From: Lepisosteus oculatus
Lineage: Eukaryota > Chordata > Actinopteri > Semionotiformes > Lepisosteidae
DNA: 64,000 nt
Reading direction: 5' to 3'
Assembly (NCBI RefSeq): GCF_040954835.1
Contig: NC_090709.1
Span: forward strand, 38,994,776 to 39,058,775
Below the pieces are notes generated by a model. That model saw only the letters and a list, made by a program, of their open reading frames with translations, did no database searches and was not told the DNA's origin. The translations under genes were made by a program, and so were the position numbers. Shown one piece after another: positions 1 to 64,000 of the stretch (the stretch's first letter is position 1; the number at the start of each line of letters is the position of its first letter).

Positions 1-3000
1 TCTGTACTGTTGTGATAGTCTGACTGGTGTTGTCCTCTCCTGTACATTGTTGTAATACTGAACACTCCCCCCTTAACTGTCACACATACTGTCCAGTGTG
101 CAGCCCTGTGTCCTCATCTCCCACACCTGCTGCAGTACCACTCCAGCCTTTTCCTGCTCTCTCAGACCTTGACTTGTAGTTTTCGGACCTGTGTTGAACT
201 GTACATCTGTCCTCTGCATTAATCTTGACACACTGAGCTTTTACCTGTGTTGTGGCAGCACAGTGACCGAGTGCTGAATCCGATTTATCATAATTTCCTG
301 ATTACAGATGGGGTCGGGTGTAAGGACTCTGAACTCAATGTGGGTAAGTTCACTCCTGGGGCTCTCTGTACTCCAGCACAGAGCTGTGCCTGTTATTTGC
401 ACAACTCCCAGGGGTCCTGGTGTCATCTTGATCATGAAAAGCAACCTGACTGGAGAACAGCCGTGTCAGGAGCAGAGCTGGTGGAGCTGTGAATAAAGTC
501 ACTATGGGGAGGTGGTGAATATTAACTCAGGGGCTGGTCACACCACATCTCATGATTCTCACAGGCAGGGGGACAGTGTTCTCTCCTGTCACTGTACCCA
601 AACCCCCACGCTGCTGGCTCAGCCAGAAAGGAAAGAGGCACCCTTATTAAAGTCACAGCTTCCATTTGCAATCACTGCACCAAGAGGCATCTGGCTCAGA
701 GATGGAGGGAGGTGAGGGGCTAAACATCTACCTCTTCCCCCACCTTGATTCTCCAGCAGCGTGATCCCCTCCAGGCTGCACTACATTTCCCAGCAGGCCA
801 TGAGGGAATGGTGGCCAACAGGCTGCCTCCCCTGGGTTACTGATGCAGCTGTTAATTCTAGGCTGTAGCCAGTGTGTATAATGAGGGGGGTGGAGTAGAG
901 CTCATGCCGAGGGCTGGGAGAACTGCATCACCCACAAGGACCTGCTCCATTCAGTCACCTGACCCCTGGGACAGAGATGATTGGTCAGAAGACATTTGAA
1001 AAGCAGGCAGTGACAGAGGGCGGTAGTGCTGTTGGAGGAGCAGAGATAGAGAAGAGCTCTCGCCTCCAACACAGAAACTGATCTGGGACAGTTTGTAGGC
1101 CTACTGCTCAGTGGTCCTGGTGTTCAGGTCGCTGCAGGGGAGGGGGGCTGGTGACCCTCTGATGGGATTCACTCTGGGAGAATGAGGAAACAAGTAACAG
1201 CTGATCCTCATGACTGCTCTCACCTCCTGGCCAGAGGACTCTCTCACACAGAAGCTAAACCCAGTAGTTTTTCATCTTTTTCAGCTCAGAGGGGACGAGG
1301 GACCTGTCCTGACCCACTGTGCAGTTCACAGTCCCCATCCTCCTCCTACTGCAGCTGAGGCACAGCTGGACAGCTCTCAGGACAGACACTCACAGCCACA
1401 AGGTAGGGAAACAGGGCTCTTTATTCACAGTTTGAGATGAAGCGTTCCAGAAACCACAAGACAAACCTCTAGTTCTTCTCCCAACTGTAGCTAGACGTGC
1501 AGTCGGCTTCCCCAGGCCTCTGTGAAGACAAGTCAGACTCCCAGCTCCCAGGCTCAGCAGTCAGACCTCCTCCCCCGACACAGCTCAGCTCTGCAGCTCT
1601 TCCCTCCTGCTCTGCTCAGCACAACTGCTCTCTGTCCCCAGCAGCACCAGACTGAAGGCCTCCCCTCCTGCCTTTTAACTGTCTCCCCACCAATCGTCTT
1701 CCACCAATTAGGCAGGTGATTATAGGCTGCAGGTTGTTCTCCTGGGCCTCGTTGGGGATGATCCCATATAAAAATCAGACTGTTAAACGAGGGCTGGAGC
1801 TTGTTTTGGGTCTCTGGATTAATCTTGCTGGATGTCCTACAGGCTCCTCTGTGTTGGGGCTCAGTTGTTCCTAAAATCAATAAAAATAAAAGTGTAATTA
1901 TGTGATTATTTGTGCAAATTAAATGAAAACCAAGCATCTTGTTTTCTACAGGTTTTGATCCCACAGCCTCTGTGTTAGAAGCCCAGAGCTCTTCCACTGA
2001 GCCACAGTGTCTCTGTGAGTCTGGGGCTCCTGTGTGCTCTTGGCCTTCCCAGCTCAGGGTTCGAGAGTGAGGGATAAAAGACAGACCGAATGAGCTCTCC
2101 TTCAGGACAGGAGCCATTGGAGGAGTGGAGATGGTGCTGAGCTCCTGAGCACAAGGTTGTGGGTTCAAGTCCTGGCTGAGAGCTGAGGTGAATTTGCAGT
2201 GTGATTCTCCCCAGCAGTGAGAAGTAAGAACCCACAGCCCTTGTGTCTTTATTTATCAGTGTGTTACTGTTCACAAGAATTAAATTAACAAAAGCTCCTG
2301 GTCCTTCCAGGATTTGAACCCACAACCTCCAGGCAGAAGTCCAGAGCTCTTCCCCTGAGCCACAGCGTGTCTTTGTAGGTGTGGGGCTCCTGTGGGCTCT
2401 TGGTCTTCTTCCCAGTTCAGGGCTGAAACGGAGGGATAAGAGACAGACCGAATCCCTCTCCACTCCGGGCAGCAGACGGAGGAGTGGAGACGGTGCTGAG
2501 CTCATGACCGCAAGGTTGTGGGTTCAAATCCTGGCCGATCCCTGGTAAGTATCGCCCAGGTAAGTATCCAAGGTAAGTATGTGGGCTGGGTAGACAGGAG
2601 GGGTAGACAGGGCTAGGCAGGAGGGTGGGACAGTTAGGTTGAGAGGGTGGGGTAGGTAGGACAGGCAGGGCCAGGTAGTGCAGGTAGGAGGAGGGTGGGG
2701 TAGACAGGCCCAGCTAGCAGGTGGGGGCAGGTCAGCTGAGAGAGGACAGGCAGGGCTGGGAGGTGCAGGCAGGGGGTTAGGTAGAGGGGGTAGATAGGGG
2801 CAGGCAGGGCTAGGAGAGGTAGACAGGTACAGGCAGCAGGAGGTGGGTGGGGTAGGCAGGAGCAGGGAGGGTAGAATAGCAGGGGGGTGGGGTAGGTTAG
2901 GGGAGACAGGGGGTTAGGTAGAGTTGGGAGGGGCAGGCAGGGTGAGGTAGGAGGTGGCCTGGGCTGAGGAGGAGAGAGTAAGAGAAGGAGCAGAGAGGGG

Positions 3001-3300
3001 CCCAGGCCACAGGGGGGTCAGACAGGAGGGGTAGAGGGGGGTAGGAGAGAGGGTCAGATAGGAGGTAGGTAGGAGAGAGAGAGGAGGGTCAGGTGAGGCA
3101 GGAGGTGGGCTGAGGAGGAGAGAGTAAGAGAAGGGTAGGTGGGGTAGAGAAGGTAGGCAGGGCTAGGAGAGGCAGGCAGGAGGAGGTGGGTGGGGTAGGC
3201 AGGAGCAGGCAGAATAGGGGGTGGAGGATGAGGAGGTGGGGGTGTTGACAGGTAGGGGGAGAAGAGGTGGGAGGGTGGGCTAATGTTTTTCATGTTCTCC
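1..3300 (+). repeat. Left arm of a giant imperfect palindrome
   Basis: Read in reverse complement, this arm matches 3385 to about 6770. Examples: 501-660 against 6290-6450 (about 95% identical by eye), 1410-1760 against 5220-5560, 2142-2170 against 4785-4820, 2540-2590 against 4370-4410, 3237-3285 against 3391-3450. The outermost 1-200 pairs more weakly with 6590-6760, so the arm continues past the window edge. The inner 2560-3290 is G-rich and repetitive. Pseudo-tRNA-like stretches lie at 1951-2007 and 2307-2365. No coding gene is seen. Confidence 0.9.
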
Positions 3301-4589
3301 CCTCACCCCCTCCCCTATTAGTAACTAGTGTCATTAAATACTATATATAAAAAAGATATTACAGATACTAATTATTTATATATATTACACGGGGGGGGGA
3401 GAAACATCAGCCCACCCTCCCACCTCTTCTCCCCCCCTACCTGTCGACACCCCCCACCTACCCCACCCACCTCCTCCTGCCTGCCTCTCCTAGCCCTGCC
3501 TACCTTCTCTACCCCTCCCCTCTCTGACCCCCCCTGTGGCCTGGGCTCCTCTCTGCTCTTTCTCTTACTCTCTCCTCCTCAGCCCAAGCCACCTCCTGCC
3601 TCACCTGACCCTCCTCTCTATCCTACCTACCCTAACCCCCCCTATCTGACCCTCTATCCTACCTACCCTAACCCCTCCTGTCTGACCCCCCTGTGGCCTG
3701 GGCTCCTCTCTGCTCCTTCTCTTACTCTCTCCTCCTCAGCCCAGGCCACCTCCTGCCTCACCTCTCTATCCTACCTACCCTAACCCCCCCTATCTGACCC
3801 CCCCTGTGGCCTGGGCTCCTCTCTGCTCCTTCTCTTACTCTCTCCTCCTCAGCCCAGGCCACCTCCTACCTCACCTGACCCTCCTCTCTATCCTACCTAC
3901 CCTAACCCCCCCCTATCTGACCCTCTCTCCTACCCCCCTATCTGACCCCCCTGTGGCCTGGGCTCCTCTCTGCTCCTTCTCTTACTCTCTCCTCCTCAGC
4001 CCACCTCCTGCCTCACCTGACCCTGCCTGCCCCTCCCAGCTCTACCTAACCCCCTGTCTCCCCTAACCTACCCCACCCCCCTGCTATTCTACCCTACCTG
4101 GTCCTGCCTACCCCACCCACCCACCTCCTGCTGCCTGTACCTGTCTACCTCTCCTAGCCCTATCTACCCCCTCTACCTAACCCCCTGCCTGCACCTCCCA
4201 GCCCTGCCTGTCCTCTCTCAGCTGACCTGCCCCTGCCCCCACCTGCTAGCTGGGCCTGTCTACCCCACCCTCCTCCTACCTGCCCCTGCCTGTCCTACCT
4301 ACCCCACCCTCTCAACCTGACTGTCCCACCCTCCTGCCTAGCCCTGTCTACCCCTCCTGTCTACCCAGCCCACATACTTACCTTGGATACTCACCTGGGC
4401 GATACTTACCAGGGATCGGCCAGGATTTGAACCCACAACCTTGCAGTCATGAGCCCAGCACCGTCTCCACTCCTCCATCTGCTGCCCAGAGCGGAGAGGG
4501 ATTCGGTCTGTCTCTTATCCCTCCGTTTCAGCCCTGAACTGGGAAGAAGACCAAGAGCCCACAGGAGCCCCACACCTACAAAGACACGC

Positions 4590-5013
4590 TGTGGCTCAAG
4601 GGAAGAGCTCTGGACTTCTGCCTGGAGGTTGTGGGTTCAAATCCTGGAAGGACCAGGAGCTTTTGTTAATTTAATTCTTGTGAACAGTAACACACTGATA
4701 AATAAAGACACAAGGGCTGTGGGCTTTTACTTCTCACCCTCTCACTGCTGGGGAGGATCACACTGCAAATTCATCTCAGCTCTCAGCCAGGACTTGAACC
4801 CACAACCTTGTGCTTAGGAGCTCAGCCCCATCTCCACTCCTCCACTGGCTCCTGTCCTGAAGGAGAGCTCATTCGGTCTGTCTTTTATCCCTCAGTCTCG
4901 AACCCTGAGCTGGGAAGGCCAAGAGCACACAGGAGCCCCAGACTCACAGAGACACTGTGGCTCAGTGGAAGAGCTCTGGGCTTCTAACACAGAGGCTGTG
5001 GGATCAAAACCTG
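4590..5013 (+). repeat. tRNA-like elements in the palindrome arm
   Basis: Two tRNA-like strings, 4590-4646 and 4956-5013, each with an A-box-like TGGCTCAnnGGAAGAGC. The first also has a B box, GGTTCAAATCC; the second is degenerate (GGATCAAAACC). Counterparts occur inverted in the left arm. Similar B-box strings recur near 2515, 2155, 4430 and 4790. They look like pseudo-tRNAs or SINE heads rather than functional tRNAs, because anticodon-stem pairing is poor. Confidence 0.4.
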
Positions 5014-5169
5014 TAGAAAAGAAGATGCTTGGTTTTCATTTAATTTGCACAGTCACATAATTACACTTTTATTTTTATTGATTTTTTAGGAACAACTGAG
5101 CCCGAACACAGGGGAGCCTGTAAGACATCCAGCAAGATTAATCCTGAGACCCAAAACAAGCTCCAGCCC

Positions 5170-5650
5170 TTGTTTAACAGTCTGATTTTTATATGGGATC
5201 ATCCCCAACGAGGCCCAGGAGAACAACCTGCAGCCTATAATCACCTGCCTAATTGGTGGAAGACGATTGGTGGGGAGACAGTTAAAAGGCAGGAGGGGAG
5301 GCCTTCAGTCTGGTGCTGCTGGGGACAGAGAGCAGTTGTGCTGAGCAGAGCAGGAGGGAAGAGCTGCAGAGCAGAGCTGAGCTGTGTCGGGGGAGGAGGT
5401 CTGACTGCTGAGCCTGGGAGCTGGGAGTCTGACTTGTCTTCACAGAGGCCTGGGGAAGCCGACTGCACGTCTAGCTACAGTTGGGAGAAGAACTAGAGGT
5501 TTGTCTTGTGGTTTCTGGAACACTTCATCTCAAACTGTGAATAAAGAGCCCTGTTTCCCTACCTTGTGGCTGTGAGTGTCTGTCCTGAGAGCTGTCCAGC
5601 TGTGCCTCAGCTGCAGTAGGAGGAGGATGGGGACTGTGAACTGCACAGTG
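5170..5650 (+). other. LTR-like promoter/polyA segment within the palindrome
   Basis: Two ATTGG boxes (about 5253 and 5269), a TTAAAAGG TATA-like element near 5281, and AATAAA near 5540 occur in the order expected of an LTR. The inverted twin is at 1410-1790. No flanking retroviral coding sequence, primer-binding site or target duplication was seen, so this could equally be an exon-like or chance arrangement. Confidence 0.25.
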
Positions 5651-6499
5651 GGTCAGGACAGATCTCTCGTCCCCTCAGAGCTGAAAAAGATGAAAAACTA
5701 CTGGGTTTAGCTTCTGTGGGAGAGACTCCTCTGGCCAGGAGGTGAGAGCAGTCATGAGGATCAGCTGTTACTTGTTCCCTCATTCTCCCAATATGAATCC
5801 CATCAGAGGGTCACCAGCCCCCCTCCCCTGCAGCGACCTGAGCTGTAGGCCTGCAAACTGTCCCAGATCGGTTTCTGTGATGGAGGCGAGAGCTCTTCTC
5901 TATCTCTGCTCCTCTAACAGCACTACCGCCCTCTGTCACTGCCTGCTTTTCAAATGTCTTCTGACCAATCATCTCTGTCCCAGGGGTCAGGTGACTGAAT
6001 GGAGCAGGTCCTTGTGGGTGATGCAGTTCTCCCAGCCCTCGGCATGAGCTCTACTCCACCCCCCTCATTATACACACTGGCTACAGCCTAGAATTAACAG
6101 CTGCATCAGTAACCCATGGGAGGCAGCCTATTGGCCACCATTCCCTCATGGCCTGCTGGGAACTGTAGTGCAGCCTGGAGGGGATCACTCTGCTGGAGAA
6201 TCAAGGGGCAGGGGAAGAGGCAGATGTTTAGCCTCTCACCTCCCTCCATCTCTGAGCCAGACGCCTCTTGCTGCAGCGATTGCAAACAGAAGCTGTGACT
6301 TTAATAAGGGTGCCCCTTTCCTTTCTGTCTGAGCCTGCAGCGTGGGGGTTTGGGTACAGTGACAGGAGAGAACACTGTCCCCCTGCCTGTGAGAATCATG
6401 AGATGTGGTGTGGCCAGCCCCTGAGTTAATATTCACCACCTCCCCATAGTGACTTTATTCACAGCTCCATCAGCTCTGCTCTTGACTTGATTGTTTTCA

Positions 6500-9400
6500 A
6501 AAGAGGTCAGATCAGAGGCAGTGAGGGTGCTGTACCACAACACCAAGTAAAGGTCTGTGTGTAAATATGACAGCAGAGGACAGGTGAGTAGTTAAAGACA
6601 CAGGTCTGCAAACTACAAGTCCAGGGCTCAGAGCGCAGGAGCAGGGTAGAGCATTACTACAGCATGTGAGAGCAGAGGACACATTTGAGTAATACTGCAA
6701 TACACATGAGAGGGCAACACCGGTCAGACTATCCCAGCACTACAGGGGAGAAATCAAAACCCCAATACACAAGTCAGCACACACATAAAAGCATCACAAC
6801 ACTACAAGCACAGGCAGGTGACAGGGTTGAGTAATACACTAACCCACAGCTATGGCCGCAGCCCACCAGTGTAAGCAGTACAACACTATAGTGTGAGATA
6901 CACAGGTGAGAGTTCAGTATGAGAGATGGAGGTACTATAGTACAACATGAAGCTAAGACCTTAAACAATTCTGATTACAACAGTACATACAAGAGCTCAG
7001 AGCACAGACTTGAATATTACAGCACAATAGTACAGTGGAAAGCTTAGCACACAGGGCTGAGTATTACAACAGTACAAGAGCAGAGTTCAGTACTTGTTTC
7101 AGCATTAAAGCTCAGTACAGGTGGGAGTTCAGGCTGTAGCTCAAAGTACTATAAAAACACAGAAGCAGAGCAATCTGACAACTCCAACAATACAGGTGAG
7201 GGTCATTATGTCCGAGTACCACTGGTGTACAGGAGCAGAGTTCAGTAGAAGTTTTAAAATATAAACTCGGTACAAGTGAGTTCAATACACAGCTCTCAGT
7301 AAGACAACAGTACATATGAGTTCAGGACAGATTTGAGTACTACAGTACCATGTACAGGTAAGAGCTTAGCACACAGGCCCGAGTATTGCAATAGTACATG
7401 TAAGAGGTCAGACCACAGGCTTGAATATTACAGCACAATACAGGGGAAAGATTAACACACAGGGCTGAGTATTACAACAGTACAGGAGCAGAGTTCAGTA
7501 TATACACTGCAAAAATAAAGCTTAGTACAGGCGAGAGGTCAAGACACAGAACAGAGTGTTACAGCTGTACAGAGAGTTCAATATACAATCTGACAACTTC
7601 AACAATACAGGTTAGGGTCACTACACACACTTGAGTATTACAGCTGTACAGCAGCAGAGTTTAGTACACAGTACACAGTACAAGTGAGTTCAGTACACAG
7701 CTCTCAATGTTACAACAGTACAGGAACACAGATCAGTATACAGGTCTGAGAATTACAACAGTACAGGAACAGTTCAGTACATAAGTTTAAACAACTGAAG
7801 CTCAGTACAGCACACAAGACAGTAACAGCAGTACAAGCGAGACTTCAGGATACCGGTAGAGTCATTACACACATTTCAGTATTACAACAGTACATGTGAG
7901 TTCAGGAAACAGAGCTAAGTACTACAGTACAATGTACAGCTATGAGCTTAGCACACAGTTCTGATTATTACAATATAAAAGTATATTGTATATATATATA
8001 ATACACAAGTATAGTACACATAAGAGCTCAGAACACAGACTTGAATATTACAGCAAAATACAGGGGAAAGATTAACACACAGGTCTGAGTTACAACAGGA
8101 CAGGAGCAGAGTTCAGTACATAGATCAGTGTTATAACAGTACAGAGGCAGAGTTCAGTATACAGGTCTGAGAACACCAACAGTACATGTGAGGGTCATTA
8201 CACAGGTCTGAGTTACAACAGTAGAGGTCAGAGTTCAGTACAGCTGATTAGTTCAGCACACGTGACAGTCAGAATTACAGGAGAACTTCAACACTATTTT
8301 TACATTTCCAGGTTATACTGAATCGTTGATGATGAGTGTGTTTCACACGACAATGAAACTACCACCTGTACAACCTCCACTTCACAACACAACAGAGATG
8401 AAGTTTCAATGTACTGTCTGAGCAACACTATATCACCATCACGGTCTGCAGTTCAGAACGAGGCAACAAAACATCAGAGACGTGAAAGCAGCCCTCTTAC
8501 ACTGTAAACATGCTCTTGACCAAGAGATGTTGCTACTATACTCATGTTAAATATTTTCATGAAACCAATACAGCAACATTTTTTAGATTCCTTAAATATT
8601 GTGGAAAAAAGCAGTAAATTTGATGGAAGATCACACATGAGAGACATTCCTGCAGGTCTTATATTTCTGGAGGACATGCTGTGTCACAGGCTGTGTTTGT
8701 GATCTGAACGAGTGCAGGTGAACTGAATTCAACAGCTCGATTTCAAGACTGTTCTACCCACAAACACTTACTTGTCAGCTCAGCACACAGATGTTGAACA
8801 GTTCTGGGGTGAAATGTGCTGCACAACCTGTGCTTGCTGGATGGGACTTGTGGAGGAGACCCACATCAGTGCCCGTGTTTATGACCCGTCTCCTTCCTGG
8901 CTGATCCCTTGGAGAAGGAGACAGTGCTCTCTCACAACAGAGGAGCGGACCAGCAGAAAGTCAAACTGTTCTGAACAGTCAAACACGCGACAGTGAGGCT
9001 TCGATTGAAATACAGACGCCAGATCAAAAAGACCAGAAAGGATTAAGGTTGGTAGGAGAGCCCATTTCATGTGTGTGTACAGCAGCTAGGGAGCAGGAAG
9101 GATGTGGCCAACATACAGCACGTTCACAAAGGTGCCTTTAATATGAAATTTGTACAGTTTTCTGATACTGTCAGTTTTTGTTAGCGAGATTTAATAACTG
9201 GTCTAAGCAAGTTGAGAGAGTTCAGCACAGTTTTACACACAGGTTTATCACAGGATTTAGAATTGGGCTGGATTACAGGCGAGAGCTCAGCACACTGGTG
9301 TGACACTGGGTGTTAACATTCAGCACAGGAGAGTTTAGTACACAGATTTGAGTGTTAAATCACAGGGCAGGGAACGGCACATAGTACTGGTTTGTCATTG

Positions 9401-10420
9401 AGTAGTAAAGTTCAGTACAGCGGAGTTCAGTACACAGGTCTGAATATTAAAATACACTACAGGCAAGGGTTCAGAACACTGGTGTGTCTGAGTATTAAAT
9501 CTCAGTCGTTCATTAAAGTGGAGAATTCGGCACACAGATGTGTCATGGAGTATTATAGTACAGTGTACAGAGTCCAGCACACAGGTATGATTATTACAAC
9601 TGTCCATATTAGAGTTCGTCACACAGGTGTGTCAAAAAGTATTAAAGCTCAAAACCACCGAGAGTACAGTACACAAGTTTGAGTACTACAACACCACAGG
9701 CAACAGTTCAGCACTCGGGTTCAAATACTAAAACAATACAGTTCAGCACACAGGTGTGTCAGGGTATTAAAGCTCAGTGTAGGAGAGAGTTCAGTACACA
9801 GGTGTGAGAATTCAAGTTCACTACAGGCGAGTTCAGTCCAGCTGTGAGTATTACAGTACACTACAAGAGTTCAGAATACTGGCTTGTCATTGAGTATTAC
9901 ATCTCAGTACAGTTGAGAGTACAGCACACAGATGTGTCTTGGAGTATTATAGTACAGCGAACAGAGTTCAGTACACAGGTCTGAGTGTTACAACTGTCCA
10001 TATTAGAGTTCTTCACACAGGTGTGTCAGTGTCATCATTGCAGCTCAATACAGGTGATAATTCAGCACACTGATCTGTCCCTGATTATTAAAGCGCAGTA
10101 CAGTTGAAGAATCAGTACACAGGTGTGTCTGAGTATTAAACTACAGTACAGGTGAGAGCTGAGCACACAGGGTTGAGTACTGAAGCAGAATAAAGGTTTT
10201 AGTTCAGCACACAGGTGTGTTGAGTATTAAAGCTCAGTACAGGCATGAGTTCAGTTCACTGGTCTGAGTATTACAACTGTACACAGGTTCAAGTACTAAA
10301 GCACAGTACAGGTGAGCATTTAGCACACAGTGTGTCACTGAGTGCCAGTGTTAAGGTACAGCCTTCATGAGACGTCAGCACACCACTGTCAACACTACAC
10401 TGTCTACAATTCACCTCTAT
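6500..10420 (+). repeat. Degenerate 35-45 bp satellite array
   Basis: Unit roughly GAGTTCAGTACACAGG followed by TCTGAGTATTACAACAGTACAG, with many substitutions and length changes. It is clear at 6500-8280 and 9230-10340 and interrupted by non-repetitive sequence at 8280-9230, in which I see no gene. The first 200 bp of the window carry related units in the opposite orientation. Confidence 0.8.
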
Positions 10421-10429
10421 AATAAAACA

Positions 10430-10565
10430 TGACATCAGAACAGTAACTGAAGTACCCGTCTCTGGGGTACAAGAGCTGTGTCCCCCTCTGGAATCGAACC
10501 CTGAACTCTGCAACCCACCGGTCCTAATCCCAGCTCAGCACTGCGAAGCTGCTGTTTCACAGACC
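10430..10565 (-). mobile_element. tRNA-derived SINE remnant
   Basis: On the minus strand the sequence includes a B-box match GGTTCGATTCC, followed by a degenerate version of the CTTGTACCC...GGTACTT segment common in fish SINEs. Only a fragment; ends not defined. Confidence 0.5.
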
Positions 10566-10639
10566 ACATGCAGCTGGACTGAGAGAAAGAGCCGAGCAGA
10601 GAGACGCCACAGAGGAAGAAATACAGACAGCAGAGAGCT

Positions 10640-11450
10640 TCTCACCTCCCTCCCAACTCCCTGTCCACACCTGTCTTCCCACTGTCAGCTTCTGGACATC
10701 CTGGGAAAACGAGAGACTGGAGAGAGCATCTAACCTCCATCACAACTCCCTGTCCACACCCGTCTTCCCACTGTCAGCCTCTGGACATCCTAGAAAACTG
10801 GGGAAAAGAATACAGGAAAGATCATACAACCCACATCCCAACTAATCCATACCTGTCTTCCCACTGCCAGCCTGTGGACATCCTGGAAAACTGGGGAAAA
10901 GAATACAGGAGAGATCATACAGCCCACATCCCAACTAATCCACACCCGTCTTCCCACTGTCAGCTTCTGGACATCCTGGGAAAACGAGAGACTGGAGAGA
11001 GCATCTAACCTCCATCACAACTCCCTATCCACACCCGTCTTCCCACTGTCAGCCTCTGGACATCCTGGAAAACTGGGGAAAATAATACAGGAGAGATCAT
11101 TCAGCATAGATCCCAACTAATCCATACCCGTCTTCCCACTGTCAGCCTCTGGACATCCTGGAAAATTTGGGAAAAGAATACAGGAGAGATCATACAACCC
11201 ACAGCCCAACTAATCCACACCCGTCTTCCCACTGTCAGCCTCTGGACATCCTGGAAAACTGGGGAAAATAATACAGGAGAGATCATTCAGCATAGATCCC
11301 AACTAATCCATACCCGTCTTCCCACTGTCAGCCTCTGGACATCCTGGAAAATTTGGGAAAAGAATACAGGAGAGATCATACAACCCACAGCCCAACTAAT
11401 CCACACCCGTCTTCCCACTGTCAGCCTCTGGATAGTCATGAACATCTGGG
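10640..11450 (+). repeat. About 92-bp tandem repeat, nine copies
   Basis: The string CTTCCCACTGTCAGC recurs about every 88-95 bp (near 10675, 10763, 10857, 10950, 11039, 11131, 11223, 11317, 11410), followed by CTCTGGACATCCTGGAAAA. Two slightly different unit types alternate at the right end, a higher-order pattern. Confidence 0.85.
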
Positions 11451-12560
11451 AAAAGATGGCAGGGGAACCCAGCCTGTACCCCTACCTGTCAGTGTGACCC
11501 CTGTGGCTGGTGCTGCATGAGCTCAGAGAGCAGGAGGCTCTGCTGTCGGCTGTACAGATCACGAGTCTGAGGGCAGCAGTCCGGCTCGGTCCTGCTCCTC
11601 CGAGTCCGAGCACAGCACTCCCTCTGCTCCCCAGACTGATGCGGCGTCGTGCCCTCGAGAGAGACCCCCAGCCGAGAGGAACGAGCACATCGCCCCCCGG
11701 CACAGAGGAGCTGTGTGGATTCGATCACAGCGGTTAACCACACCGCGCTGTGAAACAGAGTTTGCAAGTCGGGCTCTGTTATCACTACAATCACTCCAAT
11801 CAGCCCAGTAATGGCCGACACGGACCTCGGTCCTCAGCCTGCGGGCTCTTGGGGTCCCGGGCTGTCTCCCACAAGCCTGACGAGGGCTCCGTGCGTCGAT
11901 GAGGAGTAAAGGGACTGATCTCCGCCTGCGTCAGGACTGGTGTTGCTGCTGGAGTGTCCCCAGTGGAGAAACTCGTCGCAGACGCCTCGTTTCCAGAGAC
12001 TCGTGCTTCAGCTGTGATCAGACTGAACTCTCTGGGAAGAGCAGTCTGGCGGACCCCGGTGCAGACCGGTCCGTCAGGAACACGGACTGAGATCCGTGTC
12101 AGGTCCTGGAGAAGACGCTATGGGATGCGGTGAGAGCTGGAGAAGACAGGAGGCGTGGTGCAAGGGAACACACAGGGGTTTAATAGTGCACACAATAATA
12201 GTGACAGTCCGCGAGACAGTGAACCGGGAAGACAGAACAGCATCCAAATCCGAGCAGGTCAAAACACAGTCCGGGAGTCCTCCTCTTCCTCCTCCCACTT
12301 CCTGTGCAGTTCCTCCTCTTCCTCCTCCTCTCACTTCCTGTGCAGTTCCTCCTCGGGCCTGAAAGCAGAACCTGAGGCGGACGGCACCAGCCCAACACGG
12401 ATCACTTCTCCTGTGAGAGGCACACGGGAGAGTCACTGCTGTCCTCTCTCCAGGAGCAGGACTGGACACGCTGACCGACTGACCCCTCCAGGAGCAGGAC
12501 TGGACACGCTGACCGACTGACCCCTCCAGGACCAGGACTGGACAGCCCTGCTGCAGACAC
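11451..12560. other. GC-rich sequence, no gene recognised
   Basis: Open frames exist on both strands but have no recognisable domain and no consistent codon pattern. Small duplications: a TCCTCCTCTTCC...CACTTCCTGTGCAG string twice at 12280-12350, and a 39-bp unit about 2.5 times at 12430-12540. It lies 3' of beta gene 1. Confidence 0.5.
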
Positions 12561-13030
12561 AGGCAGGGGGCAGGAAGTGGAGCTGGACTGCGGCCCCTCA
12601 GGCAGGGGGCAGGAAGTGGAGCTGGACTGCGGCCCCTCAGGCAGGGGGCAGGAAGTGGAGCTGGACTGCGGCCCCTCAGGCAGGAAGTGAGAGCGGGCTG
12701 GGGCAGGCTGGGAAGCCCGGGACTTTCCACCGGCCCGCAGGGTGATGGGATTGGGAACACAGCCAGGAGGGGGGGTCTGGGGGTGGTCCTCCACTCTGTC
12801 AGAGACTCCCGACACCCCCAGCGGCCGGAGAGCTCGGGGGACTCCTCTCGGGACAGGGGGGGCGTGCGTGGGGGGGGACGGACGGCGGACGAGATCACAG
12901 ACAGGGGGGCGAGACGAGATCGACTGCAGCTTTATTTGAGGGGGGACAGGGAGCAACTGGGGTGGGGACAGGCAGCGGGCCGGGGTGGGGGACAGGCAGC
13001 GGGCCGGGGTGGGGGACAGGCCAGAGACAC
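12561..13030 (+). repeat. Short tandem repeats 3' of beta gene 1
   Basis: A 39-bp unit containing GGGGCAGGAAGTGGAGCTGG is repeated three times at 12565-12680. A 27-bp unit containing GGGGACAGGCAGCGGGCC is repeated about 2.5 times at 12955-13025, just past the polyA signal toward the stop codon. Confidence 0.75.
12931..12936 (-). terminator. Polyadenylation signal of beta gene 1
   Basis: AATAAA on the minus strand about 160 bp past the predicted stop codon, in a reasonable place for a short 3' UTR. Confidence 0.5.
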
Positions 13031-13097
13031 CCGACAGAAGCGTCTCTCGGGCCGGGTCACGGTCACAACCCCCAGCCTGGCGCTCCGGGTGATGTCA

Positions 13098-13171
13098 TCA
13101 CCACGCGCCCAGGGCCGCGGGCCTCAGCCGCCCCTTCAGGACCGCCGCTATCCGGGCTGCGACCCGGCCGC
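13098..13171 (-). CDS. Beta gene 1 exon 5, cytoplasmic tail (tentative)
   Basis: After a 68-bp intron with a CCGCAG acceptor, the frame continues GRVAARIAAVLKGRLRP and stops at TGA 13098-13100 (a second TGA follows). The leading GRV matches the tail exon of beta gene 2 (GRVLVPTS), but this tail is about three times longer, so the exon may be mis-set or altered in the paralogue. Confidence 0.5.
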
Positions 13172-16100
13172 CTGCGGAGACAGAGGCGGGTCAGGACCGG
13201 TCAGGACCGGCCGGGCCGCGGTCCGCAGTGAAGACCCACCTGTCTGCTTGCTGCTCCGGCCCCAGCGGGACGCGGCCCCGGCCAGCGACAGGACCAGGCC
13301 CAGCGACAGAGCCCACAGCGCCGTGGCGACCAGCCTCCAGTCCGGTGGGGCCGTCGGGGGCTCTGGGGGGACAGGGGGGTCAGCTCAGCCCACTGGACAC
13401 ACACACACCCCCTGGACAGGACACCAGCCCCTCACTGGACACACACACACACACACCCTGGACAGGACACCAGCCCCTCACAGGACACACACACACACAC
13501 CCTGGACAGGACACCAGCCCCTCACAGGACACACACACACACACCCTGGACAGGACACCAGCCCCTCACAGGACACACACACACACTCACACACCCTGGA
13601 CAGGACACCAGCCCCTCACAGGACACACACACACACACTCACCCCAGGGGGGGTGAGCTCAGCTCACTGGACACACACACACCCCCTGGACAGGACACCA
13701 GCCCCTCACTGGACACACACACACACTCACACACCCTGGACAGGACACCAGCCCCTCACAGGACACACACACTCACTCACACACCCTGGACAGGACACCA
13801 GCCCCTCACAGGACACACACACACACTCACCCCAGGGGGGGTGAGCTCAGCTCACTGGACACACACACACACCCCCTGGACAGGACACCAGCCCCTCACT
13901 GGACACACACACACACTCACACACCCTGGACAGGACACCAGCCCCTCACTGGACACACACACACTCACACACCCTGGACAGGACACCAGCCCCTCACTGG
14001 ACACACACACACACACACCCCAGGGTGGGTGAGCTCAGCTCACTGGACACACACACATCCCCTGGACAGGACACCAGCCCCTCACTGGACACACACACAC
14101 ACTCACACACCCTGGACAGGACACCAGCCCCTCACTGGACACACACACACACTCACACACCCTGGACAGGACACCAGCCCCTCACTGGACACACACACAC
14201 ACACACCCCAGGGTGGGTGAGCTCAGCTCACTGGACACACACACATCCCCTGGACAGGACACCAGCCCCTCACTGGACACACACACACTCACACACCCTG
14301 GACAGGACACCAGCCCCTCACTGGACACACACACACACCCCCTGGACAGGACACCAGCCCCTCACAGGACACACACACACACCCCCTGGACAGGACACCA
14401 GCGCCTCACAGGACACACACACACACACCCTGGACAGGACACCAGCCCCTCACAGGACACACACACACACACACACCCTGGACAGGACACCAGCCCCTCA
14501 CAGGACACACACACACACACCCTGGACAGGACACCAGCCCCTCACAGGACACACACACACACACACTCACACACCCTGGACAGGACACCAGCCCCTCACA
14601 GGACACACACACACTCACACACCCTGGACAGGACACCAGCCCCTCACAGGACACACACACACTCACACACCCTGGACAGGACACCAGCCCCTCACTGGAC
14701 ACACACACACTCACACACCCTGGACAGGACACCAGCCCCTCACTGGACACACACACACTCACCCTGGACAGGACACCAGCCCCTCACTGGACACACACAC
14801 ACACACCCTGGACAGGACACCAGCCCCTCACAGGACACACACACACACACCCTGGACAGGACACCAGCCCCTCACAGGACACACACACACACACCCTGGA
14901 CAGGACACCAGCCCCTCACAGGACACACACACACACACCCTGGACAGGACACCAGCCCCTCACAGGACACACACACACACACCCTGGACAGGACACCAGC
15001 CCCTCACAGGACACACACACACACACCCTGGACAGGACACCAGCCCCTCACAGGACACACACACACACACCCTGGACAGGACACCAGCCCCTCACAGGAC
15101 ACACACACACACACCCTGGACAGGACACCAGCCCCTCACAGGACACACACACACACACCCTGGACAGGACACCAGCCCCTCACAGGACACACACACACAC
15201 ACCCTGGACAGGACACCAGCCCCTCACAGGACACACACACACACACCCTGGACAGGACACCAGCCCCTCACAGGACACACACACACACACCCTGGACAGG
15301 ACACCAGCCCCTCACAGGACACACACACACACACCCTGGACAGGACACCAGCCCCTCACAGGACACACACACACACACACCCTGGACAGGACACCAGCCC
15401 CTCACAGGACACACACACACACACACCCTGGACAGGACACCAGCCCCTCACAGGACACACACACACACACACCCTGGACAGGACACCAGCCCCTCACAGG
15501 ACACACACACACACTCACACACCCTGGACAGGACACACACACACACCCTGGACAGGACACCAGCCCCTCACACACACCCTGGACAGGACACCAGCCCCTC
15601 ACAGGACACACACACACACACCCTGGACAGGACACCAGCCCCTCACAGGACACACACACACACACACCCTGGACAGGACACCAGCCCCTCACAGGACACA
15701 CACACACACACTCACACACCCTGGACAGGACACACACACACACCCTGGACAGGACACCAGCCCCTCACTGGACACACACACACACCCTGGACAGGACACC
15801 AGCCCCTCACAGGACACACTCACACACCCTGGACAGGACACCAGCCCCTCACTGGACACACACACACACCCTGGACAGGACACCAGCCCCTCACAGGACA
15901 CACTCACACTCCCTGGACAGGACACCAGCCCCTCACAGGACACACTCACACTCCCTGGACAGGACACCAGCCCCTCACAGGACACACACACACTCCCTGG
16001 ACAGGACACCAGCCCCTCACAGGACACACACACACACCCTGGACAGGACACCAGCCCCTCACAGGACACACACACACACCCTGGACAGGACACCAGCCCC

Positions 16101-17819
16101 TCACAGGACACACACACACACCCTGGACAGGACACCAGCCCCTCACAGGACACACACACACACCCTGGACAGGACACCAGCCCCTCACAGGACACACACA
16201 CACACTCACACTCACACACCCTGGACAGGACACCAGCCCCTCACTGGACACACTCACACTCCCTGGACAGGACACCAGCCCCTCACAGGACACACACACA
16301 CTCACACTCCCTGGACAGGACACCAGCCCCTCACAGGACACACACACACACACCCTGGACAGGACACCAGCCCCTCACAGGACACACACACACACACCCT
16401 GGACAGGACACCAGCCCCTCACAGGACACACACACACACACCCTGGACAGGACACCAGCCCCTCACAGGACACACTCACACACCCTGGACAGGACACCAG
16501 CCCCTCACTGGACACACACACACACCCTGGACAGGACACCAGCCCCTCACAGGACACACACACACACTCACACACCCTGGACAGGACACCAGCCCCTCAC
16601 AGGACACACACACACACACCCTGGACAGGACACCAGCCCCTCACAGGACACACACACACACCCTGGACAGGACACCAGCCCCTCACAGGACACACTCACA
16701 CTCCCTGGACAGGACACCAGCCCCTCACAGGACACACTCACACTCCCTGGACAGGACACCAGCCCCTCACAGGACACACACACACACCCTGGACAGGACA
16801 CCAGCCCCTCACAGGACACACACACACACCCTGGACAGGACACCAGCCCCTCACAGGACACACACACACACCCTGGACAGGACACCAGCCCCTCACAGGA
16901 CACACACACACACTCACACTCACACACCCTGGACAGGACACCAGCCCCTCACTGGACACACACACACACCCTGGACAGGACACCAGCCCCTCACAGGACA
17001 CACTCACACTCACACTCCCTGGACAGGACACCAGCCCCTCACAGGACACACACACTCCCTGGACAGGACACCAGCCCCTCACAGGACACACACACACTCA
17101 CACACCCTGGACAGGACACCAGCCCCTCACAGGACACACACACACACACTCACCCCAGGGGGGGTGAGCTCAGCTCACTGGACACACACACACCCCCTGG
17201 ACAGGACACCAGCCCCTCACAGGACACACACACACCCTGGACAGGACACCAGCCCCTCACAGGACACACACACACCCTGGACAGGACACAAGCCCCTCAC
17301 AGGACACACACACACCCTGGACAGGACACACACACACACACACCCTGGACAGGACACACACACACACACACACCTCACCCCAGGGGGGGTCAGCTCAGCT
17401 CAGTGGACACACACACACACACACTCACCCCAGGGGGGCTCAGCTCAGTGGACACACACACACACACACACACCCTGGACAGGACACCAGCCCCTCACAG
17501 GACACACACACACCCTGGACAGGACACCAGCCCCTCACAGGACACACACACACCCTGGACAGGACACCAGCCCCTCACAGGACACACACACACCCTGGAC
17601 AGGACACCAGCCCCTCACAGGACACACACACACCCTGGACAGGACACCAGCCCCTCACAGGACACACACACACCCTGGACAGGACACCAGCCCCTCACAG
17701 GACACACACACACCCTGGACAGGACACCAGCCCCTCACAGGACACACACACACCCTGGACAGGACACACACACACACACACCCTGGACAGGACACACACA
17801 CACACACACCCTGGACAGG

Positions 17820-17850
<31 letters not shown>

Positions 17851-17887
17851 GGACAAGACACACACACACACACACACACCCTGGACA

Positions 17888-17925
<38 letters not shown>

Positions 17926-17966
17926 GGACAGGACACACACACACACACACACACACCCTGGACAGG

Positions 17967-17997
<31 letters not shown>

Positions 17998-18293
17998 GGA
18001 CAGGACACACACACACACACACACACACACCCTGGACAGGACACACACACACACACACACACACCCTGGACAGGACACACACACACACACACACACACAC
18101 CCTGGACAGGACACACACACACACACACACACCCTGGACAGGACACACACACACACACACCCTGGACAGGACACACACACACACACACACACACCCTGGA
18201 CAGGACACACACACACACACACCCTGGACAGGACACACACACACACACACCCTGGACAGGACACACACACACACACACACACACCTGGACAGG

Positions 18294-18324
<31 letters not shown>

Positions 18325-18569
18325 GGACAGGACACACACACACACACACACACACCCTGGACAGGACACACACACACACACACACACCCTGGACAGGACA
18401 CACACACACACACACACACACCCTGGACAGGACACACACACACACACACACACACACCCTGGACAGGACACACACACACACACACACACACCCTGGACAG
18501 GACACACACACACACACACACACCCTGGACAGGACACACACACACACACACACACACACCCTGGACAGG

Positions 18570-18600
<31 letters not shown>

Positions 18601-18605
18601 GGACA

Positions 18606-18644
<39 letters not shown>

Positions 18645-18649
18645 GGACA

Positions 18650-18690
<41 letters not shown>

Positions 18691-18695
18691 GGACA

Positions 18696-18730
<35 letters not shown>

Positions 18731-18735
18731 GGACA

Positions 18736-18797
<62 letters not shown>

Positions 18798-21366
18798 CCC
18801 AGGGGGGCTCAGCTCAGCTCAGTGGACACACACACACACACTCACCCCAGGGGGGCTCAGCTCAGTGGACACACACACACACACACTCACCCCAGGGGGG
18901 CTCAGCTCAGTGGACACACACACACACACACACTCACCCCAGGGGGGCTCAGCTCAGTGGACACACACACACACACACTCACCCCAGGGGGGCTCAGCTC
19001 AGTGGACACACACACACACACTCACCCCAGGGGGGGTCAGCTCAGCTCAGTGGACACACACACACACACACACACAGACACACACACACACACACTCACC
19101 CCAGGGGGGGTCAGCTCAGCTCAGTGGACACACACACACACACACACACTCACCCCAGGGGGGGTCAGCTCAGCTCAGTGGACACACACACACACACACT
19201 CACCCCAGGGGGGGTCAGCTCAGCTCAGTGGACACACACACTCACCCCAGGGGGGTCAGCTCAGTGGACACACACACTCACCCCAGGGGGGGTCAGCTCA
19301 GCTCAGTGGACACACACACACACTCACCCCAGGGGGGGTCAGCTCAGCTCAGTGGACACACACACACACACACTCACCCCAGGGGGGGTCAGCTCAGCTC
19401 AGTGGACACACACACACACACACACTCACCCCAGGGGGGGTCAGCTCAGCTCAGTGGACACACACACACACACTCACCCCAGGGGGGGTCAGCTCAGCTC
19501 AGTGGACACACACACACACACTCACCCCAGGGGGGGTCAGCTCAGCTCAGTGGACACACACACACACACTCACCCCAGGGGGGGTCAGCTCAGCTCAGTG
19601 GACACACACACACACACACTCACCCCAGGGGGGGTCAGCTCAGCTCAGTGGACACACACACACACACACTCACCCCAGGGGGGGTCAGCTCAGCTCAGTG
19701 GACACACACACACACACACACACACTCACCCCAGGGGGAGGTCAGCTCAGCTCAGTGGACACACACACACACACACACTCACCCCAGGGGGAGGTCAGCT
19801 CAGCTCAGTGGACACACACACACACTCACCCCAGGGGGAGGTCAGCTCAGCTCAGTGGACACACACACACACACCCCAGGGGGGGTCAGCTCAGCTCAGT
19901 GGACACACACACACACACCCCAGGGGGGGTCAGCTCAGTGGACACACACACACACTCACTCACCCCAGGGGGGGTCAGCTCAGTGGACACACACACACAC
20001 TCACTCACCCCAGGGGGGGTCAGCTCAGTGGACACACACACACACTCACTCACCCCAGGGGGGGTCAGCTCAGTGGACACACACACACACTCACCCCAGG
20101 GGGGGTCAGCTCAGTGGACACACACACACACTCACTCACCCCAGGGGGGGTCAGCTCAGTGGACACACACACACACACTCACCCCAGGGGGGGTCAGCTC
20201 AGTGGACACACACACTCACTCACCCCAGGGGGGGTCAGCTCAGCTCAGTGGACACACACACACACACTCACCCCAGGGGGAGGTCAGCTCAGCTCAGTGG
20301 ACACACACACACACTCACCCCAGGGGGAGGTCAGCTCAGCTCAGTGGACACACACACACACACTCACCCCAGTGGACACACACACACACACTCACCCCAG
20401 TGGACACACACACACACACTCACCCCAGTGGACACACACACACACACTCACCCCAGTGGACACACACACACACACTCACCCCAGGGGGAGGTCAGCTCAG
20501 CTCAGTGGACACACACACACACACACACTCACCCCAGGGGGGGGTCAGCTCAGCTCAGTGGACACACACACTCACCCCAGGGGGGGTCAGCTCAGCTCAG
20601 TGGACACACACACACACACTCACCCCAGGGGGGGTCAGCTCAGCTCAGTGGACACACACACACACACTCACCCCAGGGGGGGTCAGCTCAGCTCAGTGGA
20701 CACACACACACACACTCACCCCAGGGGGGGTCAGCTCAGCTCAGTGGACACACACACACACACTCACCCCAGGGGGGGTCAGCTCAGCTCAGTGGACACA
20801 CACACACACACTCACCCCAGGGGGGGTCAGCTCAGCTCAGTGGACACACACACACACACACTCACCCCAGGGGGGGTCAGCTCAGCTCAGTGGACACACA
20901 CACACACTCACCCCAGGGGGGGTCAGCTCAGCTCAGTGGACACAAACACACACACTCACCCCAGGGGGGTCAGCTCAGCTCAGTGGACACACACACACAC
21001 ACTCACCCCAGGGGGGTCAGCTCAGCTCAGTGGACACACACACACACTCACCCCAGGGGGGGTCAGCTCAGCTCAGTGGACACACACACACTCACCCCAG
21101 GGGGGGTCAGCTCAGCTCAGTGGACACACACACACACACACTCACCCCAGGGGGGTCAGCTCAGCTCAGTGGACACACACACACACACACTCACCCACAC
21201 TCACCCCAGGGGGGGTCAGGTCAGCTCAGTGGACACACACACACACTCACCCCAGGGGGGGTCAGCTCAGCTCAGTGGACACACACACACACACTCACCC
21301 CAGGGGGGTCAGCTCAGCTCAGTGGACACACACACACACACTCACCCCAGGGGGGGTCAGCTCAGT

Positions 21367-21400
<34 letters not shown>

Positions 21401-21643
21401 CAGGGGGGGTCAGCTCAGTGGACACACACACTCACCCCAGGGGGGTCAGCTCAGCTCAGTGGACACACACACACACACTCACCCCAGGGGGGTCAGCTCA
21501 GCTCAGTGGACACACACACACACACTCACCCCAGGGGGGTCAGCTCAGCTCAGTGGACACACACACACTCACCCCAGGGGGGGTCAGCTCAGCTCAGTGG
21601 ACACACACACACACTCACCCCAGGGGGGTCAGCTCAGCTCAGT

Positions 21644-21679
<36 letters not shown>

Positions 21680-24600
21680 CCCAGGGGGGGTCAGGTCAGC
21701 TCAGTGGACACACACACACACTCACCCCAGGGGGGGTCAGCTCAGCTCAGTGGACACACACACACACACTCACCCCAGGGGGGTCAGCTCAGCTCAGTGG
21801 ACACACACACACACACTCACCCCAGGGGGGGTCAGCTCAGTGGACACACACACACACACACACACACACCCCAGGGGGGGTCAGCTCAGTGGACACACAC
21901 ACTCACCCCAGGGGGGTCAGCTCAGCTCAGTGGACACACACACACTCACCCCAGGGGGGTCAGCTCAGCTCAGTGGACACACACACACACTCACCCCAGG
22001 GGGGGTCAGCTCAGCTCAGTGGACACACACACACACTCACCCCAGGGGGGGTCAGCTCAGCTCAGTGGACACACACACACACTCACCCCAGGGGGGGTCA
22101 GCTCAGCTCAGTGGACACACACACACACACTCACCCCAGGGGGGTCAGCTCAGCTCAGTGGACACACACACACACTCACCCCAGGGGGGGTCAGCTCAGC
22201 TCAGTGGACACACACACACACTCACCCCAGGGGGGTCAGCTCAGCTCAGTGGACACACACACACACTCACCCCAGGGGGGGTCAGCTCAGTGGACACACA
22301 CACACACACTCACCCCAGGGGGGTCAGCTCAGCTCAGTGGACACACACACACACACTCACCCCAGGGGGGGTCAGCTCAGCTCAGTGGACACACACACAC
22401 ACTCACCCCAGGGGGGTCAGCTCAGTGGACACACACACACACACACTCACCCCAGGGGGGGTCAGCTCAGTGGACACACACACACTCACCCCAGGGGGGG
22501 TCAGCTCAGTGGACACACACACACACACACTCACCCCAGGGGGGTCAGCTCAGTGGACACACACACACACACTCACCCCAGGGGGGTCAGCTCAGTGGAC
22601 ACACACACACACACTCACCCCAGGGGGGTCAGCTCAGTGGACACACACACACACACACACACACTCACCCCAGGGGGGGTCAGCTCAGTGGACACACACA
22701 CACTCACCCCAGGGGGGTCAGCTCAGTGGACACACACACACTCACCCCAGGGGGGGTCAGCTCAGCTCAGTGGACACACACACACTCACCCCAGGGGGGG
22801 TCAGCTCAGTGGACACACACACACACACTCACCCCAGGGGGGTCAGCTCAGCTCAGTGGACACACACACACACTCACCCCAGGGGGGGTCAGCTCAGCTC
22901 AGTGGACACACACACACACACACTCACCCCAGGGGGGGTCAGCTCAGCTCAGTGGACACACACACACACACTCACCCCAGGGGGGGTCAGCTCAGTGGAC
23001 ACACACACACTCACCCCAGGGGGGGTCAGCTCAGTGGACACACACACACTCACCCCAGGGGGGGTCAGCTCAGTGGACACACACACACTCACCCCAGGGG
23101 GGGTCAGCTCAGTGGACACACACACACTCACCCCAGGGGGGGTCAGCTCAGTGGACACACACACACTCACCCCAGGGGGGGTCAGCTCAGTGGACACACA
23201 CACACTCACCCCAGGGGGGTCAGCTCAGTGGACACACACACACACACACTCACCCCAGGGGGGGTCAGCTCAGTGGACACACACACACTCACCCCAGGGG
23301 GGGTCAGCTCAGTGGACACACACACACACACACACTCACCCCAGGGGGGTCAGCTCAGTGGACACACACACACACACTCACCCCAGGGGGGTCAGCTCAG
23401 TGGACACACACACACACACTCACCCCAGGGGGGTCAGCTCAGTGGACACACACACACACACACACTCACCCCAGGGGGGGTCAGCTCAGTGGACACACAC
23501 ACACTCACCCCAGGGGGGTCAGCTCAGTGGACACACACACACTCACCCCAGGGGGGGTCAGCTCAGTGGACACACACACACACACTCACCCCAGGACACC
23601 CCCTGGACAGGACACCAGCCCCTCACAGGACACACACACACACCCTGGACAGGACACCAGCCCCTCACAGGACACACACACACACACACACACCCCCTGG
23701 ACAGGACACCAGCCCCTCACAGGATACACACACACACCCTGGACAGGACACACACACACTCACCCCAGGGGGGGTCAGCTCAGCTCAGTGGACACACACA
23801 CACACTCACCCCAGGGGGGGTCAGCTCAGCTCAGTGGACACACACACACACACTCACCCCAGGGGGGTCAGCTCAGCTCAGTGGACACACACACACACAC
23901 ACTCACCCCAGGGGGGGTCAGCTCAGCTCAGTGGACACACACACACACACACACACACTCACCCCAGGGCACCACCAGCGGCTGGGCCAGGCTGCGGTGC
24001 TCCACGATGCAGGACAGCTGCTCCGCGGGCCTCGGGCCGGGCTCCAGGAAGGCGTGGGTCTGGTAGAGCCAGTCTCCGTCCGGCGCCGCCCGCTGGACCC
24101 CCCCGGCGCCGCCCCGCCGCCCCGCAGCCAGGTGACGGAGATGCGGGGGGGTAGAAGCCCGTGGCGTGGCACACCAGCACCAGCGAGCCGTCCGCCCCGC
24201 CGCCCAGCGCCGTGATGCTCACCGCCGGCGCCACTGGGGGGGCAGAGCGTCACACTCCAGCCTGTTCCCCACCCCCACCCCCCTCTGTGTACAGCAGAGC
24301 CTCCTGTCCTGACTGGAGGAGCTCACCCAGCTGTGTCTGGAGAGAAGCCAGGGTATCAGCTTCAACCACAGGGCTGGGCAGCTTGTTCCCCACCCCCGCC
24401 CCCCTCTGTGTACAGAAGAGCCTCCTGTCCTGACTGGAGGAGCTCACCCAGCTGTGTCTGGAGAGAAGCCAGGGTATCGGCTTCAACCACAGGGCTGGGC
24501 AGCTTGTTCCCCACCCCCGCCCCCCTCTGTGTACAGAAGAGCCTCCTGTCCTGACTGGAGGAGCTCACCCAGCTGTGTCTGGAGAGAAGCCAGGGTATCG

Positions 24601-25888
24601 GCTTCAACCACAGGGCTGGGCAGCCTGTTCCCCACCCCCGCCCCCCTCTGTGTACAGAAGAGCCTCCTGTCCTGACTGGAGGAGCTCACCCAGCTGTGTC
24701 TGGAGAGAAGCCAGGGTATCGGCTTCAACCACAGGGCTGGGCAGCTTGTTCCCCACCCCCGCCCCCCTCTGTGTACAGAAGAGCCTCCTGTCCTGACTGG
24801 AGGAGCTCACCCAGCTGTGTCTGGAGAGAAGCCAGGGTATCGGCTTCAACCACAGGGCTGGGCAGCCTGTTCCCCACCCCCACCCCCCTCTGTGTACAGT
24901 AGAGCCTACTGTCCTGACTGGAGGAGCTCACCCAGCCTGTTCCCCACCCCCGCTCCTCTCTGTGTACAGTGTGGGCTCATGCTCACCCGTCTTGTTCAGT
25001 ATGGAGCTGTTGAACAGCCTGGCGTTGGGCACACAGTAGTGGTCCCGGTTGGCCAGCATGGTCGCCATGACGCCGGGATCCCTGTTGAACCTCTGGGCGT
25101 TCGCGATGCCGAAGCGGGTGTACCCCTCGAACCGCTGCACCCTGCTGTCGTAGCGGAGGTACTCCAGCCTGTTGAAGACCTGGCTGTTGATGTAGACCAG
25201 CCCGGTGAGGTTACTGGGGTCGAACTCGCAGATCTCCAGCGACTCGTAGGCGTATCCCTCTGGAGGAGAGACGAGCTCTTTAACATCAGGTGTCTGAGCA
25301 CGAGGAGTGTGTCTTCTCACAGACCCCAGCCTGACAGGGAGAGAGAGAAGCTGGGGGTCAGAGCGCAGGGTCAGCCGTTGTGCAGCGCCCCTGGAGCAGC
25401 TGGGGTCAGGGGCCTCGCTCAGGGGCCCAACGCAGTAGGACAGACACGTATCCTGAGCCCCAGAGCCACAGCCTCAGAGACGAGCTTTCGCACAGAAACC
25501 CTCACGAAGGCAGTCCGAACCCAAACACCGCCCAGAGCAGGGAACGCGACTGAAACACTCCGACAGTTACTCGTCTGCTACTGGAACACAGCCCCTACAG
25601 TGCGTGTGCACTGGTCCCCAGCGATTCTCCCCTGATCACTCCCAGCACTGGGGTCAGCGGTGTGGTCTCCACTGCAGGACACTGCGGTCATGTGATGTGT
25701 TTATACCGCACAGAGAAGAGCTCCTGCCCCATCTGTGACCGTCTCTCTCTCTGCCCCGGTCCCTCTGTCCGTCTCTCTGCCCCCCCTCGCTGTAGAAGAG
25801 ACCCCCGGGCTGACTTACCCACTCCAGGGCGGCCCCAGGGTCCCCCGACCAGCAGCTGGACCCAGAGAGAGACGAGGACAGGAGACAT
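13098..25888 (-). CDS. MHC class II beta chain, beta gene 1 (two frameshifts; pseudogene or assembly indels)
   Basis: Five coding exons, derived by reading the minus strand and placing GT-AG splice sites: 25819-25888, 24987-25259, 23963-24233, 13240-13362, 13098-13171. If read through, the product would be about 270 residues: signal peptide (about 1-23), beta-1 (24-114), Ig-like beta-2 (115-205), connecting and transmembrane segment (206-246), tail. Class II beta chains pair with alpha chains at the cell surface and present peptides to CD4 T cells. The beta-1 cysteines (EIC and HYC) and three N-glycosylation sequons (NLT, NSS, NKT) are present; the position matching Trp61 is Phe. Exon 3 is 271 bp, two bases short of phase, owing to short C and G runs. 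Intron 3 spans 10.6 kb of satellite. The gene sits downstream of alpha gene 1 on the same strand. Family assignment is secure; functionality is not. Confidence 0.85.
13240..13362 (-). CDS. Beta gene 1 exon 4, connecting peptide and transmembrane segment
   Basis: 123 bp, phases 1-1. It begins EPPTAPPDWRLVATALW and runs through LSLGLVLSLAGAASRW to a basic stop-transfer region (GRSSKQT). It is flanked by a C-rich AG acceptor and a GTGGGT donor. The Gly-rich face of the helix is weaker than in beta gene 2. The exon lies 10.6 kb downstream of exon 3, directly beside the satellite. Confidence 0.8.
13385..17310 (-). repeat. Intron 3 satellite A of beta gene 1, SINE-derived about 40-bp unit
   Basis: About 90 copies. 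On the transcript (minus) strand the unit reads GTGTGTCCTGTGAGGGGC then TGGTGTCCTGTCCAGGGTG. This matches the inner (GT)n plus 'ctggtgtcctgtccaggg' tail of the ubiquitous fish tRNA-derived SINE. A few compound units at 13630-14230 include satellite C sequence. Three frames stay open for long distances only because unit lengths lack stops. Confidence 0.92.
17311..18790 (-). repeat. Intron 3 satellite B, shortened unit with expanded CA tracts
   Basis: Same CCCTGGACAGGACA core (plus strand) as satellite A but mostly without the CAGCCCCTCACAGGA part, separated by (CA)n of growing length. The run at about 18738-18792 reaches 55 bp of uninterrupted CA, a strong Z-DNA-type tract. One compound satellite C unit pair lies at 17370-17460. 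Confidence 0.9.
18791..23596 (-). repeat. Intron 3 satellite C, splice-donor-bearing unit
   Basis: About 100 copies of a 38-55 bp unit. On the transcript strand each reads CCCTGGGGTGAGTGTGTGTG, then (GT)n, then TCCACTGAGCTGAGCTGACC and a C run. The first 20 bases equal the true exon-3/intron-3 junction at 23951-23970. The GAGCTGACC part resembles the intron's own 3' end at 13364-13395. Variants differ in one or two CAGCT repeats, G-run length and CA length. Confidence 0.92.
23597..23962 (-). repeat. Intron 3, last A-type and C-type units next to exon 3
   Basis: 23597-23760 returns to four satellite A/B units. 23761-23950 is satellite C again. The final unit merges into the genuine donor of exon 3. 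Confidence 0.88.
23963..24233 (-). CDS. Beta gene 1 exon 3, Ig-like beta-2 domain with two frameshifts
   Basis: Starts VAPAVSITALGGG, with the Ig cysteine in LVCHATGFYPP, then continues in a second frame (ISVTWLRGGG) and a third (DGDWLYQTHAFLEP, LSCIVEHRSLAQPL). The frame changes fall exactly at a 7-base run at 24145-24151 and another at 24098-24104; each would need eight bases to stay in frame. Length is 271 bp, so net -2. The acceptor, the donor (TGGG then GTGAGT) and all domain hallmarks are otherwise intact, which favours sequencing error or very recent inactivation over old decay. Confidence 0.85.
24240..24975 (-). repeat. 121-bp satellite filling intron 2 of beta gene 1
   Basis: About six copies of a 121-bp unit containing CAGCTGTGTCTGGAGAGAAG and CCTCCTGTCCTGACTGGAGG (plus strand). 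Copies are over 95% identical. The array occupies essentially the whole intron between exons 2 and 3. Confidence 0.93.
24987..25259 (-). CDS. Beta gene 1 exon 2, beta-1 peptide-binding domain
   Basis: 273 bp, phases 1-1, the same length as beta gene 2 exon 2. It reads EGYAYESLEICEFD, then SQVFNRLEYLRYDSR, GYTRFGIANAQRFN and DHYCVPNARLFN. The two cysteines give the beta-1 disulphide. NLT near residue 19 matches the conserved glycosylation site. In the helix, Trp61 is replaced by Phe (RFN) and the usual His81-Asn82 is Pro-Asn. Confidence 0.9.
25285..25490 (-). mobile_element. SINE copy in intron 1 of beta gene 1
   Basis: Shares GGGGTCAGAGCGCAGGGTCA, the 'cagcgcccctggagcagctgg' stretch and CCTGAGCCCCAGAGCCACAG with 46205-46455. 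It lacks a clean B box here. Part of a dispersed tRNA-derived SINE. Confidence 0.65.
25819..25888 (-). CDS. Beta gene 1 exon 1, signal peptide
   Basis: ATG at 25886-25888 opens 23 codons plus one base, starting MSPVLVSLWVQLLVGG, a hydrophobic signal peptide, then donor GTAAG. Splice phase 1 matches exon 2. The exon end (Gly-Val then G) parallels that of beta gene 2, which supports the start choice. Confidence 0.75.
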
Positions 25889-25899
25889 GCTGAGACCCG

Positions 25900-26400
25900 C
25901 AGGGTGAGCAGACTGCGGAGAGAGACGCAGGGGTAGTGGGTGGAGAGAGGAAGAGAAAGTGTATTTGGAGAAAGAGGCTGTCGCTACCAGTCTGAAAGTA
26001 ATTTGTGTGTGTGTGGACAGAGACAGTGACTATGTGTGTGTGTGTATTTGGAGAAAGAGGCTGTCGCTACCAGTCTGAAAGTAATTTATGTGTGTGTGTG
26101 GGGAGAGAGAGAGATGGCGATTGTGTGTGTGTAGAGAGAGAGAGATGGTGACTGTGTGTGTGTATTTGGAGAAAGAGGCTGTCGCTATGAGAGTGAAAGT
26201 AATTTGTGTGTGTGGAAAAACTGTGTGTGTGTGTATTTGGAGAAAGAGGCTGTCGCTATGAGAGTGAAAGTAATTTTTGTGTGTGTTGCAGGGAGACAGT
26301 GACTGTGTGCGTGTGTGGGGAGAGAGACGGTGACTCTGTGTGTGTGTGTTGCAGGGAGACAGAGCTGAGCCCTGCTCTCACAGTACAGACCAGGAAGAGA
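25900..26400 (-). repeat. Repeats upstream of beta gene 1
   Basis: A roughly 90-bp unit with GTATTTGGAGAAAGAGGCTG and TCGCTA, followed by GT tracts, repeats four times. No CCAAT/ATTGG, X1-like or TATA string was found between 25889 and 26400, so no class II promoter module is visible here. Confidence 0.7.
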
Positions 26401-26419
26401 TGCTGCTGTTCTTTCACTC

Positions 26420-27315
26420 CGCTGTGCGGGTTCGAGACTCTCTCTCTCCTGCTCTGTGAGCTCCCAGCATGCCTCACAGGGATCACGGGTTCGAGACGCT
26501 CTCTCTCCTGCTCTGTGAGCTCCCAGCATGCCTCACAGGCGTGGCGGGTTCGAGACTCTCTCCTGCTCTGTGAGCTCCCAGCATGCCTCACAGGGGTCGC
26601 GGGTTCGAGACGCTCTCTCTCCTGCTCTGTGAGCTCCCAGCATGCCTCACAGGGGTGGCGGGTTCGACACTCTGCTGCTCTTCACTCTCTCTGTGCTGTG
26701 AGGGGGCAGTGAGAGCCCACAGGGGTCACAGGTTCGAGACTCTGTGCTGTTCACTCTCTCTGTGCTGTGAGGGGGCAGTGTGAGAGCCCACAGGGGTCAC
26801 AGGTTCGAGACTCTGTGCTGTTCACTCTCTCTGTGCTGTGAGGGGGCAGTGAGAGCCCACAGGGGTCACAGGTTCGAGACTCTGTGCTGTTCACTCTCTC
26901 TGTGCTGTGAGGGGGCAGTGAGAGCCCACAGGGGTCACAGGTTCGAGACTCTGTGCTGTTCACTCTCTCTGTGCTGTGAGGGGGCAGTGAGAGCCCACAG
27001 GGGTCACAGGTTCGAGACTCTGTGCTGTTCACTCTCTCTGTGCTGTGAGGGGGCAGTGAGAGCCCACAGGGGTCACAGGTTCGAGACTCTGTGCTGTTCA
27101 CTCTCTCTGTGCTGTGAGGGGGCAGTGAGAGCCCACAGGGGTCACAGGTTCGAGACTCTGTGCTGTTCACTCTCTCTGTGCTGTGAGGGGGCAGTGAGAG
27201 CCCACAGGGGTCACAGGTTCGAGACTCTGTGCTGTTCACTCTCTCTGTGCTGTGAGGGGGCAGGGCAGTGTGAGAGCCCACAGGGGTCACAGGTTCGAGA
27301 CTCTGCTGCTGCCCG
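26420..27315 (+). repeat. 61-bp and 69-bp tandem repeats
   Basis: 26430-26680: four copies of a unit with CTGTGAGCTCCCAGCATGCC and GGGTTCGAGACnCTC. 26690-27310: nine copies of a 69-bp unit sharing the CACAGGGGTCACAGGTTCGA part with a new GTTCACTCTCTCTGTGCTGT half. The second is evidently derived from the first. A B-box-like GGTTCGAGAC occurs in every copy. Confidence 0.85.
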
Positions 27316-28004
27316 GCGAGTCTCAGAGCGGACGGCGTGTGCTGCTCTCACCTTCCACTGCAGGGGTGCGCGCCGGGCCGCGCAGAGGAGACCCCAACGT
27401 TTGGGGAGTCGGTCCCTTCACCGCCTCGAAAGGGTCCTGCCCCCCCGGGTCTCCGAACCGCGCCCCACACGACCGATCGGGTCCTTAACGGAGGGCTGGG
27501 CGGACGGACAGACAGCGGACAAGGGCCGCTGCCTCTAACCTGGGATCTTCCGGGACATCACTTCCTGACCACAGCCCGGCAGTGCCACAGGAAGTCCCGC
27601 CCACCTCCAGCTGTGCGGCTGCCCATTGGTCACTCACTCTGCTGGGGGGGTCCTGCCTTCCTCCCTCCTACAGCCAGGTGGGCGACTGACTTCTCTGTCT
27701 GGGGACTCTGCTCCTACAGCCGATACCCCCTACAGGGCCCCCAGGGACTGGGGTCGGGGGCCGCACTTTCGCTAAGGGACTTCCTGTCTCCTACAGCCTC
27801 ACTTCCTGTCTCCTACAGCCTCACTTCCTCTCCTCTCTCCGCCCTCCGCCTGCTCTTCTCCCTGCGGACGACAAGCCTGTAGTAAACGCCCAGCCCACCC
27901 GAGCCGAGCCCCTGCCCGGAGTGTGAGAGAGAGACAGTGACCCCAGGTGACCCCGAGTGACCCCCCACACCACCACACAGAGACCACCGGCTCTCAACAC
28001 GCAG
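27316..28004. other. Unique sequence, no gene recognised
   Basis: GC-rich between the 69-bp array and the possible alpha gene 1 polyA site. Contains a small CTTCCTGTCTCCTACAGCCT duplication near 27780-27820. Open frames on both strands show no known domain. Confidence 0.5.
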
Positions 28005-28010
28005 TTTAAT
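28005..28010 (-). terminator. Possible polyadenylation signal (ATTAAA) of alpha gene 1
   Basis: ATTAAA on the minus strand about 500 bp past the stop. The intervening 28100-28510 would then be a GT/CA-rich 3' UTR. It is the best candidate seen; a canonical AATAAA is absent nearby. Confidence 0.35.
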
Positions 28011-28109
28011 GTGTTCAGGCGGCGCAGTGACACACAGGAGACGGGAAGGGCTGTGCTCTGGTGCTGCAGACACACACACCTAGACACCCCCACAACATGC
28101 TGCACAAAC

Positions 28110-28505
28110 TCCAGCTTGACAAGGTGCGAGTGTGTGTATATCTGTGTGCGTGAGTGTGCGTCTGTGATCTGTGTCTGTGTTTATCAGTGTGTGGCGTGCG
28201 TCAGTGCGTGTCTGGTGTATATCAGCGTGTGTACGTGTGTACCAGTGTCTATCTGTGCATGTCTGTGTGTAGCCGTGTGGGGTGTGCATCAGTGTGTATC
28301 TGTGCGTGTCTGAGTGTAGGCGTCTGGGGTGTGTATCAGTGTGTGTAGGAAGGAGAGTGTGTGTCTGTGCGTCTGTGATCTGTGTGTGGTGTGTATCAGT
28401 GTCTACGTGTAGGCGTGTGTAGGTTGTGTATCAGTGTCTACGTGTAGGCGTGTGTAGGTTGTGTATCAGTGTCTACGTGTAGGCGTGTGTAGGTTGTGTA
28501 TCAGT
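28110..28505 (-). repeat. GT-rich repeats in the 3' UTR region of alpha gene 1
   Basis: Irregular GTGTGTNTCAGTGTGT repeats, ending with a 39-bp unit (GTGTATCAGTGTCTACGTGT...) three times at 28389-28500, immediately 3' of the stop codon. Confidence 0.7.
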
Positions 28506-28511
28506 GTGTGC

Positions 28512-28627
28512 TCAGCTGCTCACGCAGAAGAGGAGGCAGCCGGTCACGACTCCCAGCATCCCCAGCGCCATCGCCACCCCGCAGACCACCGTCAGGACAG
28601 CGCCGGGCCGGGCCTCAGGGGGCACCT
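28512..28627 (-). CDS. Alpha gene 1 exon 4, connecting peptide, transmembrane helix and stop
   Basis: 116 bp. Reads EVPPEARPGAVLTVVCGVAM, then ALGMLGVVTGCLLFCVSS and TGA (28512-28514). The small-residue GxxGxxxG pattern in the helix suits alpha-beta transmembrane pairing. The tail is only a few residues. Confidence 0.85.
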
Positions 28628-31600
28628 CTGTAGAGACAGGAGACACACGGGGCGCAGGGTCACCCTCACCAGAGAGACAGAGGGGACAGGAGACACACGG
28701 GGCGCAGGGTAACCCTCACCACAGAGACACAGAGGGGACAGGAGACACACGGGGCGCAGGGTCACCCTCACCACAGAGACACAGAGGGGACAGGAGACAC
28801 ACGGGGCGCAGGGTCACCCTCACCACAGAGACACAGAGGGGACAGGAGACACACGGGGCGCAGGGTCACCCTCACCAGAGAGACACAGAGGGGACAGGAG
28901 ACACACGGGGCGCAGGGTCACCCTCACCACAGAGACAGAGGGGACAGGAGACACACGGGGCGCAGGGTCACCCTCACCACAGAGACAGAGGGGACAGGAG
29001 ACACACGGGGCGCAGGGTCACCCTCACCACAGAGACACAGAGGGGACAGGAGACACACGGGGCGCAGGGTCACCCTCACCACAGAGACACAGAGGGGACA
29101 GGAGACACACGGGGCGCAGGGTCACCCTCACCAGAGAGACAGAGGGGACAGGAGACACACGGGGCGCAGGGTCACCCTCACCACAGAGACAGAGGGGACA
29201 GGAGACACACGGGGCGCAGGGTCACCCTCACCACAGAGACAGAGGGGACAGGAGACACACGGGGCGCAGGGTCACCCTCACCAGAGAGACACAGAGGGGA
29301 CAGGAGACACACGGGGCGCAGGGTCACCCTCACCAGAGAGACAGAGGGGACAGGAGACACACGGGGCGCAGGGTCACCCTCACCACAGAGACAGAGGGGA
29401 CAGGAGACACACGGGGCGCAGGGTCACCCTCACCAGAGAGACACAGAGGGGACAGGAGACACACGGGGCGCAGGGTCACCCTCACCAGAGAGACAGAGGG
29501 AACAGGAGACACACGGGGCGCAGGGTCACCCTCACCAGAGAGACAGAGGGGACAGGAGACACACGGGGCGCAGAGTCACCCTCACCAGAGAGACAGGAGA
29601 CACACGGGGCGCAGAGTCACCCTCACCAGAGAGACAGAGGGAACAGGAGACACACGGGGCGCAGGGTCACCCTCACCAGAGAGACAGAGGGGACAGGAGA
29701 CACACGGGGCGCAGGGTCACCCTCACCAGAGAGACACAGAGGGGACAGGAGACACACGGGGCGCAGGGTCACCCTCACCACAGAGACAGAGGGGACAGGA
29801 GACACACGGGGCGCAGGGTCACCCTCACCAGAGAGACAGAGGGGACAGGAGACACACGGGGCGCAGGGTCACCCTCACCAGAGAGACACAGAGGGGACAG
29901 GAGACACACGGGGCGCAGGGTCACCCTCACCACAGAGACAGAGGGGACAGGAGACACACGGGGCGCAGGGTCACCCTCACCACAGAGACAGAGGGGACAG
30001 GAGACACACGGGGCGCAGGGTCACCCTCACCACAGAGACAGAGGGGACAGGAGACACACGGGGCGCAGGGTCACCCTCACCAGAGAGACAGAGGGGACAG
30101 GAGACACACGGGGCGCAGGGTCACCCTCACCACAGAGACAGAGGGGACAGGAGACACACGGGGCGCAGGGTCACCCTCACCAGAGAGACAGAAGGGACAG
30201 GAGACACACGGGGCGCAGGGTCACCCTCACCAGAGAGACAGAGGGGACAGGAGACACACGGGGCGCAGGGTCACCCTCACCAGAGAGACAGAGGGGACAG
30301 GAGACACACGGGGCGCAGGGTCACCCTCACCAGAGAGACACAGAGGGGACAGGAGACACACGGGGCGCAGGGTCACCCTCACCAGAGAGACAGAGAGGGG
30401 ACAGGAGACACACGGGGCGCAGGGTCACCCTCACCACAGAGACAGAGGGGACAGGAGACACACGGGGCGCAGGGTCACCCTCACCACAGAGACAGAGGGG
30501 ACAGGAGACACACGGGGCGCAGGGTCACCCTCACCACAGAGACAGAGGGGACAGGAGACACACGGGGCGCAGGGTCACCCTCACCAGAGAGACAGAGGGG
30601 ACAGGAGACACACGGGGCGCAGGGTCACCCTCACCAGAGAGACAGAAGGGACAGGAGACACACGGGGCGCACGGTCACCCTCACCAGAGAGACAGAGGGG
30701 ACAGGAGACACACGGGGCGCAGGGTCACCCTCACCACAGAGACAGAGGGGACAGGAGACACACGGGGCGCAGGGTCACCCTCACCAGAGAGACAGAAGGG
30801 ACAGGAGACACACGGGGCGCAGGGTCACCCTCACCACAGAGACAGAGGGGACAGGAGACACACGGGGCGCAGGGTCACCCTCACCAGAGAGACAGAGGGG
30901 ACAGGAGACACACGGGGCGCAGGGTCACCCTCACCAGAGAGACAGAGGGGACAGGAGACACACGGGGCGCAGGGTCACCCTCACCAGAGAGACAGAGGGG
31001 ACAGGAGACACACGGGGCGCAGGGTCACCCTCACCACAGAGACAGAGGGGACAGGAGACACACGGGGCGCAGAGTCACCCTCACCAGAGAGACAGAGGGG
31101 ACAGGAGACACACGGGGCGCAGAGTCACCCTCACCAGAGAGACAGAGGGGACAGGAGACACACGGGGCGCAGGGTCACCCTCACCAGAGAGACAGAGGGG
31201 ACAGGAGACACACGGGGCGCAGGGTCACCCTCACCACAGAGACAGAGGGGACAGGAGACACACGGGGCGCAGGGTCACCCTCACCACAGAGACAGAGGGG
31301 ACAGGAGACACACGGGGCGCAGAGTCACCCTCACCAGAGAGACAGAGGGGACAGGAGACACACGGGGCGCAGGGTCACCCTCACCAGAGAGACAGAGGGG
31401 ACAGGAGACACACGGGGCGCAGGGTCACCCTCACCACAGAGACAGAGGGGACAGGAGACACACGGGGCGCAGGGTCACCCTCACCAGAGAGACAGAGGGG
31501 GTATCTATCTGTGCTCCTGGGGCAGGAAGGCAGTACTCAGGCCAGGGCACCCCCAGGGGCAGGAGGGCAGGAGGGCAGTACTCAGGCCAGGCCACCCCCA

Positions 31601-34600
31601 GGGGCAGGAGGGCAGGAGGGGAGGAGGGCAGGAGGGCAGTACTCAGGCCAGGCCACCCCCAGGGGCAGGAGGGCAGGAGGGCAGGAGGGCAGTAGGGCAG
31701 GGGAGCAGGGGAGCAGGGGAGCAGGGGAGCAGGGGAGCAGGGGAGCAGGACTCACCCCAGGCCACCCCCAGGAGCAGGAGGGCAGGAGGGCAGGACTCAC
31801 CCCAGGCCACCCCCAGGAGCAGGAGGGCAGGAGGGCAGGACTCACCCCAGGCCGCCCCCAGGGGCAGGAGGGCAGTACTCACCCCAGGCCGCCCCCAGGG
31901 GCAGGAGGGCAGGAGGGCAGGACTCACCCCAGGCCACCCCCAGGGGCAGGAGGGCAGGAGGGCAGTACTCACCCCAGGCCACCCCCAGGGGCAGGAGGGC
32001 AGGAGGGCAGTACTCACCCCAGGCCACCCCCAGGGGCAGGAGGGCAGGAGGGCAGTACTCACCCCAGGCCACCCCCAGGGGCAGGAGGGCAGGAGGGCAG
32101 TACTCAGGCCAGGCCGCCCCCAGGGGCAGGAGGGCAGGAGGGCAGTACTCAGGCCAGGCCACCCCCAGGGGCAGGAGGGCAGGAGGGCAGGACTCACCCC
32201 AGGCCACCACCAGGGGCCGGCGCAGGGCGCGGTGCTGCAGGTGGCAGGTGTACACGTCGCCCGGCCGGGGGCTGAAGGGCAGCAGCGAGTAGCAGCTGTA
32301 GGTGGCGTCGCGGCGGACCAGCGACAGCGTCTGGGGGGTCGTCCCGGCGACCGGCTCGCCGTTCCGGGCCCAGGCCAGGCCCAGCGGGAAGGGGTAGTAG
32401 CGCTGGGCGGAGCAGATCAGCGTGTTGGGCTCCCCCGGCCGCACCACGCTCTTGGGGTACACCATGGCCACGGGGGGCTCTGCGGGGAGGAGAGGAAGGA
32501 ATCGGGGGTCAGTCGCCATCGTGACCCCCGGCGGACCCACGCAGGGGAGAGAGCTGCTGCTCTCTGGGAACAGCTCGGAGCTTCCCAGCAGGACAGATGG
32601 GGGCCCCCCACCCCCTGCAGGCGGTGAACCCCAGTATTCCCCTGCCATTCCTGGACCAGACAGCCCCCCACCAGAGTGAGGACTGAGCACCAGATGTCCC
32701 TCTATAACAGTGACCCCAACAGCAGGGCTGGGCAGCCTGTTCCCCACCCCCACCCCCCTCTGTGTACAGCAGAGCCTCCTGTCCTGACTGGAGGAGCTCA
32801 CCCAGCTGTGTCTGGAGAGAAGCCAGGGTATCGGCTTCAACCACAGGGCTGGGCAGCTTGTTCCCCACCCCCACCCCCCTCTGTGTACAGAAGAGCCTCC
32901 TGTCCTGACTGGAGGAGCTCACCCAGCTGTGTCTGGAGAGAAGCCAGGGTATCGGCTTCAACCACAGGGCTGGGCAGCTTGTTCCCCACCCCCGCCCCCC
33001 TCTGTGTACAGAAGAGCCTCCTGTCCTGACTGGAGGAGCTCACCCAGCTGTGTCTGGAGAGAAGCCAGGGTATCGGCTTCAACCACAGGGCTCGGCAGCT
33101 TGTTCCCCACCCCCACCCCCCTCTGTGTACAGTAGAGCCTCCTGTCCTGACTGGAGGAGCTCACCCAGCTGTGTCTGGAGAGAAGCCAGGGTATCGGCTT
33201 CAACAGCAGGGCTGGGCAGCCTGTTCCCCACCCCCACCCCCCTCTGTGTACAGCAGAGCCTCCTGTCCTGACTGGAGGAGCTCATCCAGCTGTGTCTGGA
33301 GAGAAGCCAGGGTATCGGCTTCAACAGCAGGGCTGGGCAGCCTGTTCCCCACCCCCACCCCCCTCTGCGTACAGTAGAGCCTCCTGTCCCAGGGTGAAAG
33401 GTGAAAGGTCAGGGTCACCCCCACCCTGTGTGTGCAGCGGACCCGGCCCCGCGGCCCCTCACCGGCGGTCTCTGGCGGGAAGCCCTCGGCGCGGGCGGCG
33501 GTGGCCAGGTTGTTCCTGCAGAGCTGCCTGCTGGCCAGCGCCTGGGCCACAGAGTCCGGCCCCAGGGCGAAGGGGTCAGCGAAGGGGGGCAGCGTGAGGA
33601 CGGCCTGCCGCAGCTCCAGGTCCACGAAGAACATCTGGTCCCCGTCCAGCTGGCCCAGCGCCTGCGACTCCGTGTCGTTGGACAGGCAGGCGGTCAGGTC
33701 CACCGCCCGGTGCAGCACTGGACAGGGACGGGACACACACCGGGCACTGACTGGACACAGGTCACACACCGGGCACACACCGGGCACTGACGGGACACAG
33801 GTCACACACCGGGCACTGACGGGACACAGGTCACACACCGGGCACTGACGGGACACACACGGGTCACTGACGGGACACACACGGGTCACTGACGGGACAC
33901 ACACGGGTCACTGACGGGACACAGGCGAGTCTGTCTCTCACTGTCCATCACTGGACTGGACAGAGACAGGTCACACACAGGGCACTGACGGGACACAGGT
34001 GAGTCTGTCTCTCTCCCTGTACACTGCTCTTCATCACTGAACTGGACACACCCAGGTCATTGACAGAGGACAGATCTACAGGAGTCTCTCTCTCTCTCCC
34101 TCACTGTAAGCCCAGTGATCCGTCTCTCTCTCTCCCTCACTGTAAGCCCAGTGATCCGTCTCTCTCTCTCCCTCACTGTAAGCCCAGTGATCCGTCTCTC
34201 TCTCTCCCTCACTGTAAGCCCAGTGATCCGTCTCTCTCTCTCCCTCACTGTAAGCCCAGTGATCCGTCTCTCTCTCTCCCTCACTGTAAGCCCAGTGATC
34301 CGTCTCTCTCTCTCCCTCACTGTAAGCCCAGTGATCCGTCTCTCTCTCTCCCTCACTGTAAGCCCAGTGATCCGTCTCTCTCTCTCCCTCACTGTAAGCC
34401 CAGTGATCCGTCTCTCTCTCTCCCTCACTGTAAGCCCAGTGATCCGTCTCTCTCTCTCCCTCACTGTAAGCCCAGTGATCCGTCTCTCTCTCTCCCTCAC
34501 TGTAAGCCCAGTGATCCGTCTCTCTCTCTCCCTCACTGTAAGCCCAGTGATCCGTCTCTCTCTCTCCCTCACTGTAAGCCCAGTGATCCGTCTCTCTCTC

Positions 34601-35487
34601 TCCCTCACTGTAAGCCCAGTGATCCGTCTCTCTCTCTCCCTCACTGTAAGCCCAGTGATCCGTCTCTCTCTCTCCCTCACTGTAAACCCAGTGATCCGTC
34701 TCTCTCTCTCCCTCACTGTAAGCCCAGTGATCCGTCTCTCTCTCTCCCTCACTGTAAGCCCAGTGATCCGTCTCTCTCTCTCCCTCACTGTAAGCCCAGT
34801 GATCTGTCTGTCTCTCTCTCACTGTAAGCCCAGTGATCTGTCTCTCTCTCTCTCACTGTAAGCCCAGTGATCTGTCTGTCTCTCTCTCTCTCACTGTAAG
34901 CCCAGTGATCTGTCTGTCTCTCTCTCTCTCACTGTAAGCCCAGTGATCTGTCTGTCTCTCTCTCTCTCACTGTAAGCCCAGTGATCTGTCTGTCTCTCTC
35001 TCTCTCACTGTAAGCCCAGTGATCTGTCTGTCTCTCTCTCTCTCACTGTAAGCCCAGTGATCTGTCTCTCTCTCTCTCACTGTAAGCCCAGTGATCTGTC
35101 TCTCTCTCTCTCACTGTAAGCCCAGTGATCTGTCTCTCTCTCTCTCACTGTAAGCCCAGTGATCTGTCTCTCTCTCTCTCACTGTAAGCCCAGTGATCTG
35201 TCTCTCTCTCTCACACCAGACCATTACGATCAGATCCTTCACACAGCTGAGCCTCTCCTGTCAACAAAGAAGTTGCGATGAAGATCTCTGCCTCGTCTTC
35301 AATTCATGTCACACGTTATGACATTTCACAAAGTAAGGAAGTAAGTAAGGAAACTGCAGTTACCCACAATAACAAAAACACCGGAGGAGTGTGTGCATTT
35401 GAAGCCAGCCGCGCTCGTCTTACCCTGAGCCTGAACAGACAGGGACAGCGCTGCCAGGACCAGAGCTGGCCAGGCACAGGTCTTCAT
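28512..35487 (-). CDS. MHC class II alpha chain, alpha gene 1
   Basis: Four coding exons join in frame: 35424-35487, 33463-33717, 32198-32479, 28512-28627 (717 bp, 238 residues). Order: signal peptide (1-21), alpha-1 (about 22-106), Ig-like alpha-2 (107-200), connecting/transmembrane/tail (201-238). This is the alpha subunit of a class II heterodimer, presumably pairing with the beta chain of beta gene 1 just downstream. Alpha-1 has the cysteine pair seen in fish alpha chains (DLTACLS and RQLCRNN) and an NDT sequon. Alpha-2 has both Ig cysteines. The coding frame shows no damage. Introns 1, 2 and 3 are all filled with different tandem arrays, giving a 7-kb gene against 2.2 kb for alpha gene 2. 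The promoter carries repeated CCAAT modules rather than one clear X-Y pair. Confidence 0.9.
28636..31500 (-). repeat. 47-bp satellite in intron 3 of alpha gene 1, acceptor side
   Basis: About 62 copies of a 44-49 bp unit. On the transcript strand it contains CTCTGTCTCTCTGGTGAGGG and ACCCTGCGCCCCGTGTGTCT. It abuts the exon 4 acceptor, whose own pyrimidine tract (GTGTCTCCTGTCTCTACAG) is almost the unit sequence. Each copy thus has a polypyrimidine tract followed by a GGTGAGGG donor-like string. Confidence 0.92.
31510..32197 (-). repeat. About 50-bp satellite in intron 3 of alpha gene 1, donor side
   Basis: About 14 units. On the transcript strand the unit includes CCTGGGGGTGGCCTGGGG followed by TGAGTACTGCCCTCCTGCCC. 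This repeats the last about 19 nt of exon 3 (CCTGGTGGTGGCCTGGG) plus its GTGAGT donor. Read through, the exon's PLVVAWG echoes as PLGVAWG. 31690-31750 is a short GGGGAGCA run. Confidence 0.9.
32198..32479 (-). CDS. Alpha gene 1 exon 3, Ig-like alpha-2 domain
   Basis: 282 bp, phases 1-1. Reads EPPVAMVYPKSVVRPGEPNT, then LICSAQRYYPFPLGLAWARN, LLPFSPRPGDVYTCHLQHRA and PLVVAWG before donor GTGAGT. The Ig cysteines and Trp are present. The last about 19 nt of this exon plus its donor are echoed many times in the adjoining intron. Confidence 0.92.
32705..33395 (-). repeat. 121-bp satellite in intron 2 of alpha gene 1
   Basis: Five to six copies of the same 121-bp unit as in beta gene 1 intron 2, same orientation, including variants (AACAGCAGGG for AACCACAGGG). 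Confidence 0.93.
33463..33717 (-). CDS. Alpha gene 1 exon 2, alpha-1 domain
   Basis: 255 bp, phases 1-1. It begins VLHRAVDLTACLSNDTES and passes through DGDQMFFVDLELRQAVLTLP and FADPFALGPDS to LCRNNLATAARAEGFPPET. Strand and helix layout match class II alpha-1, with a fish-type disulphide. The helix keeps an Asn and an Arg seven residues apart (NNLATAAR), plausibly the conserved Asn69/Arg76 contacts with the peptide backbone. Confidence 0.9.
33720..33990 (-). repeat. About 30-bp repeat beside the exon 2 acceptor of alpha gene 1
   Basis: Irregular GGGCACTGACGGGACACAGG and TCACACACC units, about nine, starting directly at the acceptor of exon 2. Confidence 0.8.
34075..35215 (-). repeat. 36-bp satellite in intron 1 of alpha gene 1
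   Basis: About 20 near-identical 36-bp units (TCTCCCTCACTGTAAGCCCA, GTGATCCG...) followed by about 12 variant units with CTGTCTGTCTCTCTC. The homogeneous half is almost invariant, implying recent amplification. Long frames through it are artefacts. Confidence 0.93.
35424..35487 (-). CDS. Alpha gene 1 exon 1, signal peptide
   Basis: ATG at 35485-35487; MKTCAWPALVLAALSLSVQA is a typical signal peptide, then donor GTAAG. The 64-bp coding length and phase 1 equal those of alpha gene 2 exon 1. An upstream in-frame ATG exists, but this Met directly precedes the hydrophobic core. Confidence 0.85.
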
Positions 35488-35606
35488 GGTCAGGACAGTG
35501 GTCTCCAGGGGACAGCGGGTCAAGACGGGTCTCCTCTGGAGCTGCAGGGCTTCGACACCGAGCTGCACTCAGACACAGTCAAGGGAAACTCCTGTCCATC
35601 CCTGGA

Positions 35607-35765
35607 CTCACCAGCCAATCACAGCACTCCCCCTCCGAGTCACCGCCTCTCTGCCTCACCAGCCAATCACAGCACTCCCCCTCCGAGTCACCGCCTCTCT
35701 GCCTCACCAGCCAATCACAGCTCTCCCCCTCCGAGTCACCGCCTCTCTGCCTCACCAGCCAATCA
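35607..35765 (-). promoter_or_regulatory. Tandem CCAAT/Y-box-like modules upstream of alpha gene 1
   Basis: A 48-bp unit occurs three times, with a fourth CCAAT at its edge. CCAAT (plus strand) is at 35615, 35663, 35711 and 35759. On the minus strand each full unit reads TGACTCGG, about 20 bp of spacer, then TGATTGGCTGG, i.e. an X2-like element at roughly X-Y distance from a Y-like box. No clear X1 core is seen. The block ends about 120 bp upstream of the ATG. Confidence 0.55.
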
Positions 35766-35834
35766 CGACGCCCCTCTGGTTCTTAAATCACAGCTCGTTT
35801 GTACAGATTTTATTTAATTCAGTTAAAAGCTAAC

Positions 35835-36318
35835 ACTTCACACAGAGAGGGGTGGGGGTGGGGAACAGGCTGCCCAGCCCTGTGCTTGAAGCCGATACCC
35901 TGGCTTCTCTCCAGACACAACTGGGTGAGCTCCTCCAGTCAGGACAGGAGGCTCTGCTGTACACAGAGGGGGGTGGGGGTGGGGAACAGGCTGCCCAGCC
36001 CTGTGCTTGAAGCCGATACCCCGGCTTCTCTCCAGACACAGCTGGATGAGCTCCTCCAGTCAGGACAGGAGGCTCTGCTGTACACAGAGGGGGGTGGGGG
36101 TGGGGAACAAGCTGGCTGAGCTGCTCCAGTCAGGACAGGAGGCTCTACTGTACACAGAGAGGGGTGGGGGTGTGGAACAAGCTGCCCAGCCCTGTGGTTG
36201 AAGCTGATACCCCGGCTTCTCTCCAGACACAGCTGGGTGAGCTCCTCCAGTCAGGACAGGAGGCTCTTCTGTACACAGAGAGGGGTGGGGGCGGGGAACA
36301 AGCTGCCCAGCCCTGCTG
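35835..36318 (+). repeat. Inverted 121-bp satellite upstream of alpha gene 1
   Basis: Four to five copies of the 121-bp unit in the orientation opposite to the intronic copies, some truncated (one lacks the middle, 36110-36170). Confidence 0.9.
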
Positions 36319-36639
36319 TTGAAGCCCAGTCTGAAGACTATGGACAGAGAGCTGCTGAACAGCACTGCAGTGTCAGACTCTGTGCCCTCTCCCTCACACC
36401 TGATGACTCGGCACCAGCACTGTCTGCTGATTCGCTGCTCGAAGTCTCCCTGCAGGGACTTTCCAGAGCCTGCTGCAGTGTGTGGACTGTGGCACACCAG
36501 TGTGAGAGAGGGATCGGACCGGTAGAAACACCAGCGACACCGACTCCAGCGACACTCGCCAAAACCTTCCGCCTAGCAAAGGAGCTTCGAATACCTGAGT
36601 GTGTGATCTCCTGGGCCCGGAGTGTGAAGAGGGCAGGGT

Positions 36640-36835
36640 AAAAACAGTACCGTAAAGCCCAGTGAGAGCAGGGTAAAAACACAGTACAGCGCAGTACAGC
36701 CCAGTGAGAGCAGGGTAAAAACACAGTACAGTACAGCCCAGTGAGAGCAGGGTAAAAACACAGTACAGTGCAGTACAGCCCAGTGAGAGCAGGGTAAAAA
36801 CAGTACAGTTCAGTACAGCCCAGTGAGCCAGGGAC
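36640..36835 (+). repeat. About 43-bp tandem repeat
   Basis: Five copies of GTGAGAGCAGGGTAAAAACA followed by CAGTACAGTNCAGTACAGCC. The preceding 36320-36640 shows no recognisable gene or repeat. Confidence 0.8.
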
Positions 36836-36914
36836 CAGCCCAAGCTTGAGCAGAGCTGTGCAGACATGGGAGAGTCTGACTAACCCTGACCCTGTTACCA
36901 CAGTGTTGAGCTCC

Positions 36915-39912
36915 GGCCCTGGAGAGACACACCTGACATCACGAGGGACTCTGTCCTACTGATCGGACCCCCGGCGACACCCCGACACCCCCACAGCCCT
37001 CTCCCTCTCCTGCTCCACGGCTCCCCCTGGTGGGGAGAGGAGGGAGGGGCAGTGGAAACGAGGAAGGGCCGTGGATCCCGCCTGTGAGCCTCAATCTCAG
37101 AGGTGCTGCTGGTGCTCTGTTCATGAGCTTCATCTCTCCAGCTGTCAGAGCATCAGCTGTGGGCACAGCACACCCCTCTCAACCACTCATCTGCTGCTCA
37201 TTCATCATAATAATAATAATTCCTCACACTTCTGGAGCTCTTCTCCGGGCTCTCCCCTCGGAGCTCTGGACAGTAACGGGGATCCCCTCCTGCTCCACCA
37301 GTGTGTACCCCACCTGCATGAGGCTCCAGTCCGCTCACACACAGCAGCTCTCAGGGGGAGGAGAGCAGAGGGATGAGGCCAGTTCAGAGAGGGGGGTGAT
37401 CAGGAGGCCATGATGGGTCAAGACCTGGGGATTGAATAATAAATTATAAAGCTTTATAAACAAACAGCACAGCAAGAGAGAGACACCTGACCCCCCTGGA
37501 CACTGTCTCTGCTGTGTCTGACTGCGCCTCTGACATGGACACCTGGGTGACTCCAGTCCTGCTGCTGCAGGCCCAGACAGAGCCCCTGCCAGTGGACCCT
37601 GGGGTGACACTCGGTCCAGGACTGACCTGCAACATCCTGTCCGTCCACACGACACGCCCCCTGCCTGCCAACACCCAGTCTGAACCCCACACCCAGCTCC
37701 TGTGTCCAGGGGACCCCTCTCCCTCTGCCTCAGTACCTGCAGCCCAGCCAGGAATCACCAGTGGGTCTGCTCGGTGTGTCCACACTGGTCCTGTGGACAG
37801 AACCCTGTAGCAGCGCACCCAGTCCCCCTTCTTACTGGTGCTGGTCAGAGCCCAGTCCCTCTTCTTACTGGTGCTGGTCAGACTCCAGTCCCAGACCAGT
37901 CCCTCTTCTTACTGGTACTGGTCAGACTCCAGTCCAGTCCCAAACCAGTCCCTCTTCTTACCGGTGCTGGTCAGACTCCAGTCCAGTCCCAAACCAGTCC
38001 CTCTTCTTACCGGTGCTGGTCAGACTCCAGTCCAGTCCCAAACCAGTCCCTCTCCTTACCGGTGCTGGTCAGACTCCAGTCCCTCTCCTTACCGGTGCTG
38101 GTCAGACTCCAGTCCAGTCCCAGACCAGTCCCTCTTCTTATTGGTGCTGGTCAGACTCCAGTCCCAGACCAGTCCTCCTCTTACTGGTGCTGGTCAGACT
38201 CCAGTCCCAGACCAGTCCCTCTTCTTACCAGTGCTGGTCAGAGTCCAGTCCCCCTCCTTACTGGTGCTGGTCAGACTCCAGTCCCAGACCAGTCCCTCTT
38301 CTTACCGGTGCTGGTCAGACTCCAGTCCCTCTTCTTACCGGTGCTGGTCAGACTCCAGTCCCAGACCAGTCCCTCTTCTTACCAGTGCTGGTCAGACTCC
38401 AGTCCCTCTTCTTACTGGTGCTGGTCAGACTCCAGTCCCTCTTCTTACTGGTGCTGGTCACACTCCAGTCCGACCAGTCCCTCTTCTTACTGGTGCTGGT
38501 CAGACTCCAGTCCCAGACCAGTCCCTCTTCTTACTGGTGCTGGTCAGACTCCAGTCCCAGACCAGTCCCTCTTCTTACTGGTGCTGGTCAGACTCCAGTC
38601 CCTCTTCTTACTGGTGCTGGTCAGACTCCAGTCCCAGACCAGTCCCTCTTCTTACCGGTGCTGGTCAGAGTCCAGTCCCAGACCAGTCCCTCTTCTTACC
38701 GGTGCTGGTCAGACTCCAGTCCAGTCCCTCTTCTTACCGGTGCTGGTCAGACTCCAGTCCCTCTTCTTACCGGTGCTGGTCAGACTCCAGTCCCAGACCA
38801 GTCCCTCTTCTTACCGGTGCTGGTCAGACTCCAGTCCCTCTTCTTACCGGTGCTGGTCAGACTCCAGTCCCAGACCAGTCCCTCTTCTTACCGGTGCTGG
38901 TCAGACTCCAGTCCCTCTTCTTACTGGTGCTGGTCAGACTCCAGTCCCTCTTCTTACTGGTGCTGGTCAGACTCCAGTCCCAGACCAGTCCCTCTTCTTA
39001 CTGGTGCTGGTCAGACTCCAGTCCCTCTTCTTACCGGTGCTGGTCAGACTCCAGTCCCAGACCAGTCCCTCTTCTTACTGGTGCTGGTCAGAGTCCAGTC
39101 CCTCTTCTTACCGGTACTGGTCAGAGTCCAGTCCAGTCCCAGACCAGTCCCTCTTCTTACTGGTGCTGGTCAGGGTCCAGTCCCAGACCAGTCCCTCTTC
39201 TTACCGGTGCTGGTCAGACTCCAGTCCAGTCCCAGACCAGTCCCTCTTCTTACCGGTGCTGGTCAGACTCCAGTCCCTCTTCTTACCGGTGCTGGTCAGA
39301 CTCCAGTCCCAGACCAGTCCCTCTTCTTACTGGTGCTGGTCAGACTCCAGTCCCAGACCAGTCCCTCTTCTTACCGGCGCTGGTCAGACTCCAGTCCAGT
39401 CCCAGACCAGTCCCTCTTCTTACCGGTGCTGGTCAGGGTCCAGTCCCAGACCAGTCCCTCTTCTTACTGATGCTGGTCAGGGTCCAGTCCCAGACCAGTC
39501 CCTCTTCTTACCGGTGCTGGTCAGGGTCCAGTCCCAGACCAGTCCCTCTTCTTACCGATGCTGGTCAGACTCCAGTCCCTCTTCTTACCGGTGCTGGTCA
39601 GACTCCAGTCCCAGACCAGTCCCTCTTCTTACTGGTGCTGGTCAGAGTCCAGTCCCTCTTCTTACTGGTGCTGGTCAGAGTCCAGTCCCTCTTCTTACTG
39701 GTGCTGGTCAGAGTCCAGTCCCAGACCAGTCCCTCTTCTTACCGGTGCTGGTCAGACTCCAGTCCCTCTTCTTACCGGTGCTGGTCAGACTCCAGTCCAG
39801 TCCCAGACCAGTCCCTCTTCTTACTGGTGCTGGTCAGACTCCAGTCCCTCTTCTTACCGGTGCTGGTCAGAGTCCAGCCCCAGACCACTCCCTCTTCTTA
39901 CTGGTGCTGGTC
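36915..39912 (+). repeat. Segmental tandem duplication, copy 1
   Basis: 36915-37810 is a single-copy-like block (GGAGAGACACACCTGACATC to ACCCTGTAGCAGCGCACCCA) that recurs at 39915-40855 about 97% identical. It is followed by a 33/44-bp satellite at 37820-39912. The block includes an (ATA)n tract preceding CACACTTCTGGAGCTCTTCT, a dispersed repeat also found at 53945-54180. Confidence 0.9.
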
Positions 39913-42900
39913 CAGGCCCTGGAGAGACACACCTGACATCACGAGGGACTCTGTCCTACTGATCGGACCCCCGCTGACACCCCGACACCCCCACAGCCCT
40001 CTCCCTCTCCTGCTCCACGGCTCCCCCTGGTGGGGAGAGGAGGGAGGGGCAGTGGAAACGAGGAAGGGCCGTGGATCCCACCTGTGAGTCTCAATCTCAG
40101 AGCTGCAACTGTTGCTCTGTTCATGAGCTTCATCTCTCCAGCTGTCAGAGCATCAGCTGTGGGCGCAGCACACCCCTCTCAACCACTGATCTGCTGCTCA
40201 TTCATCATAATAATAATAATAATAATAATAATAATCTCTTACACTTCTGGAGCTCTTCTCTGGACTCTCCCCTCAGAGCTCTGGACAGTAACGGGGATCC
40301 CCTCCTGCTCCACCAGTGTGTACCCCACCTGCATGATGCTCCAGTCCTCTCACACACAGCAGCTCTCAGGGGGAGGAGAGCAGAGGGGTGAGGCCAGTTC
40401 AGAGAGGGGGGTGATCAGGAGGCCATGATGGGTCAAGACCTGGGGATTGAATAATAAATTATAAAGCTTTATAAACAAACAGCACAGCAAGAGAGAGACA
40501 CCTGACCCCCCTGGACACTGTCTCTGCTGTGTCTGACTGCGCCTCTGACATGGACACCTGGGTGACTCCAGTCCTGCTGCTGCAGGCCCAGACAGAACCC
40601 CTGCCAGTGGACCCTGGGGTGACACTCGGTCCAGGACTGACCTGCAACATCCTGTCCGTCCACACGACACTCCCCCTGCCTGCCAACACCCAGTCTGAAC
40701 CCCACACCCAGCTCCTGTGTCCAGGGGACCCCTCTCCCTCTGCCTCAGTACCTGCAGCGAGCGCCCCCCTGTGGCCCAGCCAGGAATCACCAGTGGGTCT
40801 GCTCGGTGTGTCCACACTGGTCCTGTGGACAGAACCCTGTAGCAGCGCACCCAGTCCCCCTTCTTACTGGTGCTGGTCAGAGCCCAGTCCCTCTTCTTAC
40901 TGGTGCTGGTCAGACTCCAGTCCCAGACCAGTCCCTCTTCTTACTGGTACTGGTCAGACTCCAGTCCAGTCCCAGACCAGTCCCTCTTCTTACCGGTGCT
41001 GGTCAGACTCCAGTCCCTCTTCTTACCGGTGCTGGTCAGACTCCAGTCCCTCTTCTTACCGGTGCTGGTCAGACTCCAGTCCCAGACCAGTCCCTCTTCT
41101 TACTGGTGCTGGTCAGACTCCAGTCCTTCTTCTTACCGGTGCTGGTCAGAGTCCAGTCCCTCTTCTTACTGGTGCTGGTCAGACTCCAGTCCCAGACCAG
41201 TCCCTCTTCTTACCGGTGCTGGTCAGAATCCAGTCCCTCTTCTTACTGGTGCTGGTCAGACTCCAGTCCCTCTTCTTACCGGTGCTGGTCAGACTCCAGT
41301 CCCAGACCGGTCCCTCTTCTTACCGGTGCTGGTCAGACTCCAGTCCCAGACCAGTCCCTCTTCTTACCGGTGCTGGTCAGACTCCAGTCCCTCTTCTTAC
41401 TGGTGCTGGTCAGAGTCCAGTCCCAGACCAGTCCCTCTTCTTACTGGTGCTGGTCAGGGTCCAGTCCCAGACCAGTCCCTCTTCTTACCGGTGCTGGTCA
41501 GACTCCAGTCCAGTCCCAGACCAGTCCCTCTTCTTACTGGTGCTGGTCAGACTCCAGTCCCTCTTCTTACCGGTGCTGGTCAGACTCCAGTCCCTCTTCT
41601 TACCGGTGCTGTCAGACTCCAGTCCCTCTTCTTACCGGTGCTGTCAGACTCCAGTCCCTCTTCTTACCGGTGCTGGTCAGACTCCAGTCCCAGACCAGTC
41701 CCTCTTCTTACCGGTGCTGGTCAGACTCCAGTCCCTCTTCTTACCGGTGCTGGTCAGACTCCAGTCCCAGACCAGTCCCTCTTCTTACCGGTGCTGGTCA
41801 GACTCCAGTCCCAGACCAGTCCCTCTTCTTACTGGTGCTGGTCAGAGTCCAGTCCCTCTTCTTACCGGTGCTGGTCAGAGTCCAGTCCCTCTTCTTACTG
41901 GTGCTGGTCAGACTCCAGTCCCTCTTCTTACCGGTGCTGGTCAGACTCCAGTCCCAGACCAGTCCCTCTTCTTACTGGTGCTGGTCAGACTCCAGTCCCA
42001 GACCAGTCCCTCTTCTTACCGGTGCTGGTCAGAGTCCAGTCCAGTCCCAGACCAGTCCCTCTTCTTACCGGTGCTGGTCAGAGTCCAGTCCCAGACCAGT
42101 CCCTCTTCTTACCGGTGCTGGTCAGACTCCAGTCCCAGACCAGTCCCTCTTCTTACTGGTGCTGGTCAGAGTCCAGTCCCAGACCAGTCCCTCTTCTTAT
42201 CGGTGCTGGTCAGACTCCAGTCCCAGACCAGTCCCTCTTCTTACTGGTGCTGGTCAGGGTCCAGTCCCAGACCAGTCCCTCTTCTTACCGGTGCTGGTCA
42301 GACTCCAGTCCCTCTTCTTACCGGTGCTGGTCAGACTCCAGTCCCAGACCAGTCCCTCTTCTTACTGGTGCTGGTCAGACTCCAGTCCTTCTTCTTACCG
42401 GTGCTGGTCAGAGTCCAGTCCCAGACCAGTCCCTCTTCTTACCGGTGCTGGTCAGAATCCAGTCCCTCTTCTTACTGGTGCTGGTCAGACTCCAGTCCCT
42501 CTTCTTACTGGTGCTGGTCAGACTCCAGTCCCAGACCAGTCCCTCTTCTTACCGGTGCTGGTCAGAATCCAGTCCCTCTTCTTACCGGTGCTGGTCAGAC
42601 TCCAGTCCCAGACCGGTCCCTCTTCTTACCGGTGCTGGTCAGACTCCAGTCCCAGACCAGTCCCTCTTCTTACCGGTGCTGGTCAGACTCCAGTCCCTCT
42701 TCTTACTGGTGCTGGTCAGAGTCCAGTCCCAGACCAGTCCCTCTTCTTACTGGTGCTGGTCAGGGTCCAGTCCCAGACCAGTCCCTCTTCTTACCGGTGC
42801 TGGTCAGACTCCAGTCCAGTCCCAGACCAGTCCCTCTTCTTACTGGTGCTGGTCAGACTCCAGTCCCTCTTCTTACCGGTGCTGTCAGACTCCAGTCCCT

Positions 42901-45115
42901 CTTCTTACCGGTGCTGGTCAGACTCCAGTCCCTCTTCTTACTGGTGCTGGTCAGACTCCAGTCCCTCTTCTTACCTGTGCTGGTCAGACTCCAGTCCCAG
43001 ACCAGTCCCTCTTCTTACCGGTGCTGGTCAGACTCCAGTCCCAGACCAGTCCCTCTTCTTACCGGTGCTGGTCAGACTCCAGTCCCAGACCAGTCCCTCT
43101 TCTTACTGGTGCTGGTCAGAGTCCAGTCCCTCTTCTTACCGGTGCTGGTCAGACTCCAGTCCCTCTTCTTACCGGTGCTGGTCAGACTCCAGTCCCAGAC
43201 CAGTCCCTCTTCTTACTGGTGCTGGTCAGACTCCAGTCCCAGACCAGTCCCTCTTCTTACCGGTGCTGGTCAGACTCCAGTCCAGTCCCAGACCAGTCCC
43301 TCTTCTTACCGGTGCTGGTCAGAGTCCAGTCCAGTCCCAGACCAGTCCCTCTTCTTACCGGTGCTGGTCAGAGTCCAGTCCCAGACCAGTCCCTCTTCTT
43401 ACCGGTGCTGGTCAGACTCCAGTCCCAGACCAGTCCCTCTTCTTACCGGTGCTGGTCAGACTCCAGTCCCAGACCAGTCCCTCTTCTTACTGGTGCTGGT
43501 CAGAGTCCAGTCCCAGACCAGTCCCTCTTCTTACCGGTGCTGGTCAGACTCCAGTCCCAGACCAGTCCCTCTTCTTACTGGTGCTGGTCAGGGTCCAGTC
43601 CCAGACCAGTCCCTCTTCTTACCGGTGCTGGTCAGACTCCAGTCCCTCTTCTTACCGGTGCTGGTCAGACTCCAGTCCCAGACCAGTCCCTCTTCTTACT
43701 GGTGCTGGTCAGACTCCAGTCCTTCTTCTTACCGGTGCTGGTCAGAGTCCAGTCCCAGACCAGTCCCTCTTCTTACCGGTGCTGGTCAGACTCCAGTCCC
43801 TCTTCTTACTGGTGCTGGTCAGACTCCAGTCCCTCTTCTTACTGGTGCTGGTCAGACTCCAGTCCCTCTTCTTACTGGTGCTGGTCAGACTCCAGTCCCA
43901 GACCGGTCCCTCTTCTTACCGGTGCTGGTCAGACTCCAGTCCCAGACCAGTCCCTCTTCTTACTGGTGCTGGTCAGACTCCAGTCCCTCTTCTTACTGGT
44001 GCTGGTCAGAGTCCAGTCCCAGACCAGTCCCTCTTCTTACTGGTGCTGGTCAGGGTCCAGTCCCAGACCAGTCCCTCTTCTTACTGGTGCTGGTCAGACT
44101 CCAGTCCCTCTTCTTACCGGTGCTGGTCAGACTCCAGTCCCAGACCAGTCCCTCTTCTTACTGGTGCTGGTCAGACTCCAGTCCCTCTTCTTACTGGTGC
44201 TGGTCAGACTCCAGTCCCAGACCAGTCCCTCTTCTTACCGGTGCTGGTCAGACTCCAGTCCCAGACCAGTCCCTCTTCTTACTGGTGCTGGTCAGAGTCC
44301 AGTCCCTCTTCTTACCGGTGCTGGTCAGACTCCAGTCCCTCTTCTTACCGGTGCTGGTCAGACTCCAGTCCCTCTTCTTACCGGTGCTGGTCAGACTCCA
44401 GTCCCAGACCAGTCCCTCTTCTTACTGGTGCTGGTCAGACTCCAGTCCCTCTTCTTACCGGTGCTGGTCAGACTCCAGTCCCAGACCAGTCCCTCTTCTT
44501 ACCGGTGCTGGTCAGACTCCAGTCCCAGACCAGTCCCTCTTCTTACTGGTGCTGGTCAGACTCCAGTCCCTCTTCTTACCAGTGCTGGTCAGACTCCAGT
44601 CCCAGACCAGTCCCTCTTCTTACTGGTGCTGGTCAGACTCCAGTCCCAGACCGGTCCCTCTTCTTACCGGTGCTGGTCAGACTCCAGTCCCAGACCGGTC
44701 CCTCTTCTTACCGGTGCTGGTCAGACTCCAGTCCCTCTTCTTACCGGTGCTGGTCAGACTCCAGTCCCTCTTCTTACCGGTGCTGGTCAGACTCCAGTCC
44801 CTCTTCTTACCGGTGCTGGTCAGACTCCAGTCCCTCTTCTTACCGGTGCTGGTCAGACTCCAGTCCCAGACCAGTCCCTCTTCTTACTGGTGCTGGTCAG
44901 ACTCCAGTCCCAGACCAGTGCCTCTTCTTACTGGTGCTGGTCAGACTCCAGTCCAGTCCCAGACCAGTCCCCCTCCTTACCGGTGCTGGTCAGACTCCAG
45001 TCCAGTCCCAGACCAGTCCCCCTCCTTACCGGTGCTGGTCAGACTCCAGTCCAGTCCCAGACCAGTCCCCCTCCTTACCGGTGCTGGTCAGACTCCAGTC
45101 CAGTCCCAGACCCCA
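39913..45115 (+). repeat. Segmental tandem duplication, copy 2, with 33/44-bp satellite
   Basis: Block 39915-40855 followed by satellite 40858-45115. The core 33-bp unit is CCCTCTTCTTACCGGTGCTG then GTCAGACTCCAGT; a longer 44-bp form adds CCCAGACCAGT. Copies differ mainly at C/T in TTAC[C/T]GGTG. Unit lengths divisible by 11 and 3 give open frames of about 1500 codons in three frames, with no sign of coding selection. On the minus strand every unit has GTAAGAAGAGG. Confidence 0.92.
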
Positions 45116-46200
45116 CTGCACAGCGAAGGGCAGGACCTGGACACTCAGGGTCCGACAGGAGCAGCGAGTCTCTTCAGTCTGGGAAAACAGACTCCGTCTG
45201 TGGTCCAGTGAGATTCTGGGAATCCACCCTCCCGCCCTGAACAAGCGCCCTACCGATCCCCTCCTGCTGGTCCAAGAGCCACAAGCCCACTAGATCTTAG
45301 TCTTTCTCTCCTGGCGATAACTGACGCATCTCCTTGCCCTGTTCTTACAGTCCGACTGACAGACAGCAGGTTGACTGTCCCTTGTCCAACACTGCACAGC
45401 GGAGGTGAGACCTGGACACACACACACTCCCCTTCTGTGATCTCGGGGTGAATCTCCCCACAGAATGACTGGTGAAACTCCTGAACCCCTCTGATTCACG
45501 GTGGTTCAGTTCAGGCGGAGGTGAACTCGAGTGGACCCCGACATCGAGAACCGAGGTCACCCCCCGGTTCATATGAACGATCTGACCTTTCGCCTCGGAA
45601 AACACTCCGATCCCGACTGACCGCAACGAGAGGAGACGCTTCTCAAACCCAGCGGACCGGGAGGCCTACCTGAGAACGCCCACACCAGCTCGGGGAGACC
45701 GTGCAGACTCCCCCCAGACAGACCCCTGCGGCCCCCAGACTCTCTCACGGGGGGACCCTGCGGCCCTGTGCTGACCGCAGCTCCGACTGCTCCTCACCGC
45801 CTCGGCGCCCCGAGACGAGACCTCCTCCCCCGGAGACCAGCCCCTCGACTCGACCCGTTTCTGGGGTCTGCTGGGGCTCGTGCTCCAACTGGGGGTCTCT
45901 CCAGCAGCGGCTGTCCCAGAGCAGAGGGGCCAGCTCACAGGCTGCTCTGGGCCCAGAACGAAGACACGAGGGACTGGACTCTGCTGCTCCGTCAGTGCAG
46001 GACCCTGGGGAAAGACAAGAACTCTTCCCACGTGGTTGTTTATTTTATTTTCTAGTCAAGACGTGTCTACCGCTGGCTCACACCGATGGGTGTTTCTCCC
46101 CCCTGTGATGTATTAGATTTAAACTGCTGCTCCTGCTGTTCTGTGTTTGCTCATGCCTTTCATTTAAGATCGGAACCCCTTATCGGCCCTGTACAGTTTC
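45116..46200. other. No gene recognised
   Basis: GC-rich sequence with short open frames on both strands and no identifiable domain, RNA gene or repeat beyond a short poly-U-rich stretch near 46040. Confidence 0.45.
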
Positions 46201-46204
46201 TTGC

Positions 46205-46455
46205 ATGAGGAGTGTGTCTTCTCACAGGCCCCAGCCTGCTCGCCGTGAGACACACAGACAGGGAGAGAGAAGCTGGGGGTCAGAGCGCAGGGTCAGCCAT
46301 TGTACAGCGCCCCTGGAGCAGCTGGGGTGAAGGGCCTCCCTCAGGGGCCCAACGGAGTAGGATTCCTCTGCCGGCCGTGGGATTCGAACCGGCAACCCTT
46401 CAGCCACAGGCTCAGATCCTGAGCCCCAGAGCCACAGCTCCTGCAGCTGTGGAGA
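46205..46455 (-). mobile_element. tRNA-derived SINE
   Basis: Minus-strand sequence begins near 46450 with GTGGCTCTGGGGCTCAGGAT, has a perfect B box GGTTCGAATCC near 46384, then AGAGGAATCCTACTCCGTTG and the GCGCTGTACAATGGCTGACC body. This is the layout of a fish tRNA-derived SINE. A degenerate relative is at 25285-25490. Confidence 0.75.
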
Positions 46456-46459
46456 TGAC

Positions 46460-47290
46460 AGTGAACTGACCTGTAACCCGACCCCCTCAGACCCCTGAGT
46501 AACTCGGGGCCACAGGGCTCCTGTCCTGGGTGCGAGTGTGGGTCTAGTGCTCTTTTTCTCACATTCTCATCAAGTTTCGCGCTGCCCACTCATTATAAAA
46601 ACTCAGGTAAAAAGAAAAAGTCCACAATCCAGAGTAATACGATCCCCCTACTACTGGAGACCAGAATCGGTACCCACAAGACTTTAGATAATAAACATGG
46701 GAAGAGAGTCTTACCCCATCCAGGAGACGGTAATTAGTTAATTAAGGAGACACGAGGACCTGCTCGTCTCTGCTCCAAACTGAACACTTTCCTCTCCCCA
46801 CGCCGCCAGAAATGCTGGGTGTCCACAAAAGAGTCCCCTCGGGGCGACAATAAAATCCCATCTCATCTAAAACCCGAAGACATTCGTGAGAAAAGACCGA
46901 GCAACACGTACCCCCCCGCCGCAGACACGACCTCTGACGGCACCGAGCCCAGCCCGCTTCTCCCCGGGTCCCTGACCAGCACTCCCGGGCCCCGGGCTGC
47001 AGGACACCGCGGGCGGACAGCGGGGCTCGGAGCCACACGGCCGGGGTCCCAGCTCACACACAAGCCCCCCGTCCGCCTCAGAGAAGGGCCTGACTCAGCC
47101 GGGCGGCCCCCTCGCTCACTGGAGGCGTTCAAACCGCTTCTCCGCCGTGTAAGCGCACCGCCTCAGGACTGTGGACCAAGTGGGGCTTTACTGTCGGTTT
47201 CAGGACACCTGAGGCGCCCTCTGGTCTATCACCTGGTGACACGCCTGTCTTTGTATGTATTTACACCCGTTTGCGGTTTAAAAAACGATT
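46460..47290. other. No gene recognised
   Basis: Mixed AT- and GC-rich sequence. Open frames on both strands at 46819-47292 and 46742-47132 overlap and resemble no known protein. Possible upstream part of the CpG-rich segment that follows. Confidence 0.4.
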
Positions 47291-47294
47291 AAAA

Positions 47295-47770
47295 ACACTC
47301 GGGCGTCGTCGTTACCGAGTCGGACAAAATGGCGGCGGCGGCGTCGTCGAAGGAGGAGGAGGAAACTCGCTCGTTGTGGATATGTCACAAAAACCACCTT
47401 TCTTTCTCCCCGACACGCACGAATACTGACTTACACGGCGGGGGAAAACCTGTTCCCGCCTGGTGGAGGAAGAGAAACCGCCACCTGTCGTCTTTTCCCC
47501 ACAGGGCGGTGAAGACCGACGACCCGTCCGCCGCCTCTCCGCCCCTCGGCGCCCTCGTCCGCCTGACGACGGGTGACGTCACGGGCGAGGCCATTGCTGA
47601 TAGGGCGGCGGCGGACGGGGGGGTTCAGGTGTGAGCGCTTCTGCCCGTGGTGTGTGAAGAGCGCGGCCGCCGGGCGGATCCCCCCCCCCCCTGTGGGTTT
47701 GGCGGGTTCGCGGTCCGGCGCGAGTTCCGCCGCATTCCCTGACCCAAGCGCTTTCACTTCCTGTTTCTGT
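47295..47770 (+). promoter_or_regulatory. CpG-rich promoter-like segment with a possible first coding exon
   Basis: Dense CpG, no TATA, AAAATGGCGGCGGCGGCG at 47326-47343 (YY1-type start element) and a perfect CRE TGACGTCA at 47574-47581. The plus-strand frame from 47329 begins MAAAASSKEEEETRSLWICH, the style of a housekeeping-gene N terminus, and stays open to 47634. No clear splice donor or matching downstream exon was found, so it may be a promoter without a gene in view, or an orphan CpG island. Confidence 0.4.
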
Positions 47771-47984
47771 GTTGACAGCGGCTGCGGGCGTGGTGTGTGT
47801 GGGGTCTGTGGGGTCTGTGGGGTGTGTGTGGGGTCTGTGGGGTCTGTGGGCTCGGCGCTTGTCATCGGCTCCAAGAGAGATACTTTACAGCGTCGTTTCC
47901 AGCGACGCGGGCTCGGGGGATCAGTTTCTGCGTCCTGTCATCTCCCATCACACGGCTCTAGTCATCATAACTCCACAGATAACC

Positions 47985-48210
47985 CCATAGGAGTTCCTGG
48001 CACTTATATAGCGCCTTACATGCCCCAGTATTTCACCATAATAACAATATTAGTATATAATAAGTCCTAGCACTTATATAGCGCCTTACATGCCCCAGTA
48101 TTTCACCATAATAACAATATCAGTATATGATAATTCTTAGCACTTATATAGCGCCTTTCATACCCCAGTATTTCACCATAACGATATTAGTATATAGTAT
48201 TTCCTAGACC
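47985..48210 (+). repeat. 68-bp tandem repeat from a dispersed element
   Basis: Three copies of AGCACTTATATAGCGCCTTA plus CATGCCCCAGTATTTCACCA and ATAATAACAATAT. The 'acttatatagcgcc' string is common in fish genomes. A short (GGGGTCTGT)n run precedes at 47800-47850. Confidence 0.8.
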
Positions 48211-48234
48211 TTAGTTTTAAAAAATATATTTTAT

Positions 48235-48420
48235 GTATATGATTCTCACACAGAAACCAACATCCTGTACTGGTCTCACACAGATACCAGCATCCTGTAC
48301 TGGTCTCACACAGAAACCAACATCCTGTACTGGTCTCACACTGAAACCAGCATCCTGTACTGGTCTCACACTGAAACCAACATCCTGTACTGGTCTCACA
48401 CAGAATTTTCTTTCTCAGGT
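48235..48420 (+). repeat. 30-bp tandem repeat
   Basis: Six copies of CATCCTGTACTGGTCTCACA with CNGAAACCAA/G. The flanking 48420-48720 holds nothing recognisable. Confidence 0.88.
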
Positions 48421-48729
48421 ATTTCAAGCACACTGTGTGCTCAGGTTCTGTAGACTAAACAGGACTATTGGGAAATTCCTTTCATGAAATAATTTTCACA
48501 TTGAAAACTCCAGATTCATTTAAATGGCATTTTATTACTGTTTTAACAAGAAGACAAAAGATTAGTTCCACACTGAGCTGATAGATAAATTCTTTGAGTT
48601 CTTAAAAAAAAAGTAGTTTGTCTCCCCTATGAACTACGGGCCAGTTTGGGTTTAACCTTTAGTACAGTTACTCCTCGATTTAACGGATTTCAGATTTAAC
48701 GGACGAACTTCTGTGGTTCTTATGTCGGT

Positions 48730-48925
48730 ACTGCCCCGTTATTGTCTGGTTGATGTGTCAGTACTGCAGTGTTTCCCAGTAAGAGCCTGGTTGATGTGTC
48801 AGTACTGCAGTGTTTCCCAGTAAGAGCCTGGTTGATGTGTCAGTATGCAGGTGTTTCCCAGTAAGAGCCTGGTTGATGTGTCAGTACTGCAGTGTTTCCC
48901 AGTAAGAGCCTGGTATGCAGGTGCA
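48730..48925 (+). repeat. About 46-bp tandem repeat
   Basis: Four copies of GTGTCAGTACTGCAGTGTTT then CCCAGTAAGAGCCTGGTTGA. Confidence 0.85.
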
Positions 48926-48929
48926 GTGC

Positions 48930-49740
48930 TTCTTCAGTCAGAGTGTTGTGTATATGATGATATGAGATGATGTCTACTGTCTTGTCTGCTGTTCTATTTA
49001 TATATACTGCACCTGAGAGACTCATGAGAAACACTTTTCACTGTACTATGCACTGTTAGTGAGCGTTAGTTAGTGCTGCTTCTTTAGTAACTGTACACTA
49101 TATCATACCTCTGTCTTGTGTCCCTAACTTCAAACAGTAACAGAAATCATGAAATGATCTACACATGCTTTGCATCTCAACAGTATAATATTTCACACAA
49201 GCTGCGTGAGATCACCGATATGCTGGAACCTCTTGGCAGCACTGTAGTGGTTCAGGTGGTACACAGTAAAAAGAGATTTATTAATGCCCGAAGGGTGACC
49301 CCAAGACTGAGACCCCAGCTGAGTCAGACCACAGGCACCCTGCTCACAGCTGAACCCCAGAGTCAAAAATGGAGTAAAAGCTGATCACACAGGAACGCTA
49401 GCTTGCAAAAGCACTCTATCCCATGACTCGTATCAGTTATTAAAAGGGTAAAAAGCTGCCTCATAATGTAGTTTGTTTTTTGGTTACTTAATTGAAGGAC
49501 GGTCCAGTTCGGATGTCTGCTGAGTTGTTTTAGGTGCAGAAATCACATTCAGGATCCGATGCGTCTGTTAAACGGAAGCAGAGATTCATGAAACACATTC
49601 ATAGAGCCGTCCGAGCAGAACCCAACATTGTTCACTCAGCGGCTCGGGTTGGAGTTTTAGAGTCTGCAAACACATCCGCTGGTTTAACATCAAACCGGTT
49701 CCAGTTTAGAATCGTCCAGCCAGTGTAAGGGGCATGTTAA
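48930..49740. other. No gene recognised; possible 3' end of beta gene 2 transcript
   Basis: AT-richer sequence without a recognised gene. Small plus-strand frames at 49118-49384 and 49534-49728 have no known domain. The AATAAA on the minus strand at 49275 could end the beta gene 2 transcript. Confidence 0.4.
49275..49280 (-). terminator. Possible polyadenylation signal downstream of beta gene 2
   Basis: AATAAA on the minus strand about 800 bp past the stop codon. It would end a final non-coding exon if the 3' UTR is spliced. Another AATAAA lies near 48528-48533. Choice between them is a guess. Confidence 0.25.
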
Positions 49741-50052
49741 CTGCATGGCAGCATAGGGGTGCAGGGGTCAGCATTGCTGGTGTCCTGTCCAGGGTGTGTG
49801 TGTGTCCTGTGAGGGGCTGGTGTCCTGTCCAGGGTGTGAGTGTGTGTGTGTCCTGTGAGGGGCTGGTGTCCTGTCCAGGGTGTGTGAGTGAGTGTGTGTG
49901 TGTCCTGTGAGGGGCTGGTGTCCTGTCCAGGGTGTGTGAGTGAGTGTGTGTGTGTCCTGTGAGGGGCTGGTGTCCTGTCCAGGGTGTGTGAGTGTGTGTG
50001 TGTGTGTGTGTCCTGTGAGGGGCTGGTGTCCTGTCCAGGGTGTGTGAGTGAG
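49741..50052 (+). repeat. SINE head fused to a tail-derived minisatellite
   Basis: 49745-49778 resembles the SINE head (GGGGTGCAGGGGTCAGCATT), then jumps directly to about six units of TGGTGTCCTGTCCAGGGTGT plus (GT)n and CCTGTGAGGGGC. This is the satellite A unit of beta gene 1 but in the opposite orientation relative to its host gene. Confidence 0.82.
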
Positions 50053-50078
50053 TGTGTGTCAGTCAATGGTGTCTTACC

Positions 50079-50104
50079 TTAACTTGTTGGCACCAGTACA
50101 CGTC
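50079..50104 (-). CDS. Beta gene 2 exon 5, cytoplasmic tail and stop
   Basis: Acceptor CTGCAG, then GRVLVPTS and TAA (50079-50081). A strong donor (G then GTAAGA) lies immediately after the stop, suggesting a 3' UTR intron whose start is occupied by the SINE-derived minisatellite at 49780-50050. Confidence 0.7.
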
Positions 50105-53100
50105 CTGCAGAAAGAGAAAGAGAAAAAGGTTGAGGAAGAACACACAGGAGAGAAACTCTTCGTCCAGCCCGCGCACTCAGGGGTTGACTGTGCAGTTTGA
50201 ATGCCACTGATTTACACGGTTCTCCCCATCGGTCGTCTTCGTCTGCCGGTGAGTGAGAGGGGGCTGGACCACACTGCTGTTCTCTCCCTGGTTCTCCTGC
50301 GGTCTCCCTCTGGAAAACGCCGCCTCGCCCGCCTCGCCGTACCTGTGGATTTCTTCCTGTAGTAGAGTCCTCCGGCCAGGGCGAGGCTGAGACCCAGAAC
50401 GAGCCCCGAGGCTCCGATCACGATCTGGTTCCGCTGGGATCCGGGGGCCGGGGGCTCTGCAAGGAGAGGACAGAGACCCCTGCTCCTCAGTCTGGCTCGG
50501 GGTGGGAGAGCAGCTCCCGGACCGCGCGCGAATACACACACCCCCCCGACCCGCGGAGAGTCGCGAGACAGGCGCTGCCTCACCCCTGGGAGTCAGGGGG
50601 TCCCCTCTGGCTCACCCTGGAGCCCCCCAGAGGGGGTCGAGGTGGCGAAGTGGGGTTCACTGACCCCCCCCAGAGGGAACCGGGGTGCCGAGGCAACATG
50701 AGAGGAAGAACGAGGAAGAGGAGGGGATTCAGGCCAGCGTGCCGGCGTGCTCAGGGCTGAAGCAGGGAGGAAGAGGAGGGGATTCAGGCCAGCGTGCCGG
50801 CGTGCTCAGGGCTGAAGCAGGGAGGAAGAGGAGGGGATTCAGGCCAGCGTGCCGGCGTGCTCAGGGCTGAAGCAGGGAGGAAGAGGAGGGGATTCAGGCC
50901 AGTGTGCCGGCGTGCTCAGGGCTGAAGCAGGGAGGAAGAGGAGGGGACTCAGGCCAGCGTGCCGGCGTGCTCAGGGCTGAAGCAGGGAGGAAGAGGAGGG
51001 CGCCTCACCCCACGTGATCTCCAGGGGCGCCCTGAGGCCGCTGTGCTCCACCCTGCAGGCGAGGGTCTCTCCGGGCCTGGGCACGAGCTCCAGGTAGGTG
51101 TGGGTCTGGTAGTGCCAGTCCCCGTCCGCCAGCAGGCCAGTGGAGGTCACGTCCCGCGTCACCGGCGCCCGCCCCCTCAGCCAGGTGACGTTGACGAGCT
51201 GTGGGTAGAACCCCAGCACGTGGCAGGCCAGCGTGGTGGGCTGGCCGGGGCCCCCCAGCCTGCCCTGGGAGATCCTCACCGAGGGCGCCACTGGCAGGGA
51301 AGACCAGGCCACAGCACAGCGGTGAGATCAGAGCGGATCAGATCTCTTCAGCAACCCTGGACACAGAGCCCAGACCCCACCCAGACAGGGGGAGAGGCTA
51401 CCTGCACACATTCAGTGGAGCTTGTATTGCAAAACAGTCCCCTGAAAGGACCAGGCAGACCAACGCAAGCAGAACCCAGCTTGTTGAACGGGGATTACAC
51501 GATCCTGAGTTTCCTCATGACGATCACAAAGCCGCTGTGGGTGAGTCACAGGCGGGGCGAGCAGCAGCTGTCTGATCTGTGACGAGGCCGTCAGGGGGCC
51601 CACAGACAGGGCAGGGCGCTGTGGTCCTCATCAGATCACTTCAAGACCCGCAGCAGCACGGAGGACGGCCCTCTGAGCTGGGCTGGCCGAGAGCCCCATT
51701 TCCAGCTCCCTCAGTCTGCCCGAGTGGGGCAGGAGCAGCGATTCTGAGCACAGGATCCTGAATTCAACGCCTTTATTTGAGGGGAAAGTTTTGTGAAATA
51801 ACCCGGCAGTGTGCCAGCGAAATAAACACTGCGACTGGCAGGCATGGCGCAGTGAGAAAGAGCTCGGTCACGGTCGCGAGAGCAGCGGGCGGCGGACACA
51901 CACAGGCCGGCCCACGAGAGCTGAGGCTCACCTGTCTTCTCCAGGATATGGTCGTAGGCGAGCTCAAGATTGGGTTTGCAGAAGGTGTTCCTGATAGTCA
52001 CCACTCTCGCCTTCGACTGCGGATCGCTGTTCCACCTCTCTGCGACCTTCGCCCCGTACTCAGTGTACCCCACAAACTGACCCGCCCGGCTGTCATAGTG
52101 AATCAACTCCTTTCTCTCAAAGACATAACTCTCAACGTAGACGACGTCATCCGGGCTCCTCGAACTGAACTGACACGAACCTGAAAACTGGTAGACATGT
52201 CCCTCTGAAACACAGAACAGACATCGTCTTCAGTGTCATGATGTCCAGCAGGTGTGTTACAGTCAAGCTCCATCGCGGATTTCGTTTTTATTTGGCCACT
52301 GGTTTCCCAGCAAGAGCACGTTTGCGACACATTAGAAATCGACGTACTGTAGATCCGACACAACCTTGTTATTCTCAGACTGTCAGACTGGGTTTGAGCC
52401 CCTGGCATTAGAGAGAGAGAGTCTGTGTTCAGTGAAGCCCCAGGACCTTCCCTGGGGTGTTCATCAGCTGCAGAAGAGCCACCCAGGTTGTTCGATTGCT
52501 GTTTGCCCGGGCCAATCGAGACAATCTGATCTGAAAATACAATGGGGATTTCTTGACGATGGCCAGACCCCTCTCTGCTCTCCTGATGCGGCCCAGAGTT
52601 CCGCACAGCAGCAGCACAGGTGCAGTCTCCTGTCTTTTGGATGCAGTAACACTGTTATGTGTTCAGTGGTGCTAGAAAGTCTGGGAACCCTTTCCCACAT
52701 TTCTGCATAAATTTGACCTAACATGTGATCAGATCTTCATCTAAGTCATGAAAACAGATCAAGAGAACCCTATAAAACACATAACACACAAAAGGATATA
52801 CCTTTTCATTTACTGATTGATCAAAATGATCCGGCATTAAATGTCTTTGTCGGAAAAAGTATGTGAACCTCTAGGATGATCAGTTCAGTTAAGATGAGGA
52901 TCTGAGCACATTTTAGGTTAAATTTCTGCAGAAACTCAGAACATGCTGGCACCACTGGACACACCTGTACGTACTGCTATTGCAGGTACAAACTGCAGCA
53001 TTAGTTTGTCCTTATTAGTAAAAAAGTCACAAATCATTTTCGTTCCAGAACTGCTGTCAGTTTGAAAAAACAGTTTGTTCTTGAGACGTTCCCTCCATTG

Positions 53101-53770
53101 TCTTTCCTTCAGCTGACGACCTGGCTGCCCTGCTGCTGCAGTTCCCTGGAGTCGTCTTGTCCCTTACCGCAGGTCCAGTCTCCTGCGCGCCACACCAGCT
53201 CACTGTTGCACTGAAAGCCGTCCCCTGTCCAGCGTCCCGAGGGGACTGTACAACGCGGCGAAGGAGGAGATCCAGCTCAGGGGTCAGGGGTCTGATCTGG
53301 ACAGCAGTCCACAGAGCCGCCGGGACAGGGGCCTTCTCATCCGGCACCCGGAGAAGACCCCCCCCACCCTAAAGTGGCGGTTCTGACGACACAGCGGCAC
53401 CAGCCTGCACCTGTACCCAACGGTGTCAAACCGAGATGGGTCCTGACACACTCGACCGCAGCGAGGGGCTGTACAGTTACTTCCTGCTGCAGGTGTACAG
53501 CGGACTGCCTGAACACCCTCTCACTGGAACGTCAAACGTCCCTGCTAAAAATGTGTTTCATGTTCTGAAAAGGACGTGCATTTACACGCGAGATAGACAG
53601 ATAGATATTTGTTTCATGACAAATTTGACGTTTCTTCCAAATGTCATCGTTCTCATGTTTCACAGGAAAACATGTGACTTACCCACTCCACAGTGATCTC
53701 CGTGGCCCCAGTGGAACCCTGAAAACACAGCCAGCAGCTGGAGACGGCACAGGGCCTGTTGAGCCCACAT
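50079..53770 (-). CDS. MHC class II beta chain, beta gene 2
   Basis: Five coding exons join in frame: 53683-53770, 51932-52204, 51009-51290, 50343-50456, 50079-50104 (783 bp, 260 residues). Order: signal peptide and N terminus (1-29), beta-1 (30-120), Ig-like beta-2 (121-214), connecting/transmembrane (215-252), tail ending RVLVPTS. Intact, with both disulphides, Trp at the position of Trp61 (ERWN), NVT in beta-2, and a glycine-rich helix. It lies downstream of alpha gene 2 on the same strand, a natural alpha-beta partner pair. The promoter has a Y box and an X-box-like element at canonical spacing. This is the better candidate for a classical presenting chain. Lineage (DA/DB/DE) is not assigned here. 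Confidence 0.92.
50343..50456 (-). CDS. Beta gene 2 exon 4, connecting peptide and transmembrane helix
   Basis: 114 bp. EPPAPGSQRNQIVIGASGLV, then LGLSLALAGGLYYRKKST. The GxxGxxxGxxxxxxG pattern of class II beta transmembrane helices is present, followed by a basic stop-transfer. Confidence 0.9.
50695..51000 (-). repeat. 67-bp repeat in intron 3 of beta gene 2
   Basis: Five copies of AGCAGGGAGGAAGAGGAGGG followed by ATTCAGGCCAGCGTGCCGGC. It ends six bases from the exon 3 donor. On the transcript strand each unit gives a CTCCTCTTCCTCCCTGCTTCAG tract, an acceptor-like string, rather than a donor. Confidence 0.9.
51009..51290 (-). CDS. Beta gene 2 exon 3, Ig-like beta-2 domain
   Basis: 282 bp, phases 1-1. 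Reads VAPSVRISQGRLGGPGQPTT, LACHVLGFYPQLVNVTWLRG, ADGDWHYQTHTYLEL and LACRVEHSGLRAPLEITWG. Canonical C1-set Ig domain of a class II beta chain. Donor GTGAGG. Confidence 0.93.
51291..51931 (-). other. Intron 2 of beta gene 2, no repeat or other gene seen
   Basis: The only intron 2 of the four class II genes without the 121-bp satellite. Confidence 0.6.
51932..52204 (-). CDS. Beta gene 2 exon 2, beta-1 domain
   Basis: 273 bp, phases 1-1. Reads EGHVYQFSGSCQFSSRSPDD, then VVYVESYVFERKELIHYDSR, FVGYTEYGAKVAERWNSDPQ and NTFCKPNLELAYDHILEKT. Class II beta-1 layout with the Cys pair, Trp61 and Asn82 (CKPN) conserved and His81 replaced by Pro. Confidence 0.92.
52665..52960 (+). mobile_element. Tc1/mariner-like transposon terminal fragment
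   Basis: TGCTAGAAAGTCTGGGAACC, 'tttctgcataaatttgacct' and AGTATGTGAACCTCTAGGAT appear in the order seen at the ends of fish Tc1-like elements. No transposase frame remains. Lies in intron 1 of beta gene 2. Confidence 0.6.
53683..53770 (-). CDS. Beta gene 2 exon 1, signal peptide
   Basis: ATG at 53768-53770; MWAQQALCRLQLLAVFSGF then HWGHGDHCGV, phase 1, donor GTAAG. The hydrophobic core is short and the mature N terminus carries an extra Cys. The start fits: the X-Y promoter module lies 85-130 bp upstream. Confidence 0.75.
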
Positions 53771-53855
53771 CTCGAGAGCAGGAGCAGTGCTGAGGAAGTG
53801 TGCAGGAAGAGGACAGGCTGCTAATTCTTCCTCTCTGTGAGGTAAATACAGAGCA

Positions 53856-53897
53856 CCAATCAACAGGCGCTGAGCTGTTGCAACATCTGTGTCTGAG
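53856..53897 (-). promoter_or_regulatory. X box and Y box of beta gene 2
   Basis: On the minus strand TTGATTGGTG (around 53856-53860) is a close Y-box match. CTCAGACACAGATG (53884-53897) resembles the X1 consensus. Spacing from ACAGATG to ATTGG is 23 bp, as in mammalian class II promoters. A second X-like string, GCAACAG, overlaps just downstream. Confidence 0.7.
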
Positions 53898-53944
53898 GGA
53901 AGCAGCTGCTGAAAACTAGGCTTGCTTACAGTCCCTGCACATAT

Positions 53945-54180
53945 AGTACAAGACACTATAGTTCCTCAGACTTCTGGAGCTCTCCTCTGGGCTCTCCCCT
54001 CGGAGCTCTGGACAGTAACGGGGATCCCCTCCTGCTCCACCAGTGTGTACCCCACCTGCATGAGGCTCCAGTCCTCTCACACACAGCAGCTCTCAGGGGG
54101 AGGAGAGCAGAGGGATGAGGCCAGTTCAGAGAGGGGGGTGATCAGGAGGCCATGATGGGTCAAGACCTGGACACTGGGGT
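53945..54180 (+). repeat. Third copy of the dispersed block from the segmental duplication
   Basis: Matches 37225-37420 and 40245-40440 (GCTCTGGACAGTAACGGGGA to GATGGGTCAAGACCTGG) at about 95%. Lies just upstream of the beta gene 2 promoter. Sequence 54180-54700 is AT-rich with no gene seen. Confidence 0.85.
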
Positions 54181-54537
54181 GACACCCCTACTCAATTTAA
54201 ATTCCAGACACGTCTCAAGTCATTTTATTTTGTATTTGTTACATTTAGCCCATGTTTTACTGCGTGTGTACTATACAGTCTGTTGTTCACTCAGGACAGA
54301 ATAAACCTTTACCAATGAAGAGGACAGAAGCATTGCGATACAACAAGAGCTACTCAATATCCTCATATATGTGTCAAATATGAGATTACTGTTGTTGAAC
54401 AGGAAATGCAATTAAAAATCATTAAGCTGTTTTCTCTGTGAAATAGAAGTACTTATCACATGTGTTTACTTTTGCATATCTAAGTACTTAAAAACAATTC
54501 TCCATGTTTCTGTTGAGTAAACTTTTACAAAATCAAA

Positions 54538-54543
54538 TTTATT
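54538..54543 (-). terminator. Possible polyadenylation signal of alpha gene 2
   Basis: AATAAA on the minus strand about 580 bp past the stop, in AT-rich sequence beyond the minisatellite and SINE head. The 3' UTR would then contain the minisatellite. Confidence 0.35.
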
Positions 54544-54780
54544 TTCTTAATCATTGTTTTAAAGAATTTACATCAATAAACTTTAAAGAACAAATATCAC
54601 ATTACTTTCCTCACAAAATGCAACACATTTAATGGGCGATTTATCCTTGTAAAATGTTCCAATCCGTTATAAAAACGTCTCTATCGTCACATCTTCTAAC
54701 GAGTTTCTGATGCACAGGCGAAGAAAAGGAAAACTGGGGCTCATTTACTGTACCTCTGTTTTTCTATTTCTACATGGAAG

Positions 54781-55095
54781 TACTTGGCACAGTGGTGCAG
54801 TGTTTAGCATTGCTGGGCCCTGGGTTCAGTTCCTGGGTGCCGTCTGTGTGGAGTCTGCATGTTCTCCCGTGTTGGACTGGTGTCCCGTGTTGGACTGGTG
54901 TCCAGGGAGGGGCTGGTGTCCAGGGAGGGGCTGGTGTCCAGTGTTGGAGTGGTGTCCAGGGAGGGGCTGGTGTCCAGTGTTGAGCTGGTGTCCAGTGTTG
55001 AGCTGGTGTCCAGGGAGGGGCTGATGTCCAGTGGGGGGCTGATGTCCAGTGGGGGGCTGGTGTCCAGTGGGGGGCTGGTGTCCAGTGGGGGGCTA
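54781..55095 (+). repeat. SINE head plus tail-derived minisatellite 3' of alpha gene 2
   Basis: 54781-54865 matches the fish SINE head (GTGGTGCAGTGTTTAGCATT, CTGTGTGGAGTCTGCATGTTCTCC style). It is followed by about 12 short units of GGACTGGTGTCCAGGGAGGG/GGCTGGTGTCCAGTG. Directly adjacent to the stop codon of alpha gene 2, so within its likely 3' UTR or 3' UTR intron. Confidence 0.82.
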
Positions 55096-55119
55096 CACAC
55101 TTCACACCAGTACCTGCTC

Positions 55120-55250
55120 TCAGTTGCAGCTGCTGCCCTTGATGAGGAAGAAGGTCCCGGCTGCCACTCCCAGCAGCCCCAGGGTCAGGCCCGCCACGCA
55201 GAACGCTGTCGGCCCGATGTCAGACTCTGTCCCCGTCTCCGTCTCCACCT
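55120..55250 (-). CDS. Alpha gene 2 exon 4, transmembrane segment and tail
   Basis: 131 bp. EVETETGTESDIGPTAFCVA, then GLTLGLLGVAAGTFFLIKGS, SCN and TGA (55120-55122). The acidic connecting peptide and glycine zipper are typical of class II alpha. Confidence 0.9.
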
Positions 55251-57338
55251 CTGTAGTTGGACAAATGACATGATGACACAGTCGCTGTCCCCCTTGTTGA
55301 GCAGGGTGGCCCTGTCACCCCCTGCTCTGGCTCTCTGCAGAAGGACACACAGGGCTTCTCTCCAGCACGTTACTTCAAGACAGGAGCTTGTGTTTGACGT
55401 GCAGAGCTGATTTCTAACACTGGTCAGACTCGGCCAGGTGAGACGGACTTGTCACTGTTAGAGAACATCTTTCATTTACTGAAATCACTGCTCCACGCCC
55501 ACAGCTCTTCCCAGGACACGGAATCAGTACAAACCTCTTATCTCATTCTTGTCACTGTAGCGACACAGGCAACACTTAGGGAAAACACAGCCCCACTGGG
55601 GGGACCGTCTGAGCGCGTCTGTCTCGCCGAGGGAAGCGTCTCTGGACGGCGGCGTCAGAGGGAGCCCTGCACTCACCCCAGAGTCTGGCGAGGGGCTCGG
55701 GCAGGGCGCTGTGCTGCACCTGGCAGGAGTAGACGTCGCCCAGCCGGGGTGTGAAGGGCAGGAAGGAGAAGACCTTGAAGCTGAAGTCTCTCCCAGAGAG
55801 CGGTGTGGTCTGGGTGACGCCCTCGGTGACTGGCCTGTCGTTGTGGGTCCAGGTCACCCCGATACCCATCGGGTGGAAGTCCGTGACGGAGCAGATGAGC
55901 GTGTTGGGCTTCCCCAGCTCGACGCTGTCTCTGGGGTACACCATCGCAGTAGGCGCATCTGAGGGCATGCAGAAATGGTCTCACCATGCTGGATGGACGA
56001 AGGTACTGATGACATCATCCACAGTTTCCTTACTGACACAGCTCTGGGCTCCTCATTCTCAGTTGTCAAATTACCCTTCAGACCTGGGGAGTTCATAGTC
56101 AATCCTTGTCTTTAAAATCACAATTATGTAGGAGAAACAGATGAAAGTTATGGTCCTGGGCCGGAGTGGTGACCTCCTGTCTGCTCTGGTCTGATGATTG
56201 TTAGATCTCACCCAGCTGTGTCTGGAGAGAAGCCAGGGTATCGGCTTCAACCACAGGGCTGGGCAGCCTGTTACCCACCCCCACCCCCCTCTGTGTACAG
56301 TAGAGCCTCCTGTCCTGACTGGAGGAGCTCACCCAGCTGTGTCTGGAGAGAAGCCAGGGTATCGGCTTCAACCACAGGGCTGGGCAGCTTGTTCCCCACC
56401 CCCGCCCCCCTCTGTGTACAGAAGAGCCTCCTGTCCTGACTGGAGGAGCTCACCCAGCTGTGTCTGGAGAGAAGCCAGGGTATCGGCTTCAACCACAGGG
56501 CTGGGCAGCCTGTTCCCCATCCTGTGACATCCCGCTGTAAGGATGCTTCCCAGCAGAAGGACAGCTGGTGTGGACGAGGCACAGGCTGAGGTATACGTGT
56601 CTGGTTTAGAGCGGTACAGGTCTGAAAGCACGACGCGCTGGTGGAGTAAGGAATGGGGGAGACGATAAATAAACAAGACTGTTGCCACCTCACCCTTCCT
56701 CTCCGGAGGGTATCCTTCGGCCTTTGCCACTTTCATCAGGTTGTTTCTGCAGAACTCCCTGTTACCCAGGGCCAGTGGCACCCACTCCCCACCAGGGCTG
56801 ATGGGGTCTGCGAACTGTGGGAGCGTCATGACCACCTCTTCCCGGTCAAAATCTATGTAGGCGACCCCCTCCCCATCCAGCTGCAACTCACTTAAAGTTC
56901 TAGTGACGTTGGACTGGCAGGCAGTTAAAAGGAAGCCATGATGCAGAACTGCAAGAGAAACCAAAATAGTTTGATCAGATACGACGCAGCTTCTTCAGGT
57001 TGTACTGCCGGTTCACAGCAGGAGCGTTCTGCGAGGTGGACGGACGGGTCTTCCCTTGTCCACTCTGCCCGCAGAGTGAGGGCTCTGTGACACCGCCACA
57101 CTTACCAGGAAGATCCAAGCTTTTGCAGAAAGGTTACAAATGTGCAAATAAAAATATCCCGCTCAAGTCCACACGACAGATTATGATAAATGATCCGATA
57201 TTACAATGTTGTTTTGTTTGTTTGTTTGTTTGTTTGTTTGTTTTTGGTAGAGTAAGAAAACAGTGTTTACTTACCATTAGCACGAACCCCACACCAGGCA
57301 GCTGCCAGAAACACACCTAGGACCTGGAAGAATGTCAT
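55120..57338 (-). CDS. MHC class II alpha chain, alpha gene 2
   Basis: Four coding exons join in frame: 57275-57338, 56694-56948, 55677-55958, 55120-55250 (732 bp, 243 residues). Order: signal peptide (1-21), alpha-1 (22-106), Ig-like alpha-2 (107-200), connecting/transmembrane/tail (201-243). Alpha-1 has the fish-type Cys pair (LLTACQSN, REFCRNN) and an NVT sequon. The helix carries GxxxGxxGxxxG. The tail ends FFLIKGSSCN. Intact and compact; the start is fixed by the downstream position relative to a TATA-like element and an X-Y module with classical spacing. Its partner is most simply the product of beta gene 2, 1.3 kb downstream. A minisatellite lies directly 3' of the stop. Confidence 0.93.
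55677..55958 (-). CDS. Alpha gene 2 exon 3, Ig-like alpha-2 domain
   Basis: 282 bp, phases 1-1. DAPTAMVYPRDSVELGKPNT, LICSVTDFHPMGIGVTWTHN, FLPFTPRLGDVYSCQVQHSA and PLARLWG. Both Ig cysteines and the core Trp are present. Confidence 0.94.
56205..56525 (-). repeat. 121-bp satellite in intron 2 of alpha gene 2
   Basis: About 2.7 copies of the same 121-bp unit and orientation as in alpha gene 1 and beta gene 1. Confidence 0.93.
56694..56948 (-). CDS. Alpha gene 2 exon 2, alpha-1 domain
   Basis: 255 bp, phases 1-1. VLHHGFLLTACQSNVTRTLS, DGEGVAYIDFDREEVVMTLP, FADPISPGGEWVPLAL and FCRNNLMKVAKAEGYPPERK. Same length and cysteine pattern as alpha gene 1 exon 2. Confidence 0.93.
57211..57246 (+). repeat. 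(TTTG)n microsatellite in intron 1 of alpha gene 2
   Basis: About eight uninterrupted TTTG units. Confidence 0.9.
57275..57338 (-). CDS. Alpha gene 2 exon 1, signal peptide
   Basis: ATG at 57336-57338; MTFFQVLGVFLAAAWCGVRA then donor GTAAG, phase 1, 64 bp as in alpha gene 1. Confidence 0.88.
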
Positions 57339-57453
57339 TTTGTTGCTAAAGTCCTGGATCCTCGAACCGCTCGCTGATGAAAACGTATAAAAAGTTCAAT
57401 CTGACTCTCAGCAGCAGAGAGGTGGAACCCCTCCCTCCCTCTCTCTCCATCGG

Positions 57454-57496
57454 CCAATGAAAAAAACCGAAACTGTCCCACACTGCTGTTGCTAAG
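57454..57496 (-). promoter_or_regulatory. X box and Y box of alpha gene 2
   Basis: On the minus strand CTTAGCAACAGCAG (57483-57496) matches the class II X1 box core, and ATTGG (57454-57458) is the Y box/NF-Y site. They are 24 bp apart, close to the fixed helical spacing needed for RFX-CREB-NF-Y assembly and CIITA recruitment. A TATA-like TTTTTATAC lies at 57385-57394, about 50 bp upstream of the ATG. Confidence 0.8.
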
Positions 57497-57689
57497 ATAC
57501 TCCTGATTGCAGGCTCGTATTTATAAACTATTCGTCTTTAAATCTGCATTTGAATTAAACCTTAATCACAGAAATGTAACCTAAAAATATTGTGGATCTA
57601 AAGAAGATTGAAACATACTGAGACCGAGGATAGAAGTTTATTAACCACACGTTGGTACTAAATTGTCATGGACTGCTTGAACTGCTGAA

Positions 57690-58612
57690 TACACTTGACT
57701 ACAATACAGCTGAACTGAACTAACAGTACTCTCAGTACTACCTCAGGACTCTCACAATAATCTCACCATACTCATACAATACTCATACAATACTCTCACC
57801 ATACTCTCAACTGGACTAACAGTACTCTCAGTACTACCTCAGTACTCTCACAGTATTCTCATCACTCACAATAATCTCACCATACTCATACAATACTCTC
57901 AACTGGACTAACAGTACTCTCAGTACTGCCTCAGTGCTCTCACGGTATTTGTATCACTCTCACAATAATCTCACAATACTCCTGCAATACTCTCACCATA
58001 CTCCTACAATACTCTCACCATACTCTCAACTGGACTAACAGTACTCTCAGTACTACCTCAGTACTCTCACAGTATTCTCATCACTATCACAATACTCTCA
58101 CCATACTCATACAATACTCTCATCATATTCTCAACTGGACTAAAAGTACTCTCAGTACTACCTCAGTACTCTCACAGTATTCTCATCACTCTCACAATAA
58201 TCTCACCATACTCATACAATACTCTCACAATACTCTCAACTGGACTAACAGTACTCTCAGTGCTGCCTCAATACTCTCACCGTATTCTTATCACTCTCAC
58301 AACACTCTCACAACACTCTCACAATACTTATACAATATTCTCAATTGAACTAACAGTACTCTCGGTAAGACCTCAACACTCTCACGCTATTCCTATCACT
58401 CTCACAATACTCTCAACTGGACTAACAGTACTCTCAGTACTGCCTCGATACTCTCACCGTATTCTTATCGCTCGCACAATGCTCTCACAATACTAACACA
58501 ATACTCTAAATTGAACTAACAGTACTCTCAGTACTGCCTCAATACTCTCACGGTATTCTTATCACTCTCACAATACTTATACAATACTCTCAATTGAACT
58601 AACAGTACTCTC
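57690..58612 (+). repeat. About 90-125 bp CTCACAATACT satellite
   Basis: Units built from CTGGACTAACAGTACTCTCA, GTACTACCTCAGTACTCTCA and runs of ACTCTCACAAT. About nine copies of variable length, upstream of alpha gene 2. Confidence 0.85.
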
Positions 58613-58613
58613 A

Positions 58614-58892
58614 CTACTGGGCTGGTGGCCAGTGAGGGGCTGGGATCCTGTGATGGACTGGTGTCCAGGGAGGGGCTGGGGTCCTGTGATGGATTGGTGT
58701 CCAGGGAGGGGCTGGGATCCTGTGATGGACTGGTGTCCAGGGAGGGGCTGGTGTCCTGTGATGGACTGGTGTCCAGAGAGGGGCTGGGGTCCTGTCCAGG
58801 CCGTACCCTGCCTTGCTCCCAGTGTGTGCTGGGATAGACCCCAGCTCCCTGTGCCCCTGTCCTGGATAAAGCCGTGAGAAAGTAGATGGACG
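58614..58892 (+). mobile_element. SINE tail with local amplification
   Basis: Four repeats of GATGGACTGGTGTCCAGGGA lead into CCTGTCCAGGCCGTACCCTG, 'gctgggatagaccccagct' and GATAAAGCCGTGAGAAAGTA, the standard 3' tail of the ubiquitous fish SINE. Confidence 0.75.
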
Positions 58893-59084
58893 TCTCTTCC
58901 AGTGTTGGTTTCGTGACCACGTTTTCTAAACCTGGGTTCTGGCAGATTCAGAAATACTTGTGCCTGCGCTCACACACACACACACACACAAATCCTCAGT
59001 CCTGCCTGCAGCCTCTCTCATCCTGACTGACGACACCAGAGCCGAGACAGGAGTCTGCCTGAGCACACCGGCCCAGTGCGCAGC

Positions 59085-59325
59085 CTGTCCAGAACCAAGC
59101 TGTGAACCGATCAGGCCTGCCTTCGTGTTACTAGGAACCAATCAGGACTGCCTGTGTGTTAGCTGGGATCCAATCAGGACTGCCTGTGTGTTAGCTGGGA
59201 TCCAATCAGGACTGCCTGTGTGTTAGCTGTGAACCAATCAGGACTGCCTGAGTGTTAGCTGGGATCCAATCAGGACTGCCTTCGTGTTACTAGGAACCAA
59301 TCAGGACTGCCTGTGACTTTATCTG
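59085..59325 (+). repeat. About 34-bp repeat with CCAATCAG in each unit
   Basis: Seven units of CCAATCAGGACTGCCTGTGT and GTTAGCTGGGAT or GTTACTAGGAA. The minus strand thus has repeated CTGATTGG, identical to the Y-box core. A short CA run is at 58972-58989. Confidence 0.85.
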
Positions 59326-59489
59326 GTTTTATCATAATTTTATTAATTTGCCTCACAATTTTTGATTGCTGTTTTGGTTATTTAGGAAAAGAAGCACAAA
59401 TATCTTTTAAAGGAATTAAAAAGAGATTTACGGACAGATTGAGATTTATCATATATAAATTATATCTATATTACAATGAATAATCTCCC

Positions 59490-59640
59490 GTTTAATTGAG
59501 GGGCAGAAGTGTGCTCTACTGTTTAATTGAGGGGCGGAAGTGGACTCTGCTGTTAAATTGAGGAGCGGAAGTGGACTCTGCTGTTAAATTGAGGAGCGGA
59601 AGTGGCCTCTCCTGTTTAATTGAGGAGCGGAAGGGCGCTC
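59490..59640 (+). repeat. 36-bp tandem repeat
   Basis: Four copies of TTTAATTGAGGAGCGGAAGT followed by GGACTCTGCTG. Confidence 0.85.
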
Positions 59641-59699
59641 GACGCTACTTCGTCAAACAGACGAGTATCGGCGTCCTGCTCTCCTCGGATGTTCCCTGT

Positions 59700-62600
59700 A
59701 CCCGTCAGTAAGAAAGGTTTTTACTGCACTGGTAGATTTATTACGTGTGTGCCTGGCTGTTTATTTAGTGAAGAAGAACAAGCGGCGCTTTCCCTTGTTC
59801 TGAGGTCTTCCCGGCTGGTTGTGAGTTGTGCTGTGAGTCACTGAGCCACACAGCGGTTTTCACGAACACTTGTTCTGTATTCACGGTACTGGGTCTTCAT
59901 TTTAATTTCTAGTCGCCGAACCGGACAGAGCTTCTCCGTGTTAGTTATGGTCTGTGTTCACGGTACTGGTTCTCAATATTACTGTTCAGTCACTAATCCG
60001 TACGGAAGTTGTTCCAGCCCATTTTCTTATACAGTATATTCACCCAGCTGGTTCTTAATTATACTGTCTGGTCACTGAGCCAGACGGGTTTATTCCTGGA
60101 TATTTATGAGAGATTTTCTGGACTGGTGGTTAGGTTTTTGTAGCTAAACCAGACAGTATCTGTCTTTAATTATTGTTATATTCACCTATAACACTGTACT
60201 GGTGTTAATTATACTGACTAATCACTAAACCGGACAGAGTTTTTCCTTATTAATGTATTCTATATTCACGGTAGTGGTTCTTAATATTACTGTCTAATCA
60301 GTAAACCAGACGGTGTTATTCCTGAATATTTATGTGATATATTCGCTGTCCTGGTTGTTAATTTAAATTTCTTGTAGCTAAACCAGACAGTATTTGTCTT
60401 TAATAATTGTTATTTTCACTGTGCTGGGTGTTAATTATACAGACTAGTCACTAAACCGGACAGAGCTTTTCCGTATTAATAATGTTCTGTATTCACGGTA
60501 CTGGTTGTTAATTATACTGAATAGGCACTAAACCGGACAGTTTTTCCGTATTAATTATGTTCTATATTCCCCGTGCTGGGTGTTAATTGGACTGTAGTCG
60601 CAGACCCAGACGGTGTTTTCCATAATACTCGTTATATATTCACTCTACTGTTTATTAATTGTGTTTTGTAGTCATTAAACCAGGCTGTGATCTTCCTGAG
60701 TTATTGTCGTATATATTCACCGTCCTGGTTGTTAATTATTCTCATTAGTCTCTAAACCCGACGGAGTTTTTCCTGAATAAGTGTTCATTATTCACGGTAC
60801 TGGTTGTTAATTTTAATTTCTAGTTACTAAACCGGATGGAGTTTTTCCTTATTAATTATATTCTATATTCACGGTACTGGTTGTTAATTATACCGACTAG
60901 TCACTAAACCGGACAGAGTTTTTCCTTATTAATTATGTTCATTATTCACGGTACTGGTTGTTAATATTACTGTCTAATCAGTAAACCAGACGGTGTTATT
61001 CCTGAATATTTATGTGATATATTCGCTGTCCTGGTTGTTAATTTTAATTTATTGTAGCTTAACCAGACAGTATTTGTCTTTAATAATTTTCACTGTGCTG
61101 GGTGTTAATTATACAGACGAGTCACTAAACCGGACAGAGCTTCTCCTTATTAATTATGTTCTATATTCACGGTACTGGTTATTAATTATACAGACTAGTC
61201 ACTAAACCAGACAGTTTATTCTTATTAATTATGTTCTATATTCACGGTACTGGTTATTAATTATACAGACTAGTCACTAAACCAGACAGTTTATTCTTAT
61301 TAATTATGTTCTATATTCACGGTACTGGTTATTAATTATACAGACTAGTCACTAAACCGGACAGACGGTGTTATTTCTGGATATTTATGTGAGATTTTCT
61401 GGACTGGTGGTTAAGTTTTTCTAGCTAAACCAGACAGTATTTGTCTTTCATTATTGTTATATATTCACCGCACCGTACTGGTGTTAATTATACTGACTAA
61501 TCACTAAACCGGACAGAGTTTTTCCTTATTAATTATGTTCTATATTCACGGTACTGGGTGTAAATTATACTGACTAGTCACTAAACCGGACAGAGCTTTT
61601 CCGTATTAATAATGTTCTGTATTCACGGTACTGGTTGTTAATTATACTGAATAGTCACTAAACCGGACGGTTTTTCCGTATTAATTATGTTCTATATTCC
61701 CCGTGCTGGGTGTTAATTGGACTGTAGTCACAGAACCAGACGGTGTTTTCCATGAATACTCGTGTTATATCTTCACTCTACTGTTTATTAATTGTTTTGT
61801 AGCCATTAAACCAGGCTGTGATCTTCCTGAGTTATTGTCGTATATATTCACCGTCCTGGTTGTTAATTATTCTCATTAGTCTCTAAACCCGACGGAGTTT
61901 TTCCTGAATAAGTGTTCATTATTCATGGTACTGGGTGTTAATTTTAATTTCTAGTTACTAAACCGGATGGAGTTTTTCCTTATTAATTATATTCTATATT
62001 CACGGTACTGGTTGTTAATTTTAATTTCTAGTCACTAAACTGGACAGAGCTTTTCCGTGTTAGTTATATTCTATATTCACAGTACTGGTGGTTAATTTTA
62101 ATTTCTAGTTACTAAACCGGACAGAGCTTTTCCGTATTAATTATGTTCTATATTCACGGTACTGGTTTTTAATATTACTGTCTAATCGGTAAACCAGACG
62201 GTGTTATTCCTGAATATTTATGTGATATATTCGCCGCACTGGTTGTTAAATTTTAATTTCTTGTAGCTAAACCAGACAGTATTTGTCTTTTAATAGTTGT
62301 TATATTCACTGTGCTGGGTGTTAATTATACTGTCTAGTCACTGAACCAGACGGGTTTTCCTGAATAATTGTTCACAGTCCATATTATTAATTATACAGAC
62401 TAGTCACTAAACCGGACAGTTTTTCCTTATTAATTATGTTCTATATTCCCCGTGCTGGGTGTTGATTGGACTGTAGTCACAGAACCAGACGGTGTTTTCC
62501 ATGAATACTCGTGTTATATCTTCACTCTACTGTTTATTAATTGTTTTGTAGCCATTAAACCAGGCTGTGATCTTCTTGAGTTATTGTCGTATATATTCAC

Positions 62601-64000
62601 CATCCTGGTTGTTAATTATTCTCATTAGTCTCTAAACCCGACGGAGTTTTTCCTGAATAAGTGTTCATTATTCACGGTACTGGTTGTTAATTTTAATTTC
62701 TAGTCACTAAACCGGACAGAGCTTTTCCGTATTAATTATATTCTATATTCACGGTACTGGCTCTGAATATCACTGTTTAGCCACAGAGGTATCCAGTGTT
62801 TTTCACGAGTCATATTCACTGTGCTGTGTTAATGTTAATTTCTAGTCACTACAGCAGGCAGGGGTTTTCCTGAAATATTCTGGTATATATTCACCATGGT
62901 TGTTGATTGTCTAATTAGTGAGCTGGACGGTGTTGTTCCTGACTGTTCTGTGTTCCCTGGACTGGTGGGTGTTTTTCATTTCTAGTCACGAAGCCGGACA
63001 GTTTGTCCTCATGAACTGTCTTGTACGTCCTCTGTTCTGTCCAGTCACTGAAACGCTGGTGTTCTTCATGAACACGTATGGTATTTATTCACTGTACTGG
63101 TTAAGTTTCATTGTTGGTCACTAAACTAGACACAGTTTTTCCATTATTCTCATGGTGAATAGAGCCCAGTGCCTGGACACCCAGGGTGTGAGGAGGAGGA
63201 GGTGAGGAAGAGAGCCTGTGGACAACACGCCTGTGTTTCTCCAGCACAGCAGCTCTGGGCCGGAGCAGTTGGGACTCGATGGGTTTTCCTGAGTACTGAC
63301 AGGTCTGTGATATAGTCCCTGTCCTGACTGCTGATTGTACTGGAGTCACTAAACTAGATGGGTTTTCCTGAGTACTGACAGGTCTGTGATATAGTCCCTG
63401 TCCTGACTGCTGATTGTACTGGAGTCACTAAACTAGATGGGTTTTCCTGAGTACTGACAGGTCTGTGATATAGTCCCTGTCCTGACTGCTGATTGTACTG
63501 TAGTCACTAAACTAGATGGGTTTTCCTGAGTACTGACAGGTCTGTGATATAGTCCTTGTCCTGACTGCTGATTGTACTGGAGTCACTAAACTAGATGGGT
63601 TTTTGTGAATTCTGTTGTGTATTCACTGTGCTGGTTGTTAATTTTAATTTCTAATTACTAATCCAGAAAGTTTGTCCATATTAATTACCTGGTATATTCA
63701 CTGCACTGTTTAATTGTGCTTTCTAGTCCCTCAACCAGATGTTTTTCATAAATACTCAAGTTCTGTATTCACCCTACTGGGTGTTAATTTTAAGTCACTA
63801 AACCGGATGGAGTTTTTCCTTATTAATTATGTTCTGCTGGTTGTAACCCTGCTGGTTGTAAATTGCACTGTCCAGTCACTGAAGCAGGTAGTTTTTTTAT
63901 GAAAACTGTTATATATTCCCTGTACTGGTCATTCATTCTACAGCTGTCACTAAACCAGCCAGTGTCTGCAGTGGGTGTCCACTGGGATGGTTATTTTCAT
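59700..64000 (+). repeat. Degenerate about 80-bp satellite, continues past the window
   Basis: About 50 units carrying CACTAAACCGGACAGAG, TTTTTCCTTATTAATTATGT, TCTATATTCACGGTACTGGT and TGTTAATTATACTGACTAGT. Divergence between units is high. A nested near-perfect 83-bp amplification of four copies occupies 63280-63600. No gene seen. Confidence 0.9.

Follow-up and report, generated by a model that had tools for sequence, protein, structure and literature searches.

Boundary minisatellites are a kind already described in amphioxus, where minisatellite-like tandem duplications of exon/intron boundaries ("mirages") occur in Adh3 and globin genes and are reported not to disturb splicing; the units measure 10 to 72 bp in Adh3 and 150 to 160 bp in BflGb6, whose two haplotypes carry three and six of them (PMC3087553). 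Tandem repeats likewise span the exon-intron boundary in two MHC class II genes of the gar Lepisosteus oculatus, beta gene 1 (beta1) and alpha gene 1 (alpha1), and many units, not all, keep splice signals (107 of ~110 in beta1; 8 of 13 in alpha1). The gar case differs from the amphioxus mirages in that an MHC intron of 10.6 kb in a vertebrate is filled by ~110 units of ~48 nt together with a second array, and in that the beta1 unit links the donor edge with the 3′ region of the same intron. Turri reportedly found in 1995 that the minisatellite of human IFI6 (6-16) gives multiple splice donors. Two of its repeat units are described as used donors (PMC4526556). IFI6 resembles the gar introns in having a minisatellite at an exon/intron edge with units offering donors, the in-frame alpha1 array being the closer match, but its donors are reported to be used, whereas the gar copies are predicted donors and the annotation proteins carry no inserts. 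UBC and VCX3A have dual-specific splice sites and introns embedded in tandem repeats (PMC10809524). Introns within repeats that carry splice sites are common to both situations; however, UBC and VCX3A need AGGT as donor and acceptor, whereas the gar unit reads GG/GT (the slash marks the splice junction). Dual-specific splicing was rejected for the gar introns, as AGGT occurs only three times in the 10,600-nt beta1 intron and not at all in alpha1 intron 3. Other boundary-crossing repeats and duplications also change splice-site supply, but they create new introns or longer exons, whereas the gar arrays inflate an existing intron; human boundary-crossing repeats average ~4 units of 30 bp.

The 64,000-nt stretch of DNA analyzed here (the window) covers an MHC class II region and matches L. 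oculatus records, with tandem arrays making up 54.8% of it (Table 1). Exon 3 of beta1 is preceded by a 753-nt intron and followed by the 10,600-nt, array-filled intron 3. Each unit of array C consists of CTGAGCTGA, six to eight C residues, the exon edge with its donor (TGGG/GTGAGT) and a (GT)n run, with a mean donor spacing of 48 nt; unit types are arranged in blocks, and satellite A briefly interrupts the array at ~23,596-23,750. An earlier, sequence-only reading of this DNA had noticed that the 20 bases of the exon 3/intron 3 junction recur in the satellite on the transcript strand. Indeed, CCCTGGGGTGAGTGTGTGTG is present in 101 copies on the minus (transcript) strand and none on the plus strand, all within 13,630-23,969, and one of them, at 23,950-23,969, spans the genuine junction with 7 nt of exon and 13 nt of intron. 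That reading's estimate of about 100 decoy donors behind the real one is close to the count: besides the real donor, the intron holds 111 sense and no antisense copies of the donor 9-mer GGGGTGAGT, 107 of them in array C, where a few units have lost the donor, and 4 in array A. Its picture of an intron built of donor copies fits the ~5.2 kb of array C, about half of the intron, but not the other half, which is satellite A with those 4 decoys. Over 11 nt the real donor cannot be told from 106 decoys (U1 pairing, -12.3), and over 9 nt from all 111, so only position and exon context can decide among them. The intron thus offers a natural test of how the right splice site is chosen among identical ones.

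Table 1. Features of the beta and alpha genes in the window
Feature	Position	Strand	Remarks
Exon 3 (second, Ig-like domain), MHC class II beta gene 1	23963..24233	-	271 nt
Intron 3, beta gene 1	13363..23962	-	10,600 nt, 99.6% tandem arrays
Authentic beta1 5′ splice site, GGG/GTGAGT	23957..23962	-	
Exon 4 (connecting/transmembrane), beta gene 1	13240..13362	-	P0026 match
Array C	18785..23969	-	~110 units, ~5.2 kb, 107 decoy donors; includes 7 nt of exon 3
Array A (satellite A, 44-nt unit)	13397..18771	-	4 interspersed donor units; other half of intron
Beta1 intron 3 tail, last 40 nt	13363..13402	-	branch-like CTGAC, true acceptor CAG
Alpha gene 1 intron 3	28628..32197	-	3,570 nt, 99.3% arrays
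Donor-side array, alpha1 intron 3	31520..32217	-	45-nt unit (20 nt of exon 3 + 25 nt of intron)
Acceptor-side array, alpha1 intron 3	28635..31500	-	50-nt unit; stops 7 nt short of exon 4
Beta gene 2 intron 3	50457..51008	-	552 nt; single-copy donor; 55-nt repeat begins just inside intron
Alpha gene 2 intron 3	55251..55676	-	426 nt; donor 9-mer as in beta1, single copy there

The other half of the array C unit had been likened to the last bases of the same intron, and the alignment bears this out: CCACTGAGCTGAGCTGACCCCCC is identical to the last 40 nt of the beta1 intron at 21 of 23 positions, a score that 0 of 1,000 dinucleotide shuffles equaled, and it lacks the acceptor CAG. The unit joins the exon 3 edge and donor to the intron's 3′ region and carries the donor without the acceptor CAG, as had been proposed. 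This holds for the unit and does not extend to the intron as a whole, which contains 150 CAG and 125 YAGG trinucleotide and tetranucleotide motifs, respectively. In array C, 102 C-runs have an AG within 12 nt; the AG that follows the C-tract within a unit is that of GTGAG itself, which we judged a poor acceptor. At the edges of the array, the two parents, GGTGGTGCCCTGGGGTGAGT on the exon side and CTGAGCTGACCCCCCTGTCCCCCCAG at the intron end, are each present as a single copy, and the unit junction (CTGA, six to eight C residues, TGGGGTGAGT) occurs 91 times (27 + 63 + 1). Satellite A, whose units carry CAG, has only the (GT)n run in common with array C (210 of 1,000 shuffles score as high), and an origin of both satellites from one unit was rejected on these grounds. 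It also matches the last 60 nt of the intron (0 of 1,000 shuffles) and sits between array C and the tail, so a single clean duplication is too simple an account.

Judged by its sequence, alpha1 is an independent case of boundary capture, with a unit unrelated to that of beta1: the beta1 unit core found no match in the alpha1 intron (100 of 100 shuffles were as good). Behind the real alpha1 junction lie 13 copies, 8 live with GGGGTGAGT and 5 dead (GGCCTGAGT). Here too each parent is single, GCGCCGGCCCCTGGTGGTGGCC in the exon and CTTCCTGCCCCAGGAGCACAG in the intron, and there are 13 copies of the unit junction; the array edge falls 20 nt inside exon 3, compared with 7 nt in beta1. On the acceptor side, 57 GGTGAG motifs (U1 pairing, ~-8.6) were counted within 28,600-31,520. 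The two introns raise the question of why true donors, and not true acceptors, were copied in both. Among nine donors in the window examined for exact 12-mers (one in two registers; alpha1 exon 2 left out), recurrence within the donor's own intron was confined to exon 3 of beta1 and alpha1. Four further exon ends (47436, 35425, 25796, and 33470, of which 25796 and 33470 are not exactly on a donor) gave no recurring 12-mer, and at exon end 28515 (alpha1 exon 4) one 12-mer was found five times, beyond a donor-like GTGAGC in a GTGTGT-type repeat. The beta1 unit core did not stand out against the intron 3 tails of beta2, alpha1, and alpha2 (589, 782, and 589 of 1,000 shuffles as good) or against their whole introns 3 (10, 100, and 52 of 100), the beta2 and alpha2 stretches ending 1 and 4 nt before the acceptor. 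These paralogous introns appear too diverged for a mismatch to count as refutation.

We read both arrays as mirages, i.e., boundary-spanning minisatellites born from a tandem duplication across the exon/intron boundary and enlarged by array growth, with the first donor still spliced via exon definition (probability, roughly two in three). As the edge sequences suggest, the duplicated segment would have run from the last nucleotides of exon 3 to the C-tract just before the acceptor in beta1, and from the last nucleotides of exon 3 into the intron in alpha1, with CCCTG and CCCC as the respective microhomologies. Because the beta1 endpoint lay before the acceptor, the duplicate would have carried a donor but no acceptor CAG. 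Such C-rich microhomology provides a concrete edge-level model for the start of boundary minisatellites. The number of units may then have risen to ~110 through unequal exchange and through slippage at the (GT)n and C runs, with satellite A expanding alongside array C in the same intron. This process may have amplified a short ancestral intron; alternatively, the array may have homogenized both intron ends. The reverse course, in which an ordinary GT-rich minisatellite arose inside a longer intron, spread outward by conversion, and homogenized both ends so that the junction match is its result, seems unlikely: the alpha1 unit contains 20 nt of true coding sequence, more natural as parent than as product, and unrelated units in beta1 and alpha1 show the same boundary capture, even though so much of the window is tandem array and satellite A, with its shared (GT)n run, has a relative on the opposite strand (49,776-50,059), which shows that satellites of this type also exist outside this intron. 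The alpha1 exon copy, moreover, reads TGGTGG where all 13 copies behind it read TGGGGG, a weak sign of a homogenized interior, since coding constraint acts on the exon copy as well.

Under the mirage reading, the first beta1 donor would still be used because the 271-nt exon 3, lying between a short and a very long intron, is recognized by exon definition, which among equal donors would favor the one nearest the upstream acceptor. An intron-centric proximity rule would lead to use of the last copies and an exon-centric rule to use of the first. The exon-centric rule is reported to be supported by five minigenes with equal donors; in the same source, the upstream site was preferred in just 60% of the events among annotated donor pairs of equal strength, and downstream donors formed the majority until pairs were filtered for strength (PMC9225289). 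In the gar, the L. oculatus annotation protein P0026 matched exon 3 and then exon 4 at 100%, both intron 3 edges agreeing, and P0025 shows the same join with the beta1 junction VVPW/EPP; the alpha1 junction is VVAW/EVPP in both annotation proteins, with no insert. Authentic exon edges thus appear to be joined in two annotation proteins, as the exon-centric rule predicts, and "decoy" would be a fitting label if the copies are unused, with which these proteins agree. Silencing may be aided by local structure, the beta1 decoys being more buried on average in accessibility predictions, and by the (UG)n, a context of the TDP-43 type, downstream of most decoys. The idea that structure alone discriminates was rejected because 17 of the 111 decoys are predicted to be no less open than the real donor, and since the real donor itself precedes (GT)12, UG-binding silencing alone cannot discriminate either.

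It is doubtful that beta1 is here a dying gene or an assembly product, its array devoid of splicing meaning for want of a working transcript. In this sequence the frame of beta1 exon 3 changes twice relative to the expected reading, and P0026, a 100% match to 24234..23962, is frameshifted in exon 3; nevertheless, exon 3 is intact in P0025, and alpha1, with exons 2 to 4 open, shows the same phenomenon. Arrays of this kind are difficult to assemble with the correct number of units. A Pfam search restricted to the final 46 codons of beta1 exon 3 returned no match, and neither did a protein search with beta1 exon 2 alone.

The consequences of leakage would differ between the genes. With each of the 111 beta1 decoys the retained piece has a stop codon, and leakage would be unproductive; the alpha1 donor-side array is open in the exon 3 frame until a stop at intron nt 354, and of its eight live decoys the first five preserve the frame (+45, 60, 75, 90, and 105 aa). 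With stops behind the decoys of one gene and a partly in-frame array in the other, the cost of error can be compared within a single locus. That the copies are used, those of beta1 as a brake through unproductive splicing and those of alpha1 to insert an additional stalk, variable and made of PLGVAWGEYCPPALL repeats, between Ig domain and membrane, has a precedent in repeat units serving as donors in human IFI6 (PMC4526556) but is improbable, as P0025 and P0026 have no insert at either junction, the exon-centric rule favors the upstream donor, and openness is weak evidence when one of the two other frames of the alpha1 consensus unit is open as well. Longer odds still apply to a combined scenario in which both chains of one MHC class II pair have whole-intron mirages, beta1 intron 3 became acceptor-less mini-introns, array growth switched exon 3 from intron to exon definition and fixed splicing on the first among 112 donors that share the 9-mer, and array length acts as a haplotype-specific dial on decoy leak (unproductive in beta, a variable in-frame stalk in alpha).

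A donor excess general to arrays was rejected. Strong donors, defined by U1 pairing of -11 kcal/mol or better, occur on either strand in 6 of the 24 merged arrays of at least 200 bp; the array at 37.8-45.1 kb, with GGTAAGAAG, pairs weakly (-8.2). The 28,921 bases outside arrays hold 29 strong donors (16 minus, 13 plus), and 113 of the 141 strong donors on the minus strand lie within the merged array of beta1 intron 3.

Exon-2 translations at 25,284-24,982 and 52,211-51,927 matched MHC class II beta domains in Pfam, and the two alpha genes encoded alpha and C1-set domains; a query with just the final 46 codons of beta1 exon 3 had no Pfam match. Exons 2 and 3 of alpha gene 2, joined as a query, showed 92% identity to a record of Lepisosteus oculatus, and a joined beta1/alpha1 query matched two proteins of the species' annotation, P0025 and P0026, at 100% identity in its best segment, which covers 53% of the query. 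In tblastn searches of the window, P0026 placed beta1 exon 3 at 24234..23962 and then exon 4 at 13361..13239, both at 100% identity, and this independent annotation gave the same splice edges as the sequence-only reading. Both proteins join exon 3 to exon 4 of beta1 at the authentic edges, and in both the alpha1 junction reads VVAW followed directly by EVPP, without an insert. Exon 3 of beta1 (23,963-24,233) is frameshifted in the window and likewise in the matching P0026; P0025 has an intact exon 3 and differs by a few residues in exons 2 and 3. P0025 (587 aa) and P0026 (524 aa) fuse alpha1 and beta1 in one reading frame (47,594-13,101, minus strand), reflecting either transcriptional read-through or an artefact of the annotation.

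Tandem arrays occupy 99.6% of beta1 intron 3, versus 54.8% of the window. Behind the real donor, its 9-mer GGGGTGAGT recurs 111 times (107 copies in the donor-side array C, the other 4 in array A, formed by satellite A), with a mean donor spacing of 48 nt; unit counts depend on how short repeats totalling about 10 kb were assembled. We refer to these copies as decoys, a term that presumes that they are unused. For 106 decoys, identity to the real donor extends over 11 nt; they and the real donor pair with U1 at -12.3 kcal/mol, compared with -14.0 for a consensus donor and -9.8 for that of beta2. Of the 20-mer earlier proposed as part of the repeated unit, the transcript strand has 101 copies and the opposite strand none. 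The description of the intron as built from copies of its own donor thus holds for array C, about half of its length; the remainder is satellite A, which carries CAGs of its own. Use of any decoy would retain a stop codon (111/111).

The array C unit can be written as (GT)nCCACTGAGCTGAGCTGACCCCCC(C)TGGGGTGAGT, with GAGCT once or twice and C six to eight times. As had been suspected from the sequence, its part left of the C run resembles the last bases of the intron (21/23 identical; none of 1,000 shuffles was as good), and its part right of the run corresponds to the edge of exon 3 with the donor. The match includes CTGAC, which in the real intron tail begins 21 nt upstream of exon 4, at the distance expected of a branch point. 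CCCTG is common to the end of the intron (CCCCCCTGTCC) and the edge of the exon (GTGCCCTGGGG), so that a single tandem duplication with breakpoints there would suffice to generate the unit, dropping the true acceptor. The junction expected from such a duplication occurs 91 times, and CTGAC followed by at least four further C occurs 97 times in the intron, so most array C units look like a small intron with a donor but no acceptor, as previously suggested. The (GAGCT)1-2 near GGGGT in this unit recalls immunoglobulin switch repeats; AGCT occurs 169 times in array C versus 13 in array A.

Exact 12-mers were tested for nine donors (one of them in two registers; the set left out alpha1 exon 2). 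Those of exon 3 in beta1 and in alpha1 were the only ones to recur within the intron that they begin, and both of these introns have a single copy of the 12-mer at their true acceptor. The alpha2 exon-3 12-mer is identical to that of beta1 and single in alpha2, and donors are single in intron 3 of both beta2 (552 nt) and alpha2 (426 nt). No recurring 12-mer was found at four of five further exon ends; at the fifth (28515), one 12-mer occurred five times in a repeat beyond the exon end. Donors at -11 kcal/mol or better were present in 6 of 24 merged arrays of at least 200 bp; the minus strand had 141 such sites, 113 of them in the beta1 intron array, while the alpha1 donor-side array held 4. 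Just inside beta2 intron 3 begins a 55-nt repeat whose pyrimidine tract ends in CAG, a possible series of decoy acceptors.

Intron 3 of alpha1 is a second case, independent of beta1. Its 45-nt donor-side unit spans the boundary, with 20 nt from the end of exon 3 and 25 nt from the start of the intron; the genuine junction is the first unit. At the inner end of this array the right-hand parent CTTCCTGCCCCAGGAGCACAG persists; it has CCCC in common with the exon parent. TGGTGG in the exon contrasts with TGGGGG in the 13 copies behind the junction; five of these, including the two closest to the real donor, are dead (GGCCTGAGT), and eight are live. A unit length divisible by three keeps the exon-3 frame open until a stop codon is reached at intron nt 354. 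Splicing from one of the first five live decoys would add between 45 and 105 residues, and the remaining three leave the frame. The consensus unit is also open in one of its two other frames. The acceptor side is a different array, ending 7 nt short of exon 4. On the plus strand, the donor-side array reads GGGCAGGAGG, which resembles the classical human minisatellite core.

Coordinates of the introns and repeats discussed
Feature	Position	Strand	Remarks
beta1 intron 3	23962 to 13363	minus	10,600 nt
array C	18,785-23,969	minus	
array A	13397..18771	minus	
alpha1 intron 3	32197..28628	minus	3,570 nt, 99.3% array
alpha1 donor-side array	31,520-32,217		
beta2 intron 3, 55-nt repeat	50,712-51,000		
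121-bp tandem repeat	24,258-24,936; 32,723-33,389; 56,207-56,519; 35,840-36,305		
satellite A-like repeat	49,776-50,059	plus	just past beta2 exon 4
satellite A-like repeats	54,865-55,094; 58,619-58,795	plus	likeness judged by eye
48-bp repeat	35,607-35,766		upstream of alpha1 leader exon

Strength cannot separate the real donor from its copies. For equal donors, the accessible portion of PMC9225289 describes an intron-centric rule in short introns, favouring the copy closest to the 3' splice site, and exon definition, favouring the one closest to the upstream acceptor; upstream preference was exclusive in five minigenes and held in 60% of equal-strength annotated events, being absent before the strength filter. 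Exon 3 of beta1 has 271 nt and lies between introns of 753 nt (intron 2) and 10,600 nt (intron 3), so the first donor would be expected to win, probably by exon definition. The authentic edges in the two annotation proteins fit such a choice. GTGA(GT)4 or more follows 105 of 111 decoys, a context described, in the accessible part of a preprint (PMC12667841), for cryptic donors repressed by TDP-43; it could only add to the choice, because the real donor has it too.

Minisatellites spanning an exon/intron boundary are a known kind, named mirages in amphioxus (PMC3087553, as far as its available text goes); the gar case is of the same kind, but larger and whole-intron. The available text of PMC4526556 reports use of minisatellite donors in human IFI6. 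UBC-type dual-specific splice sites were ruled out in the gar arrays by motif. No report of a vertebrate MHC gene with such arrays appeared among the open-access matches listed for the terms tried, the nearest of those listed dealing, in its accessible part, with a marker minisatellite in the 3'UTR of salmon Sasa-DAA (PMC2386828).

Other repeats accompany these genes. Intron 2 of beta1, alpha1, and alpha2 contains one and the same 121-bp tandem repeat, which is also present upstream of the alpha1 leader exon and is thus common to alpha and beta genes despite their ancient divergence. The 48-bp repeat carries CCAAT/ATTGG boxes, which we take to be a possible multiplied Y-box-like element.
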